64,000 nucleotides of DNA from the NCBI RefSeq assembly GCF_014466985.1, contig NZ_AP022826.1, positions 1,364,001-1,428,000 of the forward strand, given 5' to 3'. Source of the DNA: Nitrosophilus labii. GTDB lineage: Bacteria; Campylobacterota; Campylobacteria; Campylobacterales; Nitratiruptoraceae. Below are positions 1 to 64,000 of the stretch, in pieces (positions within the stretch are counted from its first letter, which is position 1; every line of letters starts with the position of its first letter). The notes below the pieces were generated by a model that was not told the DNA's origin, searched no databases, and saw only the letters and a list, made by a program, of their open reading frames with translations. The translations under genes and the position numbers were made by a program.

Positions 1-200
1 TCTGCATCTTTTAAAGAGTCTATTAGAAGTTCGCCTTTTTTTGTTTCATCAATTTCGGGTGAGAGTAGTATTTTTCTTACATCTTTATCTGCAAAGGCCT
101 TACTTAACTGTTCAAGATATTTACTATATTTTTCCAATTCCTTTTTAGAGGAACTCTCAACTAATGCTTTTACATATCTTTTCGATACCAACTCTACCAT
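1..200 (-). CDS. atpH: ATP synthase F1 delta subunit (partial, 3' end outside window)
   Basis: The reverse strand reads from an ATG at 200 with no stop before the window edge and begins MVELVSKRYVKALVESSSKK, a typical delta/OSCP N-terminus with the alternating helical pattern of the family. The subunit joins the F1 head to the b/b' stalk. It starts one base before the atpF stop, so the genes are translationally coupled, and it is the last visible gene of the long rplU-to-atp operon. Only about 66 residues are visible; the rest and presumably atpA lie beyond position 1. Confidence 0.9.
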   Translation of the reverse strand, partial: MVELVSKRYVKALVESSSKKELEKYSKYLEQLSKAFADKDVRKILLSPEIDETKKGELLIDSLKDA

Positions 201-716
201 TTATGCAACCTTTTTCACTATAAGATTAACGAACTCTTTTTCGTTGATAACAATATTTTTATCTTCAAATGTCTCTTCAAGAATCTTTTGCACAACTTCT
301 CTCACCATTTTTCTCTCTTCAAGTTCGCAGTTTTCATTGAAGATTTTCTCAAGTAGTTTTAGCTCTTCTTCAAGATCGTTTTTAATCTTTTCGCTTAAAA
401 GCATACTCTCTTTTTTAGCGGTTTCTACGATCTCTGCAGCTAATTTCTTAGCATTTTCAAGCTCTTTTTCAGCTCTCTCTTTTTCCTCTTTAGTCTCTTT
501 GAGCTGTGCTTGAACACTCTCTAGTTTCGCTGCTATAGATTCACTTCTGTCTTTGAAGAAGTTTTTAACTCTATCAGCCAAGAGATAATAGATAATAGCA
601 ACAAAAATCAAAAAGTTTACGGTTCTCGGCAATATATCCGTAGCACCGCCGCCACTTTCACTTGCAAAAGCGATTGTCCCAAGAGCTAGCACTAAAAACA
701 GTAATTTTGCTTTCAC
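201..716 (-). CDS. atpF: ATP synthase F0 subunit b
   Basis: 171 residues. The N-terminus MKAKLLFLVLALGTIAFASE looks like a signal sequence or first membrane segment. It is followed by the b-subunit transmembrane segment (ILPRTVNFLIFVAIIYYLLA, about residues 28-47) and a long charged coiled coil rich in E and K. This is the peripheral stalk that holds F1 static against the rotor. An extra cleavable-looking leader before the membrane anchor is usual for Campylobacterota atpF. It lies 9 bp after atpF' and abuts atpH, as expected for an organism with paired b and b' stalk subunits. Confidence 0.93.
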   Translation of the reverse strand: MKAKLLFLVLALGTIAFASESGGGATDILPRTVNFLIFVAIIYYLLADRVKNFFKDRSESIAAKLESVQAQLKETKEEKERAEKELENAKKLAAEIVETAKKESMLLSEKIKNDLEEELKLLEKIFNENCELEERKMVREVVQKILEETFEDKNIVINEKEFVNLIVKKVA

Positions 717-725
717 CTTTACTCC

Positions 726-1151
726 TTATTGTAATTTACTAAATTTTGCCTTTAGAGCCTCTCTGAATAGCGGCGCTTGTGAAAGAAGAACTCCTTTAAG
801 CTCCTCCTCTTCACTTTTTAACTTCTCTTTAAACTTTTCATACTCAGAAGCTAGTTGAGCTTTTTTCTCATCTAGTTTCTTTTGAGCAAATTCCTTTGCT
901 TCGTTTACAGCTTCCGCTTTAATCGTAGCTGCTTCAACTTTAGCTTTTGCTATAATCTCTTGAGCCTCTTTTAAAAGCTCTTCTGAACCGCTGCTATTCT
1001 CTTTGGCCTTTTCCATGTCTCTTCTTATGCTCTCATCTCTTGCCGTCATAAAACCAAGAAGAGGTTTGTATAGCCATCTGTTTAAGACTGCAATGAGAAT
1101 AAAAAAGACAACAGCAGTAAAAACCACCAGCCCAAAACTAATATTTAGCAT
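726..1151 (-). CDS. atpF': ATP synthase F0 subunit b'
   Basis: 141 residues with one N-terminal membrane helix (FGLVVFTAVVFFILIAVLNRWLYKPLL, residues 6-32), then a charged coiled coil with MTARDESIRRDMEKAKENSS, the conserved start of the b/b' dimerisation region. It forms a heterodimeric peripheral stalk with the neighbouring atpF product. The stretch between this gene and parB (1152-1218) is AT-rich and may hold a promoter, but the gene order is the conserved parA-parB-atpF'-atpF-atpH order of Campylobacterota. Confidence 0.92.
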   Translation of the reverse strand: MLNISFGLVVFTAVVFFILIAVLNRWLYKPLLGFMTARDESIRRDMEKAKENSSGSEELLKEAQEIIAKAKVEAATIKAEAVNEAKEFAQKKLDEKKAQLASEYEKFKEKLKSEEEELKGVLLSQAPLFREALKAKFSKLQ

Positions 1152-1218
1152 ATATTCTCCTTTGTCCCTTTCAAATTGATTGAAATTTTATCATATTAAA
1201 TTATATATTTTTATTAAA

Positions 1219-2064
1219 CTAATAGTTTTTTCTTAAAAAACTTTGCAAAAAGTAACTTATTTGGTCACTATTTTTAAACACAATTGTTAATTTATTATCT
1301 TTGATTTTGTATGAAAGTCCACTGTTTTTCATAGCTTTAGAAATTTCACTTAAGTCTAATCTATCGTTTTTTTCTATTCTATTTTCTCTTCTTTTCTCTT
1401 TTCTAACAATATTTTCAACTTCTCTAACGCTTAGTTTTTGGCCGATGATTGAGTCTACTAAAATTTTTTGTTTTTCCTCATCAAGATTTACTAGAACTTT
1501 AGCATGTCCCGTAGTAATTTTCTTATCTTTTAAAGCATTCTGAGCATATTTAGACAATGAAAGAAGTCTTAAAGTGTTAGTTATATGTGTCCTACTTTTG
1601 TGAACAATATTTGAAAGCTCTTCATGAGTAATTCCATAATCTTCAATTAGCGCTTTATATGAGAGTGCTAAATCGATTGGATCTAAATCCTCTCTTTGAA
1701 TATTTTCTATAAGCGCTAATTCTCTATATTTATCCTCTTCTATATCGACAATAACAGCTCTAATTTTCTCTAAACCAGCTATTTTTGAGGCTCTGAGTCT
1801 TCTTTCACCGGCAATTAGCATAAAACCGTCTATATCTTCTATAACTACAATAGGTTGCAAAAGACCATGTTTTTTGATAGATTCTGCTAACTCTTTTAAA
1901 CTCTTTTCATCAAATGTTTTTCTTGGCTGATAAGGATTAACTCTTATGGTATCTATGTCTAATTCTAATATCTTATTTTCATCAATATCAATCTCTTTTT
2001 CATACGCTTCGGTAACTTCGCTAAGAATAGCTCCGAGCCCTCTTCCTAAATTCTTTTTTCCCAT
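1219..2064 (-). CDS. parB: Chromosome-partitioning protein ParB (CTP-dependent clamp)
   Basis: 281 residues. The N-terminal ParB/Srx domain carries NPYQPRKTFDEKSLKELAES and the GERRLRA box that binds CTP, then an HTH region (THEELSNIVHKSRTHITNTL, about residues 145-165) that recognises parS, and a basic linker with a short C-terminal dimerisation domain. Length is normal for a chromosomal ParB. It is 1 bp from parA and certainly co-transcribed. I saw no full-length canonical parS palindrome in the window, so its binding sites are elsewhere or degenerate. Confidence 0.95.
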   Translation of the reverse strand: MGKKNLGRGLGAILSEVTEAYEKEIDIDENKILELDIDTIRVNPYQPRKTFDEKSLKELAESIKKHGLLQPIVVIEDIDGFMLIAGERRLRASKIAGLEKIRAVIVDIEEDKYRELALIENIQREDLDPIDLALSYKALIEDYGITHEELSNIVHKSRTHITNTLRLLSLSKYAQNALKDKKITTGHAKVLVNLDEEKQKILVDSIIGQKLSVREVENIVRKEKRRENRIEKNDRLDLSEISKAMKNSGLSYKIKDNKLTIVFKNSDQISYFLQSFLRKNY

Positions 2065-2065
2065 A

Positions 2066-2851
2066 CTACTTTTCCAAAATCACTTTTGCCAACGATTGAT
2101 AAGCCATACTTCCAGTTGATTTACTGTCATAAAGTATAACCGGTTTACCAAAACTAGGTGATTCGGCAAGTTTAACGTTTCTTGGAATCACTATAAACGA
2201 TGAGTTTTTTTCATCTTTAAAAAGTTTGTTTTTGAAATGGTGTGAAAGATCGGCAAAAACCTGTTTTGATAAGTTGTTCTGTTTGCTATACATAGTAGGC
2301 AAAAAGCCTCTAATAGATAGTTTTGGGTTTATAGTTTTTCTAATAAGTCTTATAGTATTTAGAAGCTGAGCTAATCCTTCAAGAGCAAAAAACTCGCACT
2401 GGATAGGAATAATTACAGAATGCGCAGCGCTTAAAGCATTTATAGTCATTGGTCCAAGCGCCGGTGGAGAATCGATAATGATAAAATCGTACTCATCTTC
2501 TATTTCGTCTATTTTCTCTTTTAAAACCAATTCTCTTTGTTTCGCCTTAGAACTGTAAAACTCTTTTTCGACCCCTACTAATCCTATATTTGATGGAGCA
2601 AGATAAAGATTGTCAACAGAAGTTTTCAAAATTATCTCGGTAAGTTTCTTGGAGCCAATCATAACATGATAGATATTAAATTCATAATCATTTCTGCTAT
2701 ATCCCAAGCTTGTAGTCGCATTTGCCTGAGGATCAGCGTCTATTATAAGTACTTTTTTGTTTTCAAGAGCCAAAGATGCCGCCAAATTTACAGCCGTTGT
2801 AGTTTTGCCAACTCCGCCCTTTTGGTTTGCTATAGTTATTATCTCACTCAT
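2066..2851 (-). CDS. parA: Chromosome-partitioning ATPase ParA (Soj)
   Basis: 261 residues, MinD/ParA-type P-loop ATPase. The deviant Walker A motif [12 protein letters not shown] is at residues 11-22, DADPQANAT follows at about 40-48, and [13 protein letters not shown] is the Walker B region. No N-terminal HTH is present, so this is the short chromosomal (Soj-like) type that drives origin segregation together with the adjacent parB. The start overlaps the birA stop by 4 bp, indicating translational coupling. Confidence 0.96.
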
Positions 2852-3483
2852 CTTAACGAATATATCCTTTTATTATTAATCTCTATAGAACCGTCATCAC
2901 AAAGAATTGCATCTTTTAATGAAACTTTTTTCCCATCAAGATGAAAAGTAAAATTTTTACTCAATTGAAATTCTAACTTATATTTACTAAAAATTTGCTT
3001 CCATGAAATCTTTTTTTCTATTTTATATAAAAAAATTTCAACAAGCTCTTTTATCTCTATATCTATATCGAGTTTAGCGAAGTTTTCGGGGCAACTAGCG
3101 ATATTAAGGCCTATTCCGCATATAAAAACGTCTGAAATTTTAGATGTTATTACTCCTCCGATTTTTCTTTTTCCGATATAGAAATCGTTCGGCCATTTTA
3201 ACCAGATTTTAGAGCCTTTTTGAGACAAAATCTCTTTTAAAATATAAGAAAAATAAATAGATAAAGATTGAGCGGGCAAATCTGAAGGAAGTTGATACTC
3301 TTTTAGAGCAAAAGAGAAAAAAAGATTCCCATCTACCCCTATCCAGCTATTTCCTCTACTGCCAATTCCATTTGTTTGTCTTTTTGCTACAACTGCTACT
3401 GGAGGTAACAGTTCGTTTTTTTTTATCTTATCTATAAGATATAGCTGAGTAGATTCAACCTCTTCAAGATATATTGTCTCCAA
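2848..3483 (-). CDS. birA: Biotin--[acetyl-CoA-carboxylase] ligase, catalytic domain only
   Basis: 211 residues. It carries the biotin protein ligase core [20 protein letters not shown] (about residues 34-53), the [17 protein letters not shown] substrate loop, and GIGLNI. It transfers biotin as biotinyl-AMP to a lysine of a carboxyl carrier protein. The N-terminal DNA-binding domain of E. coli BirA is absent, so it should not act as a repressor. It overlaps fmt upstream by 20 bp and parA downstream by 4 bp. Confidence 0.93.
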
Positions 3484-4378
3484 TACCTAATCTCCTTCCC
3501 CTTAGATAACTAAAAATATCCATAACTTTTTTAGATGGCGGCTGTACCTTCGCTATCTCCACTTTTCCTCTTTTGCAACCAACTATAGCCCCTTTATCGG
3601 TAAACTCCAATATTTTTCCATCTTCGTTTATACTATCACTATCGACCAAGTTTATCTCTTTTAGTTTCAATCCGCTTTTTAGATATATTCCCGGCCAAAA
3701 AAAGAAGGCTCTATATTTGTTAAATATGTTTTTGGCATCAGAAAAATCGACTTCACCGTCCATCTTTTTTATCTTCTTACAGTAACTAGCGTCAATATCA
3801 TTCTGTTTTAATGGCTCAATTTTTCTAAAATTTTTAAGTATGTATGGAGTCAACTCCTTTGCTAAAATAGATAGTTTTTCAAAAAGGATGGGGGCAACGT
3901 CATCTTTTTGTATCTCTATAACGCTATAACCCAAAATATCTCCCGTATCTAGACCTTCATCCATAAGCATTGCCGTAACTCCCGTTATCTTATCACCATT
4001 TAATAAAGCTTGCTGAATTGGACTTGCGCCTCTATATTTTGGAAGCAATGAGGCGTGAAGGTTGATACAAGGAGATATCTCTAAAATGTTTCTAGGAAGT
4101 ATCTGTCCGTATGCTGCAACTACTATAAAATCCGGATTTAAATCTTTTATTTTTTCAACAACTTCATTATCTTTTAATGTTTGGGGCTGATATATCGGTA
4201 TATCATACCCTCCATCTAGCAAAAATCTTTTTACATCCGGTGGAGTGAGTATTTGCTTTCTTCCTACTGGTTTATCCGGTTGTGTAAATACCGATACTAC
4301 TTTGATATCTCTATCTTCAAGTATACCCTCAAGTATAGCAGTTGCATAATCAGGAGTTCCCATAAATATAACGCGCAT
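3464..4378 (-). CDS. fmt: Methionyl-tRNA formyltransferase
   Basis: 304 residues. The formyltransferase domain begins RVIFMGTPDYATAILEG and contains the catalytic region NLHASLLPKYRGASPIQQALLNGD (N, H and a downstream D in VTAMLMDEGLDTGDI), followed by a C-terminal OB-like domain. It formylates initiator Met-tRNA from 10-formyl-THF. The length matches the family. It lies between proB and birA in the conserved operon and overlaps birA, so one transcript is likely. Confidence 0.95.
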   Translation of the reverse strand: MRVIFMGTPDYATAILEGILEDRDIKVVSVFTQPDKPVGRKQILTPPDVKRFLLDGGYDIPIYQPQTLKDNEVVEKIKDLNPDFIVVAAYGQILPRNILEISPCINLHASLLPKYRGASPIQQALLNGDKITGVTAMLMDEGLDTGDILGYSVIEIQKDDVAPILFEKLSILAKELTPYILKNFRKIEPLKQNDIDASYCKKIKKMDGEVDFSDAKNIFNKYRAFFFWPGIYLKSGLKLKEINLVDSDSINEDGKILEFTDKGAIVGCKRGKVEIAKVQPPSKKVMDIFSYLRGRRLGIGDNIS

Positions 4379-4426
4379 GATTTCCCTCTTTTGTTATGAA
4401 GTAATGAATAAATAGTGATAGGTAAA

Positions 4427-5203
4427 TTAACCAATAATTTCTTCATTTTTTATAAAAAGTGTTCCCCCTATATGCTCACCTTTCAATAAAAAACTTTTAA
4501 CATCACTTAAATCAAATCCACTTGCTAAAAACATAGTTTTTCTACGTCTAAGCAAAAAATCAGCAGCTTTAAGTTTAGTAACGATTCCTCCTGTAGCGAA
4601 AGAGTAGTTAGGATTGCATTCGGTTGTTAAAAGCTTTGGATCGATTTTTTCAACAACTTTTAAAAGTTTCGCATCTTCGTTTTTCTTCGGATCTTTATCA
4701 TAAAATCCATCTATATCGCTAAGTATAACCAACATATCCGCATCAAAATAGAAAGCCGCATGTGCCGAGAGTTGATCGTTATCCCCAAAAACCAATTCTT
4801 CCGTTGCTGTGACGTCGTTTTCATTTATAATAGGAATAATTTTATGTTTTAAAAGAACCTCAATAGCATTCTTAGCATGCTCGGTTCTTTTTCTACTATC
4901 AAAATCATCGGCACTTAAAAGCATTTGGGCACAAAGAGTATCAAACTTTTCAAATTTTTTTTGATATGCTTTCATTAAAAGAGGTTGTCCGATAGCTGCC
5001 AAGGCCTGTTTATTGGGAAGCTCTTTTTTATCTAATTTAAGCTTCGTATATCCAGCGGCAACTGCACCCGAACTTACTAAAATAACCTCCATTTTTCCAT
5101 TAAGTTCGGCCAAAAACTCTACAAGATTTAACATTCTCTCCTTGGCTAATCTATTATTTTCGCTTAAAACGGCACTGCCGACTTTAATCACTACTCTTTT
5201 CAC
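4427..5203 (-). CDS. proB: Glutamate 5-kinase without PUA domain
   Basis: 258 residues starting at GTG (position 5203), inside the end of obgE (20-bp overlap). The amino-acid-kinase fold is clear: [12 protein letters not shown] at the N-terminus, [22 protein letters not shown] and [12 protein letters not shown]. It phosphorylates glutamate, the first step of proline synthesis. E. coli ProB is about 367 residues; the C-terminal PUA domain is missing here, which is common among Campylobacterota. After the stop, about 40 bp with a weak 7-bp periodicity separates it from fmt. Confidence 0.93.
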
Positions 5204-6290
5204 TCTTTCTCTCCATTTTTATCATATCATTTAAAGCAAATATCAAAGGTTTTATATTGATATTAGCAACTGCAGATATTGGAAATATAAAATATGGTTG
5301 GTTTCTATCAATATTTTCTCTATCTTGTAAAAAATATAGATACTTATCATCAAGTCCATATATATTTTCGCCGCCCGGCTCTTCTTTTAAATCTTTTATA
5401 AATTTCTCAATTTTTTGATTTGCTTCTTCAATATCCATAGAGTCTATTTTAGTCAAAGCTATAGCATAACTTCTTTTACTTAAATGCTCACTAAATTTCA
5501 AAAGCTCTTTTTTCAATATTTTATATTGGGTTAATAGCTCTCTGTAGCTTGATATATCTATCATAAAAAGCAAAGTCTTGGTTCTTTCTATATGTTTCAA
5601 AAACTTCAGCCCCAAACCTTTTCCTTCACTTGCACCTCCAATGATTCCGGGAATATCTGCCATCACAAAACTTGAAAACTCATCTACATCCACCACACCT
5701 AGCTTAGGCGTTAACGTAGTAAACTCATAATTGGCAATTTCAGGTTTAGCGTTTGAAACTACGGATATAAGCGTAGATTTTCCTACGTTTGGAAACCCTA
5801 CAAGTCCTACATCGGCTATTAGTTTAAGTTCAAGTATTATATCTCTACTCTTTCCAGGAAGTCCAGGTTGAGCATACGTTGGTCTTTGATTTGTCGGACT
5901 TTTAAAGTGCCAGTTCCCTTTTCCACCTTTTCCGCCTTCTAAAAAAAGAACCCTATCTCCATCTTTTGTTAAATCTAGAAGCAGTTCTCCCGTTTCGGCA
6001 TCTCTCACTTCTGTTCCTGGAGGAACAACCAAAACAAGAGGCTGGCCATTTTTACCATGTTTTTTTCTTCCCTCACCGGGCCTACCGTTTTGGGCTTTTA
6101 AAACTTTTTTTCCTTTAAAGTGAGAGAGAGTATGTGTATTTTTATCTACTACAAAATATATATCTCCGCCTTTTCCGCCGTCCCCTCCGTCAGGACCGCC
6201 CTTTGGCATAAATTTTTCTCTTCTAAAACTTACAGCACCTTGTCCGCCTTTACCGGAACTAACCGTCAGTTTTACACTGTCAATAAACAT
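5184..6290 (-). CDS. obgE: Ribosome-assembly GTPase Obg/CgtA
   Basis: 368 residues. The glycine-rich Obg fold ([20 protein letters not shown] and the following [11 protein letters not shown]) covers residues 1-158. The G domain follows with P-loop [13 protein letters not shown], switch region [14 protein letters not shown] and LTKID. It associates with the large ribosomal subunit during late 50S assembly. It lies downstream of rpmA and rplU, which encode 50S proteins, in the usual order. A palindromic 7-bp repeat array occupies the 130 bp between rpmA and this gene. Confidence 0.97.
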
Positions 6291-6300
6291 AATTTTTCCT

Positions 6301-6397
6301 TGGAATTAGTAATTGGGAATTGGGAATTAGAAGAAATATGAAGATTAGGAATCAGGAATTAGAAATACCAATTCCTAATTCCAAATTCCTAATTACT
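6301..6397. repeat. 7-bp periodic palindromic array A (rpmA-obgE intergenic)
   Basis: Degenerate heptamers GGAATTA, GTAATTG, GGAATTG and GGAATTA open the array, and complementary units ATTCCTA, ATTCCAA, ATTCCTA and ATTACTA close it. The arm 6308-6330 pairs with 6375-6397 at 21 of 23 positions. On the rpmA coding strand the G-rich arm comes first. It lies in the 3' region of rpmA directly beyond the perfect hairpin at 6398-6425. Confidence 0.85.
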
Positions 6398-6425
6398 ATG
6401 ATTTTGGGCAAAAGCCCAAAATCAT
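6398..6425 (-). terminator. Perfect 12-bp hairpin overlapping the rpmA stop codon
   Basis: ATGATTTTGGGC (6398-6409) is separated by AAAA from its exact complement GCCCAAAATCAT (6414-6425). The stem includes the rpmA stop codon. There is no following U-run on the minus strand, so it could be a pause/stability hairpin rather than a strict intrinsic terminator. The essential genes downstream (obgE, proB, fmt) must be reached by read-through or by a promoter in the array region. Confidence 0.55.
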
Positions 6426-6676
6426 GCGGGATAAACAGAAACTTTTTGTCTCTTTTTATCTTTTCTTTCAAATTTTACGTAGCCGTCTATAAGAGCGAAA
6501 ATAGTATGATCTTTTCCCATACCAACATTATTTCCTGGGTGAACTTTCGTTCCTCTTTGTCTTATGATAATATTTCCGGCTCTTACAAACTCTCCACCGT
6601 ATTTTTTCACTCCCAGTCTTCTACCGGCACTATCACGGTTATTCTGGGTACTACCTTGACCTTTCTTGTGAGCCAT
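6422..6676 (-). CDS. rpmA: 50S ribosomal protein L27
   Basis: 84 residues. It begins [20 protein letters not shown], the L27 N-terminus that reaches the peptidyl-transferase centre, and contains [20 protein letters not shown]. No Firmicutes-type cleavable N-terminal extension is present. It lies 10 bp after rplU, the universal L21-L27 pair. Confidence 0.98.
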
Positions 6677-6686
6677 AAATTACTCC

Positions 6687-6992
6687 TTAAGCTATTTTTG
6701 TTATTTTTACTCTTGTAAAATCTCTTCTAAAACCTCTTTTAAGTTTAGAGTCTTTTCTTCTTCTCTTTTTAAAGATTATAATCTTCTTTCCTCTACCTTC
6801 GTTGATCACTTCGCCCTCTACTTTAGCCCCTTCAACGAAAGGAGTACCAACTTTTAGTTCACCGTCGTTTATAGCCAAAACCTCTTTAAATTCAACTTTG
6901 GTTTTCGGCTCAAGACCCATTTTGTCAAAGCATATAATATCACCCTCTTTGACTTTATACTGCTTGCCGCCGTTTTTTATGATTGCATACAT
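6687..6992 (-). CDS. rplU: 50S ribosomal protein L21
   Basis: 101 residues beginning [20 protein letters not shown] and ending with the basic [20 protein letters not shown] segment that contacts 23S rRNA. It is the first gene of the long minus-strand operon running through rpmA, obgE, proB, fmt, birA, parA and parB to the atp genes. The RBS is GAGGGTTGGAAG just before the ATG. Confidence 0.97.
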
Positions 6993-7040
6993 CTTCCAAC
7001 CCTCTTGCGTTTTTTTAGCCTTTTAGACATTTTGATGGCG

Positions 7041-7050
7041 AATATTATCA
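7041..7050 (-). promoter_or_regulatory. Candidate -10 element for the rplU operon
   Basis: On the minus strand TTTTTGATAATATTC lies about 50 bp upstream of rplU. It resembles the T-rich plus TAATAT-type -10 promoters of Campylobacterota, which usually lack a -35 box. This is a sequence resemblance only. Confidence 0.35.
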
Positions 7051-7070
7051 AAAACTAGTTTAAGTTATGT

Positions 7071-7442
7071 TTAAATTAAAGCTATAGCTTCTATCTCAAC
7101 AAGAGCGTTTTTAGGTAATGTTTTAACTGCTACGGTACTTCTTGCAGGTTTATGAGTTCCAAAAAATTTAGCGTAAATCTCGTTTACCTTCGCAAAGTCA
7201 TCCATATCTGCTAAAAAAATCGTTGTTTTTATAACTTTATCTAAAGAACTGCCCGCAGCTTCCAAAACATTTTTAAGATTAGTCAGCACTTGTTCAGTTT
7301 GAATCTCTATATCATTCTCTCTCATCTCACCTTCTGGAGTAAGAGCTATCTGTCCCGATGTGTAAATAAAGTTACCAACTTTAATAGCTTGAGAATACGG
7401 CCCTATGGCTGCAGGTGCATTATCAGTCTGAATATACTCCAT
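7071..7442 (-). CDS. ridA: RidA family enamine/imine deaminase
   Basis: 123 residues. The YjgF/YER057c/UK114 motifs are complete: [46 protein letters not shown] and the C-terminal [23 protein letters not shown], in which the Arg is the substrate-binding residue. RidA hydrolyses reactive 2-aminoacrylate released by PLP enzymes. It is a single gene transcribed toward rplU and divergent from the DUF2231 gene. Confidence 0.95.
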
Positions 7443-7645
7443 CTTCTTTTTCCTTTATTTAGCTTTATTAAACTATAAAATTTTATCAAAAAACGGAACA
7501 ATTTCAATAAAAAAACAGAAGATAAAACAAAATAGTAGTTCGATCTCTCAATACTCTTCCAAATAAAAAAAATTTATAAAATCAAGATAAAAATAAACTT
7601 TTTATGATAAAATAAACTAAAATCCAACATTATAAAGGACTTGCC

Positions 7646-8356
7646 ATGGAGTTTTTAAACTTTTTAGATACTATAAAACTGCCTTTTGAGCTGCCGATTC
7701 TTCTACATCCGGTTACGGTACATTTTGCAATTACGCTTCCTATCATTATACTTATACTAGAAATCGTTAATCTTTTTATTAAAAGGCCTTATCTAAATAT
7801 AATAACATCAAGTTTTCTATTTTTCGTTATTTTCATATTTACAGCAGCTTTTTTCGCAGGTAAAGCAGACGGATCTCATGCATTTTCACTTTTGTCTCCA
7901 GAAGGTCAGGAAGAGCTAAAGCTTCATAAAACGATAGGTATGTATCTAGTTTATGCAACTGTGTTTGTATTTTTATTGAAGCTTCTATCTATGGCTATAA
8001 AAAAAGATGCAGCACAAGCGGTTTACATGGTTGCCTTATTAGTTTTTATAGGCATTACTTTGAAACAGGGAAAAGATGGAGGAGAACTAGTTTACGAATA
8101 TGGAGCTAACGTAGAAGCCATATCTAAAATGGATGACAAAATTATGGAGCTTGAAGATAAGATTGATGAACTTGAAACAAAACTCAAAGAGTGTTCTCCA
8201 GCAAAAGAGGAGAGTCAGCAAAGTACAGCCCAAGAAGTCAACTCGCAACCAACCAAAACAGAAACGGTTGAACAACAAGAGTCAAACGCTACTTTAACTG
8301 TACAGTCAGAAAATATAGATCAAAACGCAACGACAGACAACAATACTACTCACTAA
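7646..8356 (+). CDS. DUF2231-like membrane protein with acidic coiled-coil tail
   Basis: 236 residues. The N-terminal half has LPILLHPVTVHFAITLPIII and about four hydrophobic segments (residues 20-150), resembling the DUF2231 family, whose conserved HP and H residues near the membrane suggest redox or heme binding. Residues 165-190 form a short coiled coil (MDDKIMELEDKIDELETKL), followed by a low-complexity Q/T/N/E tail likely outside the membrane. The start has the RBS AAAGGA. It is monocistronic, ending in a bidirectional hairpin shared with dapE. Function unknown. Confidence 0.8.
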   Translation: MEFLNFLDTIKLPFELPILLHPVTVHFAITLPIIILILEIVNLFIKRPYLNIITSSFLFFVIFIFTAAFFAGKADGSHAFSLLSPEGQEELKLHKTIGMYLVYATVFVFLLKLLSMAIKKDAAQAVYMVALLVFIGITLKQGKDGGELVYEYGANVEAISKMDDKIMELEDKIDELETKLKECSPAKEESQQSTAQEVNSQPTKTETVEQQESNATLTVQSENIDQNATTDNNTTH

Positions 8357-8380
8357 AAGATGGTTTCGGCCATCTTTTAG
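8353..8380. terminator. Bidirectional terminator between DUF2231 gene and dapE
   Basis: CTAAAAGATGG (8353-8363) and CCATCTTTTAG (8370-8380) form an 11-bp perfect stem with a TTTCGG loop. The stem overlaps both convergent stop codons. A- and T-rich stem ends serve both directions. Confidence 0.8.
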
Positions 8381-9474
8381 AAACATCTTAAAATCTCTTT
8401 GAATACTTCATAAAGTTTTATAACTTCTTCTTTGCCACATCTTTCGTTTGGAGCGTGGATGGTATCGTTTACTACTCCAAACTCTACCGTTTTAACTCCA
8501 AATTCACCAAAAAATCTTGCGTCACTTGTTCCACCCGCCGTAGAGTATTTAGGTTTTATTGAACAGATTTTTTGGATTGAGCTATCTAGTAGTTTTACTA
8601 TTTTGCTGTCTGGATCCGTCATAAACGGTTTTGCGCTTTGTGAAAGCTTAAGTGTATAGTTTGTTTTATCAAAATTTTTATACATAAACTCTTCTACATC
8701 TTTTAAAGTAGTTTTAGTAGAGTTTCTTACATTGAACATCATCTTAAGTTTTCCTGGCGTTACGTTCGTAACTTCCATACCGGCTCTAATATCGGTAATA
8801 ACAAATTTACTAGGTGCAAAAAAGTCATCTCCATCATCAAGATTTGTTCCCGCTATATTAGGAAGTATTTTTGCTACGGCATGTATTGGGTTTACGGCTT
8901 TTTCCGGATATGCCGCATGTCCTTGTTTACCTATCACTTCTATAACGCCGTTAATGGAACCTCGTCTGCCGATTTTAATAGCATCTCCAAATACCTCTTC
9001 ACAAGTAGGTTCAGCTACTATAGCAAAATCTGGAATCAACTCTAGTTCTTTTAGTTTTTTTAACGCAAGCAGAGTACCATACTTGGCTTCACCCTCTTCG
9101 TCACTTGTTAAAAGCAAAGACAAAGTACCATTAAATTTTTTTGTCTCTTTTACAGCTTGTACGAAGGCCGCGACGCCACTTTTCATATCTTGGGCACCTC
9201 TTGCGTATATCTTTCCATCTTTTTCTATCGGCACAAAAGGATCACTCTCCCATCCAACTCCTGGAGGAACCACGTCTACATGCCCTCCAAAACAGAGATG
9301 CTCCCCATCACCGAATTTTTTATATAAAAAAAGATTTTTTACATCTTCTTTGTTTATCCATATAGCTTTAAAATCTTTTAAGTACTCTCTTATAAAATCC
9401 AAACTTCCATCGTCGTTAGGAGTAATAGATTTAAATGAAAGAAGTTTTTTAAAAAGCTCTATCACATCCATCAT
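8377..9474 (-). CDS. dapE: Succinyl-diaminopimelate desuccinylase
   Basis: 365 residues, M20 metallopeptidase family. Zinc-site motifs are visible: [15 protein letters not shown] (H), [11 protein letters not shown] (bridging D), [13 protein letters not shown] (catalytic E) and GGTSDARFF near the C-terminus, the DapE signature. It converts N-succinyl-LL-diaminopimelate to LL-DAP for lysine and peptidoglycan synthesis. A likely partner aminotransferase is at 30021-31154. Confidence 0.95.
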
Positions 9475-9482
9475 TTCCCTTT

Positions 9483-10025
9483 TTAATATCGGAATCTATC
9501 TATCATACATAAATAATCTTCAATATTTTCAAATCTATGGTTTCCACCATACTCTACTACAACTTTTGCACCTATAAAAAAGTTTAGAGTCTCTTGATAG
9601 TTTAAAATCTCATCTTTGCTGTGAAGTAAAACCAGATATCTTGATAAATTAACTTTATCTACTTTTAGATTTATTAGCTCTTTTATATACTCTTCTTTCC
9701 AAAAAAATTCCATACCGTCGCAAAATTTGCTATTTTTCCCTATATAAGGATATAAAGTTATATACGGTTTTAAAGAAGGATTTATAAGAACTGCTTTTTT
9801 ATCAAACTTTTCGGCTAAGTAGATAGCATAAAATCCGCCTAACGAAGAGCCTACAATCAGTTCTATATCGTTTTGATTTATCATGTTAGATAAAAAATCT
9901 ATAGCCTCTTTTGGCGAAACAGGAAGATTTGGAGCTAAGATCTTTTTTTCTCCAAAATATCTTCTTAAAGCATCACTTTTATTTCCCTTGCCGCAGCTTT
10001 TAAAACCGTGAATATATAAAATCAC
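9483..10025 (-). CDS. YqiA/UPF0227-like alpha/beta-hydrolase esterase
   Basis: 180 residues. The N-terminus [20 protein letters not shown] is typical of the YqiA esterase family. The nucleophile elbow is [13 protein letters not shown], the acid is probably the Asp in [10 protein letters not shown], and the His is in [12 protein letters not shown]. The family hydrolyses small acyl esters; the physiological substrate is unknown. It ends 8 bp before dapE and is probably co-transcribed. Confidence 0.85.
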
Positions 10026-10034
10026 TTTCTATTT

Positions 10035-10379
10035 TTACCTATTAGGGTTTTCATAAAAGATATAATTTGTAGAGTAGTCGCTAAACTCAAAATAGACTTT
10101 TTTTTCTCCGGAATCAACTTTATAGTTAAAATTCTCATCAATATATCCGTAACCGTACCTGTAAGGCCTAGGTCTATTGTCGCTAGTACCATAAGCTGTG
10201 GATATTTTGTCTATCTGTATAAATCTCTTTACTAGTTTTCCTCCGCTATACACATCCAAAACACCGTTGGTTCCAGTCCAGTTGACTATGGCTCGTCCTA
10301 GTTTATTTTGAGTCTCTTGGGTACAACCCGCAAAAAAAAGTATCGCTAAAACAGAACTTGCCAATAAAGCTTTTTTCAT
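10035..10379 (-). CDS. Small lipoprotein of unknown function
   Basis: 114 residues. A lipoprotein signal is clear: MKKALLASSVLAILFFAGCT, with lipobox FAGC at residues 16-19. The mature part has VLDVYSGGKLVKRFIQIDKIS and a Tyr/Arg-rich segment RPRPYRYGYGYID. That beta-strand pattern recalls small lipoproteins found in Campylobacterota. It is 9 bp upstream of the esterase. I do not recognise a characterised family. Confidence 0.75.
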   Translation of the reverse strand: MKKALLASSVLAILFFAGCTQETQNKLGRAIVNWTGTNGVLDVYSGGKLVKRFIQIDKISTAYGTSDNRPRPYRYGYGYIDENFNYKVDSGEKKVYFEFSDYSTNYIFYENPNR

Positions 10380-10423
10380 TTCAACCTCTTTTAAGTTTTT
10401 TGGTATTATATCATAAGAGATTG

Positions 10424-10530
10424 ACTAAATGATTTAATAGTTAAATAGTTGTATAACAGGTTTATGTTACAACATTTAACTACTCAACTAAATCTAACTC
10501 TTTTAGATATTCAACTATCTCATTATCAAA
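10424..10530. repeat. 7-bp periodic palindromic array B
   Basis: TTAAATAG/AGTTG-type heptamers on the left and complementary CAACTA/TTTAACT units on the right. 10438-10453 is nearly complementary to 10468-10482. This copy lies between divergent genes, upstream of both, unlike the other arrays, which follow stop codons. Confidence 0.65.
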
Positions 10531-10550
10531 CTAAACAGTAAAGGAGCGAT

Positions 10551-10742
10551 ATGAGCGGTTGGACATGTTCTTATCAGATAGGCGAATATTGTGATTTACT
10601 CAAAAAAAAGTGCGATCCTGGCGACAAAGGATGTGTACTATATGGAAAAGCGATATTTAGCAATCCTCAAACACCTTCAAACGAGGCCGTAAAAAGAAGA
10701 GAAGAGATTGAAAGAAAAAGAAAAGAGAGAGGTTACGAATAA
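10551..10742 (+). CDS. Small Cys-rich conserved protein
   Basis: 63 residues with RBS AAAGGAGCGAT directly before the ATG. Five cysteines lie in the first 30 residues (WTCSYQIGEYCDLLKKKCDPGDKGC), followed by a charged helix KRREEIERKRKERGYE. Cytoplasmic; the cysteines could bind a metal. No characterised family recognised, but the strong RBS and composition support a real gene. Confidence 0.75.
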   Translation: MSGWTCSYQIGEYCDLLKKKCDPGDKGCVLYGKAIFSNPQTPSNEAVKRREEIERKRKERGYE

Positions 10743-10831
10743 TTAATTTGAAAATTTGAAATAGCTATAAACTCTTTTTTTATAAAATATTATTATGAAA
10801 ATGATTATTATAAACAATAAAAGGATTAAGT

Positions 10832-11926
10832 ATGAAGAAGTATTTGCTTTTTTTGGCCTTCTTAGCTTCAACTTTTGCAAATCATAAATTTGCCCCTAAC
10901 GAAGATTGTAAATCATGTCACCCGCTGATATTTGAAGAGTTTCAAAGTAGTATGCACGCAAACTCCACTATCTTTAAAGATCCTATCCATAAGGCCGTTT
11001 GGGATATTCACCCCGCAAAAAAGAAAGAGTCCTACGACTGTGCAAAATGCCACACTCCAGCAGCGGATAATTTAAAAGAATTAATAACGCCAAAAAACGG
11101 CATATTGCCCGATAAAAACAGTAAAACTCAAAACGAAGCTATCTCATGCGCCTATTGTCACAGAATAAAAGAGATAAAAGAGGGGCTTAAAACAAACACA
11201 AACATAATCTCAAAAGAGCCAAAAAAATATTTTGGAACTTTAAAAGATCACATAAAGTCTCCTTATCATGAGATTGACACCTCAAACCAAAACTTTTTAA
11301 AAGGTAATGTCTGTATGGGTTGCCACTCTCATAAAAGAAACAGATTTGGCCTTAACGTCTGTTCAACAAATGAAAATAGAGAGATAGAGAACGCAAACTG
11401 CGTTAGCTGTCACATGCCAAAAGTCAAAGGTTCCGTTTCTACTTTAAGAGAAACAAAAACGCACACCTTCCATGGTTTTGCCGGAACTCATGCTCATAAC
11501 GATAAACTAAGAAAATATATAGATATTGAGTTTTTGCCAAAACTTAGAGATTTTGAAATAGCAGTAAATTCCAAAGTCCCTCACGATCTTTTGCTTCATC
11601 CTTTAAGAGTCGCGTTTTTAAAAGTATCTGTTATAAGAAATGGAAAAAAAGTTTTTGAGAAAAAAGAGACTTTTGTAAGAGTAATAGGGGCCGACGGAAA
11701 ACCCACACCTCCTTGGCTAGCAAAAGAGGTTGTAAAAGACACGATGATAAAAGAGAATGAAAAGAGAGTCTTAAAATATGGCTTTAAACTACAAAAAGGA
11801 GATAAGATCGTAGCCGTATTAGGATACAAGTTGGTAAAACCTCCGATGGTTAAAAAACTCAAACTTGAAAATGTGGAAGTTGCAAATAAACCGTTTATAT
11901 TGAAAAAAGAGGTGTTTAAATTTTAA
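10832..11926 (+). CDS. Periplasmic pentaheme cytochrome c
   Basis: 364 residues. A signal peptide (MKKYLLFLAFLASTFAN) precedes five CXXCH motifs in the first 200 residues: CKSCH, CAKCH, CAYCH, CMGCH and CVSCH. The spacing, with FQSSMHANSTIFKDPIHKAVWDIHP after heme 1, resembles the cytochrome c554-like multiheme fold. The C-terminal 140 residues lack hemes and look like a beta-sandwich. Electron partner unknown. The upstream stretch 10785-10815 (TATGAAAATGATTATTATA) loosely resembles a Fur box, roughly 12 of 19 matches, which is weak evidence. Confidence 0.88.
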   Translation: MKKYLLFLAFLASTFANHKFAPNEDCKSCHPLIFEEFQSSMHANSTIFKDPIHKAVWDIHPAKKKESYDCAKCHTPAADNLKELITPKNGILPDKNSKTQNEAISCAYCHRIKEIKEGLKTNTNIISKEPKKYFGTLKDHIKSPYHEIDTSNQNFLKGNVCMGCHSHKRNRFGLNVCSTNENREIENANCVSCHMPKVKGSVSTLRETKTHTFHGFAGTHAHNDKLRKYIDIEFLPKLRDFEIAVNSKVPHDLLLHPLRVAFLKVSVIRNGKKVFEKKETFVRVIGADGKPTPPWLAKEVVKDTMIKENEKRVLKYGFKLQKGDKIVAVLGYKLVKPPMVKKLKLENVEVANKPFILKKEVFKF

Positions 11927-11936
11927 ACTTATAAAC

Positions 11937-11971
11937 AAGGAGACAAAAATTTATTTTTACTTTGTCTCCTT
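11937..11971. terminator. Bidirectional terminator between pentaheme cytochrome and DUF2238 gene
   Basis: AAGGAGACAAA (11937-11947) pairs with TTTGTCTCCTT (11961-11971), an 11-bp perfect stem between convergent genes. The right arm lies inside the last codons of the minus-strand gene. Confidence 0.75.
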
Positions 11972-12574
11972 CTTTCTAATAAAAAAATATAAACTTGTGG
12001 CAAATATCGATCCCAACCCGTCAGATAACATATCTTTTTGAGCGTCCCAAATATCTCCTTGAGCACTCACATAATCTAGTCCCGCTTCAGGGTCCATATA
12101 TATAACCGCTAACCACTCAATGATCTCATATATGGCCGCAACCGTAAAAATAGAAAATATAGGAAACAAAAACATAATAACATTTGAATTAACGAGTTTT
12201 TTTCTATCTAAAAACTCAGCTATTGCATAAGCGTAAAAACCCACGCTAAAATGGGCTATACGATCATAATTGTTTCTCTCCCAGCCAAAAAGATTGTTGA
12301 CAAAATCAAAAGGAACGTCTTTAAAAGTATAATGTCCCCCTATAGTGTGCATATAGATCCATATACTCATCAAAAAATAAGCGATATTTGAAAATCTAAA
12401 TTTTTTATATGTAAAAACTAGAGGCAACACTACTAACAATACCGTTAGATTTTCCGCTATCCAAACGGTCTTATCCTTGGGATTGACAGAACAAAGTAAA
12501 AACAAAACAACATATATAATTAATAGAATATGTGGAAAAAATTTTTTAATTACACTCGAATCTAAAACTATCAT
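11957..12574 (-). CDS. DUF2238/YjdF-like integral membrane protein
   Basis: 205 residues, about six hydrophobic segments. The sequence WIYMHTIGGHYTFKDVPFDF followed by RNNYDRIAHFSVGFYAYAIAEF and DIWDAQKDMLSDGLGSIFAT is the DUF2238 (YjdF) signature, with conserved His and Asp residues at the membrane face. Function is unknown. The start lies 29 bp inside the upstream glycosidase gene, so the two are probably translated from one mRNA. Confidence 0.85.
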   Translation of the reverse strand: MIVLDSSVIKKFFPHILLIIYVVLFLLCSVNPKDKTVWIAENLTVLLVVLPLVFTYKKFRFSNIAYFLMSIWIYMHTIGGHYTFKDVPFDFVNNLFGWERNNYDRIAHFSVGFYAYAIAEFLDRKKLVNSNVIMFLFPIFSIFTVAAIYEIIEWLAVIYMDPEAGLDYVSAQGDIWDAQKDMLSDGLGSIFATSLYFFIRKKETK

Positions 12575-13355
12575 CTAAATCCTTAGGTAAAATCAAAGTT
12601 CTAAAATTTTCATCTCTTGCTTTTTGACACAACTTTGCTCTTTCTTGTTCATCTATAACATATATTTGCGCATATTCGACATTAAAAACAGGCTTACCTT
12701 TTTGAATAAACGGAGTTAAGAACTCACACTCATTAAACTCATGGCACTGCTCATTTAATGCAAAATCGAAATAATCCACTAAATCGTTTATTTGCATTAA
12801 ATCATTTTTTAAACCTATAGAAAGCCCTCTTAAATGCGCTTCCTGCGCCAAAAATTTGTTATATTCCAACTGATCTTCATACGTTAATCCAAATCCCGTA
12901 TTATTTATATAGCTATCTACATTATCTGGTTCAACCCCGTCACACCCTTTATTTTTAGCGATATCCAATCTCTCCTGCATAATCTCTCTTACAGTAGAAT
13001 TTCTAATATCTAACCATTTTTCACCTTCCCAACCATCCAAATCGTTTCCAATAGCCTCTTTAGGAAATTTATAAGCATCTTCTCTCCAATTTTCATAACT
13101 ACCTGCACTAAAATAGCAAATAACCTTTTTCCCTTGATTATGCAATGTTTCTATAATTTCTTCGCTAGTATCAAATAAATCGATATCATATAACTCTACA
13201 TTATAATCTAAGTTAATTGTACCTTGTAGTTGCCAATGCCAAGTTGTATTTACATCCGGTCTGTACCAATCAATCTCTGGGTCGCTCTCAACGCTTCCGC
13301 CTCCTCCACATCCATAGAGAAAAATTATCAAAATAAGAGCCGTCAAAATCCTCAT
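12546..13355 (-). CDS. GH114-type endo-alpha-1,4-polygalactosaminidase-like lipoprotein
   Basis: 269 residues. The lipobox is at LILIIFLYGCGGGG. The mature part has the GH114 TIM-barrel pattern: WHWQLQGTINLDYNVELYDIDLFD, KVICYFSAGSYENWREDAYKF, GCDGVEPDNVDSY (carboxylates at the strand end) and ALNEQCHEFNECEFL. GH114 enzymes act on galactosaminogalactan-type polysaccharides. In bacteria such as this one the substrate is unknown; an own exopolysaccharide is possible. Partner of the DUF2238 protein by overlap. Confidence 0.85.
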   Translation of the reverse strand: MRILTALILIIFLYGCGGGGSVESDPEIDWYRPDVNTTWHWQLQGTINLDYNVELYDIDLFDTSEEIIETLHNQGKKVICYFSAGSYENWREDAYKFPKEAIGNDLDGWEGEKWLDIRNSTVREIMQERLDIAKNKGCDGVEPDNVDSYINNTGFGLTYEDQLEYNKFLAQEAHLRGLSIGLKNDLMQINDLVDYFDFALNEQCHEFNECEFLTPFIQKGKPVFNVEYAQIYVIDEQERAKLCQKARDENFRTLILPKDLDDSFRFECN

Positions 13356-13429
13356 ACTATCTTTCCGAATCTTTTTATTCGATAATTAACGAGTAGTAAG
13401 TTTAAATAAAATCTACTTAATATACTATT

Positions 13430-13759
13430 TTATCCAAAATAGAGATTATAAATCTTTTCAATTTTATCTTTAAGTAAAGTCAAACTAACGTTTCTTCCAA
13501 CTCTAGCAAACTCTTTATTATCAAAAAATATAAGAATCGCGGGAGCACTAAAAATATTAAACTTGCTTCCAACTTCCGATACATCGGCTATATTTGTCTC
13601 AAATAGAACAACTTTGGGAAATTCTTTTGAAAAAAGCTCTTCGATTTTGGGTTTCAAAACTTCGCATACGTTACAATTTGGTGCACTCACATAAAGCAAA
13701 ACTGCATCATTTTGCAAAATCTCTTTTTCAATATCCTGTAAATTCTCAAGTTTTTTCAT
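13430..13759 (-). CDS. Thioredoxin-like protein (CNVC)
   Basis: 109 residues. A thioredoxin fold with VLLYVSAPNCNVCEVLKPKIEELF, active-site motif CNVC rather than CGPC, and FSAPAILIFFDNKEFARVGR containing the cis-proline (SAP). No signal peptide, so cytoplasmic. The atypical CXXC suggests a specialised disulfide reductase rather than the housekeeping thioredoxin; a second, CGPC thioredoxin is at 52184-52618. Confidence 0.85.
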   Translation of the reverse strand: MKKLENLQDIEKEILQNDAVLLYVSAPNCNVCEVLKPKIEELFSKEFPKVVLFETNIADVSEVGSKFNIFSAPAILIFFDNKEFARVGRNVSLTLLKDKIEKIYNLYFG

Positions 13760-13784
13760 TTGATTCCTTTATAAAATAGTGGCA

Positions 13785-13964
13785 TTAGGAATTTGGAATT
13801 GGGAATTAGTGGTAATAATTCATTGAAAATGGTTGAGTAGTTGAGTTTTTGAATTGAATTTTATAAATTATTTTAACTACTCAACATATTTAACACTTTT
13901 AACCAATAACCCAATATACCAAATAATCTAATTACTAATTCCTAATTCCAAATACACCAATATA
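13785..13964. repeat. 7-bp periodic palindromic array C (3' of SF1 helicase)
   Basis: Left units GGAATTT, GGAATTG, GGAATTA; right units CCAATAA, CCCAATA, ATTACTA, ATTCCTA, ATTCCAA. The inner arms GTTGAGTAGTT and its complement AACTACTCAAC form a second level. The right end reaches the stop codon of the helicase gene (13965). It lies between the helicase (minus) and the thioredoxin gene. Confidence 0.85.
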
Positions 13965-16133
13965 CTAATAAACATTAACTACTTTTCCCTCCTCTTTTAT
14001 ATACTCCAAAAACTGTTTATATATCTCCTCTTTACTCAATGTAGTGCTATCTCCTATACAGATAAGTTTTCTTTTAGCTCTCGTTATAGCCACATTTAAT
14101 CGCCTTAAATCTTTCAAAAAACCTATTTTGCCCTCTTCGTTGCTTCTAACAAAACTGATAATAATAACTTCTTTTTCTCTTCCTTGAAAACCGTCAACAC
14201 TTTTAACTTCAGTTAAAATCTCATCTTCACTTAAAACCTGTTTTATTCTCTTAACTTGAGATAAATATGGAGATATTACGCCAATATCCTCTTCTTTCAT
14301 CCCCATATTTAACAACTCTTTTACCAAATCAACTACTATCTCTGCCTCTTTTACATTCTCATAACTTGTTGATCTATCCGGTAAGCTCTCTGCAGCTTCT
14401 ATACCTTTTGTATCTAAAAAAACCAAAGGCTCTTTAACATCTAAAATATCTTCATATTTAGTTGGCTCTTTTAACTCAAAATCTGCCAATGTATGATTTT
14501 TTACACTTTCATCGGCAACCAACTCACCGTTATAAAACATCTTATTTGAAAAGCCCATTATTTTTTCATTCATCCTGTATTGAACTTTTAACATTTTTGA
14601 TAGATTTTTATGAGACTCTATCAACTTTTCAAAAAGCGAAATTTTAAGTTTTTTAGCCTCCTCACTGACTACTGTTGGAGGGAGCTGTTTATGATCTCCA
14701 GCTATAATGAATCTATTTGAGCGCATTATAGGAATTAAACTAGAAGGGATTATCTGTTGACTTCCTTCATCAATCACTGCCACATCAAACTCAAAGGATT
14801 TGAGCATTTCGCTCATAACCATTGAGTTTGTAGCCAAAACAACGTCGCAAGTTTTTATAATCTTTTTATAAGCCTCCTCCTCTTCAAGTCTCAAAGAGCT
14901 TACTAGCGACTCTATTTTCCTGTCATATTTTATCCACTTTGCCATAGACTGCATAGTCTGAACACTGATACCTCTTTGGCTTTTTCCCCTAGCAGCAAGC
15001 GTTAAAATCCTATCATAACTCATTCCCCTGCTTCTTGCTTGTGTCGGTTTGCTAAACTCCTCTCTTTTTTTGACTAACAGCGCTACTTCTTCCCAACCCT
15101 TTTTTATCGCTTCAGCTTCGAAACTCTTTTCATATTTAGCATGGATTGAAAACTCTTCAAGTTCGGACAATATCCTAGCAGGATGACCTATCCTTACTAA
15201 AGAGATATCTTTATCGGCTAGTCTTTGTAGCATATTGTCAACCGCCGTGTTGGAATCGGCTACGGCTAAGACTCTATTTTTTCTCTTTACTTCCTGTAAA
15301 ATTATCTCTATAAGTGTACTAGTTTTTCCGGTTCCAGGAGGTCCATGTATCAAAAATAGTTCCTTGCTTCCAATAGCAAAACTAACTGCCTCTTTTTGCG
15401 ATCCGTTCAAGTTTTGGTTGAAAACTTCGAAGTCAGATTTTAAGGATTGTGAGGGCTCTTTAAGACCTAAAGCTATGTTTCTAAGATATCTTTTTCTCCC
15501 ACTAGCGTCTCTTAATTCTTCAAGATTCTCTTCCATTCTTTTAAATGTTATATCGTTTATATATAGATCTATTCTGATTCCAGGCAAATAGACCCATTTA
15601 GGAGGATTATTTTCAAAAGCCACCGTAATAAAATGTTTTTTAACTTCACTAACCGTTCCTGTTATATCGCTTTTTAAAGGTTCGCCTCTACTTATTAAAA
15701 CTATATCGCCTGAACTGATTTCTGTATCTATAGATCTGTTTCTTCCAAACTTAACAAAATAAAGATTTAATCTTTTAGGCTGTTTTTGTCCTTTTAGATC
15801 TAAAACTGCCCTTCCGAAAATCTCTCGCTCATATCCGCTAAAACCTTTTATCTCATTTATTTGCTGAGATATTTCGGCAACCCTTTCAAGCTCTATAAGA
15901 TATTTATTTTCCTCCACGAACTGATGTATACTTTTTATCTCCTCCTCTTCTTCACGTGTAGGTATAATGTTTTTAGGAGGCTTTATCTTTACTCTCTTTT
16001 TTAAAACTATAAGAGTATAACCGTTTGCATGATATGTGGTTTTTATATCGCTCTTTTTTAGTTTAAGTTTTTTTAGTTGTTTTATAAACTCTTTATCATC
16101 AGTAACTTTTGGTAAAATTATCAGTATACTCAA
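13965..16133 (-). CDS. SF1 (Upf1/SMUBP2-like) DNA/RNA helicase
   Basis: 722 residues from a TTG start with RBS AAAGGAAC. Helicase motifs: Walker A IHGPPGTGKTSTL (about residue 265), Walker B AVIDEGSQQ, motif III AGDHKQLPPTV, QYRMNEKIM, SVDGFQGREKEVIIISFVRSN and LRRLNVAITRAKRKL. The order and the short 1B-type region resemble the IGHMBP2/Upf1-like branch of superfamily 1, present in many bacteria and archaea with unclear function. Residues 1-230 are family-specific and include a beta-barrel-like region. Confidence 0.9.
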   Translation of the reverse strand: MSILIILPKVTDDKEFIKQLKKLKLKKSDIKTTYHANGYTLIVLKKRVKIKPPKNIIPTREEEEEIKSIHQFVEENKYLIELERVAEISQQINEIKGFSGYEREIFGRAVLDLKGQKQPKRLNLYFVKFGRNRSIDTEISSGDIVLISRGEPLKSDITGTVSEVKKHFITVAFENNPPKWVYLPGIRIDLYINDITFKRMEENLEELRDASGRKRYLRNIALGLKEPSQSLKSDFEVFNQNLNGSQKEAVSFAIGSKELFLIHGPPGTGKTSTLIEIILQEVKRKNRVLAVADSNTAVDNMLQRLADKDISLVRIGHPARILSELEEFSIHAKYEKSFEAEAIKKGWEEVALLVKKREEFSKPTQARSRGMSYDRILTLAARGKSQRGISVQTMQSMAKWIKYDRKIESLVSSLRLEEEEAYKKIIKTCDVVLATNSMVMSEMLKSFEFDVAVIDEGSQQIIPSSLIPIMRSNRFIIAGDHKQLPPTVVSEEAKKLKISLFEKLIESHKNLSKMLKVQYRMNEKIMGFSNKMFYNGELVADESVKNHTLADFELKEPTKYEDILDVKEPLVFLDTKGIEAAESLPDRSTSYENVKEAEIVVDLVKELLNMGMKEEDIGVISPYLSQVKRIKQVLSEDEILTEVKSVDGFQGREKEVIIISFVRSNEEGKIGFLKDLRRLNVAITRAKRKLICIGDSTTLSKEEIYKQFLEYIKEEGKVVNVY

Positions 16134-16197
16134 TTTAGTTCCTTTAGGGCACCTCTAAAATTAGTTTGAGTATTATTTTATTACAAAGGCGGAATTT

Positions 16198-16989
16198 ATG
16201 CAAAAAAACATTTTCGTTGCGGCATTTGAAGATTTTATGACAACAAAATTTCTAACTTTGACGTTAGCACCCTTTTTTATAACTTTGCTTATCTTTTCAG
16301 GTCTAATTTTCGGAGCAGGAAGCGAATTTTTCGATATACTAAATCAACTTAGCCAAAATCCGGATGCTATCAACGATCCCCAAATCAAAGAGTTTGTACA
16401 AGAATACCCTATAATCTCGACAATTGCGGGAAGTTTTATTTTCCACGCAATAACGGGAGTTATTTTTGGAATATTGGGAACAGGACTTGCGATTTTGGCA
16501 TCTACGGCCGTAGCGCTTATCATAGTAGGTTTCTTTACGCCTATAATCGTAAAAGAGATTCACAAAAGACACTACTCTTACATACCAAAAGAGGGAGGAG
16601 TAGATTTTATCTCATATATAGTATTGAGTGTTAAATCTATCTTGAAATTTATAGCTGTTTTTTTTATATCAATATTTTTATATTTTATACCGCTTTTAAA
16701 TCTCATAGCTTTAAATATCCCTTTTTATTATCTCTTTTCATCTTTGTTGACTCTTGATGTGGGAGGAGAGATCTTAACCAAAGAGGAGCTTCAAAGAGTA
16801 CTGAATGAGAGAAAAAAGGAGATTTTAGGATCAACGTTTATCTTATATCTAATATCTCTAATCCCTTTTGCGGGTATGCTTTTGCAAGTATATTTCGTTT
16901 CTGTTTTAGCTCACCAATTTTTTAGAATAAAAGCCGACTTTTTAGATAAAAAACCGAAAGAGACTATAGAGGCCGAAATAGTGGAGTAA
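16198..16989 (+). CDS. EI24-domain integral membrane protein (CysZ-like)
   Basis: 263 residues, several long hydrophobic segments (about residues 20-45, 60-110, 155-185, 205-235). The N-terminus FVAAFEDFMTTKFLTLTLAPFF matches the EI24 domain family, which includes CysZ sulfate transporters. Family membership alone does not show the substrate. It is divergent from the helicase gene and convergent with the HD-domain gene, with one base between the stop codons and no hairpin. Confidence 0.75.
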   Translation: MQKNIFVAAFEDFMTTKFLTLTLAPFFITLLIFSGLIFGAGSEFFDILNQLSQNPDAINDPQIKEFVQEYPIISTIAGSFIFHAITGVIFGILGTGLAILASTAVALIIVGFFTPIIVKEIHKRHYSYIPKEGGVDFISYIVLSVKSILKFIAVFFISIFLYFIPLLNLIALNIPFYYLFSSLLTLDVGGEILTKEELQRVLNERKKEILGSTFILYLISLIPFAGMLLQVYFVSVLAHQFFRIKADFLDKKPKETIEAEIVE

Positions 16990-16990
16990 A

Positions 16991-18181
16991 CTATATTCCC
17001 TTTTCAAGACCTATTAATATCTCTTCGATATCTATATCGTAGATCTTAAAACCTTTATATTTTTTCAAAAGTCCGGATTTTGCATTTTTTAGCTCAACAG
17101 GATCCACACCGTTATGAATGGAGGCGGCGGCCTCTATAAAAGCTCCCAAGTGATCGGCAACTTTTATCAAAGAGCCGTCAACACCGTTATAACTGTCTGT
17201 ATTGTATTTTTTTATCATAAGCTCTTTATCTTCCACTTTTTCCAAAACACCATCAACAAATATTCTGTCGCTAAACTCATCTTTTATAAAGTACCCCATC
17301 TCTTCTCTAAGATAAGGAGGCAAAAGAGGAAGAAGCCTCTCTTCAATAACTCTCTCTTCATACTCTTTTAAAATCTTATCAAGCCCTTCTACTCCATATT
17401 TAACCGGGCTTATGATATCTCTCGTAAGAGCTTCGGCTAAATCGTGAAATAAAGCGGTAAAAAAATTGTTGTAAAACTTTTTATCACAAGCGCCGTACTC
17501 AATACTTAAAAGATATGTTAAAACAGCTACAAAAAACATATGTCCCAAAACGGAGGTTTGAGGGATTCTTGGAGTTTTTGCCCACCTTTTTTGAAATCTA
17601 AGCATCGCACAGATTTCAAGAAAACTTTTGCTTTTTATACCAAGTTCTAGTCTCCTAACACCCGTCAAATCCAGATAATCTTCAACTTGAGAGTCGATTT
17701 TCTCTTTTATCTCTTGTACACCTACGGCTTTTGGATAAAAATCGTAAATGATCCCAAACTCCCATCTACTAGCCAAAAAGTGAGCCGCGTTTAGCACCCT
17801 TCTCTCTAACTCCTGCGGATTGGAAGAGATATAATCTTCAAATTTGCTTTTTACTTTGTCATCAACAATCTCAAACAAAACTTTTTTAACATATTCATCA
17901 AGCTCTTTTTTCTTATGTTTTTGAAGATAATGAAACACAGGAGGCTTTAGATCCGTTACTACGGCTCTATACATAAACTCTACCACACCATAATCAATAA
18001 GCCTTCGCCAATCTATAGATACTGAGTTTTCACTCTCCTCTATTCTACCTAAAAGCCAGGCAATAACCATTTTATGAGACTGTTTATCAAGTTCTACAAA
18101 ATCAACCGGTCTTATCTGATCGTTCCATCTGTCAATGCTTGCAGTAGAAAAAAGAAGATATAAAAATTTTGGATTTATCAT
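16991..18181 (-). CDS. HD-domain phosphohydrolase
   Basis: 396 residues. The metal site is visible as H in VLGHMFFVAVLTY, HD in FFTALFHDLAEALTRDIISPVKYGVEGL, and a downstream Asp in LIKVADHLGAFIEA, the YfbR-type HD order. The N-terminal 190 residues are family-specific. It may act on nucleotides, but the substrate cannot be read from the sequence. It ends one base from the preceding convergent gene; the two exported-protein genes upstream (18200-19308) may share the transcript. Confidence 0.8.
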   Translation of the reverse strand: MINPKFLYLLFSTASIDRWNDQIRPVDFVELDKQSHKMVIAWLLGRIEESENSVSIDWRRLIDYGVVEFMYRAVVTDLKPPVFHYLQKHKKKELDEYVKKVLFEIVDDKVKSKFEDYISSNPQELERRVLNAAHFLASRWEFGIIYDFYPKAVGVQEIKEKIDSQVEDYLDLTGVRRLELGIKSKSFLEICAMLRFQKRWAKTPRIPQTSVLGHMFFVAVLTYLLSIEYGACDKKFYNNFFTALFHDLAEALTRDIISPVKYGVEGLDKILKEYEERVIEERLLPLLPPYLREEMGYFIKDEFSDRIFVDGVLEKVEDKELMIKKYNTDSYNGVDGSLIKVADHLGAFIEAAASIHNGVDPVELKNAKSGLLKKYKGFKIYDIDIEEILIGLEKGI

Positions 18182-18199
18182 AAAAGTTCCTTGGTGACT

Positions 18200-18832
18200 C
18201 TACTTAAAAACTTTTATCTCAATCTCGTCAAAAAATGTTTTTGCATCGGCTTTTGTCAAAATTCCAGCCCCGCCGCTGTGGGTTATAGTACTATCTTTAA
18301 TATCGGCTATCTTTTTTCCGTTTAAAAAAACTTCAATCTCATCGTCGCAAAAAACAACTCTTAATCTTTGCCAACCATCTTTAAGATCAATTTTTTTAGA
18401 GTATATCTTTTTAGATTCGCCGTTTTTTAAGGCCTTGAGTATAAATTCTTTGTTTAAAGGATCTATCATAGCTATATAGTAGTTTTTTCTATCTCTCATT
18501 CTCCATATAATCGCTCCTCCTTGATTCTCTCTTCCCTTATCGGCTTTAATTTTCGCTTCAATAGCGCCGTTTAAAAAATATACATCTTTGGTATATAAAA
18601 GATTAAACTGTTCACCACTGCTTCCTCTTGGATATCTCATATATACACTTTTTCCCTCAACCACTTCCCAGATACCAAGACTTTTTTGGCCTGTAGCGCC
18701 CATCATCCAACCTTCGGGAATATCTCCTATTTTTGTTGACTCAAAATCCTGTTTTAAAACCTCTTTTACCTCTTTACACTCACTTGCAAACAGCAAACTA
18801 ACTGTCATAATAAGCAAAACCCACTTTTTCAT
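18200..18832 (-). CDS. Exported concanavalin-like (DUF1080/LamG-type) protein
   Basis: 210 residues. Signal peptide MKKWVLLIMTVSLLFASECK, then a beta-sandwich pattern: FESTKIGDIPEGWMM, INGAIEAKIKADKGRENQGG-like strand, GAIIWRMRDRKNYYIAMID and GWQRLRVVFCDDEIEVFLNG. This resembles the 3-keto-disaccharide hydrolase (DUF1080) and LamG-like fold. A carbohydrate-binding or hydrolytic role is inferred. The remaining cysteine pair may form a disulfide. Confidence 0.7.
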   Translation of the reverse strand: MKKWVLLIMTVSLLFASECKEVKEVLKQDFESTKIGDIPEGWMMGATGQKSLGIWEVVEGKSVYMRYPRGSSGEQFNLLYTKDVYFLNGAIEAKIKADKGRENQGGAIIWRMRDRKNYYIAMIDPLNKEFILKALKNGESKKIYSKKIDLKDGWQRLRVVFCDDEIEVFLNGKKIADIKDSTITHSGGAGILTKADAKTFFDEIEIKVFK

Positions 18833-18846
18833 AACACATCCTTACT

Positions 18847-19308
18847 CTATTTACGAATTTTAAGAACCACTTCACCGCTGTTTACGGGAATTTTGAAAGT
18901 ATAAACTCTTTTTGAACTTACTACCTCATAACCGTCTTTTAGCTTTTTTATTTTAATAGGCGGTTTAGAAAAAGTAAATCTATATTTTCCTCTATCGCTT
19001 AAAAAGACTATTTTATTATCTTTATACCAAAAGTACAATATCGGATCTTGATAGTATCTAAGTATCCCCTTTTTCTTAACAAAGCGCAATTCTAACTTGT
19101 AAACGTTATCTTTGATAGGAGTTATTTTATATGATTTTAGTCTATATTCTCCATCAGCAAATCCGCCTATAAAGTTATATGTAGCATAAGTTTTATCTAA
19201 TATTTCAAAATCTAAGCTAGTTCTTTTTATCTCATCCTCAAAAGCTTTATAAATCTCCTCATTTGCGAAAAGATTAAAAATGATTAAAAATAGCAACAAA
19301 AATCTCAT
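18847..19308 (-). CDS. Exported protein of unknown function
   Basis: 153 residues. Signal peptide MRFLLLFLIIFNLFANEE, then a beta-rich periplasmic domain with repeated KL/ELRF strands and KDGYEVVSSKRVYTFKIP at the C-terminus. 14 bp upstream of the DUF1080-like gene, so probably co-expressed and co-localised. I do not recognise a family. Confidence 0.65.
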   Translation of the reverse strand: MRFLLLFLIIFNLFANEEIYKAFEDEIKRTSLDFEILDKTYATYNFIGGFADGEYRLKSYKITPIKDNVYKLELRFVKKKGILRYYQDPILYFWYKDNKIVFLSDRGKYRFTFSKPPIKIKKLKDGYEVVSSKRVYTFKIPVNSGEVVLKIRK

Positions 19309-19699
19309 TTAAAACTCTTTTTTTGTTTATTAGTAAAGCTTAATTACATATATATTCTTAAAAAAATTTTATATTTTTACTTTATAAATTTTAATTGTAA
19401 CTTCTCACCAAAATAATTTTTTTAAATCATAATTTTTTATTCGCTTTTATACAAATTTTCTTAAAATTTTCATATTGATTATGAGTTTTTACTCAACAAA
19501 ATAAAGCCTTCTTGAACCAATTTTTTTATATTATATTACTATAATTTTAATGTACCTTTTAATGTACCATTATTTTGTGAGAAGATGATATTATTATGAG
19601 GTTTTTGTATAAAAAGAAAAAATTATAATACACTATTTTTTAGGCTCTATTCACTTTACTTGCTAACTTATATCATAAACTTCAAGCAAATGCTTGAAG
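19309..19699. other. 391-bp AT-rich intergenic region without a gene
   Basis: No ORF with a plausible RBS on either strand. It contains a weak hairpin TGAGTTTTTACTCA (19481-19494), a direct repeat of TTTAATGTACC (near 19548-19570), and near its end the mdh-overlapping hairpin. It probably holds the promoter of the minus-strand exported-protein gene at 18847-19308. AT content is visibly higher than around it. Confidence 0.6.
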
Positions 19700-19701
19700 T
19701 T
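19678..19701 (-). terminator. Hairpin at the end of mdh
   Basis: AACTTCAAGC (19678-19687), loop AAAT, GCTTGAAGTT (19692-19701), perfect 10-bp stem overlapping the mdh stop codon. No U-run follows, so termination is inferred only from position. Confidence 0.6.
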
Positions 19702-20662
19702 ATAGACTTTCAAAAAATCCGCTATCTTCTAACATTACAATTGCACTTTTAACGCTTTGAACAGCTTTATCAAATTTCTCTTTTATTTTTGGCTCGAGTT
19801 CTATCTCAATAATTTTATTAACCCCTTTAGCGCCGATGACGCATGGTACGCCAATTGTAACATCTTTATGTCCATACTCACCATCTAAATAGACACAACT
19901 TGGAATTACTTTCTCCTCATCACTTAAAATCGCTTCAACCATAACTGAAACTGCTCTTCCCGGTGCGTAAAATGCTGAAGTTTTTAGATATTTTACAATC
20001 TCTGCTCCCCCTTGTTTTGTCTTTTGGATAATATCTTCCATATCCTCTTCACTTAAAAGTTGTGGCAAAGGAACGCCGGCTATACTTGTTATTTCTGGAT
20101 ACGGTATCATATCTTCACCATGGTTACCTATTACCATAGGTCTAACTTGACTCATACCAAAACCTATCTTTTGATATATTTGATAAGCCATTCTTGCTCT
20201 ATCTAATGCTCCACCCATACCAATTACTCTATTTCTCTCCCATCCTAAAACTCTAAACGCCACATAAGTCATAACATCTAAAGGATTTGAAACTACTAAA
20301 ACTATAGCATTTGGAGAATACTTCTTTATATTTTGCGCTACCTCTTTTACAATCTTTGCATTTATATCAAGTAACTGCATCCTTGTCATATCTTTTTTTC
20401 TTGGAACTCCTGCAGTAATAACAACCACATCACAATCTTTAACTTCTTCAGGTTTTACTACGCCTCTAACAACTGTTCCTCTTGGAGAGTAGTTTGTAGA
20501 TTGGCTTATATCTATCGCTTTTCCTATAGCAACCTCTGGAACAATATCATATAAAAGTATCTCATGACAAGTACCCGTAAACGCAAGTGAATAAGCAGCA
20601 GTTGCCCCAACTGCTCCCGCTCCTATAATCCCAACTCTTCTTCCTACCATTCTTCCTACCAT
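19700..20662 (-). CDS. mdh: Malate dehydrogenase (LDH-like type)
   Basis: 320 residues. NAD-binding GIIGAGAVGATAAYSLA, then ITAGVPRKKDMTRMQLL, whose Arg in PRK replaces the lactate-specific Gln and marks malate specificity, LVVSNPLDVMTY, and the catalytic GNHGEDMIPY (His). It interconverts malate and oxaloacetate with NAD(H), used in the reductive or oxidative TCA cycle. The start region carries an exact 12-bp tandem duplication of ATGGTAGGAAGA, giving MVGRMVGRR. RBS AAGGAGGTGAT directly precedes the first ATG. Only 12 bp separate it from etfBA, so one operon. Confidence 0.95.
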   Translation of the reverse strand: MVGRMVGRRVGIIGAGAVGATAAYSLAFTGTCHEILLYDIVPEVAIGKAIDISQSTNYSPRGTVVRGVVKPEEVKDCDVVVITAGVPRKKDMTRMQLLDINAKIVKEVAQNIKKYSPNAIVLVVSNPLDVMTYVAFRVLGWERNRVIGMGGALDRARMAYQIYQKIGFGMSQVRPMVIGNHGEDMIPYPEITSIAGVPLPQLLSEEDMEDIIQKTKQGGAEIVKYLKTSAFYAPGRAVSVMVEAILSDEEKVIPSCVYLDGEYGHKDVTIGVPCVIGAKGVNKIIEIELEPKIKEKFDKAVQSVKSAIVMLEDSGFFESL

Positions 20663-20674
20663 ATCACCTCCTTT

Positions 20675-22621
20675 TTAAGCTTTTAATCCAAATGTAAATT
20701 CACCTTTTTTTACTCTATCAATGAGTTCAGGCAAAATATCTTCATACTCTCCAACTATTCCAAAATCAGAGTTTCTAAAAATAGGCTCTTTTGGGTTATG
20801 ATTTATAGCAATTATTGTCTCACTCTCTTTCATACCGGCTAAATGCTGAATCGCTCCACTAATACCTACGGCAATATAAACTTTAGGTCTAACTGTCTTT
20901 CCAGTTTGGCCAATCTGCCTTGCATACTCTGCAACACCTTCATCAACCATTACCCTACTTGCAGCCCATTCAGATTTTATCCCTTTTTCTTTTAAAATCT
21001 TATCTAACTCTTTTACAAGCTCCATTCTATCACTACTTGTTCCTCTTCCACCTGATACTATAATATCTGCTTCAAATAGACTTTGTAGTCCTCCTTCTCC
21101 TCTTACAGTTTTTACAATTTTTGTAACAAAAAGCTCATCACTTAATTTTGGTTTAAACTCACTAATTTTTCCTTCTCTTTTTTCAACCTTTTGTGGAACA
21201 GGAAATGTTCCCGCTCTTGCAGTAGAGATTTGAGGACAGGTAAAACCTAAGATAGTTGCAAGCTTAGATTCTCCAAAAGTTGGTCTAATAGACTCAAGTA
21301 ATGGAGCATAAACAAATTTCTCTTTTGTCTTTTTATCTCTATAGATATGTTTTCCAATTTTAAGCTCTGTACAATCAGCAGTAACTCCAGAATCTGTTTT
21401 TACCCCTATTCTTGGAGCAAGCTCTCGCCCTGCAGTAGTAGCAGCAAATAGAGCAATTTCTGGATTTTTTTCTTTGATTATTTGGTAAAAAATCTCTGCA
21501 AATGGTAAAATCTGATACTCCTTTAACCTATCATCTTCTACAACTATTACTTCATCGCTTCCATAACTAATTAGTTCTTTTGCCAAAGGTTTTACATCTT
21601 TTCCTATTAAAACAGTTATTACTTTTGTATCTTCACCCAACTCTTTAGCTAAGCTTTTTGCAGGAGTTAAAAGCTCTAATGAGCTTCTTGCAATTTTGCC
21701 ATTTGCAACTTCAGCCCAAGTAAGAATTCCTCTTGCACCATTTCTAAAATCAACTACCTTTAAACTCTCGTCAATTTTTTGCTCTTTTTTCTTTTTTTCC
21801 TCTTTTTCTAAAACATTTTTTCCTTCTTTAAACTTCTTGATAAACTCATCAACCACCTCTTTTTCATTATGACCACTTACTATTTTTGCAGGAGCTCTTT
21901 CACTTTTAATATCCACAACTTTTGCAACAATTGTAGGACTGCCACTTAATCCAACTTTCTCTTCACTAAGTCCAATATCAGCTATATTTAAAATATTTAT
22001 CTCTTTTTCTCTTGCTTTTATAGTTCCTGCAAGTGATGGTCTTCTTGGAGGAATACCTGTTGGTGTAAAGCTTAAAACACATGGAATTGGCACTTCCAAT
22101 ATCTGATAGCCACCCTCAATTATTCTTTTTGCCTCTATTTTATTATCTTTTAAATGAGTACTTTCAATAAATGTAGCTTGTGGGACAACTAAATTTTCCG
22201 CAACTTGAGATGGTACATGAGCCGTATCCCCATCGCTTGTTTGTCTTCCTGCAACAATAATAAAATCTTCGTTAGCCCCTTTTCCATAACCCAAATGTTT
22301 AATAAGTGTTGCTAAAGCAAGTCCTGTTGCATATGTATCAGAGCCTGCAAGTTTTCTATCACTCAAAAGATAGGCTTCATCATAACCCATTGCCAAAGCT
22401 TTTTTTAATGACTGTTCAAATGCAGGAGGTCCCATAGAACAAACTATAAGTTTTGCTTCTGGATTCTCCTTTTTTAGCTGAAGTCCAGCTTCTAAAGCAA
22501 ATTGACAATCTTTGTTTATCATCGATTTTGCTTTTGTTCTATCCATCAAACCATCTTCACCCATTCTCATCTCAGAGGGAACGGGTACTTGTTTCATTAA
22601 AGCGATGATTGTTAATGCCAT
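20675..22621 (-). CDS. Fused electron transfer flavoprotein, EtfB-EtfA in one chain
   Basis: 648 residues. Residues 1-262 are EtfB: KQVPVPSEMRM, SMGPPAFEQSLKKALAMGYD, LSDRKLAGSDTYATG and GRQTSDGDTAHV (125-136). A Lys/Glu-rich linker (about 263-290) joins EtfA: GGRGTSSDRMEL, GQTGKTVRPKVYIAVGISGA and IIAINHNPKEPIF, the FAD-binding signature. The EtfB DGDT segment resembles clostridial bifurcating ETFs, whereas AMP-binding ETFs such as human ETFB have DDD-NQT at this place. Encoded as one gene where most bacteria have two. Downstream of the ETF-quinone oxidoreductase gene and before mdh. Confidence 0.93.
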   Translation of the reverse strand: MALTIIALMKQVPVPSEMRMGEDGLMDRTKAKSMINKDCQFALEAGLQLKKENPEAKLIVCSMGPPAFEQSLKKALAMGYDEAYLLSDRKLAGSDTYATGLALATLIKHLGYGKGANEDFIIVAGRQTSDGDTAHVPSQVAENLVVPQATFIESTHLKDNKIEAKRIIEGGYQILEVPIPCVLSFTPTGIPPRRPSLAGTIKAREKEINILNIADIGLSEEKVGLSGSPTIVAKVVDIKSERAPAKIVSGHNEKEVVDEFIKKFKEGKNVLEKEEKKKKEQKIDESLKVVDFRNGARGILTWAEVANGKIARSSLELLTPAKSLAKELGEDTKVITVLIGKDVKPLAKELISYGSDEVIVVEDDRLKEYQILPFAEIFYQIIKEKNPEIALFAATTAGRELAPRIGVKTDSGVTADCTELKIGKHIYRDKKTKEKFVYAPLLESIRPTFGESKLATILGFTCPQISTARAGTFPVPQKVEKREGKISEFKPKLSDELFVTKIVKTVRGEGGLQSLFEADIIVSGGRGTSSDRMELVKELDKILKEKGIKSEWAASRVMVDEGVAEYARQIGQTGKTVRPKVYIAVGISGAIQHLAGMKESETIIAINHNPKEPIFRNSDFGIVGEYEDILPELIDRVKKGEFTFGLKA

Positions 22622-22643
22622 CTTTACTCCTTATTGCTTTTTT

Positions 22644-22792
22644 ATTCGTAAATCGTAATTCGTGAATCGTAAATTGTGAATGGCAATTTGTAATTTAAAT
22701 TTTTGGTTTAATGAAGAGTGAGTAAGTGAGAAAGTTAGTAAGAAAATCTAACTCTTCACTCTCCCCAATCACCATACTCACCTAACTTCTAT
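22644..22792. repeat. 7-bp periodic palindromic array D (between etfQO and etfBA)
   Basis: Seven in-register units at 22644-22692: ATTCGTA, AATCGTA, ATTCGTG, AATCGTA, AATTGTG, AATGGCA, ATTTGTA. Then 22714-22790 has GAGTGA/AAGTGAG units and complementary AACTCTTCACTCTC units. The array reaches the etfQO stop codon (22793) and occupies almost the whole 171-bp spacer before etfBA. Confidence 0.85.
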
Positions 22793-24448
22793 TTACATAT
22801 AGTTATAATCTGGTCCATCTCCTCCATAAGGCACACTCCATATTATCTCTTCATTTACAGATTTTATATCGCATGTTTTGCAATGAACACAGTTTTCTGG
22901 ATGAAACCTTACCTCTTCCTTTCCCTCTCTATCGATATGAAGCTCATATACTTCCGCTGGACAAAAGTGAACACATGGCGCTCCATACTCTTTTATATTT
23001 AATCTTTTAAAACGCTCTTTATCATTTACTTTCAGATGGCAAGGCTGCATCTCATCATGCTCAGTTTTTGAGTAATAAACGTCTGTTACTTTATCAAAAG
23101 TTAAATTTCCATCAAATTCAAGTTTCTCTTTGAATCTATCTTTAAAAGACTCCCCTTTAAACTCTTTTAAACTTTTTGTTGTTTCACTATCAGGCTCAAG
23201 TTCTGGAACAAATACGCTTGCTCCTTGAGTCAAAAGCTGTATTCCCATCTGAAATCCACCAAATAACATCCCTCTTTTCATAACTGCTCTAAAATTTCTT
23301 GTAGGATATAGCTCCTCATAAATTAAAGAGCTATTAACCTCTCTTTCATACACTTTTAATCTATCAATTGAGGTATCGCCTAAAGAGATAGCATCTGCAG
23401 CAACTCTGCCTGCAATATTTCCTGACTCAACTGCCAAATGCACCCCTTTTAACCTTGCAGTAGTTAAGAATCCAGCACTATCACCAACTATTAAAAGATT
23501 ATAATCATAATATCTTGGGATTGAGTTCCATCCACCCTCAGGAAGTGTTTTTGCGCCAAACTCCAAAATTTTTCCACCCTCTATAAATTTTTTTACTTCT
23601 GGATGAGTTTTCCATATCTGCATTAGTGCATGGATATCTGTCGTTGGATCTTCATAATCAAGTCCAACTACAAGTCCTAAAGCAACTCTATTTTCAGTTA
23701 GTCCATAGATAAATCCTCCTCCAAATTCAACTCCATCTTTTAAAGGATATCCAAAGGTGTGATAAATCTCTCCCGGTTTTATTCTACCTTCTGGTACACT
23801 CCATAACTCCTTAACACCCAAAGAGTATATTTGAGGTCTGCTTTTTTTATCAAGTCTTAATCTTTTTATCGCTTTTTTGGCTAAACTTCCCCTTGTTCCC
23901 TCTGCTAAAATTGTAACTTTTGCTTTAACTATTGTACCCTCTACAAAATTTTCCATTCTTTTGCCGTTATGATCAATACCTGTGTCTTTCATTTTAGCGC
24001 CCACCACTTTGCAATTTTCATAAATAAGCTCATCAGCGCTAAAACCCGGATAAATCTCAACTCCTTTATCTTCAGCTATTTTTGCTAAATATCTACAAAT
24101 CTCTCCAAGTGAAGCTATGAAGTTACCTTCATTTGACATATATGGGGGATGAAAAGGGAGTTTTTTTACACTTCCATCATCTTCCAATTTCATAACAGTA
24201 TCTATATCAACTTTACTATCAAATGGAAGATTGTTAAATTCTTCTTCACTGAGTAGTGATTTTAAAGTTTCCGGTTTTATCACAGCTCCTGAGAGTATAT
24301 GCGAGCCAACATTTTTCCCTTTTTCTATAACCATTATTTTTAACTTATCACCATTTTTTTTCATCTGATTTGCCGCCGATATAGCAGCACTAAGCCCAGC
24401 CGGTCCCGCTCCAACAATGAGAATATCGGTATGTATAGTCTCGCTCAT
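22793..24448 (-). CDS. Electron transfer flavoprotein-quinone oxidoreductase
   Basis: 551 residues, full-length ETF-QO. N-terminal FAD site DILIVGAGPAGLSAAISAA, then GRVAADAISLGD (second FAD region), and the C-terminal 4Fe-4S domain with CVHFCPAEVYELH, HPENCVHCKTCDIKS and the terminal WSVPYGGDGPDYNYM that is conserved in the family. It passes electrons from reduced ETF to quinone at the membrane (menaquinone expected here). RBS AGGAGGCGAT. Head of the etfQO-etfBA-mdh operon. The single polypeptide corresponds to FixC+FixX of other systems. Confidence 0.95.
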   Translation of the reverse strand: MSETIHTDILIVGAGPAGLSAAISAANQMKKNGDKLKIMVIEKGKNVGSHILSGAVIKPETLKSLLSEEEFNNLPFDSKVDIDTVMKLEDDGSVKKLPFHPPYMSNEGNFIASLGEICRYLAKIAEDKGVEIYPGFSADELIYENCKVVGAKMKDTGIDHNGKRMENFVEGTIVKAKVTILAEGTRGSLAKKAIKRLRLDKKSRPQIYSLGVKELWSVPEGRIKPGEIYHTFGYPLKDGVEFGGGFIYGLTENRVALGLVVGLDYEDPTTDIHALMQIWKTHPEVKKFIEGGKILEFGAKTLPEGGWNSIPRYYDYNLLIVGDSAGFLTTARLKGVHLAVESGNIAGRVAADAISLGDTSIDRLKVYEREVNSSLIYEELYPTRNFRAVMKRGMLFGGFQMGIQLLTQGASVFVPELEPDSETTKSLKEFKGESFKDRFKEKLEFDGNLTFDKVTDVYYSKTEHDEMQPCHLKVNDKERFKRLNIKEYGAPCVHFCPAEVYELHIDREGKEEVRFHPENCVHCKTCDIKSVNEEIIWSVPYGGDGPDYNYM

Positions 24449-24600
24449 ATCGCCTCCTATAAAAAATATGCTTTTTAATTAGATAACTTAAATTAATTTA
24501 ATTTATAATTATTATTGATGTTTTTTTAGAAAAAAAAAGGAATATGTGTAGTTTTTATACATTTTTTTTGATGAAGTTAATCAATTTTTTTTAAAAAGTT

Positions 24601-24733
24601 AGGAGTATAGAGTAAGTAGGATTAAGAGTTAAGTGTTAAGAGTTAAGTTGTTATTGGCAAATTTTGGAATTGGAAATTAGGAATTTGTATTAAATGACTA
24701 TCCACATTTCCTAATTCCCAATTCCAAATATCA
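24601..24733. repeat. 7-bp periodic palindromic array E (3' of mutS2)
   Basis: The clearest array: 133 bp = exactly 19 heptamers in one register, starting AGGAGTA, TAGAGTA, AGTAGGA, TTAAGAG, TTAAGTG, TTAAGAG, TTAAGTT and ending ATTTCCT, AATTCCC, AATTCCA, AATATCA, then directly the mutS2 stop codon (24734). TTTGGAATTGGAAATTAGG (from 24663) is nearly complementary to the segment 24707-24728. Confidence 0.92.
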
Positions 24734-26926
24734 CTACAATTCAACAACAGTTGCTCCAAAACCTCCCATACTTGGAGGAGCATCGCTAAATGACTTTACT
24801 CTTGGATGATTTTTTAAAAACTCTCTAACGGCGCGTGCCAACTTTCCACTTCCTACCCCATGATAGATCAAAACTTCGTCAAAACCGGCCAAGAGAGAAT
24901 CTGATAAAAATTTATCGGTTTTTTCCAACGCTTCGTCTACTCTAAGCCCGTGCAAATCTAGTTTAACCGATAATTTCTTAGGCTTACTTACGCTAACTTT
25001 TGGAGCCTGAGTTTTCTTTTTAACAGGATTTATTCTCTTTAACTCGTTTAAAGGAACTCTCATCTTTATCCCGTCAAAATCCACATAAGCCTCTTTAGCT
25101 TTTAGACTTAAAACGACTCCTCTGTTTTTTCTATATTTTACGCTATCGCCCACTTTTATATCTTCACTTATCTTTTTCTCTTTGATTTTAGCCTCTTTAG
25201 CTTTTTGGTGAGCCTTGTTTAAAAGCCTGTGGGCATCTTTAGTATCTTTGGCCTTGATAGCAGACTTTGCATCGCTTATAGCCTCTTGAAAAATACGAGA
25301 AAGTCTCTCTTTTTCTTCTTTTAATTGAGTAAATAGAGAGTGTCTCTCATCTTCTAGCGTTCTTCTCAAAAACTCGACTCTCTCAATCTCTTCTTGCAGT
25401 TTAGAGTTTTTCTTTCTAAGCTCTCTTTCTAGTTCGCTTCCTCTCTCAATCAGCTCACTCAGTTTTGCTTGATCTTCACCGTACTCTTCTATAGCTCTTT
25501 TGACGATATTTAACGGTATGCCATATCTTTTTGCGGTCTCAAAAGCGTAACTTTTTCCTATGATTCCTTGTAAGAACTCATAAGTTGGCGCACCTTTTTC
25601 CTCATCGTAAATTGCCGCTACTAGTTCCACTTCATCATAAGCTGCCATTAAAGAAGCCAATCTTTTATGATGCGTGGTGATAGCTATCTTGATATCTCTT
25701 TTCATCAGCTCTTCTAAAATAACCTTAAAAAGAGTAGCGGCCTCGTCGCTATCCGTTCCCAACTCTATCTCATCCACTCCTACAAGAGCCTCTCTTTTTT
25801 GAAAAAGCCTGCTAAACTCAAGCATCCTTCCAGCAAACGTAGAGATATCGTTTTTGACGTTTTGGGGATCTTCTATGATAGGGATTATCTCTTTAAATCT
25901 TCCTATTCTAGAACTTTTAGGATCAAGTTTCATCGGCAAAAGATATTTTGCCAAATATGTCGCGGCTAAGATAGATTTTAAAAGCATAGTTTTCCCACCG
26001 GCATTTACTCCGGTAATAATCAAAACCTTTTTACTAAAATCTACGCTTATAGGCTTTGGATTGGCAATGGCTGGATGGATAAAATCTTTTAAAACTATTT
26101 TATCGTCGTTTTTTGGCAAAATGAAAAAAAGATTTTTGGCTTTAGCAAAATTGACTCTTGCTTGATAATGATCAAACCTATCAAAAGCTCTGTTAATATA
26201 CTCTATAAATTTTATCCATCTTAAAAAAACGGTACTGATCTTCTTTGCCCACTCTAGTCTAACCTCTTCTATCTGACTAATTATAGCGGCTTCTTTCTCT
26301 TTTAATTTGGTTATGGCTTCTGGTGCTACGTAAAAAAAACCTCCACTGCTTCTTCCTACGACCGTCCCTTTTAAAACATGATTGAATCCACCTCTTACAA
26401 GCAGTGTCTCCTCTTCGTTGACGTAGTGAATCTGCCTATCAACAAGATAGCCTTGTAGTTTGTTTGAGTTAAGAAGAGCTTGAAGTTTTTGACGAATCTG
26501 CTCTTTGTTCTGTTTTAGAGCCATCTGCAAAGATTCTAATCTATCGTCTATACTGACTCTTAATTCGCCTTTTTCGTCAAAGTAACCCTCGACCTCTTTT
26601 ATCTCCTCGGGTATATTGATAGAGTCTATAAACTCTTTTATCTTTCCTTCGAACTTAACTCTTTTTAGATATAAAAAATATCTAAAAATCTTAACAAACT
26701 CAAAAATCTCTTCGAGTCTCAAGACTCCCTGTTTTTTTATATGCAAAATCTCAGTATCTAGAGTTTTAACGCTAACGGGAGCTTTAAACTCATACTTTTT
26801 TAGCTCATTAATAAAATTAAAATGAAGGTTTATATCCCCTTCTATAAATAGAGGCTTTTCTCTAGCTAAAAAAGATTTAAACTCATTTATAAAATCGACT
26901 AAATCTAACGCTTTTACTAACTCCAA
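24734..26926 (-). CDS. mutS2: Endonuclease MutS2
   Basis: 730 residues. The ATPase domain has LIITGVNAGGKTMLLKS (about residue 315), a Walker B-like GVDEIELGTDSDEAA, and ITTHHKRLASL. A coiled-coil clamp follows (about 470-600), then a KOW-like region VGDSVKYRKNRGVVLSLK, and a C-terminal Smr nuclease domain with LDLHGLRVDEALEKTDKFL and YHGVGSGKLARAVREFLKNH. MutS2 suppresses homologous recombination and acts on collided ribosomes or branched DNA. It overlaps dam by 10 bp. Confidence 0.95.
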   Translation of the reverse strand: MELVKALDLVDFINEFKSFLAREKPLFIEGDINLHFNFINELKKYEFKAPVSVKTLDTEILHIKKQGVLRLEEIFEFVKIFRYFLYLKRVKFEGKIKEFIDSINIPEEIKEVEGYFDEKGELRVSIDDRLESLQMALKQNKEQIRQKLQALLNSNKLQGYLVDRQIHYVNEEETLLVRGGFNHVLKGTVVGRSSGGFFYVAPEAITKLKEKEAAIISQIEEVRLEWAKKISTVFLRWIKFIEYINRAFDRFDHYQARVNFAKAKNLFFILPKNDDKIVLKDFIHPAIANPKPISVDFSKKVLIITGVNAGGKTMLLKSILAATYLAKYLLPMKLDPKSSRIGRFKEIIPIIEDPQNVKNDISTFAGRMLEFSRLFQKREALVGVDEIELGTDSDEAATLFKVILEELMKRDIKIAITTHHKRLASLMAAYDEVELVAAIYDEEKGAPTYEFLQGIIGKSYAFETAKRYGIPLNIVKRAIEEYGEDQAKLSELIERGSELERELRKKNSKLQEEIERVEFLRRTLEDERHSLFTQLKEEKERLSRIFQEAISDAKSAIKAKDTKDAHRLLNKAHQKAKEAKIKEKKISEDIKVGDSVKYRKNRGVVLSLKAKEAYVDFDGIKMRVPLNELKRINPVKKKTQAPKVSVSKPKKLSVKLDLHGLRVDEALEKTDKFLSDSLLAGFDEVLIYHGVGSGKLARAVREFLKNHPRVKSFSDAPPSMGGFGATVVEL

Positions 26927-27786
26927 TCACCATTCCTTATCACAACTTCTTCTATTTTTAATCTTCCATCTTTTTTACTATTTATAAACCTATTCATATA
27001 CACTACATCTATCTTATACTTTTCGTAAAGGGTTTTAATAAACTCCGTATCTGAGTTACTCTCCATCACAAAACAGCCTCTTTTATCGAGCTTGTTAAAA
27101 ACTTCATACAATCTTTTTTGCTCCTCTTCCAAAAACGCCATATCTGTATATGAGGTAAAATTGGAAGTTTCATTTAAAGGATAATAAGGCGGATCAAAAT
27201 AGATAAAATCCTCTTTTTTAGCGTACTCTAAAACTTTACTAAAATCTGCTACTTCTATAGTGGCGTTTTGCAAGGCATACGAAGCGTTTAATATAAGTTC
27301 TTCATCATAAATTTTAGGCTCTTTATATCTTCCGATAGGAACATTGAAAAAACCTTTTTTGTTGACTCTATAAAGTCCGTTAAAACAGGTTTTATTCAGA
27401 TATATAAACCTTGCTGCTCTTAAAACTTCATCTAAATTTTTAAAATCATCTTTTCTATCCCACTCCCTAACCTCATAATAAAACTCTTTTGAGTGATTTG
27501 TCTGAAACTCTTTTAATCTTTTTAACAACTTTTCGGGACTATTTTTTACGACTAAATAGCTATTTATTAACTCTTCATTCTTATCAAATATAAATATCTG
27601 TTTATCTCTTAATAATCCTAAATTAAAAAGTTCAAAAAAAAGAGCTCCACCTCCAACAAACGGCTCAAAATAGTTATTGAAATTTTTTGGTATTAAAGGT
27701 AGCAGTTGCGAAACTAGTCCTCTTTTACCCCCTACCCATTTAACGAAAGGTTTAGCAACTATCTTTTTTTCCAACAACTTAACCAT
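26917..27786 (-). CDS. Dam-family N6-adenine DNA methyltransferase
   Basis: 289 residues. Motif I FVKWVGGKRGLVSQLLPLI with FEPFVGGGALFFEL, and motif IV EDFIYFDPPYYPLNET place it in the alpha (D12, Dam-like) class. No restriction endonuclease gene is adjacent, so it is an orphan methylase or part of a split system. The target is probably GATC by family, which the sequence alone cannot prove. Embedded in the mutS2-murC operon, overlapping mutS2 by 10 bp and the upstream gene by 1 bp. Confidence 0.9.
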   Translation of the reverse strand: MVKLLEKKIVAKPFVKWVGGKRGLVSQLLPLIPKNFNNYFEPFVGGGALFFELFNLGLLRDKQIFIFDKNEELINSYLVVKNSPEKLLKRLKEFQTNHSKEFYYEVREWDRKDDFKNLDEVLRAARFIYLNKTCFNGLYRVNKKGFFNVPIGRYKEPKIYDEELILNASYALQNATIEVADFSKVLEYAKKEDFIYFDPPYYPLNETSNFTSYTDMAFLEEEQKRLYEVFNKLDKRGCFVMESNSDTEFIKTLYEKYKIDVVYMNRFINSKKDGRLKIEEVVIRNGDWS

Positions 27787-28136
27787 TATTGTTCAACCCT
27801 ACACAAATCTATAGGTACTACAAGCCCTTCATATTTGGTTTTTTCTTTTCCAACAAAAACGAGTGTACCGCTGACGAAATTGAACTTATCGTTTGTTACG
27901 TTTACATCTTTGCATATCAAAACTTTTCCGTGGTTAAAACTATAAAGCAGCTTTTCGTGAAGTTTTCTCTTTTTATCCTGATACAAACTATACCCTAAGA
28001 TCAAAATCCATCCAAGAAGCAGCGAAAGTACAATAGACACTTTCAATCTTTTTGTAAGTCCGGTAAAAAAATATACAACTACTCCTATAACACCAAAAAT
28101 TAGAAGCAAAAATATAACAAGATACAAAAACGCCAC
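27786..28136 (-). CDS. Small membrane protein of the murC operon
   Basis: 116 residues with two N-terminal transmembrane segments (FLYLVIFLLLIFGVIGVVVYF, residues 3-23, and IVLSLLLGWILILGYSLY, 35-52), then a soluble beta-rich domain ending VVPIDLCRVEQ. Start overlaps the murC stop, stop overlaps dam start by 1 bp each. No characterised family recognised. Confidence 0.75.
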   Translation of the reverse strand: MAFLYLVIFLLLIFGVIGVVVYFFTGLTKRLKVSIVLSLLLGWILILGYSLYQDKKRKLHEKLLYSFNHGKVLICKDVNVTNDKFNFVSGTLVFVGKEKTKYEGLVVPIDLCRVEQ

Positions 28137-29446
28137 TACTTCATTCCTCTTAGCTGATAAGTAATATCTCCGGCACCAAACCCCACAATTAAACCTTTGG
28201 CTATTTTTGCTATATGATTTTTATCCTTAAAAAGAAGGATTTTTTTATCCTCTTTTTTTACAAAGTCGGCAAATATCGGGTTGTATCTTCTGAAATATTT
28301 TTCAAAATCTATTTTTATCTCATCCTCACCGGCACTCCAAACTGGTAAAATAACAAGTTTTGTACTTCCTTCAAAACACTCTACAAATCTATGAAGATTA
28401 TCAACGGTTCTAGAATATTTATGGGGCTGCCATATAACGGTAATCTCATCAATACCTTTTAATTTTGCGTACTCTTTCAAAGAGCTCATCGTCGCTTCGA
28501 TTTCGGTAGGGTGATGCCCGTAATCGTCTATCACGATAAAAGAGTCCTCTTTTTGGACGATATCAAACCTCTTTTTTATACCTTTATAACTTTTTAGATT
28601 CTCTTTTATCTCATCTAAACCTATCTCGTTCATAGCGGCTAAAATAGCTAAAGACGCATCCAAAGCTATATGTTCTCCAAAACCCCAAACATCAAACTCG
28701 CCAAAATCTCTTAGCTCAAACCTGATATAAGGTTCGTCATCTTTTAAAAAATGCTTCTTTACTTTGATATCTTTTTTAGGATTTAATCTTATCGCTTCTA
28801 GATCAAGATTTTTCAAAAAGAGATCATCATCATTTATAACTCTTATCTTCGAAATTTTTAAAAACTCTTTGTAGGTATCGTAAAAAAGATCTAGATTATG
28901 GTTATAAAACTCCATATGTTCAGGTTCGGCATTTGTAACTATACAAAGATAGGGGTTTGTGTTTAAAAAGCTGGCGTCACTCTCATCCGCTTCAAAAACT
29001 ACGATGTCGCTTTTTGGATTGTATCTTACGTTCGATTTAAAATCTTTCGATTCGGCACCTATTATAGCATTTGCATCTTTTAAGACAGAAGCCAAAATGG
29101 CGCTTGTTGTACTTTTACCGTGAGCTCCGGCAACGGCGTAAACCTTTTTACCTCTAAGTATCAAAGGAAGAGCCTCTCTTCTAGATAGAGTCTTAATACC
29201 TCTTTTTTTAGCCTCTTGAAGCTCTACGTTTGAGCTTTTAACGGCGGCAGAGTAGATAACTATATCTTGGTCTTTGATATTCTCTTTTTTTTGAGGAACA
29301 TCTACTTTGATTCTAAGTTTTCTTAGAGACTCAGTAATAGGTCCTTCAAACATATCAGACCCGCTTACTTCATACCCTTCAAAATGTAAAAATCTTGCAA
29401 GTCCGCTTAGCCCTATTCCGCCTATGCCTATAAAATGTATTTTCAC
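28136..29446 (-). CDS. murC: UDP-N-acetylmuramate--L-alanine ligase
   Basis: 436 residues. Mur ligase family order: HFIGIGGIGLSGLARFL, ATP site VAGAHGKSTTSAILASVL, EADESDASFLN, and C-terminal VIDDYGHHPTEIEATM plus IWQPHKYSRT. It adds L-alanine to UDP-MurNAc, the first cytoplasmic amino-acid step of peptidoglycan synthesis. Overlaps both neighbours by 1-4 bp. Slightly short at 436 residues, like other Campylobacterota MurC proteins. Confidence 0.95.
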   Translation of the reverse strand: MKIHFIGIGGIGLSGLARFLHFEGYEVSGSDMFEGPITESLRKLRIKVDVPQKKENIKDQDIVIYSAAVKSSNVELQEAKKRGIKTLSRREALPLILRGKKVYAVAGAHGKSTTSAILASVLKDANAIIGAESKDFKSNVRYNPKSDIVVFEADESDASFLNTNPYLCIVTNAEPEHMEFYNHNLDLFYDTYKEFLKISKIRVINDDDLFLKNLDLEAIRLNPKKDIKVKKHFLKDDEPYIRFELRDFGEFDVWGFGEHIALDASLAILAAMNEIGLDEIKENLKSYKGIKKRFDIVQKEDSFIVIDDYGHHPTEIEATMSSLKEYAKLKGIDEITVIWQPHKYSRTVDNLHRFVECFEGSTKLVILPVWSAGEDEIKIDFEKYFRRYNPIFADFVKKEDKKILLFKDKNHIAKIAKGLIVGFGAGDITYQLRGMK

Positions 29447-30021
29447 TGACTAGCTCCGGATAGTTTTTCTATTTTTTTCAGCTCTTTATTTATCAAATCT
29501 CTCTCACTCTTTAAAAACTCTTCGCCTTTTTTCGTAAATTTGTCAAAAAATAGGCTGTTTTCATCTAGTTTTTCATGATCTACGTAATTTTGTATAAATT
29601 CATCTAAAGAGACTTTTTTTGCCGTGAGACCAAGAGCCAAAAACATTCCCCTTTGAAGAGACTCATCTCCTATAACGTAAGATAAAATCAAAAAAAGTTC
29701 GTTTGCACCTTTATACTCTTTTCTATCCCATCTCTCAAGAGCATGCTCATATATGGCTCTAGCGGTATAGAGATCACTATCTTTGGATATATCAAAAACT
29801 TCGCCTTTTGTAAGCATATCCGCCAAAGTATCAAAAGCCTTCTCCAAGATCTTTTGATAAAGCAGATCTATATCTTCTTCATCCATATCAAGAGCCAAGT
29901 AAGTATCTAAAACATCATAAAGCTTGACTATATCTTCATTTTTCAACGCCTCTTTTTTCTCTTTTTCCAAATTTGCTAAAAAATCTTTATCCATTTTAAG
30001 TCTTGTTAAATTTGCTTCCAT
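29443..30021 (-). CDS. Conserved hypothetical protein in the murC operon
   Basis: 192 residues, all-helical and strongly charged, with a tetratricopeptide-like look (LYTARAIYEHALERWDRKEYKGANELFLILSYV). No signal peptide or membrane segment. The start overlaps the aminotransferase gene and the stop overlaps murC (4 bp). A protein-protein interaction role is suggested by the helical repeats. Not recognised further. Confidence 0.75.
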   Translation of the reverse strand: MEANLTRLKMDKDFLANLEKEKKEALKNEDIVKLYDVLDTYLALDMDEEDIDLLYQKILEKAFDTLADMLTKGEVFDISKDSDLYTARAIYEHALERWDRKEYKGANELFLILSYVIGDESLQRGMFLALGLTAKKVSLDEFIQNYVDHEKLDENSLFFDKFTKKGEEFLKSERDLINKELKKIEKLSGASQ

Positions 30022-31154
30022 TAAAACTTTTCTCCTTTCATTGCCTCTTTAAGTCTTTGTAACGCCTCTTTTGTTTTTTTCTCACTATATACAAGAGCAA
30101 TTCTAACATATCCTTTACCTATTCCCTCTCTACCCAAAAAAGAACCGGGCAAAACTTTTACGTTATACTCTTTATAAAGTTTTTTAGTAAATTCTAAATC
30201 ATCTCCTACTTCCAACCAGAGATAAAAAGTAGCCTTTGGAGGTAAAACTCCCAAAATCTCTTTTGCTAGTTTAAAATTTTTTCTATATATGTCTCTATTT
30301 TTAACCACGTGAGTCTCATCTCTCCAAGCTTTTGTCGCAGCCATCTGCAAAGGCAAAGGAGAAGCGCAACCTACATAGGTTCTATAGCGCATATAGTCTT
30401 GTAAAATCTTTTCATCTCCCGCTATAAAACCGCTTCTAAGTCCGGGCGCTGAGCTTCTTTTTGAGATAGAGTTAACTACTAAAATATTTTTAAATTCACT
30501 GTTTCCAACCTCCAAACTAGCTTCCAATAGCGACGCTGGAGGAGCAAAATCGTATATTTCGCTATAACACTCATCGTTTAATAAAACAAAGTTATATTCT
30601 AAAGCGGCTTTTACCCACTCTTTGAGCTCATCCATCTCCATAACCGAACCTGTGGGATTATTGGGAGAGTTTATGATGACAAAATCTACCTCTTTTAAAG
30701 TTTTTTCGTCAATTTTAGGTTTAAAACCGTTCTCTTTGGTTAGATTTAGATAAAAAATCTTCGCGCCACAAGCTTTCGCCGCACCTTCATATATCTGATA
30801 AAAAGGGTTTGTAAAGGCCATTTTCGGAGATAGTTTCTCCTTTAGTAAAAATTGAGGAAAATTAAAAAGCACCTCTCTAGTTCCAAAGGTCGGTATGATT
30901 TGAGAAAATTTCAGTTTTAGAGAGTATCTATTTTCTATAAACTCTAATATTGCCTCTTTTAAAACATCTTCTCCGGCACTTTTTGGATATTTGTTCAACA
31001 AAGAAGCATTTTTGCACAGCTCATCCTGAATAAATTTAGGAGTTTCAAACTGAGGTTCCCCTATAGTCAAAACTATAGGATGGCAACTTTCGTTGGGCTC
31101 TATATCTGACAAAAGCTCATTGAGCTTTTCAAAAGGGTATTTTTCAAATCTCAT
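30021..31154 (-). CDS. dapC: PLP-dependent aminotransferase, probable succinyl-DAP aminotransferase
   Basis: 377 residues, fold type I. The PLP lysine is in VVNSISKRSSAPGLRSGF, the Asn/Asp in NSPNNPTGSV and VLLNDECYSEIYDF, and the carboxylate Arg in YVRIALVYS. The family in Campylobacterota includes N-succinyl-LL-DAP aminotransferase, and dapE is present at 8377, which fits lysine/DAP synthesis. The neighbour murC also serves peptidoglycan. Substrate is inferred. ATG overlaps the upstream stop by 4 bp. Confidence 0.8.
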   Translation of the reverse strand: MRFEKYPFEKLNELLSDIEPNESCHPIVLTIGEPQFETPKFIQDELCKNASLLNKYPKSAGEDVLKEAILEFIENRYSLKLKFSQIIPTFGTREVLFNFPQFLLKEKLSPKMAFTNPFYQIYEGAAKACGAKIFYLNLTKENGFKPKIDEKTLKEVDFVIINSPNNPTGSVMEMDELKEWVKAALEYNFVLLNDECYSEIYDFAPPASLLEASLEVGNSEFKNILVVNSISKRSSAPGLRSGFIAGDEKILQDYMRYRTYVGCASPLPLQMAATKAWRDETHVVKNRDIYRKNFKLAKEILGVLPPKATFYLWLEVGDDLEFTKKLYKEYNVKVLPGSFLGREGIGKGYVRIALVYSEKKTKEALQRLKEAMKGEKF

Positions 31155-33949
31155 TTTTCTTCCTCAAAACAGATTTTTTTCTTTACAATTTTACCGTCTC
31201 TTTTTATCTTAAGTTGCGCACACTTTTTAATAAAAATCAACTCTAGTCTCAAATCGGCTAGATTTTTTACACTCTTCTCATCAATCTGAACTATTTCATC
31301 CCCTTTCTTAAGACCTGCTTTGGATGCGGCGGAATCTTTTGAGACTTTATCTACTACCAATGTTTTATCATCTTTTAGATAGACTCCTAGTTTCTTCTCT
31401 TTTGGAAGATCAATATGAGGCGGATAGAGGATAAAATCGGCAATTTTCGGTTTTAGTTTGTCATTTTGCAAAACTATCTTATAGTCTTTGACTCCTCTTC
31501 TTTTTATCCTATCTGGTATCCCATAACCAAACCTAAGATGCCCGTTTCCGGCTAAAACCACCATCTGAAAATCGGGGTGGGATTTTAAAAAATTTGCAAT
31601 ATTATCGGCCATCGTCTCATCCCAAAGTACTTGAGCGTAAAAAAAGTTTTCAAAATTTTTAAAACTCTTTTTTGCGTGAGCTTCATAAATCTGTCTCATA
31701 TACTGTCTATAAACCAGATTTGTAAAATCCATTGATTTGGGAAGTTCTTTCATCTCTTTTTTTGTAAGAGCGTCTATACCCTCTTTAGCCACCTTTTTAC
31801 TTATCTCTTTTCTTACGTTTAAAGCTACAATCTTGATCCTGTGCTTTTTAGCGTATAAGATAATAGGTCTATATAGATTGTAATCATACTTCCATCTTTT
31901 AAAATACTCGGTTTTTTTCAGCATCTCTTTTTCGCTTATTTTGCCATCGATAAACAGATCTAGATACTTTTGAAACGGTTGTTGGAACATCTCCATACCG
32001 ATAGCCACTTTTTTGCCGGATTCATAAAGAGCTTTAATGATCTTTAACTGATTTACGTGGTTGGAATATAGAGTATGATTTTCTCCTACAAAAATAACTT
32101 TTGAATCTTTTATATTATCTATAAGATTATCAAAATCGTCTTTTACGTCCACTTTGACTATATTGGTGGCTCCATCAAGATGATACTCTGCACCCTTTTG
32201 AGAAGGCTTGATATATCTTTTAAAATTTTTTCCTTCAAAAACCACTACGGAGTATTTTCCAAGATGTTTTAAGAGTCTGATATTTCTTTGGAGATTTCTA
32301 TCGCCGTCAAAAACTAAAACAAATCTCCGTTCATTTAAAGGATTTCTAAAAACTTCGACTTTAGAGTCCCCCTCTTTTTTAAAATCTATAGCAAACTTTT
32401 TTAAAAAAGGAGTTCTCCCCAATATAAACAGATCGCTCTTTTCCATCACACTATAATCAACATCTTTAGAACTTTTAACGTTTTTGAAAAGTTTCAGAAT
32501 CGATTTATACTTTTTCTTATCGTCACATATCACTATAAGATTTTCGCTTCCTAAAACTTCGGATATTACCGGCGGTATCTCAAAAGATTGAAGTTTCCTA
32601 AAAACTTGATACTCTCTATCCACAACTATTTTTACAGGAGCAAAATCCGTATATAAAGAGTGTTTTGTCTTTTTAGAATCTATCAAAAACTTTTTACACT
32701 CCTTTTTAGAGCATACCCAAACCGGCAAATCTATATCATACTCATTTGAAACCAGATCAAAACTGGTTTTATATCGTTCATCCTCAAAAGAGAGTTTGAT
32801 GTTTCTTAGATGAAAGTCAAATGCGCCTTTTCTATATACCCACTGCAAAAAAAAGTCCTCTAAATCTTTGTTAGAGACTTCTGAAAAGATTTTTTTTAGG
32901 TCGTTAAAAGTAGCCTCTTTGAATCTATACTTTTTTAAAAGCTCTCTAACTCCTTTGTTAAAATCTTTTTCGCCTATATAGTTTGATAACATATAAAAAA
33001 AGAAAGCCCCTTTTCCGTAACCTACCGCATTTTTATCCTCATAAGTTTTATATTCGAAATCGGCTAGCGTTATTTCGTTATCTTTATTTACGTAAGAGTC
33101 GTATTTGATGAGTATATTTTTTCTATATTTCGATCCTTCGCCTCTATTTTTGGCATAAAGCATATCAGAATAGTAGGTGGTAAGCCCCTCTACCCAGTTA
33201 CCGATTTTTGGAGAGTAAACATAGTTTCCGAACCACTGATGGACTATCTCGTGTCCCAACGACTCGTTCAATACAAAATCTTTGTTGATAATCGGCTCTC
33301 CTATTACACTCATCGTAGCCATAGAGTAGCCGCCAGGGTAAGGAATCTCTACTATATTAAAAACAGGATATGGCAAAAATCCGAAAATCTTTTTATAGTA
33401 GTCAAAATACTCAAAACTTTTATCGATATATTTTTGACTCAAAAAAGAGTCTTTTTTATAAAAATATGTGGAGATCTCAAGCTCTTTTCTCTTTTTGGTA
33501 TCGACTACAAAATCTTTGGAAGCTATGATATATAGGTTTTTTAAAGGTTTGTCAAAAACGAATCGATCCTCTTTTTTTGAAGTATATTGCATTATCGGGA
33601 TATATTTGCCAAAATCGACTTTTACATTATAAGTACATCTTTTCTCAACTTTCGGATACCAACTATCAAGAAGCATCAATGTGCCCATTATCGGTCTAGT
33701 TTTATAACTAAACTCTATTTCTAAAGGCTTTTTTGAAGTTTTTAAATATTTTGGATAGTCGCTCAATAACAAACTACCGTTTTTTATACTACTTATCTTG
33801 GCTTTTGTAGGATCTAACTCTATAGATTTGTTAAAGTCCAAAAAAGCTTTTCCAAAAATTTTGCCATTTTCAAACTTAATATCAAGCTCGTATCTGCACA
33901 CTGAAGCCCATATGAAAACTGGCAAAAACAGAAATATAAACACTCTCAT
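31151..33949 (-). CDS. Three-domain exported protein: M1 peptidase + ChaN-like + PDZ
   Basis: 932 residues. A signal peptide (MRVFIFLFLPVFIWASVC) is followed by an M1 (gluzincin) domain with HEIVHQWFGN (233-242) and the third ligand Glu254 in NWVEGLTTYY, two residues closer than usual. Next, about 600-840, is a ChaN/DUF399-like domain: VIFVGENHTLYSNH, AIGMEMFQQPF, WDETMADNIANFL and VVLAGNGHLRFGYG. A PDZ domain ends the protein (VDKVSKDSAASKAGLKKGDE). All are consistent with a periplasmic or envelope protein. First gene of the seven-gene operon through mutS2. Confidence 0.88.
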   Translation of the reverse strand: MRVFIFLFLPVFIWASVCRYELDIKFENGKIFGKAFLDFNKSIELDPTKAKISSIKNGSLLLSDYPKYLKTSKKPLEIEFSYKTRPIMGTLMLLDSWYPKVEKRCTYNVKVDFGKYIPIMQYTSKKEDRFVFDKPLKNLYIIASKDFVVDTKKRKELEISTYFYKKDSFLSQKYIDKSFEYFDYYKKIFGFLPYPVFNIVEIPYPGGYSMATMSVIGEPIINKDFVLNESLGHEIVHQWFGNYVYSPKIGNWVEGLTTYYSDMLYAKNRGEGSKYRKNILIKYDSYVNKDNEITLADFEYKTYEDKNAVGYGKGAFFFYMLSNYIGEKDFNKGVRELLKKYRFKEATFNDLKKIFSEVSNKDLEDFFLQWVYRKGAFDFHLRNIKLSFEDERYKTSFDLVSNEYDIDLPVWVCSKKECKKFLIDSKKTKHSLYTDFAPVKIVVDREYQVFRKLQSFEIPPVISEVLGSENLIVICDDKKKYKSILKLFKNVKSSKDVDYSVMEKSDLFILGRTPFLKKFAIDFKKEGDSKVEVFRNPLNERRFVLVFDGDRNLQRNIRLLKHLGKYSVVVFEGKNFKRYIKPSQKGAEYHLDGATNIVKVDVKDDFDNLIDNIKDSKVIFVGENHTLYSNHVNQLKIIKALYESGKKVAIGMEMFQQPFQKYLDLFIDGKISEKEMLKKTEYFKRWKYDYNLYRPIILYAKKHRIKIVALNVRKEISKKVAKEGIDALTKKEMKELPKSMDFTNLVYRQYMRQIYEAHAKKSFKNFENFFYAQVLWDETMADNIANFLKSHPDFQMVVLAGNGHLRFGYGIPDRIKRRGVKDYKIVLQNDKLKPKIADFILYPPHIDLPKEKKLGVYLKDDKTLVVDKVSKDSAASKAGLKKGDEIVQIDEKSVKNLADLRLELIFIKKCAQLKIKRDGKIVKKKICFEEEK

Positions 33950-33966
33950 ACCAATCCTTTATTAAA

Positions 33967-34632
33967 CTATTTTGGCATTTCGAACTTCTGGACTATAAAA
34001 TCTCCATCAGAATTAAAATATAGATAAAATAGTCTATCTTTTTTAACACTAAGTCCTGCAAGATACCTTATGGCCAAATTTGCCTCGAAAGATGCTACCA
34101 ACATAACTATAGGTGCTGCAATCCCCGCCGGAGTTCTATCAGTTACTTTGAAAGCTTTGAAACTGCTCTTTTCAAAAAAACATACCTGGCCGTTGAACTC
34201 TTCTACACTTCCATAAATCCAAGGAACTCCACTCTCTTTGCTAAACTCGTCAATTTCGGCTCTTGAGTGAAGATTGTCGGTACAGTCGATAATCAAGTCA
34301 TACTCAAAAGATCTCTTTTTAAATTCAGTAAAACTTTCCGTAAACGCTCTAGCCTTTACATAAGGGCATCTATCTTCTATAAGTTTTGCCAAGACTTCGG
34401 ATTTGTACTTACCTTCATCTTCTACTTTAAAAGCTATCTGCCTGTGTATATTGTGAACTGAAACTTCATCAAAATCTACAAGATATAACTCTCCAATCCC
34501 GCTTGCGCCAAGAGCAATACCAACGGAACTTCCAAGTCCACCGCAGCCTATAACCGCAACTTTTTTATCTTGCAATGAAACCTGAACTTCCTCTCCCCAA
34601 AGCTGTATCTGTCTTTTAAAATATTCTTGCAT
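33967..34632 (-). CDS. ThiF/MoeB/HesA-family adenylyltransferase
   Basis: 221 residues from the ATG at 34632 (MQEYFKRQIQLWGEEVQ), preferred over the upstream TTG at 34647 because GGAAGGATTAAAA gives correct RBS spacing. NAD/ATP-type site VAVIGCGGLGSSVGIALG, and YDLIIDCTDNLHSRAEID are E1-like. The usual CXXC zinc motifs of MoeB/ThiF seem absent. It should adenylate a C-terminal Gly-Gly carrier (ThiS/MoaD type); the partner is not in the window. Confidence 0.85.
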   Translation of the reverse strand: MQEYFKRQIQLWGEEVQVSLQDKKVAVIGCGGLGSSVGIALGASGIGELYLVDFDEVSVHNIHRQIAFKVEDEGKYKSEVLAKLIEDRCPYVKARAFTESFTEFKKRSFEYDLIIDCTDNLHSRAEIDEFSKESGVPWIYGSVEEFNGQVCFFEKSSFKAFKVTDRTPAGIAAPIVMLVASFEANLAIRYLAGLSVKKDRLFYLYFNSDGDFIVQKFEMPK

Positions 34633-34670
34633 TTTTAATCCTTCCAATCCAAAATGATTATTTTATACAG

Positions 34671-35471
34671 TTATTCGCATATCGTTCTACCGTTCACAGT
34701 TGCTCTAAACCCCCAAGCTTTTTTACACTCCTTTATATATTCTTTATCGATATCACAGATAAGCAGCTCCTCTTTATCGGTAAGAATCGACTCTATTTTT
34801 CCGTTTGGATCAACACACATACTCTCGCCATAAAAGTTCCATTTTGTTTTTTTATCTAAATATTCTCCTATTCTATTTGCTCTTAAAATATAATGATTTC
34901 CAAGATATGCCCTGGTTTTTAAAATCTCTCTCCATCTTTGATTGGATTCGAAAGTAGAAACAGTAGGAAGAAGTACTACATCCACGTTTTTTTTAGAGAA
35001 CTGATCGAAAAAGTAATTAAAATGAAGTTCAAATCCACCTATTACGCCAAACTTTACGCCATCTATCATAAAAGTAATGGGAGGTTTTAAACAGTCTGTA
35101 GGATTTGCAAAAAACTTTTTTTCGTTCCAGTGTTTATAATCTATAAGTATTTGCTGAAGATAATATTGAGTCTTTTTAGGAAAAAATATAGCTACATTTT
35201 TGTAAGCTTTTTCCTTTTGAATCGTAACAAGCGGTGCAACAATAGTAAGTTCATATTTTTTCGCCAACTCTTTTAAATTTTTTATCTGGTGCAAACTCTG
35301 TTCTTTGATCATACTTAGCGGAGTCTTTTCAAGCTCTTTAAAAAATCTATTTAAAACATACTCGCCAAGCAACAAAAGTTTTACATCTTTTAGTTTACAC
35401 GCTCTAAGGTAGTAGTCCAATCTATTCGAGCTCATTCCAAGATAGGCCGTTTGTAGTACCGCTACTTTCAT
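34671..35471 (-). CDS. Nitrilase-superfamily protein lacking the catalytic cysteine
   Basis: 266 residues, carbon-nitrogen hydrolase fold. Glu37 (LLLLGEYVLN) and Lys113 (LIDYKHWNEKKFF) of the E-K-C triad are in place, but where the nucleophile Cys is expected the sequence is FGVIGGFELHF (Gly145-Gly146). I checked the DNA codons (GGC GTA ATA GGT GGA TTT) and there is no Cys. Conserved NRIGEYLDKKTK and a WRE..KTRAYLGN helix remain. Probably catalytically dead or functionally changed. Also tail cysteines (TICE). Confidence 0.8.
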   Translation of the reverse strand: MKVAVLQTAYLGMSSNRLDYYLRACKLKDVKLLLLGEYVLNRFFKELEKTPLSMIKEQSLHQIKNLKELAKKYELTIVAPLVTIQKEKAYKNVAIFFPKKTQYYLQQILIDYKHWNEKKFFANPTDCLKPPITFMIDGVKFGVIGGFELHFNYFFDQFSKKNVDVVLLPTVSTFESNQRWREILKTRAYLGNHYILRANRIGEYLDKKTKWNFYGESMCVDPNGKIESILTDKEELLICDIDKEYIKECKKAWGFRATVNGRTICE

Positions 35472-35528
35472 ATAGACTCTCTTTATTTTCGATTTAAAAA
35501 ATGAGTTTACCGTTAACTTTATACTTCC

Positions 35529-35729
35529 TTACTCACCGTTTTGCGTCTCTTTTTCAACCTCTTCAATCTCAAGCTTCGCGTTTTCAAGGAGCTCTTGCGC
35601 CTCTTTTAAAGCTTTAATACCCTCTTTATAAAGTTTAACGCTTTCAGCAAGCGTGATTTCGGGATTCATCAAAGACTCTAACATTTTTTTTGCATACTCA
35701 ATTTTTTCTTCAAACTCTTTACTTGTCAT
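35529..35729 (-). CDS. xseB: Exodeoxyribonuclease VII small subunit
   Basis: 66 residues. The family helical hairpin is recognisable: MTSKEFEEKIEYAKKMLESL followed by MNPEITLAESVKLYKEGIKAL and a coiled C-terminus. It stabilises XseA in degradation of single-stranded DNA. It starts 4 bp inside the metX end (translationally coupled). The large subunit is not in this window. Confidence 0.92.
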   Translation of the reverse strand: MTSKEFEEKIEYAKKMLESLMNPEITLAESVKLYKEGIKALKEAQELLENAKLEIEEVEKETQNGE

Positions 35730-36835
35730 ATCTTTTCCTCGATTATCGCGTTTATATAGTCACTGAACTTATCTACTTCAACCAAAAAGGAGTCATGACC
35801 ATAATCGCTTTTTACTTCATAATACTCAGCAAGTTCACACTTGCCAACCTTATCCATAGCTTCTTTAATCTCTTTCATCTCTTCTGGCAAAAAGAGTATA
35901 TCTTTTTCAAAACCTATAAGATAAAGTTTTGATCTGACAACTTCTAATGCCTCTTCCAAAGAGTCAAAACCTCGACTTAAATCGAAAATATTAATCGCCT
36001 TGGTTATATAAAGATAACTTAGCGGATCAAACCATTTAGAGAAGTTGTAACCGTTATATTCTAGATATCTTTCTACTTCGAATCTTCCAAAAAGCTCGTA
36101 TAAACCTTCATTAGCCACATAAGCTCTGCCAAATTTTCTATCCATTGAGTAGTGACTCAAAAAACTTATATGTCCGGCCATTCTTCCTATAGCAAGTCCG
36201 CTTAATCCTTGCTCTTTTAGTTCTTCAGGTTCATAGTTTCCATCTTTAAACAAAGGGTCTCTTAAAATTGCTTCTTGAGCTACTTTATTGAAAGCTATAA
36301 CCCAAGGTCTTGTTGCGTGAGTGGCCGCTAAAGAGATGATATGTTTTGCCAACCCCGGGAAATCAACCGCAAATCTAAGCGCTTGCATACCTCCCATCGA
36401 TCCGCCGATTACTGCGTGAATTTTATCGATTCCAAGTTTGGAAAGAAGTATGCGTTGAGCTTTTACCATATCTTTAATAGTTACTACGGGAAATTTGAAT
36501 CTATAAGGTTTGTTATCGGGATACATAGGTGACAAAGGCCCAGTAGAGCCAAAGCAGCTTCCTATTACGTTTGTACAGATAACGAAAAACTTTGTAGTAT
36601 CTACTGCTTTGCCGTCGCCTATTAATGAATCCCACCATCCAGGTTTTCTATCTCCCTCATATCTTCCTGCGGCATGATGAGAACCGCTAAGAGCATGACA
36701 GACCAAGATTGCATTGCTTTTTTCTTCGTTTAGTTCACCATAAGTTTCATAAACAATCTCATAAGGCTCTAAGATCCTTCCGCTCTCTAAATATAGTGGA
36801 TTTGTAAATTTAGCTTTTTTTGTAGTTATTTCCAA
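35726..36835 (-). CDS. metX: Homoserine O-acetyltransferase
   Basis: 369 residues, alpha/beta hydrolase of the MetX family, starting at TTG (36835) with GAGG upstream. CHALSGSHHAAGRYEGDRKP, nucleophile AVIGGSMGGMQALRFA, and a His/Asp region SDYGHDSFLVEVDKF. It acetylates homoserine for methionine synthesis by direct sulfhydrylation. It overlaps xseB by 4 bp; guaB lies 115 bp upstream. Confidence 0.93.
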   Translation of the reverse strand: MEITTKKAKFTNPLYLESGRILEPYEIVYETYGELNEEKSNAILVCHALSGSHHAAGRYEGDRKPGWWDSLIGDGKAVDTTKFFVICTNVIGSCFGSTGPLSPMYPDNKPYRFKFPVVTIKDMVKAQRILLSKLGIDKIHAVIGGSMGGMQALRFAVDFPGLAKHIISLAATHATRPWVIAFNKVAQEAILRDPLFKDGNYEPEELKEQGLSGLAIGRMAGHISFLSHYSMDRKFGRAYVANEGLYELFGRFEVERYLEYNGYNFSKWFDPLSYLYITKAINIFDLSRGFDSLEEALEVVRSKLYLIGFEKDILFLPEEMKEIKEAMDKVGKCELAEYYEVKSDYGHDSFLVEVDKFSDYINAIIEEKI

Positions 36836-36932
36836 TTATAACCTCATCCTATTTTTGAAAATTGCCCTATTATACCCAAGAGCGGTTAATAAAGAGATAA
36901 ATTATCTATAAGAAATCGAAGTTTTGAAGTTA

Positions 36933-38431
<1,499 letters not shown>

Positions 38432-38444
38432 CTATTTATTATCT

Positions 38445-38492
38445 ACCAATACACTAATATACCAATAAACCAATTACTAACCTACTACTAAA
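38445..38492. repeat. 7-bp periodic array F (3' of gatA)
   Basis: Seven consecutive units: ACCAATA, CACTAAT, ATACCAA, TAAACCA, ATTACTA, ACCTACT, ACTAAAC, ending at the gatA stop codon (38493). Only the C/A-rich (plus-strand) arm is present, which is the G-rich arm on the gatA strand. Confidence 0.75.
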
Positions 38493-39830
38493 CTATTTCA
38501 ACGCTCTTTCCAAACTCATAGCGCCATCAAAAACAGACTGCTCGTCAAAATGTTTTCCTATTAGTTGAAGCCCAACAGGAAGCCCTTCTTTAGTTTCGTC
38601 AACAGGCAAACTTATAGCAGGGAGTCCAGCAAGATTGACCCCTATAGTATATACGTCGCTAAGATACATCTCAAGAGGACTCTTTTTACTTCCAAACTCA
38701 AAAGCAACAGTTGGAGCAACTGGTGATAGTATAAGATCTACCTCTTCAAAAACTTTTTTATACTCATCTTTTATCAAGTATCTTACTTTTTGCGCTTTTA
38801 TGTAGTAAGCATCGTAATAGCCGCTAGATAGTACAAATGTTCCAAGAAGGATTCTTCTTTTTACCTCGTCTCCAAAACCTTCGGTTCTAGTTTTTTGATA
38901 CATCTCTTTTAAACTTTTTGCTTCGGCTCTAAATCCGTATCTAACCCCGTCATATCTACTAAGATTAGTACTAGCTTCCGCCATTGCGGTAATGTAATAT
39001 GCCGCAATGTCGTATTTTGCATCCATTAAAGAGACTTCAACTATTGTATGTCCCTCTCTTTTTAAAGCTTCTATTGCTTTATCATACGCCTTTTGAACTT
39101 CATCGCTCGCATCTTTAATATAGTTCGGAACAATACCTATTTTCATTTTTCTGTTAGGATTTAAATTTGGCGCTACCGGAATATGCTCTATCTGAGCACT
39201 TGTGCTGTCTTTTGGATCATATCCCGCTATTATGTCATAAAGAAGAGCGGCATCTTCAACATTTTGAGTCATAGGACCTATCTGATCTAAACTACTACCG
39301 TATGCGGCAAGACCATATCTGCTAACTCTTCCGTAAGTAGGTTTCATACCTACGATTCCACAAAAAGCAGCAGGTTGGCGTATACTTCCTCCAGTATCGC
39401 TTCCAAGAGCGGCAATAGCCACTCCGGCAGCTACTGCAGCGGCACTTCCACCACTACTTCCTCCAGGTACTCTAGAGTGATCTTTCGGATTTAGAGTTTT
39501 TCCGTAAAAACTGGTTTCTGTAGAACTTCCCATAGCAAACTCATCCATATTTGTCCTACCAAATGGCGAAAGTCCGGAACTTTTTAACTTTTCTACAACT
39601 GTGGCGTTATAAGGAGCAACATATCCTTGCAAGATTTTACTTGCACAAGTGATACTCCATCCCTCTACCTGAATATTATCTTTTATAGCTATAGGAATAC
39701 CCTCTCCTGCTTCTTTTACATCAATATATGCATTTATATCTCTGGTCTCTTCAATTTTTTCAACCAAATCTTTTTTAAGTTCTTTTAGTTCATCTTTATT
39801 TAACCGCAAAGCCTCTTTTAAAGTAATCAA
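38493..39830 (-). CDS. gatA: Aspartyl/glutamyl-tRNA(Asn/Gln) amidotransferase subunit A
   Basis: 445 residues. The amidase signature covers the Lys-cisSer-Ser triad: [18 protein letters not shown] and [18 protein letters not shown], with Lys in IAIKDN near residue 48. It transamidates misacylated Glu-tRNA(Gln)/Asp-tRNA(Asn). The start is TTG at 39830, overlapping the microprotein stop as TTGA, with RBS AGGAGG inside the upstream ORF. GatB and GatC are not in the window. Confidence 0.95.
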
Positions 39831-39940
39831 CTCTTCCTCCTATATCTGTTTACAAAAAATATCCCCATACCCGTTATTACTACAAAAAATAGTATCGCCA
39901 AAATTATCGCTTCAGCCGAAACCGGTTTAGTTAGATCCAT
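39827..39940 (-). CDS. 37-residue membrane microprotein between ileS and gatA
   Basis: Below the usual ORF length cutoff. Reading from ATG at 39940 gives [12 protein letters not shown], then [19 protein letters not shown] as one transmembrane segment, and a basic tail RYRRKS ending at TGA that overlaps the gatA TTG start. It starts inside the last codons of ileS in another frame. The gatA RBS (AGGAGG) lies in its codons for the Arg-Arg pair, so translation coupling is likely. Function unknown. Confidence 0.75.
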
Positions 39941-42680
39941 CTATCACCTTTTTACATCTATCACAAAGTCCGTTATCCTCTAAAGCCTTGTATTTCCAAC
40001 ATCTCGGACACTTATGCATTGCAGCTCTTCTTATATCAAACTTCTCTTTACCAACCTCGAAACTTCCCAAAATCTCCTCGCCTATCTCTTTATCCACGCC
40101 GCTAACGATAAACCAGTCCTCTCTTTCAGTCTCAGGAAGGCTCAAAACCTTGTTACTATTAGTTGCTATAACAAGTTCAAGAGAGTTTTTAACGATTTTC
40201 TCTTTTTTAAGACTATCTACTATTTCATTGAATTTTCTTCTCGCCTCAAGCATAAACTCTTCATCAAAATCACTTTCAATTTTAGGCAAAGAGATATATT
40301 CGAAGTCAAAAATATCTTCTTTGTTATCTTTTAACACTTTCGGCGCATGCTCTACTATCTCATCAGCCGTATATGTCAAAACAGGTGCAATAAGTCCTAA
40401 AAGCGATCTTGCAATCAAAGCCATAGCGCTTTGACTAGCACGCCTGTGAGGATCATCAAGAGCGTCACAATAGAGTCTGTCTTTACAAACATCTAGATAA
40501 ATTCCGCTAAATTCGTTAACGATAAAATTATTTAACAGATTGAAACCTTTTGAAAACTCATAATTTTTAAAATTATTCTCAACCTCATCCAGAATCTCTT
40601 TTGCCTTTTTAAGAATCCATTTATCTAAAACTCCAAAATCTTCTATAATACTCTCAAGATCGTTAATATTTGCCAGCATAAATCTAAATGTATTTCTAAG
40701 TTTTCTATACTGCTCGGCAATCTGTTTTAAAATGTTTTCGCTTATTTTGAGATCGCTTTGATAATCGCTCATCGCTACCCAAAGGCGTAGGATCTCTACA
40801 CCGAATTTTTTGGCAACATCTTGCGGAGCAACAACGTTGCCTTTGGATTTACTCATCTTTTCACCCTTCTCATCAACCGTAAATCCATGGGTAAGGATCG
40901 CTTTAAAAGGAGCTTTATGCTCTATAGCAGAACTTACCAACAAAGAGCTTTGAAACCATCCTCTATGTTGATCACTTCCCTCAAGATAGAGTTCGGCTGG
41001 ATATCTCCCGCAATCATATTTTCCACTCTTTAAAACCGCATACCAAGTAGAGCCGCTATCAAACCAAACATCTAAAATATCGTTTACTTTCTCTAGATCT
41101 TCCGGATTGAGACCGCTTCCAGGGTATAACAGATCTTTTATCTCAAAGGAGTACCAAGCATCCGCTCCAAATTTTTCAAAAATCATTGCTATATAGTTTA
41201 AAACTTTCTCATCTAATACGACTTCTCCCGTCTTTTTATTTCTAAAAAAAGCTATCGGAACTCCCCAGTCACGCTGACGGCTTATGCACCAATCCGGTCT
41301 ATTTTCTACCATCGATTTTAGTCTATTTCTACCCCACTCAGGATAAAACAGTGTTTTTTCTATCTCTTTTAAAGCCAACTCCCTTAAACTCTTTTCTTCT
41401 CCTTTTGGAGCTTTGTCAACAGCTATAAACCACTGTTTTGTAGCCCTGAAAATTACAGGTTTGTGTGTTCTCCAGCAGTGAGGATATGAGTGTTTTATCT
41501 CCTCTTTTAATAAAAGCTTATCTCCTAAAAGCTCTAAAATCTTATCATTTGCTTCAAAAACGTTAACCCCTACAAACTCCTGAGGGTTAGGCAAAAGATT
41601 TTCTCTTATAATAGTTTCATCAAATCTTCCCTCATCATCGACAGGCATTATAATCTCAAGGCCATATCTAAGACCAACTCTATAGTCATCCTCACCATGT
41701 CCCGGAGCCGTATGAACTGCTCCTGTTCCGCTATCCATGGTTACATGTTCACCAAGAACTATTTTAGATTCTCTTTTGTTAAGTGGATTTTCGGCAAAAA
41801 GCCCTTCCAAATTTTTTGCTTCAATCTCTTTTTTAATATCCCCTTTTACCACACCTTTTTCTTTTAAGTTTTCATACAGTTTTTCGGCAACTATATAGCC
41901 GTCCTTAGTTAAAACATACTTCTCTTGAGGATTTAGAGCAACTGCTACGTTTGCAGGAAGTGTCCAAGGAGTAGTAGTCCATATAACTATAGCGGCCTTA
42001 TCTTCTTCTATATTTTTTAGCGCTTCATCCTTTAGCCAAAAGGCTACGTAAATAGAAGGAGAAACTTTGTCCTCATACTCTACTTCAGCTTCTGCCAAAG
42101 CAGTTTTTGCCGCCCAACTCCAGTAAACCGGTTTGTTCCTCTCAACCAAAAGACCTTTTTTGGCTATTTCGCATAATGCTCTGTAGATGTTTGCCTCAAA
42201 TGTAAAATCCATAGTTAAATATGGCTTTTCCCAATCGGCCACCACACCTAATGACTTAAACTCCTCTTTTTGTATCTGAACAAACTTTTTTGCGTGTTCT
42301 CTGCAAAGCTCTCTAATTTTCGTTTTTGGCAAAGACTCTTTTTTCTTAGTTCCTAGCTTTTTTTCTATCTGCTGTTCTATAGGAAGTCCGTGACAATCCC
42401 AACCCGGAGTAAATCTCACCGCATTACCGCTAAAATAGTTGAATTTGACTATTATATCTTTTAAGATTTTATTTAGCGCATGTCCAATGTGTATATGTCC
42501 GTTTGCATAGGGAGGTCCATCATGAAGCGTAAATAGTTCTCTATTTTCTCTGTTTTTTATCATCTTTTTATAAACATCTTTTTCAAACCAACTTTTATAT
42601 CTTTTAGGTTCGTTTTGAGGAAGATTTCCTCTCATCGGGAAAGTGGTTTTCGGTAAAAGAAGAGTATCTTTATAATCCAT
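39927..42680 (-). CDS. ileS: Isoleucyl-tRNA synthetase
   Basis: 917 residues, class I aaRS. HIGH motif [16 protein letters not shown], editing domain [20 protein letters not shown] motif [11 protein letters not shown], and a C-terminal zinc finger [19 protein letters not shown]. Usual bacterial length. It is the first gene of the ileS-microprotein-gatA unit. Confidence 0.97.
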
Positions 42681-42756
42681 ATATTTTCCTCTTTAAGAAT
42701 ATTTTAAAATATGCTTATTTTACAAAAAATGTAATTAAGAAGCGCTGAGATTTGGA

Positions 42757-42762
42757 TATAAT
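42757..42762 (+). promoter_or_regulatory. Candidate -10 box upstream of cinA
   Basis: TTTGGATATAAT (42751-42762) places an exact TATAAT about 40 bp upstream of the cinA ATG, with no good -35. This is the common Campylobacterota promoter form. Confidence 0.5.
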
Positions 42763-42803
42763 ATTGAGTAATGAGGATCACCCACCAATCTAAGGAATAA
42801 ACC

Positions 42804-43889
42804 ATGAAAAACATATTGATAACCGTAGGAAAAAATTTAAAAGAGAATCAGGAATTTATTGAATACATCAAAAGAGAATCCTACGCAAAATTTGGAATAA
42901 TCGATTCACTAATCTTTTTAGAGGATAACGACAAAGATCTTTTTATAGAAATAAGTGAAGCTTATCAAAAATATAATAATATTTTAATAGCGACAAACTC
43001 TTCAACTTACCCTATAGTTAGCAAAATAGTAGCTACTATTTTTGACGATACTCTTATTGCGGAAAATAATATTTTAATACCTTCTAAAAGCCAAAAATTT
43101 GAAAAAAACTCTTTTTTAATAGAAGACGAACGAAAAATTAACGTTATAAAGGTTGAAGAACTTAAAAAACTTCCTCCAATTTTTTTAGAGAATAGAGTCG
43201 AATATGCTGTTTTAAATATTTTTAATATCGATTTAAATGAGATAGAAAAAAAGCTTTCCAATCTTGCAAATACGTATGAAATTAATCTAACATATACCGA
43301 AGTTACGAACAAATGGATAAGAGTTTACGCAAAAAACTCTAAATTTGGCGATCTTGCAATGTTTGTGCAAAATGCAAAACTACTTATGCCAAATAATCTT
43401 GTAGTAGCAGAAAATATTTTTGAATACCTAATAGAAAGACTTAGCGCAACTAAAAAGCATATAACCTTTGCCGAAAGTTGTACAGGAGGACTTTTAGCCT
43501 CAATGCTAACAAAATTTCCCGGAAGTTCTAACGTTTTTAAAGGCTCTTTGGTTACTTACGCAAACGAGATTAAAAGTGCATGGCTTGGAGTAAAAATAAA
43601 TACATTAAAAGAACATGGAGCAGTTAGCGAAGAAACCGTACGGGAAATGCTTAAAGGGGCTTTAAAAGTTAGTGAAAGCGATTTTGCATTGGCTATAAGC
43701 GGTATAGCCGGTCCCGGAGGCGCCACTCCTACAAAACCCGTAGGTACTGTAGTAATAGGCGCAAAGAGCAAAGACAAAGAGATAGTGGAAACTCTTCATT
43801 TTAGCGGTGATAGAAATTATATACAGTTTCAAGCTTCAATGTATGCTATAAAACTTCTATTTGATATTGCTCAAGAGGAGCTTTTTTAG
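42804..43889 (+). CDS. CinA-type protein, PncC (NMN amidase) domain with divergent N-terminus
   Basis: 361 residues. The C-terminal 155 residues are a clear CinA/PncC domain: FAESCTGGLLASMLTKFPGSSNVF, VSEETVREMLKGAL and AISGIAGPGGATPTKPVGTV; it deamidates NMN in NAD recycling. The N-terminal 200 residues are not the usual CinA MoCF domain: the GDE..xG..DTNS signature is missing and the region looks degenerate. So the N-domain pyrophosphatase activity is probably lost. It ends in a 14-bp AT-rich hairpin. Confidence 0.85.
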   Translation: MKNILITVGKNLKENQEFIEYIKRESYAKFGIIDSLIFLEDNDKDLFIEISEAYQKYNNILIATNSSTYPIVSKIVATIFDDTLIAENNILIPSKSQKFEKNSFLIEDERKINVIKVEELKKLPPIFLENRVEYAVLNIFNIDLNEIEKKLSNLANTYEINLTYTEVTNKWIRVYAKNSKFGDLAMFVQNAKLLMPNNLVVAENIFEYLIERLSATKKHITFAESCTGGLLASMLTKFPGSSNVFKGSLVTYANEIKSAWLGVKINTLKEHGAVSEETVREMLKGALKVSESDFALAISGIAGPGGATPTKPVGTVVIGAKSKDKEIVETLHFSGDRNYIQFQASMYAIKLLFDIAQEELF

Positions 43890-43891
43890 AA

Positions 43892-43924
43892 TTTTGGAAA
43901 AAATTTTTGAAATTTTTTCCAAAA
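43892..43924 (+). terminator. Hairpin after cinA
   Basis: TTTTGGAAAAAATT (43892-43905) and AATTTTTTCCAAAA (43911-43924), 14-bp perfect stem with loop TTTGA. The final part of the stem is A-rich rather than U-rich. It separates cinA from the tRNA promoter. Confidence 0.65.
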
Positions 43925-43929
43925 AAGTA

Positions 43930-43958
43930 TTGACAAATGAAATTTTTTTGCTTATAAT
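43930..43958 (+). promoter_or_regulatory. Consensus sigma-70 promoter of the tRNA cluster
   Basis: TTGACA (43930-43935) and TATAAT (43953-43958) are exact consensus boxes with 17-bp spacing, 53 bp upstream of tRNA-Lys. Such complete -35/-10 promoters are uncommon in Campylobacterota and fit strong stable-RNA expression. Confidence 0.9.
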
Positions 43959-44010
43959 TTCACTCACGTTTGCAACGGAAAGCCCGAAAGAGGGACTCTT
44001 AAAGCACTTT

Positions 44011-44086
44011 GACCCGTTAGCTCAGCTGGTAGAGCATCTCCCTTTTAAGGAGAGGGCCGTTGGTTCGAATCCAACACGGGTCACCA
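44011..44086 (+). tRNA. tRNA-Lys (anticodon TTT)
   Basis: 76 nt including the encoded CCA. GACCCGT acceptor pairs with ACGGGTC; D arm AGCTCAGCTGGTAGAGCA, anticodon stem TCTCC/GGAGA around loop CTTTTAA (anticodon TTT), T loop TTCGAAT. First in the cluster. Confidence 0.97.
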
Positions 44087-44089
44087 CTT

Positions 44090-44132
44090 AAGCCTTTAGC
44101 TAAGATTTTAGTTTTAGCTAAAGGCTTTTTTT
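44090..44132 (+). terminator. Intrinsic terminator-like hairpin between tRNA-Lys and tRNA-Glu
   Basis: AAGCCTTTAGCTAA (44090-44103), loop GATTTTAGTT region, TTAGCTAAAGGCTT (44114-44127), then a T-run to 44132. This is a textbook rho-independent terminator, ending 6 bp before the mature tRNA-Glu. Confidence 0.85.
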
Positions 44133-44138
44133 CGCTAT

Positions 44139-44214
44139 GACCCCTTCATCTAGTGGCCAAGGATGCCACCCTTTCACGGTGGTCACAGGGGTTCAAATCC
44201 CCTAGGGGTCGCCA
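44139..44214 (+). tRNA. tRNA-Glu (anticodon TTC)
   Basis: 76 nt with encoded CCA. Acceptor GACCCCT/AGGGGTC, anticodon stem CCACC/GGTGG with loop CTTTCAC (anticodon TTC), T loop TTCAAAT. It begins 6 bp after the terminator, leaving no room for a normal promoter in between. Confidence 0.97.
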
Positions 44215-44220
44215 TATATC

Positions 44221-44296
44221 GGTCGCTTAGCTCAGTTGGTAGAGCGCTTGCCTTACAAGCAAGTGGTCAGTGGTTCGAGTCCACTAGCGACCACCA
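44221..44296 (+). tRNA. tRNA-Val (anticodon TAC)
   Basis: 76 nt with encoded CCA. Acceptor GGTCGCT/AGCGACC, anticodon stem CTTGC/GCAAG with loop CTTACAA, T loop TTCGAGT. Only 6 bp after tRNA-Glu, so both are on one transcript. Confidence 0.97.
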
Positions 44297-44303
44297 TAAG
44301 ACT

Positions 44304-44331
44304 TTTTTTTGACAACTGCTTGTCAAAAAAA
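44304..44331. repeat. Perfect 12-bp palindrome between tRNA-Val and tRNA-Asp
   Basis: TTTTTTTGACAA, loop CTGC, TTGTCAAAAAAA. AT-rich, identical in loop and first stem pairs to the hairpin at 50226-50245. No U-run follows on either strand, so its role is unclear. Confidence 0.7.
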
Positions 44332-44412
44332 GCAACACACTAAGAAGCTTTTTTGTTTAAGTAGAGCTTAAGCGATTGCATAGAAAAAAAGCGGTTAAAT
44401 GCTGTATTCTTT

Positions 44413-44491
<79 letters not shown>

Positions 44492-44577
44492 AATACTTCC
44501 TTACTCTTAAAAATCATTATGTCTTAAAAGTTGTTACTGTAGAGCTCTTTTTTTAAACTTACAAGAAATAGATCTCA

Positions 44578-45153
44578 TTATAAAAAAGCTGTAATTAACT
44601 CTTTTATTCTTTCAAATAGCGACTCTTTTTTATTTTTTTCGATTGCAATATCCAATATCACATCTTTTTCCGTAAAATCTTTTTTTACAATCCTTGCTTC
44701 AAAATTTTTCAACAGATACTCCAGTTTGGAAAAATTCTCATAACGAGTGCTGACTTTTAGATTTTCATACTCTATATATTTTTCAAATTCCGCGCTCAAA
44801 ACAGCTTCGGTTACAGCTTTTGTATAGGCTTTGACAAGTCCTGAAGCTCCAAGTTTTATTCCTCCGAAATATCTTACGATAATGACGGCACAATTTATGA
44901 GATTTTGGGAAGTTAAAACATTTAGCGCAGGCTTGCCGGCCGTATTTTTAGGTTCACCGTCATCACTCTGGTTTTCCACAATCTGTCCATCTTTAAGATA
45001 TCTATAAGCCCAAACATAGTGTATAGCTTTTGGGTGCTCTTTTCTTAGTTTTTCTATAGTTTTATAAAAATCTTCATAATGCACTAAATATGTTAAAAAC
45101 TTTGACTTTTTTATCTCATAACAGATAGAGATCTCTTTTTTAAGTACTCTCAT
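44578..45153 (-). CDS. IMPACT/YigZ family protein
   Basis: 191 residues. Family signature [61 protein letters not shown]. The IMPACT fold is related to the ribosomal S5/EF-G domain; bacterial YigZ function is not settled. It starts 4 bp inside the Nudix gene. Confidence 0.92.
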
Positions 45154-45560
45154 AATCCTCTTATAAAGTCTTTTAAAATTTTTTCATGATCAAAAACAAG
45201 TTTATCAAACAAAATCTCTTCTAGTTTATAGACCATAGCTTTTTTTGCGTCATCACTTCCAACCGGAACTCCCATCGCGTTACAAACAAATACGCAAGAA
45301 GCGGTATGAAACCTTGGATCTCTATCTGGAGCGCTATAAACACCTAAAAGTCTCTCTATATTTACATCTAATAGAGTCTCTTCTTTCATCTCTCTTATCA
45401 ATGCCTCTTCAACACTCTCGCCCACATCTACAAAACCGCCGGGAAGAGCAAGACCTAAAGGTGGATTTTTTCTCTCAATCAAAACTATTCCTTCAAACCT
45501 GTCTTTGTTAAAAATTTTAATTATCCCATCTACCGTTAAAAAAGGAGTTTGAATGTTCAC
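45150..45560 (-). CDS. Nudix hydrolase (ADP-ribose pyrophosphatase-like)
   Basis: 136 residues from GTG at 45560. The Nudix box is [26 protein letters not shown] with the last Gly replaced by Leu. [15 protein letters not shown] matches NudF/NudH-like sequences. It hydrolyses X-linked nucleoside diphosphates; ADP-ribose is a guess from sequence similarity. RBS GGAGACAAT. Confidence 0.88.
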
Positions 45561-45595
45561 ATTGTCTCCTTCAAATTTTTAAGTACTTCATCATT

Positions 45596-47314
45596 TTATC
45601 GCTCGAGCAATTTTTTCAAACTGTTTAAAGAGTTAGTATTTAAAATATCCTCTTTTTCACACCACCCTCTTCTTGCTTGATAAATACCGTATTTCATATA
45701 ATCGAGTGTAAAAATATTGTGCGCATCAGTTGATACGGCCATTTTTATCCCCATATCTTTTGCCATTTTAACATATATGTCGCTTAAGTCTAACCTCTCA
45801 GGCTGGGCATTTATCTCAAAAAAACAACCGTTTTGTTTTGCATAAGTAAAAACCTTTTCAATATCAAACATATACCCTTCTCTCTCTCCAATAAGCCTTC
45901 CTGTAGGATGTGCCAAAATATTAAAATAGGGATTATCCATAGCTTTTAAAATTCTCTTAGTCTGTTTCTCTCTTGAGAGATTGAACTTAAAATGAATAGC
46001 TCCAACCACTATATCGAGTCTTTTTAAGACCTCATCACTCAAGTCCAAAGTTCCATCTTCCAAAATATCTACTTCGATACCTTTTAGGATAGTGATGTTT
46101 TTAAGTTTCTCATTTATTCTTTCGATCTCTTCAATCTGTTCCAAAACTCTCTTTTCATCTAATCCTTTCGCTACAGTTACCCTTTTTGAATGATCGGTAA
46201 TAGCAATATATTCGTAACCTCTATCCATTGCGGCTTTTGCCATCTCTTCTATACTGTTTTTGCCGTCCGTATATTTAGTATGGATATGAAGGTCTCCTTT
46301 TATATCTTCTAAAGTTACAAGTTTAGGAAGTTTGCCCTCTTGAGCTGCCTCTATCTCGCCTCTATTTTCTCTAAGTTCTGGTTCTATATAACAAAGACCA
46401 ACACTTTTATATAACTCTTCCTCACTTTTACCGGCAACTCTTTGCGATCCCTTAAAAACCCCGTATTCATTGATTTTAAGACCAAGTTTTACGCCAATCT
46501 TTCTTATCGCTATATTGTGAGCTTTGGAACCTGTAAAGTAGTGCAAAGCGGCTCCGAAACTATCTTCGGGAACACTTCTTAAATCGACCTGCAAATTTGA
46601 TTTTAGTATAACGGTGCTTCTAGTAGGCCCCTTTGAAACAATCTCCTTAACACCTTCATATTTTACAAAATGATTCGTAACTTCATCCCAATTTTTTGCC
46701 GCTATCACAATATCAAGATCACCCACTGTCTCTTTTTTTCTTCTATAGCTTCCAGCCACTTCAATGAAGATAATACCTTCTATCTTCTTTAGATACTCTA
46801 CCAAATCTTTAGCATAATTTTCGGCAACATCATATCTAAATCTCTCTCCCACTTTTTTAGCAAGTTTTATACCCTTTAATATCTTTTTAACCAAAGTCGG
46901 ACCAAAACCAGGAAGTTTTTCAATCTCTTTACTGCTAGCGGCTCTTTTAAGATCTTCCATAGATTCAATATGCAATTTTTCATAAAGTGTTTTAATCCTT
47001 TTGGGACCAAGCCCTTCGATGGCCAACATCTCTACAAGATGAGGCGGTATCTCCTTTTCAAGTTCCTCCAATTTTGAAAATTTTCCTGTAGTTGTAATTT
47101 CTCTTAAATATTCGCTCAAATCATGGCCGATACCCGGGAGTTTTGTTAGATCATATCCCTCTTTTACTAAATCCGATATAGATTTTCCAATATTTTCTAT
47201 AGTTCTAGCCGCATTTCTGTAAGCCCTGATTTTAAAAGGATTTTCTCCTTTTATCTCCAAAAGATCGGCCGTTTTTTTAAAAATTGCGGCAATCTCAGCG
47301 TTTGTTACAGCCAT
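45596..47314 (-). CDS. polX: DNA polymerase X family with PHP phosphoesterase domain
   Basis: 572 residues. N-terminal HhH region (TKLPGIGHDLSEYLRE, MLAIEGLGPKRIKTLYEKL and KLPGFGPTLVKKILKG), polymerase palm with GSYRRKKETVGDLDIVIAA (two Asp), then C-terminal PHP domain GDLHIHTKYTDGKNSIEEMAKAA, ITDHSKRV and AHPTGRLIG. PolX performs gap filling and has 3'-5' exonuclease via the PHP domain. Full-length. Confidence 0.95.
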   Translation of the reverse strand: MAVTNAEIAAIFKKTADLLEIKGENPFKIRAYRNAARTIENIGKSISDLVKEGYDLTKLPGIGHDLSEYLREITTTGKFSKLEELEKEIPPHLVEMLAIEGLGPKRIKTLYEKLHIESMEDLKRAASSKEIEKLPGFGPTLVKKILKGIKLAKKVGERFRYDVAENYAKDLVEYLKKIEGIIFIEVAGSYRRKKETVGDLDIVIAAKNWDEVTNHFVKYEGVKEIVSKGPTRSTVILKSNLQVDLRSVPEDSFGAALHYFTGSKAHNIAIRKIGVKLGLKINEYGVFKGSQRVAGKSEEELYKSVGLCYIEPELRENRGEIEAAQEGKLPKLVTLEDIKGDLHIHTKYTDGKNSIEEMAKAAMDRGYEYIAITDHSKRVTVAKGLDEKRVLEQIEEIERINEKLKNITILKGIEVDILEDGTLDLSDEVLKRLDIVVGAIHFKFNLSREKQTKRILKAMDNPYFNILAHPTGRLIGEREGYMFDIEKVFTYAKQNGCFFEINAQPERLDLSDIYVKMAKDMGIKMAVSTDAHNIFTLDYMKYGIYQARRGWCEKEDILNTNSLNSLKKLLER

Positions 47315-47386
47315 AAAATTAGCCTTTATGGGGATTATAAAAAATTATAGTAGATAAAAATAAAAATATAGTTTAAATCTAAATTA

Positions 47387-47569
47387 TTACTTATTAGACT
47401 TGATATAAGCACCTAGTGCCATTATCAAAAAACCGGCACCAAAAAGCATATATGAAGAGCTTTCTTCCACTTCAACACAACCTATAGAGAGTTGATTAAA
47501 AGCTATAACCATCATTGCAAAACCAAGAAGATAGAGAAGTTCACCCTTACTACATTTCTTACATCCCAT
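47387..47569 (-). CDS. Small two-helix membrane protein
   Basis: 60 residues. An N-terminal CXXC (MGCKKCSKGE) then two hydrophobic segments (LLYLLGFAMMVIAFNQ and YMLFGAGFLIMALGAYI). A possible metal site or disulfide. No family recognised; RBS GGTAGAAATG is moderate. Confidence 0.6.
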   Translation of the reverse strand: MGCKKCSKGELLYLLGFAMMVIAFNQLSIGCVEVEESSSYMLFGAGFLIMALGAYIKSNK

Positions 47570-47636
47570 TTCTACCCTCTACTTTTTTTGATATTATATC
47601 TATTGGTATTTACTTAATACTTAAAAGAGGATTATA

Positions 47637-48302
47637 ATGCAAAAAGCGAAAATATTGCTTTTAGAAGATGATTTGAACTTAAGCGAAACTATAAAAGAGT
47701 ATCTAGAAGATGAGGGATTTGAGGTGGATACAGCATATAACTCGGATGAAGCTTATGAAAAGATATATGAAAACAGTTATGATATTTTACTTTTAGATGT
47801 TATGGTACCGGGGATAAACGGTTTTGAGATTTTAAAAAAAGTTAGAAAAGAAAACAATATCCCAGCTATTTTTATAACTTCTCTAAATTCTGTTGATGAT
47901 CTGGAAAAAGGGTATAAAAGTGGATGTGACGACTATATAAGAAAACCTTTTGCTTTAAAAGAACTCAAACTAAGAATAGAAACGCTCTTAAAAAGAGAGT
48001 TTGACACAAAAGAAAATCTTGTAAAAATCGATGATAATTTTATTTTCGATCTAAACAGTTCGGAACTATTTAAAGATAACAAAACAGTTCCTCTAAACCA
48101 AAAAGAGAAAAGACTATTAAAACTCTTTCTAAAAAATAAAAATCGCGTTATTTCTCATGAGGAGATATACAATAATCTTTGGGATTATGAAGAAACTGCA
48201 AGCGATAGTTCTCTAAGAACTTATATAAAAAATCTCAGAAAAATTTTGGGAAAAGATAAAATATTAAGTATAAAAAAGCATGGATACAAATTTATTGCCT
48301 AG
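47637..48302 (+). CDS. OmpR-family response regulator
   Basis: 221 residues. Receiver domain with EDD at 10-12, phospho-acceptor Asp54 in LLLDVMVPG, Thr in ITS and Lys in IRKPFA; then an OmpR-type winged helix ending KKHGYKFIA. Paired with the histidine kinase, overlapping it by 23 bp. The downstream genes encode small periplasmic cytochromes, so redox or stress control is possible. Confidence 0.95.
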   Translation: MQKAKILLLEDDLNLSETIKEYLEDEGFEVDTAYNSDEAYEKIYENSYDILLLDVMVPGINGFEILKKVRKENNIPAIFITSLNSVDDLEKGYKSGCDDYIRKPFALKELKLRIETLLKREFDTKENLVKIDDNFIFDLNSSELFKDNKTVPLNQKEKRLLKLFLKNKNRVISHEEIYNNLWDYEETASDSSLRTYIKNLRKILGKDKILSIKKHGYKFIA

Positions 48303-49449
48303 CGAAAAGAAATCTTTAATATATTTTTTATCATTATATATCTTTTTAGCTATTATTATCCTATCACTAGTATCTACTCTGTATTACAATTTTCAAAAAA
48401 ATCTGATGTTTTCCCAGATAAGGCCCAAACTAACAGAATATGCAAAAGATGTGATATACAGATTAAAAGAGATGCACCAAAGTTTGGGAGAAGATCTTCA
48501 CTATCCCAGATATAGCGGATTTAAATCGGCTATATATGATGCAGATCATGTAAAAATATTCTCTTTGCTAGAAAACAATAGTGTAAAGCTTGACAAAGTT
48601 ATCTATAAAACCGGTAAAAAGATACACTTCATAAAAGAGCCAGATGCCTACTATCTAGGAACTAAATATGTTGTTATAGAGGTTGAAGACAACGAAGAGT
48701 GGCTAAAAAACACTATAAAAAACATCTTTATTTTCGGTTTTCTGTTTTTGATATTTATGGGATTTATAGGATATTTTTTGACAAAACTCTTTTTAAAACC
48801 GATGAAAGAGAGTTTTATGCTGCTAGATAACTTCATAAAAGATACTACCCACGAGCTAAATACTCCTATTAGTGCAATTTTGGCCAATATAGAAACGATA
48901 GATAAACACAAAATAGACGAAAAACTACAAAAAAAGATAAACCGTATCGATATAGCGGCTAGAACTATCTCAAATATTTATCAAGATTTAACATATCTTA
49001 TACTTCATAAAAAAATAAGTTCAATCATAGAAAATGTAAATCTAAAAGAACTTTTACTGCAGCGTGTATCTTACTTTAAAATTTTGGCACAATCTAAAAA
49101 AATTGATTTTGTACTAAATATAAACGAAGATATATTTATTGAGGCGGATAAAAAGAAGATGGCAAAACTGATAGACAACATTCTTTCAAACGCTATCAAA
49201 TACAACAGAGTTGGCGGTAAAATATATATAACATTAAAAGATAGATATCTAAGTATCAAAGATACCGGTATAGGAATACCTAAAGAGAAAATAAAAGATA
49301 TGTTTAAAAGATATAAAAGATTCAATCAAAGCGAAGGAGGTTTCGGGATAGGCTTAAATATAGTATATATGATTGCAAAAGAATTCAGTATCGATATTGA
49401 GATAAAATCAAAAGAGAAAGAGGGTACGGAGGTAATTTTGAGATGGTAA
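48280..49449 (+). CDS. Sensor histidine kinase
   Basis: 389 residues. Two transmembrane segments (LIYFLSLYIFLAIIILSLVS, about residues 13-32, and IFGFLFLIFMGFIGYFLTKL, about 152-171) flank a short periplasmic sensor. H-box DTTHELNTPISAI, N-box LIDNILSNAIKYN, G1 KDTGIGIP and G2 GGFGIGLNIV are intact. No HAMP-like linker is obvious beyond the second helix. Cognate of the upstream regulator. Confidence 0.95.
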   Translation: MDTNLLPSEKKSLIYFLSLYIFLAIIILSLVSTLYYNFQKNLMFSQIRPKLTEYAKDVIYRLKEMHQSLGEDLHYPRYSGFKSAIYDADHVKIFSLLENNSVKLDKVIYKTGKKIHFIKEPDAYYLGTKYVVIEVEDNEEWLKNTIKNIFIFGFLFLIFMGFIGYFLTKLFLKPMKESFMLLDNFIKDTTHELNTPISAILANIETIDKHKIDEKLQKKINRIDIAARTISNIYQDLTYLILHKKISSIIENVNLKELLLQRVSYFKILAQSKKIDFVLNINEDIFIEADKKKMAKLIDNILSNAIKYNRVGGKIYITLKDRYLSIKDTGIGIPKEKIKDMFKRYKRFNQSEGGFGIGLNIVYMIAKEFSIDIEIKSKEKEGTEVILRW

Positions 49450-49772
49450 AAATTGTTGGTATTTTACTTTTACTTGTAAGTTTAGGTTTTGGAAATATTT
49501 ACGAAAAAAACTGCGTAAATTGCCACAAAATCTTCGGCCCAGACCTGAAAAAACTCTTTTTTGCGTATCTTCTTAAATACAGTAGCGAAAAAAGAGTCAA
49601 AAAAGCCCTTTATGAGTATCTAAAAAATCCCAATCCCAAAAAATCTATAATGCCAAAAGAGTATCTAAAACTAAAAGGGGTAAAAAAGAGAAGTAAACTC
49701 TCTGATAAAGAGCTTAAAAAAGCTATAAATATCTACTGGGAAAAATATAGAGTAATAGGAAGAATAAAATAG
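49443..49772 (+). CDS. Small monoheme cytochrome c-like protein
   Basis: 109 residues. Signal peptide MVKIVGILLLLVSLGFGN, single CVNCH at residues 24-28, a Met in KSIMPKEY as possible axial ligand, and a lysine-rich C-terminus. Start overlaps the kinase end by 7 bp, so the two are coupled. Probably a soluble electron carrier. Confidence 0.82.
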   Translation: MVKIVGILLLLVSLGFGNIYEKNCVNCHKIFGPDLKKLFFAYLLKYSSEKRVKKALYEYLKNPNPKKSIMPKEYLKLKGVKKRSKLSDKELKKAINIYWEKYRVIGRIK

Positions 49773-49838
49773 TACTCTCCACAATTATTTCACAATTATC
49801 CTCTATACTACTCGTAATAAATCAAAAAGGAGGTTGAG

Positions 49839-50162
49839 ATGAAAAAGTTCATAGCACTGTTTCTAACAGCAATGCTTGGTATAAGTTTCATAAGTAGCGC
49901 AGCTTTTGCAGACGTAGCGAAAGGACAGAAGCTTTATCAAAAGAAGCTTAAAAAGCCATGTAAAATGACAGGTGCAAAGTTTGCTGCAAAGCATACTCAA
50001 GATGAGTGGGAAGAGATATATGAATCCGGCAAATTTAAAGAGGAGATTCATAAAATATGTCCGAAAGTAAAGCCTGAATCTATAAAAGATAGCTGGGTTA
50101 AACACCTTTTCGATTTTGTTTACGAGTATGCAAGCGACAGCGGAAACGTTCCAAGCTGTTAA
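49839..50162 (+). CDS. Cytochrome c-like periplasmic protein without CXXCH
   Basis: 107 residues. Signal peptide MKKFIALFLTAMLGISFISS, then DVAKGQKLYQKKLKKPCKMTGAKF, which has the first-helix spacing of a class I cytochrome c but with CKMTG where CXXCH is normal, so covalent heme is unlikely. Three remaining cysteines lie at PCK, KICP and VPSC. The ending SDSGNVPSC recalls conserved Campylobacterota proteins. RBS AAAGGAGGTTGAG. Confidence 0.75.
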   Translation: MKKFIALFLTAMLGISFISSAAFADVAKGQKLYQKKLKKPCKMTGAKFAAKHTQDEWEEIYESGKFKEEIHKICPKVKPESIKDSWVKHLFDFVYEYASDSGNVPSC

Positions 50163-50169
50163 TTAAAAA

Positions 50170-50204
50170 GGGAGAAGGAAGAAGGTAGAAGGTGGTAAAT
50201 GAGC
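50170..50204. repeat. 7-bp periodic array G, left arm
   Basis: Five units in register directly after the previous gene's stop: GGGAGAA, GGAAGAA, GGTAGAA, GGTGGTA, AATGAGC. A partly complementary arm lies at 50323-50371. Confidence 0.7.
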
Positions 50205-50322
50205 GAGGGTAAGCCGAAGGCTTAAAACGATAACTGCTTATCGTTCGTGCCCGAGCGAAAACAGCGACTATATGCGAATCCGAAAAGCAAGGTCTTTTCA
50301 TAATGAGCATAGGAGCTGTTGG
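50201..50322. other. GC-richer hairpin block inside array G
   Basis: AAGCC-GAA-GGCTT (50211-50223), AACGATAA-CTGC-TTATCGTT (50226-50245), then CCCGAGCGAAAACAGCGAC. Base composition differs from the surrounding AT-rich arms, and the block looks inserted between the two arms. Shares the CCGAGCGAA and GAA-triloop features with the insertion at 55396-55437. Confidence 0.6.
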
Positions 50323-50371
50323 TTTACCTTTTACTAACACTAAACACTTACTAACACTAAACACTATAAAA
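50323..50371. repeat. 7-bp periodic array G, right arm
   Basis: TTACCTTTTACTAACACTAA-type units, including the 17-bp direct repeat TTACTAACACTAAACAC type at about 50330-50364. Partly complementary to the left arm (AGAAGGTGGTAAA with TTTACCTTTTACT). Confidence 0.65.
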
Positions 50372-50417
50372 GGAGTCAACTATAAACAAACCCTTTCAAA
50401 AATAGATAAGAGAGGTG

Positions 50418-51614
50418 TTACGCAGTTACACCTTTCATAGCCAATTCCTCGTGAAATGGCATTTTGTTCTTTAACAGCGTAAATAGCAGACGAAGCAATT
50501 TGTTGCCCACAGCGACAACAGCTTGTTTGAAGGTTTTGCCTTCTTGACGTTTCTTTTCATAATAGGCTTTGTATTTGGGAAGGCATCGAATCACTCCTAT
50601 CGCCATCTGCCAAAGGGTTCTTCGAAGCGAGGCGTGTCCCCTTTTGGAGATATGTCCTTTGCTATCAATGGAGCTACCACTTTGACGGATGGCTGGGTCA
50701 AACCCAATAAAGGCACAAAGCTGTTTGACTGAAGCGAAACGCTTGATAGAGCCAATTTCAGCAACAAAGTTTGTAGCCGTAGTAGTCCCAATACCAGGGA
50801 TGGAAGTGAGGGTGTGGATATCATCATCGAGCCTTTCTTCCTTCACGGCTTCTTCGATGGCTTTTTCGAGAGTTTCAATCTCAGATTGGACATGCTCCAA
50901 TCTTCTGATTTTTGATTGGAGTACTGTTTCTAGATGGGGATTGTTGATGCCTATAGAGTTTTTAGCCAAAGCAAGAATCTCTTTGGCTGAGAGTCTAACT
51001 TTGTTGCCACTGGCTTTGTCTAAAATACGCTGAATCTTCTTCTCCTTCAAGTTCCTAACGCGTTTGCGTGAAGGAGCTTGCAGGAGCAGATGCAAGATGC
51101 TCCGGGTAAAGATATTGGTGTTCTTTGAAAGTTCTGGAAAGAGCTGATCGACCAAGGCTTTGATGTCTGTTTTGAGTTTGGCTACCTCTTTACTGAGAGC
51201 TTCACGCTCTCTTAGAAGAGGTCGGATACTTCTTAAAGCGTCCAGATTTGCAGGCTTCAACGAAGCATGGTGCATCGAGGCAAACCGGGCGATGGCCAAA
51301 GCGTCCTTGCGGTCGGTCTTGCTCTTTCTCAGTGTAGAGGATTGGATGTGGTGTTTGAGCAGTGTGGGATTGATCACACTGCATGTAAACCCTTGTTCTA
51401 GCAAAAAAGCGAGCAAGGGAAGATGGTAGATGCCGGTTGATTCCATCACGATAAACAGAGAGTCTTTGGGCAAAGGAGTAAGATGCTTCATAAGTGCATC
51501 GAGCCCCTCTTTGTCCATTGTGAATCTATCGTGATGGAGTTTGCCACTTTTTCCATCTAACAGTGTGGTATCGAAACTGCTTTTGGAGATATCGATTCCA
51601 AGAAACCAACGCAT
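50418..51614 (-). CDS. IS110-family DEDD transposase
   Basis: 398 residues from ATG at 51614 (MRWFLGIDISKSSFDTTLL), supported by RBS AAAGGAGGATTGGA; a longer reading frame to 51677 lies in the leader and lacks support. DEDD RuvC-like domain: Asp in GIDISK, Glu in VMESTGIYHL, KTDRKDALAIARF. C-terminal Transposase_20 domain LTSIPGIGTTTATNFVAEIG with GSSIDSKGHISKRGHASLR (serine nucleophile). Intact, so the element may be active. Confidence 0.95.
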   Translation of the reverse strand: MRWFLGIDISKSSFDTTLLDGKSGKLHHDRFTMDKEGLDALMKHLTPLPKDSLFIVMESTGIYHLPLLAFLLEQGFTCSVINPTLLKHHIQSSTLRKSKTDRKDALAIARFASMHHASLKPANLDALRSIRPLLREREALSKEVAKLKTDIKALVDQLFPELSKNTNIFTRSILHLLLQAPSRKRVRNLKEKKIQRILDKASGNKVRLSAKEILALAKNSIGINNPHLETVLQSKIRRLEHVQSEIETLEKAIEEAVKEERLDDDIHTLTSIPGIGTTTATNFVAEIGSIKRFASVKQLCAFIGFDPAIRQSGSSIDSKGHISKRGHASLRRTLWQMAIGVIRCLPKYKAYYEKKRQEGKTFKQAVVAVGNKLLRLLFTLLKNKMPFHEELAMKGVTA

Positions 51615-51634
51615 TCCAATCCTCCTTTCAAATG

Positions 51635-51820
51635 AAAAAAATATAAGCTCAACAGATAAGCAGGCGCCTGCTTTCATCCTGTCTCCATCGTGACAGGGGC
51701 TTAGCGCCCAATCAACCTATTGGGATTGTAAGCAGGTGACAAACTCCTTTGAGATTTGCCCTCCTTCCATGGGCAGTGATCTATATAAAATGGGGTCTTA
51801 CCTGCTTATCTCTTGAGCTA
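51635..51820 (-). ncRNA. Candidate IS110 bridge RNA in the transposase 5' leader
   Basis: Closing stem: the 20 bp at 51645-51664 and 51801-51820 are complementary with one mismatch (AGCTCAA-AGATAAGCAGG type). Inside are hairpins CCTGTC/GACAGG (51678-51697), CCCAAT/ATTGGG (51708-51725) and TGCCC/GGGCA (around 51757-51776). On the minus strand the structure is followed by seven T (51635-51641). Bridge RNAs of the IS110 group are encoded at this place, which is the basis for the call. Experimental expression is unknown. Confidence 0.6.
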
Positions 51821-51850
51821 TTTTAGCAATTTTATTAGTAGGAGGATAAG

Positions 51851-52153
51851 ATGAAAAAGTTGGCAATTTTAGGATTGATAGCTGCAGGTGCTATTAGCTT
51901 AATGGCTGCGGACGGTGCCGCGTTATATAAAAAATGTGCCGGATGTCACGGAGTAAAGGGTGAAAAAAAAGCTTTAGGAAAATCTGCGCCTATTGGCGGA
52001 TGGGAAAAGGATAAACTTGTTGAGGCTTTAAAAGGGTATAAAGCAGGAACAAGAAATGTTTACGGAATGGGCTCTCTTATGAAAGGCCAAGTGGCATCTT
52101 ACAGCGATAGTGACATTGAAGCTGTTTCAGAATATATTTCAAAATTTAAATAA
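51851..52153 (+). CDS. Monoheme class I cytochrome c
   Basis: 100 residues. Signal peptide MKKLAILGLIAAGAISLMAA, CAGCH at about residues 33-37, and axial Met candidates in VYGMGSLMKGQ. Strong RBS TAGGAGGATAAG. Typical soluble periplasmic electron carrier. Its normal upstream region is interrupted by the IS110 element, so expression may depend on a promoter at the element end. Confidence 0.93.
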   Translation: MKKLAILGLIAAGAISLMAADGAALYKKCAGCHGVKGEKKALGKSAPIGGWEKDKLVEALKGYKAGTRNVYGMGSLMKGQVASYSDSDIEAVSEYISKFK

Positions 52154-52158
52154 TCAAA

Positions 52159-52181
52159 GGTTCGAAGTCCAACTTCGAACC
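52159..52181. terminator. Bidirectional terminator between cytochrome c and thioredoxin genes
   Basis: GGTTCGAAGT (52159-52168), CCA loop, ACTTCGAACC (52172-52181): perfect 10-bp stem between convergent stop codons. Confidence 0.8.
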
Positions 52182-52183
52182 CT

Positions 52184-52618
52184 CTATACAAATCTACTAA
52201 CCCACTGTATAATCTGCTGGGTTTGCATAGCTCCTGAAATCCTATCAAGTTCTTGACCGTTTTTGAAAGCAATCATAGTTGGAATACCTCTAATGCCAAA
52301 TTGTGCACTTAACTGAGGATAATCTTGGGTATTTACTTTAACAAATCTAGCCTTTAAAGGAAAAGTCCTTGCAGCCTCCTCAAAAGCGGGAGCCATCATT
52401 TGACATGGTCCACACCAAGGCGCCCAAAAATCAACAATTACGAGAATGTCATTTTTTGATATATGAGTCATAAAAGAGTTTGGTTCAAGATTTACGGGGT
52501 GTGTATCTAAAAGATTAGCTCCACATTTTCCACAAACAGCTTTATTATAATGCTCTTTTTTAGGAAGTCTGTTTACACTTAAACAGTTTGGACATACTAT
52601 ATGGATAGTCTCACTCAT
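52184..52618 (-). CDS. Thioredoxin 2 (zinc-finger type)
   Basis: 144 residues. N-terminal zinc-finger-like CPNC...CGKC (residues 9-34), then thioredoxin fold with FWAPWCGPCQMMAPAFEEA and cis-Pro GIPTMIAFKNGQELDR. This architecture is TrxC. It serves as a cytoplasmic disulfide reductase, often oxidative-stress linked. Divergent from the cytochrome gene at 52755. Confidence 0.93.
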   Translation of the reverse strand: MSETIHIVCPNCLSVNRLPKKEHYNKAVCGKCGANLLDTHPVNLEPNSFMTHISKNDILVIVDFWAPWCGPCQMMAPAFEEAARTFPLKARFVKVNTQDYPQLSAQFGIRGIPTMIAFKNGQELDRISGAMQTQQIIQWVSRFV

Positions 52619-52754
52619 TTTGATTCCTTCAAATATTTTTCTCTATTGTAGCAAAGTTTACAAATTTTAAATATAACTTTAGTTGCAAAACACAAAAATT
52701 ATCTAAATGAATTTATCTTATAATTATTATAAAAATATTTTATAGGAGTACTTT

Positions 52755-53240
52755 TTGAGATATCTACTTCTCATTCTACCTTTTTTACTATTTCTGATTT
52801 ATACTGTTACTAAAGGGGAAAAAAGTGTATTCAAAGAAAATATTATAAAAAACGAACGCAGTATTACAAAAAGTGAAAAAGAGTATTTAGAAGAGCTTAA
52901 AATCATAGATACTCCACAATATTTTGAACAATATACAATAGACGTTATAAACAACGGTTCAAATATTCTAAACTATCCATCAGGTGCAATGGACGGCGGT
53001 TATGTTTCAAAAGAGGATGCAAAAAAGATAGCTGCATATATGGCAACTTTGCAAGGTTTTAAGCCATCTCACCCTGAATGGGTAAAAGAGGGGGCAATGC
53101 TCTTTTATGGAAACTGTGTTGGCTGTCATGGAGTTGAAGGCAAAGGGCAAAAAGGAGCTTTTCCTGACCTTACTAGAAGACCTCTTTTGGGTATCGAACT
53201 AAGAAAGAAAAAGATTTATGAAAAACTAAAAAAAGAGTAA
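52755..53240 (+). CDS. Membrane-anchored monoheme cytochrome c
   Basis: 161 residues from TTG at 52755 (RBS TAGGAG). A single N-terminal hydrophobic segment (YLLLILPFLLFLIYTVT) anchors it; CVGCH lies at about residues 121-125. The region PSGAMDGGYVSKEDAKKIAAYMATLQG is similar to CcoP-type cytochrome domains but without the first heme Cys motif. Probably a periplasm-facing electron carrier. Function in a specific chain is not shown. Confidence 0.8.
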   Translation: MRYLLLILPFLLFLIYTVTKGEKSVFKENIIKNERSITKSEKEYLEELKIIDTPQYFEQYTIDVINNGSNILNYPSGAMDGGYVSKEDAKKIAAYMATLQGFKPSHPEWVKEGAMLFYGNCVGCHGVEGKGQKGAFPDLTRRPLLGIELRKKKIYEKLKKE

Positions 53241-53323
53241 CAAAACTCACTCTTCTTGACACACAATAATACTTTTTTAAATCCCATTTTTGGTACAATA
53301 GAAAAAATGCCAAAGGATTTAAA

Positions 53324-53494
53324 ATGGCAAACTTTACTATAGAAGAGGTCTACAGAATTTTTAAGATGAAAGACGAAAAGCTCCCATATAGAACTTGGCT
53401 ACATAAAAAACGTAAAAAACTAAAAGCAAAAAGTGAAGAGAAAAAGAGAGAAAAAAATCCAAAAAACAACGGCCATATCGATATATATGCTTAA
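53324..53494 (+). CDS. 56-residue basic protein (below usual ORF cutoff)
   Basis: ATG at 53324 with RBS AAAGGATTTAAA; encodes MANFTIEEVYRIFKMKDEK, then YRTWLHKKRKKLKAKSEEKK and a C-terminus NNGHIDIYA. Highly basic, possibly nucleic-acid binding. A TACAAT -10 lies at 53294. Function unknown. Confidence 0.65.
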   Translation: MANFTIEEVYRIFKMKDEKLPYRTWLHKKRKKLKAKSEEKKREKNPKNNGHIDIYA

Positions 53495-53556
53495 TATGAG
53501 GATTTTTTTAATCCATTAATTGATATAATCTTAAAAAAATATATAAAAGGACGAAA

Positions 53557-54774
53557 ATGAACAGAGTTCTTATCATAGGTGCCGGAGGCGTAGGTAGAGT
53601 CGTAGCACATAAATGCGCCTTAAATAAAGATGTTTTCAATGAAATTACATTAGCAAGCAGAACTTTGAGCAAATGCGAAGAGATTAAACAAGAGATAAAA
53701 GATAAATGGAATCTAGATATCAATGTTGCCAAAGTAGATGCAGATAATCTAAACGAACTTATAGATCTTATAAATCTTGTTAAACCAAATCTAGTAATAA
53801 ACGTAGCTCTTCCTTATCAGGACCTTACCATAATGGAAGCCTGTATGGAAACAAAAGTCGATTATCTCGATACTGCAAACTACGAACATCCAGATACCGC
53901 AAAATTTGAATACAAAGAACAGTGGGCTCTGCATGAGCCTTACAAACAAAGAGGTATAATGGCTTTGCTTGGAAGCGGATTTGATCCGGGGGTTACCAAC
54001 GTTTTTGTTGCATACGCCCAAAAACACTATTTTGATGAAATTCACTATATTGATATACTCGATTGTAACGCTGGAGATCACGGATACCCTTTTGCAACCA
54101 ACTTCAATCCCGAAATAAACATACGTGAAGTTAACTCAAAAGGAAGATATTGGGAAAACGGCAAATGGATAGAAACAGAACCTATGGAACTTAAAATGGT
54201 TTGGAATTATCCTGAAATTGGACCAAAAGATAGTTATCTTCTGTATCATGAAGAGGAAGAGTCTTTAGTAAAACATATAAAGGGTTTAAAAAGGATAAGA
54301 TTTTGGATGACATTTAGCGAAAGTTATCTAACACATCTAAAAGTTTTAGATAATGTTGGAATGACAAGAATAGATCCTATAGAAGTAGACGGATGCAAAG
54401 TGGTACCTTTGCACGTTTTAAAAGCTCTTTTGCCAGACCCTGCAAGCCTGGGCGCTAGAACAAAAGGAAAAACGAACATAGGAGTAGTCTGCGAAGGTAT
54501 AAAAGATGGAAAAAGAAGAAAAGTTTATATCTACAACATCTGCGACCATCAAGAAGCTTACAAAGAGGTCTATAGCCAGTGTGTTAGCTACACTACAGGG
54601 GTACCTGCAATGATAGGCGCAAAAATGATTTTAACAAAAAAGTGGTATAAACCGGGAGTATGGAATATGGAACAGTTCGATCCAGATCCATTTATGGAAG
54701 AGCTTAACAAGCAGGGACTTCCTTGGACTATCTTAGAAATGGATCCAGATGAAACTAGGGAAATTAAACAGTAA
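53557..54774 (+). CDS. Carboxynorspermidine synthase (saccharopine dehydrogenase-like)
   Basis: 405 residues. NADP-binding LIIGAGGVGRVVAHKCAL, then LVINVALPYQDLTIMEACME, LGSGFDPGVTNVFVAYA and VSYTTGVPAMIGAKMIL, the pattern of CANSDH in Campylobacter. It reductively condenses aspartate semialdehyde with putrescine or diaminopropane in the alternative spermidine route. The decarboxylase partner is not in the window. A 19-20 bp hairpin follows. TATAAT-like box near 53523. Confidence 0.9.
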   Translation: MNRVLIIGAGGVGRVVAHKCALNKDVFNEITLASRTLSKCEEIKQEIKDKWNLDINVAKVDADNLNELIDLINLVKPNLVINVALPYQDLTIMEACMETKVDYLDTANYEHPDTAKFEYKEQWALHEPYKQRGIMALLGSGFDPGVTNVFVAYAQKHYFDEIHYIDILDCNAGDHGYPFATNFNPEINIREVNSKGRYWENGKWIETEPMELKMVWNYPEIGPKDSYLLYHEEEESLVKHIKGLKRIRFWMTFSESYLTHLKVLDNVGMTRIDPIEVDGCKVVPLHVLKALLPDPASLGARTKGKTNIGVVCEGIKDGKRRKVYIYNICDHQEAYKEVYSQCVSYTTGVPAMIGAKMILTKKWYKPGVWNMEQFDPDPFMEELNKQGLPWTILEMDPDETREIKQ

Positions 54775-54780
54775 AACAGT

Positions 54781-54826
54781 TTATAAAACGCCTATAAATC
54801 CACTCTAGATTTTAGGCGTTTTATAA
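54781..54826 (+). terminator. Long terminator hairpin after carboxynorspermidine synthase
   Basis: 54781-54800 is nearly the reverse complement of 54808-54826 (TTATAAAACGCCTATAAATC against TTATAAAACGCCTAAAATC). Strong near-perfect stem with 7-nt loop. Confidence 0.85.
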
Positions 54827-54951
54827 TCCTATAGTAAAATTTTTTTTAGTAAAAAAGATTATTTAAACACTAAAAAATAACAAATACATTATTCATAATT
54901 TTAAAAGAGACCGTTCATAATTTTGTGTCACCGATAGTTCATAGGATTATA

Positions 54952-56185
54952 TCATAGCTCGAGAGCTTTCTCGAGTCTTCCTTCAAAAAATATAGCCAAT
55001 TGGGAGAGAGTAAGACTCCAGTTTCTAATTGGCATTGTCCACTTTTTTTGAGCATTCTGAATACCAAGATAGAGCAGCTTTAAAAGGCTGTTTTCATTGG
55101 GAAACGCTCCTTTTGTTTTAGTAAGTTTTCGAAACTGTCGATGGACAGATTCTATGATATTTGTAGTATAGACGATACGACGGATATCTTCAGGATATTT
55201 GAAATAATAGGAGAGATTTTCCCATTTATTTCTCCACGAGTTGATAACAATGGGGTATTTTTTGCCCCATTTCTCTTCAAGCCGATCCAATTCCGTTTCG
55301 GCAGCCTCTTTGGATATTGCCTGATACACTTTTTTAAGGTCTTTCATGAACTCTTTGGAGTCTTTAGAAGCTACATATTTAAGGGAATTTCTTATTGTCC
55401 TCGGCTTCGCCTGCGGGGTTGTCGCTTCGCTCGGACGATGAATAATGCAAAGTTGCACTTCGGTCTTAGGAAATATTGCATTGATAGCCTCTGAAAACCC
55501 TTTGAGTCCATCCACTGATAATAAGTATATCTTCGACTCCTCTATTGTTTAAATCTGTTAAAATAGATAGCCAGAAATTGGCACCTTCAGACTCTGATAG
55601 ATAAAGTCCCAATATCTCTTTTTTGCCTTCCAAATTTACTCCAAGAATAGTATAAACAGCTTTATTAACATATTTACCATTATCTTTGATTTTATAGTGT
55701 ATTGCATCAAGCCAAATGAAAGGATATACTGCCTCTAATGGTCTTTGCTGCCACTCTTTTAACATTGGAATAATCTTATCTGTAACAGCACTAATAGTGG
55801 CTTTGGAAAATTCAATACCATAAAGTTCTTTAATATGCTGGGCTATCTGGCTATAGGAGTTTCCAAGAGCATAGAGTAATAGTATTTTCTGCTCTATTTG
55901 ATCGCTCATATAAGTTTGATACTTTTTAACGATTTGAGGTTCGAATGTCCCTTTTCTATCTCTTGGAACCACTAGTTCAAACTCGCCAACTGAACTCTTC
56001 ATTGTTTTTGAAGATTTGCCATTTTTGCGGTTTTTTATCTCTTTAGCTAGATGTGATTCAAGTTCTGCTTCTAAAGCAGCCTCTGTGAGTTGTTTAATAA
56101 GTGGTGCAAGTACTCCATCTTTGCCATCTATTTTTGCTCCAGCCTTGATAGCCTCAAGAGCTTCATTCAAATCTAAGTTTTCCAT
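54952..56185 (-). pseudogene. IS256-family transposase, frameshifted and with a 42-bp in-frame insertion
   Basis: The first part (55466-56185) carries IQ..ATP features such as QLTEAALEAELESHLAKEIKNRKNG and ends out of frame after GVEDILIIS; the second (54952-55515) resumes with DGLKGFSEAINAIFP. Canonical proteins read IISVDGLKGF, so about 1 bp is lost or gained near 55516. In the second part CIIH is followed by 14 extra residues (RPSEATTPQAKPRT) before IRNSLKYV. Confidence 0.85.
55396..55437. repeat. 42-bp GC-rich palindromic insertion inside the transposase
   Basis: Block read on the minus strand as CGTCCGAGCGAAGCGACAAC then CCCGCAGGCGAAGCCGAGGA. Contains GGC-GAA-GCC and GC-GAA-GC hairpins. 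GC content far above the host element. It keeps the reading frame. Confidence 0.7.
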
Positions 56186-56289
56186 ATTGTGTCTCTCCTT
56201 TAGATTATTTTATTCTATCGGATTGACACAAAATTTCTAACGCTCCCTTTTAAAAGGTATTAGTTTTTAATTTTGGAAAAAAATCTATT

Positions 56290-56742
56290 TTATATAACTA
56301 TATCTTCCACTCCTTCGAAATCTTTTAAAATCTTATCAAGACTCTTTTTAAATTTTTCAGCTTTTTCAAATTTATCTTTAAATATTTTTTCGGATGCAGG
56401 AAAACTTTGTACCAACTCTTCATAAATGGAGAGTTTCGCATCTGTATGTTTTTTTACTATATCAAAAAATTTCTCCAAAGACTTTTTGGAAGTTATAGCT
56501 CTCATTATATCTCTAAGCATTCTTTTTCGCTCTCTTATCTGCACATCTTCATCAAACTCAAGCCCTATTACTTTGATATCAAGTCTTGAAAAATAAACAC
56601 CGCAATTTACAGGAGCCAACATCATCTTCTGAACGCTTTGGATAAAACCTTCATCTTCGATATTTTCGTCGCACTCGTTTTCACAGTTAGTTTTTTTAAA
56701 ATCTTCAAACTCTTTTTTCAAATCATCAAAATTTATTTCCAT
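56290..56742 (-). CDS. Conserved hypothetical helical protein
   Basis: 150 residues, mostly helical, with an acidic Cys pair near the N-terminus (KTNCENECDENIEDEG) and RERKRMLRDIMRAITSKKSLEK. No signal or membrane segment. It is the first of a series of minus-strand genes leading from the molybdoenzyme accessory cluster. Function unknown. Confidence 0.65.
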   Translation of the reverse strand: MEINFDDLKKEFEDFKKTNCENECDENIEDEGFIQSVQKMMLAPVNCGVYFSRLDIKVIGLEFDEDVQIRERKRMLRDIMRAITSKKSLEKFFDIVKKHTDAKLSIYEELVQSFPASEKIFKDKFEKAEKFKKSLDKILKDFEGVEDIVI

Positions 56743-56771
56743 ATCTTTTTCCTTTCTAAAATAATTGAATG

Positions 56772-56961
56772 CTCTGAAAAATTACTAAATTTCGCTCAAG
56801 CGAGTTGCAATTTTTCCTTTGAGGAACGCTTGAAAATTTTATTAAAAAGTACGAACGCAAGCGCCCCTTCGGGGTTGAGCGCACTTTTTTAGCCTAAAGG
56901 CTAACATAAAATTTTCAAGCTAAAATTACAAAGCATTCGCTTAATTTGTAATTTTTCAGAG
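56772..56961. other. Structured nested-inverted-repeat element, ~190 bp
   Basis: Outer stem CTCTGAAAAATTAC (56772-56785) / GTAATTTTTCAGAG (56948-56961), extended by AAATT/AATTT. Second stem GCTTGAAAATTTTAT (56828-56842) / ATAAAATTTTCAAGC (56906-56920), 15 bp perfect. Inside: AAAAAGT/ACTTTTT (56844-56850, 56883-56889), CCCC-TTC-GGGG (56864-56874), AGCC-TAAA-GGCT (56891-56902), plus TCGC-TCAA-GCGA. A branched RNA or a palindromic mobile remnant. Confidence 0.85.
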
Positions 56962-56968
56962 ATATCAA

Positions 56969-57331
56969 TTATATAAATTCAGTATTGTTTACAAGCTCAA
57001 ACAACTTTGCATCGTCAATCGACTCTTCATTTTCACTTATAATAAACTCTAATTTGCCATCTTTTTTATAACTAACCAACAAAAAATCCTCTTTGCCGAA
57101 ATATATAGCAGCTTTTTTTTGGTATTCGGGCATAAAAACAGTAACCTCAACTTTAGAGTCGGGTAGGTTTGAAATAAAAAAGTCAAAATCCTCTTCGTTT
57201 ATATTGATTCCTATAGTCATCAAGTTTTTAGAAATAATCTCTTTGTTTACAACATTTATAAATTTTTTCCCAAACACATCTTTACCAGCTACTGCAATAA
57301 GCTTTTTACCGTGAATCTCTTCTGGTCTCAT
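56969..57331 (-). CDS. Conserved hypothetical protein
   Basis: 120 residues from ATG at 57331 (MRPEEIHGKKLIAVAGKDVF), preferred over the TTG at 57364 because GGGAG lies upstream in reach. Mixed alpha/beta with VEVTVFMPEYQKKAAIYFGKEDFLLVSY. No recognised domain. Immediately downstream of the polyferredoxin gene (39 bp apart). Confidence 0.6.
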   Translation of the reverse strand: MRPEEIHGKKLIAVAGKDVFGKKFINVVNKEIISKNLMTIGININEEDFDFFISNLPDSKVEVTVFMPEYQKKAAIYFGKEDFLLVSYKKDGKLEFIISENEESIDDAKLFELVNNTEFI

Positions 57332-57370
57332 TAAATCATTCTCCCTTTTTCGATTAACCTTCAAAATATC

Positions 57371-58438
57371 TTAACTTATTCCCCATAAATCTTTTGCTTC
57401 TTGTTCCTCTATCTTACATCTTTGACACAGTTTTTCTCCGCCTAAATATGTAAAAAAGTTACCGCAATCGTCACATCTGACTATATTAAAGCTCTTTAAT
57501 GTTTTCTGCTTCGATTCAAAAAACTCTTCCGTATCAAAATAACTGCTTAGTTTTATGCTTTTCTTTTCACATACATCGTGGCAAAGATGACATTTTACAC
57601 AAAGCATAGGATCAAAATATATTTTTGAAAATCTACTATCCGTATTTAGTGCCGCTGTTGGACAAATTCTATAGCATATTGAACAGTTATCGCAAGTATC
57701 GTCAATAGTTTTATCGGAGATAAAGGTTAAATATTCGTTTTCAAGATATTTATAATTTTTAGGAGTTTCAATCTTTTTTAAAACAGTAAATAAAACTTTT
57801 CTTTTATCCGGTATGTTTTTCTCTCTTATGGCTTTTATCTGATGAGTAGGTAGCTCGACTTTGGGATTTTCCAAAGCCTTAACTTCATCTTCTACCTCTT
57901 TTACCGCTCCAACAACACCTTTAAGGGTAAAGATATTAAAAAACTCTCTTCTATCTGTCTCTTTATCGACAATTTTGCAAAGATTTTGCGCTTTTATCTC
58001 TTTATCAGAAATAGTTGATAGCACATAATTTGCTTCATCGATGTTTTCTAAAATTTTTGGAAAACACCTCTCTTTTATTTCACACTCTTCACAATGTCCT
58101 AAATCTAAAACAAACTCCTTAATGAGAGCTAAAGATATTAAATATTCTACATTTAAAGCACTTAAACAGACAAAGTTTGTTTTACAGCTTATAACAGTCT
58201 CGTCACTTTTTAAAAAATCAAAGAAAAACTCCGGCATACTTAAATTTGTTAGTTTCAAAGCTTCAACAGGACATACTCCGACACATGCACCGCAAGAGAT
58301 ACACTTATCTTGATAAATTTCTAATGCACTCTCTTTAGTTATTATCGCATTTTCTGGACAAATATATTCACAAAATTTACATTCACTAAATTTTGAATAA
58401 TACCTTACACAACTGCTTGGATCTACCTTTATCTTCAC
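57371..58438 (-). CDS. Polyferredoxin-like 4Fe-4S protein
   Basis: 355 residues from GTG at 58438. Ferredoxin clusters CISCGACVGVCPVEAL (residues 47-62), CDNCSICYRICPTAAL and CVKCHLCHDVCEKKSI; an extra CEYICPENAI near residue 25, and a C-terminal zinc-ribbon-like CDDCGNFFTYLGGEKLCQRC. Cytoplasmic, no signal. Probably transfers electrons or matures a molybdoenzyme; the TorD chaperone gene is 99 bp upstream. Confidence 0.8.
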   Translation of the reverse strand: MKIKVDPSSCVRYYSKFSECKFCEYICPENAIITKESALEIYQDKCISCGACVGVCPVEALKLTNLSMPEFFFDFLKSDETVISCKTNFVCLSALNVEYLISLALIKEFVLDLGHCEECEIKERCFPKILENIDEANYVLSTISDKEIKAQNLCKIVDKETDRREFFNIFTLKGVVGAVKEVEDEVKALENPKVELPTHQIKAIREKNIPDKRKVLFTVLKKIETPKNYKYLENEYLTFISDKTIDDTCDNCSICYRICPTAALNTDSRFSKIYFDPMLCVKCHLCHDVCEKKSIKLSSYFDTEEFFESKQKTLKSFNIVRCDDCGNFFTYLGGEKLCQRCKIEEQEAKDLWGIS

Positions 58439-58537
58439 CGAATATTCCTTAAAACCTCTGTAAATTACAAACTGATAAAGTTTATTTTAGTGTTAGCGTT
58501 TAAATAATAAATACGTATACGACAAAATACTGCACTA

Positions 58538-59143
58538 TCACTTATTTAAATATTCATAATCTTCCAATAAAAACTCTAACGCTAATTTTGCGGCATCTTT
58601 ATAAAAAGGTGTTCTTGCTTGTTCTACAACATTTATAAAGTAAAGTGGTGCAAAGGCTAAAAGATGATCTTCCAAAAATCTTTTTTGTTCCTCTTTTAAC
58701 TGTTTTACAGCTTCTATATCATTATCTTCTTCAGCCTTTTTTTGAGCATCAATAAGTATCTTCATAAATTCTAGTTCAACACCTATATGATCAGGACTAA
58801 CAACCCTTGCACGGTCTAAGTCAACTCTATATCCATAATCATTATAAATCTGAACTACTGGATTTGCTCCACCTGTTTCTATCATTGCGTCTTTGCGAGT
58901 ATAAAAAGTTTCATAAGGTATCAGATGCATTATGGCAATGTCGGTAAAATCTACGTTTAAAATTTCGTTAATAAGCTTGTACCTACTGAGGGTCTGCCTT
59001 TTATCCCACTCAAAATAGTTTGGAAACAACTCTTTAATGTTATCAATTTTTTCTATTTTAGAAAGAGTATGCTCATCCATCTCTTGAATAAAGATTCTAG
59101 AAATTAAAGAGTATAATGAGCTTCTTTTTTCAGTAATACTCAT
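58538..59143 (-). CDS. TorD-family molybdoenzyme chaperone
   Basis: 201 residues. Family motifs IPYETFYTRKDAM, VVSPDHIGVELEFMKIL and FLEDHLLAFAPLYFINVVEQARTPFY. TorD/DmsD proteins bind the TAT signal and apo-catalytic subunit of Mo-bisPGD enzymes until the cofactor is inserted. The catalytic subunit at 59579 carries a TAT signal. Divergent from the cytochrome gene at 59226. Confidence 0.9.
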   Translation of the reverse strand: MSITEKRSSLYSLISRIFIQEMDEHTLSKIEKIDNIKELFPNYFEWDKRQTLSRYKLINEILNVDFTDIAIMHLIPYETFYTRKDAMIETGGANPVVQIYNDYGYRVDLDRARVVSPDHIGVELEFMKILIDAQKKAEEDNDIEAVKQLKEEQKRFLEDHLLAFAPLYFINVVEQARTPFYKDAAKLALEFLLEDYEYLNK

Positions 59144-59225
59144 CTTTATCCTTCTTAAAAAATACTATAATATATAATTATACTATCAAAACTCAACTTT
59201 AAACCTGTTTATGGGAGTAAATAAT

Positions 59226-59567
59226 ATGAAAAAAAAGATATTGATTTTATTTTTGCCATTTATTCTTTCCGGTATGGAAGGCGAAAAAATCTATACTAAA
59301 TATGGTTGCTACGGCTGCCATGGCATAGATGCAAAAGGAAACTCAACATTTCCTAAACTTATAGGAAAAAGCAAAAATTACCTGATAGAGAGACTAAAAG
59401 GTTATAAAAACGAAACTATAAACTCAAATAGAGCCGATATGATGAAACCGTATGCGAAAAATCTTAGCTATAAAGATATTGAGCTGATTGCAGAATATTT
59501 AAGCAATTTAAAAGATGAAAAAAAGAAAAAATATTATGAAGAGTATGATTTAAGCGATGCTATGTAA
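59226..59567 (+). CDS. Monoheme cytochrome c
   Basis: 113 residues from ATG at 59226, preferred to the upstream ATG at 59211 because GGGAG fits the second start. Signal peptide MKKKILILFLPFILSG, CYGCH at about residue 26-30, Met candidates in RADMMKPYAKN. A soluble or secreted carrier. The stop is 12 bp before the convergent Mo-enzyme stop. Confidence 0.88.
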   Translation: MKKKILILFLPFILSGMEGEKIYTKYGCYGCHGIDAKGNSTFPKLIGKSKNYLIERLKGYKNETINSNRADMMKPYAKNLSYKDIELIAEYLSNLKDEKKKKYYEEYDLSDAM

Positions 59568-59578
59568 CAACAAGGAGA

Positions 59579-62500
59579 TTATACCTCCTTGTTGCCTTTA
59601 TACATCGGATTGAGATAAGCTTTTTCACTAAGCGGAACTGCAGGTCTTGGCATATGCATAGGCCTTCTGTATTTGATGTTCTCGTTTAGAGGACGAGTCA
59701 GTTTATCTCTCCAAGCTTTATAAGTCTTGAAGTTATTTTCATAATTAACATAAACATCACCAAACTTATCACCCGGTTTTGCTTTTTCAATGATAACTTT
59801 TTGATGCCATGCATGGTTACCGGCAATTGGATCTGGATGTACCGGAGCTACGGCATTTTGCCATGCACCTGTAAGACCGTCCCACCAGATATTGTCAAGG
59901 TCTTTATTGATCTCTTTAAATTGCCAAGAATCTTTTCTCTTCTTTACTCCCTTATCTATACCCTCTTTCGCTCTCATTTTCCCGATTTTACCGTCCATAC
60001 TCATCTCATATAGAGGTGCGCCGACACCCATTACTCCTAGTTTATGTTCAAATCCAGGTATCTCTACCGCATTTTTAAGTTTCCATCTACCTGCATGATG
60101 GCTGCAAGCTAAAACTCCAGGTCTTGTAGCTTCAGTTGGCACCGCCATCCCAACAAAATATCCGCTCTCCAGTCCGCTAACAGTATCTACAATTCTAACT
60201 CTTATCTTATCGCCCCTTTTTATTCCGAGTCTTTTTGCGTCGCTTGTATGAATCCATACAGGGTTATGGTTGACGCTTATCTCCATTAAATGTTTAGAGT
60301 TTACACTTCTTGTATGGATCATATAAGGGAGTCTATAGATGGTATTAAGCGCAAACTCATTTTCACCTTTCATATAATCATGGTGAACATGAGTAACGAG
60401 ATGAACCATCTCTTCTCTCTCTCTTTTGTTTCTTGGATAGATAGGTATCGCATACTCAGCCCACTGATACTCTTTCATCCAATCAACAAAGAAATCAAGT
60501 CTCTTATCCGGAGTATGGAATCCTTGATAGATTTTTCCATCTATTTCAACTCCTATAGACTTTTTGTGACCATGACTTTCTACCCAAAGAACTCCCTCAT
60601 CATCTTTAGTAACTTCTGATTTGTGATATTTATGTCCATGAGAGTAGTAATACTCCCCATCGAATTTAACCTCTTCTTCTTGAGGTTTATAAATATTTGT
60701 CTCTTCGGTAAATGCACCTCTATCTCTCATAAACTCATAGCACGGATATTTGCTGTTTGGATATGCAGCTTCCGCCGCTTTTTTTAGATTTGGAAGCAGA
60801 TTAAACGCTGCTTGATAAAACTCAGGAATTGTTACAGGTCTATTTGGATCTTCTTTGCTTGCCCAATACTTTTTGATACCTAAACTTCCATCAGGATCCA
60901 CATACCTCACTATTAAATTTGCCCAAAACTCTATCTCTTCCCAAACTTCGCCAAGACCGGCTTTCATATGTGCTTCTAGTGTTGCTCTTGTCGGATCTTT
61001 TGGTTTCCATCCCATCTTTTCTAGTGCAACACGAAGAGCTGGTTGTCTAAATGCTACCCACTTTTCAGGCTTTGTTGGCTCACTTTGCTGATCATGTCTT
61101 TCACCTGCCAAACCTGTAGGCAGTACATAGTCACAATACCAGTTTGTTTCGCTCCAAGTAGGTGAAAGGTTAAATGTGAGCTCCATTAAATCTTCTCTTT
61201 TTAAGCACTCTATCCATCTAAATCCATCAGGATTTATCCAAACAGGATTGTACATCCTTGGAACCCATACCGCTAGCCTATCAGGTATCTTAAACCCTTT
61301 TGCCTTCCATTTTCTTTTCCACTCCTCATCCATCAATAGATGCGGCAAAATATAACTTAACTCATAAGTTGCCAATGGATACTCAGGCGGCCAAGGATAT
61401 TCATTCCAAACATCAACTTTTTCAGGTTTCTTACCGTTACTAACCGTAGCGTCAAACCATTTTCCGTTAACACTTGCTTTATGCCAATGGTGCCAAGAAG
61501 TACCGCCTACATCCCCTCTTAAAGCACCTCTTAGAGCAAGAACTAAAAATCCGCTTCTTGTATTCATCCATCCGCCTCTATGGCCGATTGTTCCTGCTCT
61601 CCAAAGATATGTCGCAATTTTATCTTCGGCATCTATAACCATTTCAAAAAGCTGCTCTAACTTATACTCTTGTCCTTCAAGTCTACACTCTTTTACTACA
61701 AACTCTAATGTATACGGAGAGTATAGCTCTTTTAGCATTGCAATAAAACTTTCATAACTATCGTCTGCAGGCATTTTTGAAATATAACCTCTATCAACCA
61801 TAAGTTTTAAATACTCTTTATCTTTCATCAACTTTTTCCAGTTGACCCAGTTTTTAACAAATTCATGATCAACCAGATCTTCTCCGTTTTTACCTTTTTC
61901 ATTCAAAATTCTGTTTGCAAGGTAAAGATACAAGGCGGCTTCTGTTCCTGGCCATGCCGGAATCCAAAGATCTGCCATACCTGCAGAGTTTGATAATCTT
62001 GGATCTATAACAACCATTTTAGCACCGCGTTTTCTTGCATCTGCTATCAAACCGGCACTCTGTTGAAAATAGTGACCAGCATCAGCAGCGTGACTAGATT
62101 GCAAAAATATAAGCTTTGCATTAGCCCAATCAGGTGAGTTTCTGTCATCGTTTGCCCACTGAATTGAACCTTGTCTTGCACCAGCACTACAAATATTAGT
62201 GTGAGAATCATATCCATCAACACCTAAAGTGTGAGGGATTCTGTTACCAAAACCGTTTTCGTTAGGTCTTCCAACATGGTAGATGAACATCTTTTTAGAT
62301 ATCTCATCACCACGTCTTAGCATATCGGCAAGTTTTTTACCGATATCTTTCATTGCATCATCCCACGTCACTCTTACCCATTTACCTTCTCCTCTTTTAC
62401 TTCCCGGTGCTCTTTTAAGAGGAAAAGGCACCCTGTCAGGATCATACATCTGTGACCATGTCCCGTAACCCTTCGCACAGTTTCTTCCTCTACTTGCGCT

Positions 62501-62887
62501 ATGAAGAGGGTTACCCATATATTTTTTAACAACCAAACTCTTTTTATCTACCCAAGCTGTCAAACCACATCCAGCTTCACAGTTACTACAAACGGTAGGT
62601 ACAATTATATAGTTGTTAACTTTAATTCCATCAGGATTATCTGCACTTTGAACACCTTTTCTGTTTATACCCCCTCTTTTCCAATCATCACCGTCAAGCT
62701 CTTTAAAATCATCCCACTCTTCAAGTGGCGGATAAAACTGCAAAGTTTTTGGAGTATTTGTAAACGTCGTTCCATCTGCCATAGCCGGAACTTCGACTAT
62801 AGTGCTAAACACACCTTTAGCAACAGCTGCTCCTGCTATCGTTGCAGCGGTTCCTTTTAAAAAATTTCTTCTACTTTCTATAAACAT
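59579..62887 (-). CDS. Molybdopterin oxidoreductase catalytic subunit (Psr/Ttr/Soe class)
   Basis: 1102 residues. TAT signal SRRNFLKGTAATIAGAAVAKG (RR at 6-7). N-terminal 4Fe-4S CSNCEAGCGLTAW with distal CAKG, then HTNICSAGARQGSIQW, PRLSNSAGMADLWIPAWPG for Mo-bisPGD binding, and a C-terminal ACSHHAGRWKL plus cofactor-binding half. The NrfD subunit is next. Complex is of the CISM type; substrate (polysulfide, tetrathionate, thiosulfate, other) cannot be fixed. RBS GGAGAAAAG. Confidence 0.88.
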   Translation of the reverse strand: MFIESRRNFLKGTAATIAGAAVAKGVFSTIVEVPAMADGTTFTNTPKTLQFYPPLEEWDDFKELDGDDWKRGGINRKGVQSADNPDGIKVNNYIIVPTVCSNCEAGCGLTAWVDKKSLVVKKYMGNPLHSASRGRNCAKGYGTWSQMYDPDRVPFPLKRAPGSKRGEGKWVRVTWDDAMKDIGKKLADMLRRGDEISKKMFIYHVGRPNENGFGNRIPHTLGVDGYDSHTNICSAGARQGSIQWANDDRNSPDWANAKLIFLQSSHAADAGHYFQQSAGLIADARKRGAKMVVIDPRLSNSAGMADLWIPAWPGTEAALYLYLANRILNEKGKNGEDLVDHEFVKNWVNWKKLMKDKEYLKLMVDRGYISKMPADDSYESFIAMLKELYSPYTLEFVVKECRLEGQEYKLEQLFEMVIDAEDKIATYLWRAGTIGHRGGWMNTRSGFLVLALRGALRGDVGGTSWHHWHKASVNGKWFDATVSNGKKPEKVDVWNEYPWPPEYPLATYELSYILPHLLMDEEWKRKWKAKGFKIPDRLAVWVPRMYNPVWINPDGFRWIECLKREDLMELTFNLSPTWSETNWYCDYVLPTGLAGERHDQQSEPTKPEKWVAFRQPALRVALEKMGWKPKDPTRATLEAHMKAGLGEVWEEIEFWANLIVRYVDPDGSLGIKKYWASKEDPNRPVTIPEFYQAAFNLLPNLKKAAEAAYPNSKYPCYEFMRDRGAFTEETNIYKPQEEEVKFDGEYYYSHGHKYHKSEVTKDDEGVLWVESHGHKKSIGVEIDGKIYQGFHTPDKRLDFFVDWMKEYQWAEYAIPIYPRNKREREEMVHLVTHVHHDYMKGENEFALNTIYRLPYMIHTRSVNSKHLMEISVNHNPVWIHTSDAKRLGIKRGDKIRVRIVDTVSGLESGYFVGMAVPTEATRPGVLACSHHAGRWKLKNAVEIPGFEHKLGVMGVGAPLYEMSMDGKIGKMRAKEGIDKGVKKRKDSWQFKEINKDLDNIWWDGLTGAWQNAVAPVHPDPIAGNHAWHQKVIIEKAKPGDKFGDVYVNYENNFKTYKAWRDKLTRPLNENIKYRRPMHMPRPAVPLSEKAYLNPMYKGNKEV

Positions 62888-62898
62888 ATCTTTTCTCC

Positions 62899-63822
62899 TT
62901 AACTAAGAGGTAGTAGTTGTGGGATTATAAGCCAAACATGTTTAGTTATATAAAGACCCACTATTGCTGAAAAACTTGCAAGATAAAGTAAAGAGCCGTT
63001 TCTGTTTTTCAAACTAAAATATACCAAAGCCATAGGAATGATGAAAGCTATCCACTGACCAGTCCAGAATAGAGAATGATATACTCCATTATCTTTTACG
63101 TAAGCGATAATAGCCGCAACTTCTTCTGCCTTCATATGACCAAAAAAGTATTCGCCCATATAGATTGTAAAACTCAAAAACGCACTTGAACCCAAAATGA
63201 TGGCTAAGTCTCTTTTGACTTCATAGCTCCATTTTCCACCAATAAGTAAAAATACGGCACTTCCACAAAGCAAGGCGGCAAGCAGCATCTGAATCAACTC
63301 GGCAGGTGTTTGCCAAAGTTCTCTTGCAGTTGATTCACCCATAATCGTTGCGGTATACATAGTCACCGGAATCGCTAAAACAACTGCAAATTTCAATAAT
63401 GGATCGTAAAGATTTTCAAGTTTACACTCTTTCTTTAAGATATATTTTTTAACAACAATAAGACTCATAACAAATATGATACCTGTAAACAGCGTTGCCA
63501 TCCAAGCACCAACGGTTATTGCACTAGTAAAGTGAGGATAGAAAAAGATATGCCACATTCTAAAAGGTTGATGCAAGTCTAAAAGAGTAAAAAGCAAAAA
63601 TATATTTAAAAATACAAATGAGACTATCGGCATCCAAATCTTTACTTTTTCACCTACGACGTTGCTATACCTAGCAAGAAGGTACGCACCGACAAATACG
63701 ACTCCCGTTCCTATACTTTTTGCCCACATATTTAAAGTAATCATCCACCCCCAAATAACTTGAGGAATAGGTACGTCCAAAGTTACTATCGCATTAGTAG
63801 CCGCTACTGTATGTTCAACCAT
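62899..63822 (-). CDS. NrfD-type membrane subunit
   Basis: 307 residues, eight or so transmembrane segments. PQVIWGWMITLNMWAKSIGTG, HQPFRMWHIFFYPH, MGESTARELWQTP and YMGEYFFGHMKAEEV are typical NrfD/PsrC positions. It binds menaquinol and exchanges electrons with the Fe-S subunit. Starts with ATG overlapping the preceding TAA as TAATG, so the Fe-S gene is co-translated. 11 bp before the catalytic gene. Confidence 0.92.
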   Translation of the reverse strand: MVEHTVAATNAIVTLDVPIPQVIWGWMITLNMWAKSIGTGVVFVGAYLLARYSNVVGEKVKIWMPIVSFVFLNIFLLFTLLDLHQPFRMWHIFFYPHFTSAITVGAWMATLFTGIIFVMSLIVVKKYILKKECKLENLYDPLLKFAVVLAIPVTMYTATIMGESTARELWQTPAELIQMLLAALLCGSAVFLLIGGKWSYEVKRDLAIILGSSAFLSFTIYMGEYFFGHMKAEEVAAIIAYVKDNGVYHSLFWTGQWIAFIIPMALVYFSLKNRNGSLLYLASFSAIVGLYITKHVWLIIPQLLPLS

Positions 63823-64000
63823 TAGTGACCTCCTATATGGTCTAAATGAGTTATATTGTTAAAAAGATTGTATCCCTCTTCTCTTTTGCTAGCTAGTGGA
63901 TTAAGCTGAACTTCTCCACCTCCAACATAAAAATGTTTAGGATGAGTATTTTTCTCAGGTTTTCTAACTTTTACTCCACCATCTTTTTGATGAGCCATAA
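63822..64000 (-). CDS. Fe-S electron-transfer subunit (partial C-terminus)
   Basis: The reverse strand from the window edge reads MAHQKDGGVKVRKPEKNTHP, then HFYVGGGEVQLNPLASKREE, ending ITHLDHIGGH. This C-terminal tail fits a PsrB/TtrB-type 4Fe-4S subunit. The ferredoxin motifs are beyond the window. It ends at the NrfD start codon. Confidence 0.7.
   Translation of the reverse strand, partial: MAHQKDGGVKVRKPEKNTHPKHFYVGGGEVQLNPLASKREEGYNLFNNITHLDHIGGH

What the first reader, a model, noticed from the sequence alone, without database searches (positions are those of the whole stretch)
24601..24733. Family of 7-bp periodic palindromic arrays following stop codons
At 24601 the sequence reads as 19 heptamers in one register up to the mutS2 stop codon. 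Similar arrays occur at 6301, 10424, 13785, 22644, 38445 and 50170, and weakly at 4395-4430. All but the 10424 array abut or closely follow the stop codon of a gene, and on that gene's strand the G-rich arm usually precedes the C-rich arm, so the RNA folds as a long imperfect hairpin. Heptanucleotide tandem repeats are known from cyanobacteria (STRRs); I know of no such family described for Campylobacterota. Possible roles are termination, mRNA stability or recombination, or slippage-born junk.
Basis: seen in the sequence. Interest (0 to 1): 0.8.

Follow-up and report, generated by a model that had tools for sequence, protein, structure and literature searches.

The report
Inward-pointing seven-base repeat arrays between genes
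Between its genes this bacterium carries blocks of degenerate 7- or 8-letter repeats that always run inward from the flanking genes on the C-poor strand; the same layout turns up in at least ten phyla, which suggests scars of a shared repeat-adding DNA repair process rather than working RNA hairpins.

Summary
In 864 kb of this genome, intergenic lag-7 segments number 34 against 0.2 in shuffles. Corrections: the 10424 and 38445 arrays have period 8, 4395 is not significant, and only about half of the two-armed arrays fold better than shuffled RNA.

Arms are C-poor words (3.8% C, 27.8% G) and point inward from the flanking genes. Per intergenic gap the order is G-words then C-words (58 gaps) or one arm type alone (46), and never C then G (0). 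It held in array loci from many phyla (32:0) and in a held-out genome of another family (8:0). The two arms often carry different words, so pairing does not explain it. Arrays tend to start at the stop codon, are gained in operon gaps, are heterogeneous at birth, and are replaced by other words at orthologous sites.

Best explanation (0.4): scars in which both 3' ends of an intergenic break were extended inward by serial, error-prone 7/8-nt copying and then joined. No reverse transcriptase or Ku is required. Heptamer arrays were already known in Xanthomonas, Nostoc and Beggiatoaceae: a new variant of a known kind.

The parts
24601..24733 (.). Array: G-words 24601-24690 (TTAAGAG then GGAATTR families), C-words about 24705-24733 (YAATTCC); ends at the mutS2 stop codon
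   Evidence: lag-7 identity 0.563 vs 0.29 shuffled; segment 24597-24733
24663..24728 (.). Imperfect hairpin: arms 24663-24683 and 24708-24728, 95% complementary
   Evidence: z -4.8 on the minus strand
24734..26926 (-). mutS2 (MutS_V, MSSS, Smr domains); its stop codon abuts the array
   Evidence: Pfam; same C-terminus as relatives
6300..6398 (.). GGAATTR array, G-words then C-words; conserved in G002, replaced by an ATTAGTC array at the orthologous place in G003
10421..10534 (.). Period-8 G-then-C array between divergent genes; absent in G002 and G003, so gained in this lineage
13781..13960 (.). Nested array: outer GGAATTR / YAATTCC arms, inner period-8 GTTGAGTA / CTACTCAA arms
22644..22790 (.). 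Array: TCGTAAA / AGTGAGTA words, then C-words (ACTCTTCACTCTCC...)
38436..38492 (.). Single C-arm, period 8, ending at the stop codon of the amidase gene 38493-39830 (-)
   Evidence: shorter spacer in G003
50166..50201 (+). G-arm (GAAGGNN), starting 3 nt after the stop of 49839-50162 (+)
50331..50366 (+). Facing C-arm (CTAACACTAAACACTTA, two 17-nt copies) near the convergent gene 50418 (-)
   Evidence: tandem repeat score 70, sequence

Best explanation
The arrays are intergenic repair scars, not regulatory RNAs. Shown: each array is at most one block of C-poor 7- or 8-nt words starting at or near the left functional boundary (stop codon or ribosome-binding site), followed by at most one block of the complementary type ending at or near the right boundary, so that both C-poor strands run 5' to 3' toward the middle. 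The two blocks can be made of unrelated words. Units resemble their neighbours most, and similarity falls off with distance. Inferred: a break or gap opened between two genes; each free 3' end was extended inward by repeated slip-back copying of the last 7 or 8 nt with frequent errors; the two extended ends were then joined, giving the same geometry as two fused telomeres. Selection keeps only events that spare coding sequence and ribosome-binding sites. Repeated breakage at such arrays, some of which are hairpin-prone, would overwrite leftover spacer up to the gene boundaries and exchange one word family for another. The enzyme is unknown. It is not a detectable reverse transcriptase and does not need Ku, so an ordinary DNA polymerase is the default candidate.
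For: Arm order per gap: GC 56, GGC 2, G 23, C 22, CC 1, CG 0 in three genomes of the genus; 32 GC: 0 CG in loci from other phyla; 8:0 in a held-out genome of another family, prediction written down first. Single arms in tandem gaps: 49 inward, 6 outward. The arms are often different words, yet ordered (L203, L204, L226). No replication-strand bias, 27 vs 29. C-poor strand composition A 0.346, T 0.338, G 0.278, C 0.038. Serial copying: identity 0.66, 0.577, 0.519, 0.475, 0.423 at lags 7, 14, 21, 28, 35. Heterogeneous at birth: the 10424 array is absent in G002 and G003, yet its units agree at only 46%. Old spacer is replaced, not just interrupted. G003 has 140-250 nt arrays in operon gaps that are 8-26 nt in G000/G002. 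No RVT_1 in array-rich G002, G003, G017, G083; no Ku.
Against: No enzyme, no mutant and no observed event; nothing here explains why the extended strand must lack C. Inward geometry at gene boundaries is formally the same as 'G-words on the coding strand after stops, C-words before starts', so a transcript-level cause cannot be excluded by geometry alone. Two G024 loci (L334:4545, L337:9902) carry nearly identical long arrays, which shows that some arrays are copied between loci. Arms of one array are more alike than arms of different arrays (mean score 15.4 vs 11.6), which fold-back copying would also give. The stop-codon abutment was not significant in the held-out genome (5 of 19 vs 2.4 expected).
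Confidence: 0.4

Rival explanations
1. Ordinary replication slippage makes a G-rich tandem array, nascent-strand fold-back copies it into an inverted arm, and selection removes arrays from coding and promoter DNA.
For: Slippage is the usual account of heptamer repeats (PMC4692102). Unit similarity decays with distance. Many arrays have well-matched arms. Fold-back on a nascent G-rich strand would give G-first palindromes.
Against: Arms made of different words keep the order. No unit-length indels in 8 orthologous arrays at about 92% identity, while neighbouring units already differ by about 34% and whole arrays are gained or replaced within the genus. No leading/lagging bias.
Confidence: 0.25
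2. Dispersed copying: arrays spread from existing arrays by template switching, gene conversion or a MITE-like mobile unit, which gives each genome its own dialect of words.
For: Genome-specific words at orthologous sites: GGAATTR in G000/G002, ATTAGTC in G003. Nearly identical arrays at two G024 loci. The same word in many phyla.
Against: No target duplication or fixed ends seen at the G000/G002 empty site. No constant core sequence. Inserted single arms would be expected in both orientations next to a stop codon, but are 27:3.
Confidence: 0.2
3. Selected RNA or DNA element: hairpins at gene ends that act in termination, 3'-end stability or supercoil control, kept for structure while sequence drifts.
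For: Arrays abut stop codons (43 of 109 within 5 nt vs 15 expected). They persist at some orthologous sites with new words. Half of the two-armed arrays fold better than shuffles.
Against: Single arms and mismatched arms are common. No terminator-like site at arrays in window 5001-25000. The highest share is in tandem gaps, and arrays are gained within tight operon gaps. Many orthologous sites lack an array. Most relatives lack arrays altogether.
Confidence: 0.12

Closest known systems
GGGAATC arrays of Xanthomonas and GGGGA(C/T)T arrays of Nostoc/Anabaena (PMC4692102)
   Same: Heptamer, G-rich, intergenic, dispersed; close to the 3' end of the upstream ORF; [quoted passage not shown] 70 and 75 convergent pairs in Xanthomonas; words and lengths differ between related species.
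   Different: Here the words are many and degenerate, C-poor but not G4-type, with 7- and 8-nt periods mixed; the two arms may carry different words; arm order is near absolute and holds across phyla.
Cyanobacterial STRR heptanucleotide repeats (Calothrix, Anabaena; cited in PMC4692102)
   Same: Short tandem heptamers in intergenic DNA; GGAATTR itself occurs in cyanobacterial arrays.
   Different: Not, to my knowledge, described as inward-pointing pairs; largely perfect repeats, degenerate here.
TAACTGA direct repeats of Beggiatoaceae, Cyanobacteria and Bacteroidetes (PMC4679880)
   Same: Heptamer, intergenic, patchy across distant phyla.
   Different: One fixed word with few variants, mostly just upstream of start codons, proposed as binding sites for a translational regulator.
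REP/BIME elements and MITEs
   Same: Extragenic, palindromic, many copies.
   Different: No conserved sequence or ends; words turn over between sister species.
DRT10 reverse transcriptase and telomerase repeats (PMC12632851; geometry of fused telomeres from general knowledge)
   Same: Short tandem repeats; fused telomeres also read G-strand inward from both sides.
   Different: One RNA-templated word per enzyme (9 nt in one DRT10); array-rich genomes here lack a detectable RT.

Membership tests
Prokaryotic heptamer SSR arrays (Xanthomonas/Nostoc type) | period of 7 nt | tested here: met
   34 vs 0.2 lag-7 segments; period 8 is a minority (12 vs 0.8)
[quoted passage not shown]
   49:6 for single arms; 43 of 109 within 5 nt of a stop
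Prokaryotic heptamer SSR arrays (Xanthomonas/Nostoc type) | G-tracts able to form G-quadruplexes (GGGAATC, GGGGAYT) | tested here: not met
   words such as GGAATTR, ATTAGTC and GAAGGNT lack runs of three or more G in most units
TAACTGA repeats | a single fixed word TAACTGA, placed upstream of start codons | tested here: not met
   many words; G-arms start at stop codons
Intrinsic terminators | GC-rich stem followed by a T tract | tested here: not met
   no terminator-like site at arrays in window 5001-25000
REP/MITE | conserved ends, target-site duplication | tested here: inconclusive
   no constant ends seen; one near empty site (10424) shows spacer replacement without an evident duplication; other pairs too diverged
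RT- or telomerase-like repeat addition | reverse transcriptase encoded | tested here: not met
   RVT_1 absent in array-rich G002, G003, G017, G083
Ku-dependent end joining | Ku encoded | tested here: not met
   no Ku match over cut-off in 60 genomes

The most novel reading that the evidence does not exclude
Many bacterial phyla share an undescribed, RT-independent repair reaction that caps broken 3' ends with serially copied, C-poor 7/8-nt repeats and joins the capped ends, leaving inward-facing telomere-fusion-like scars that make up 4-14% of intergenic DNA in this genus.
Probability: 0.25. Interest if true: 0.9.

Novelty: new variant of a known kind. Interest (0 to 1): 0.62.

Why it matters
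Heptamer repeats have been reported piecemeal in Xanthomonas, cyanobacteria and Beggiatoaceae with no agreed origin. One orientation rule that holds across phyla, independent of word, base pairing and replication strand, gives a shared constraint any mechanism must meet. It makes the old question of why seven bases testable by looking for newly formed arrays in strain collections and repair mutants. It also warns against reading such spacers as conserved regulatory RNA.

Tried and rejected
Hairpin as the cause of the G-first order: rejected as a general cause, because unrelated arms keep the order and single arms obey it. Rho-site masking (C-rich RNA hidden by a preceding G-rich arm): same reason, and C-words lie upstream of starts. 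Telomerase-like RT: RVT_1 missing in the array-richest same-genus genome G003. Ku end joining: absent. Leading/lagging slippage: no strand bias. Array-supplied stop codons: arrays rarely run more than 6 nt into the gene; TAG is 35% vs 21% of stops among 55 genes, only suggestive. Naming the genome through its plasmid-like contig: no PLSDB match. The two 'C-first' arrays flagged are a doubtful array (L054:19212) and a segment whose detected start lies before the true array (window 22622).

Full report
Check of the observation. The 133 bp before the mutS2 stop codon (24601-24733) agree with themselves at lag 7 at 56.3% of positions, against 29.0 +- 4.0% in dinucleotide shuffles, with echoes at lags 14 and 21 and nothing at 5 or 9. 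To test the family I took a systematic 41% sample of the genome (864 kb with the window), called genes with a simple Markov caller and counted maximal lag segments in 91.7 kb of intergenic DNA: 34 at lag 7 against 0.2 in shuffles, 21 at lag 14, 12 at lag 8, 8 at lag 21, and 0-5 at other lags. The family is real. It is not purely heptameric, and only partly palindromic.

What the arrays look like. Words are varied: GGAATTR, GAAGGNT, TAGTCNN, TAGTTGA, AGTGAGT and others, with an ATTRGNN consensus common to the largest group. The sister genome G003 has more arrays (40 vs 0.8 at lag 7, 19 vs 0.2 at lag 8), and arrays fill 4, 6.5 and 14% of intergenic DNA in G000, G002 and G003. On one strand each arm is nearly free of C (3.8%, against 27.8% G). 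Neighbouring units are 66% identical, falling to 58, 52, 48 and 42% at two to five units' distance, the mark of serial neighbour-to-neighbour copying.

The orientation rule. Per intergenic gap I find G-then-C 58 times, G alone 23, C alone (one or two arms) 23, and C-then-G zero times. Non-array spacers, classed by skew shape, show no such preference (53 G-first, 97 C-first). In tandem gaps single arms obey the same rule: G-words lie next to the stop codon on the coding strand, or C-words next to the start, 49 to 6. Left and right arms frequently use unrelated words, for example ATTAGTC words facing GAAGCNGT words at G003 L082:16860-16981, so base pairing is not the cause. About half of the two-armed arrays do fold significantly (27 of 50 with z below -3, controls 12 of 150), including the one at 24601 (z -4.8).

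Other organisms. The four-unit word GGAATTR occurs in arrays of Cyanobacteria, Bacteroidota, Chloroflexota, Armatimonadota (Fimbriimonadaceae), Verrucomicrobiota, Clostridia and Selenomonadaceae, Acidobacteriota, Patescibacteria, Spirochaetota (Treponema), Gammaproteobacteria and Campylobacterales (phyla assigned from the record titles). In those 80 loci the arm order was G-C 32, C-G 0. I then wrote down predictions and sampled 400 kb of G024, of another family in the order, with 56% GC: lag 7 gave 30 against 1, arm order G-C 8, C-G 0, single arms inward 11 and outward 1. The stop-codon prediction was not significant there (5 of 19 against 2.4). Within the phylum the arrays are patchy: 11 of 397 genomes for three GGAATTN units, and strong in only about eight of 60 near relatives for ATTRGNN.

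Placement and history. Arrays occupy 22% of tandem gaps of at least 60 nt, 10% of divergent and 16% of convergent ones; 43 of 109 start within 5 nt of a stop codon, against 15 expected, and few run into the gene. Between G000 and G002 (about 92% identical), eight orthologous arrays differ by substitutions and 1-4 nt indels, never by a unit. Between G000 and G003 the same gaps carry different words or no array, and G003 has 140-250 nt arrays in operon gaps that are 8-26 nt in the others. The 10424 array is missing in both G002 and G003, so it arose in this lineage; its units already agree at only 46% and it replaced, rather than split, the old spacer. At L060:4548 an inner hairpin of one word sits in the loop of an outer one that G003 has alone. 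The 24601 array lies at the edge of a 5.4 kb ETF/ETF-QO segment that G002 lacks, so its own birth cannot be dated.

Interpretation. Slow slippage cannot make 10-20 units that differ by a third from each other within the time in which whole arrays come and go. Geometry, independence of the two arms, lack of replication-strand bias, C-poverty of the inward 3' strand, replacement of spacer and abutment on functional boundaries all fit extension of two 3' ends followed by joining. The repeat-adding step is inferred, not shown. It is not a detectable RVT_1 enzyme (absent from G002, G003, G017, G083) and needs no Ku. What cannot be excluded is a transcript-level cause, since 'inward' and 'G after stops, C before starts' are the same statement; fold-back copying for the matched arrays; and copying between loci, which happens at least in G024.

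Relation to the literature. PMC4692102 describes GGGAATC arrays in Xanthomonas with 70-75 convergent pairs and the same coding-strand preference near ORF ends, and GGGGAYT arrays in Nostoc; it settles on no mechanism. PMC4679880 describes TAACTGA arrays shared by distant phyla. My searches found no description for Campylobacterota and no cross-phylum orientation rule, but the library lacks most subscription journals, so novelty of the rule is provisional.

Limits. Gene calls are my own; 41% of the genome was sampled, not all; thresholds for arms are mine; the cross-phylum ORF calls are crude; two MAGs are fragmented and some stretches are withheld; an array-poor genome could not be run as a negative control.

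Noticed in passing
window 56761-56972; also L045:4642, L049:2370, L062:3050, L075:11102, G002 C1:8738, G003 L088:8587: Dispersed repeat with inverted ends GAATGCTCTGAAAAATTA / TTTGTAATTTTTCAGAG shared by three species of the genus; MITE-like and separate from the heptamer arrays.
   Followed up: partly
window 19272-24739: A 5.4 kb segment with electron-transfer flavoprotein and ETF-quinone oxidoreductase genes is absent from the near relative G002, which has 91 bp there; two arrays lie inside or at its edge.
   Followed up: partly
G024 L334:4545-4813 and L337:9902-10213: Two nearly identical long ATTGGTC/ATTGGGC arrays with the same central sequence, so arrays or their cassettes can be copied between loci.
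   Followed up: no
G003 L081:3510-3918 and L096:12677-13085: Identical arrays beside two copies of a region about 97% identical to G000 L058:17-1228, perhaps an rRNA operon, which would suggest concerted evolution of flanking arrays.
   Followed up: no
window 44011-44486: Cluster of four tRNA genes.
   Followed up: no
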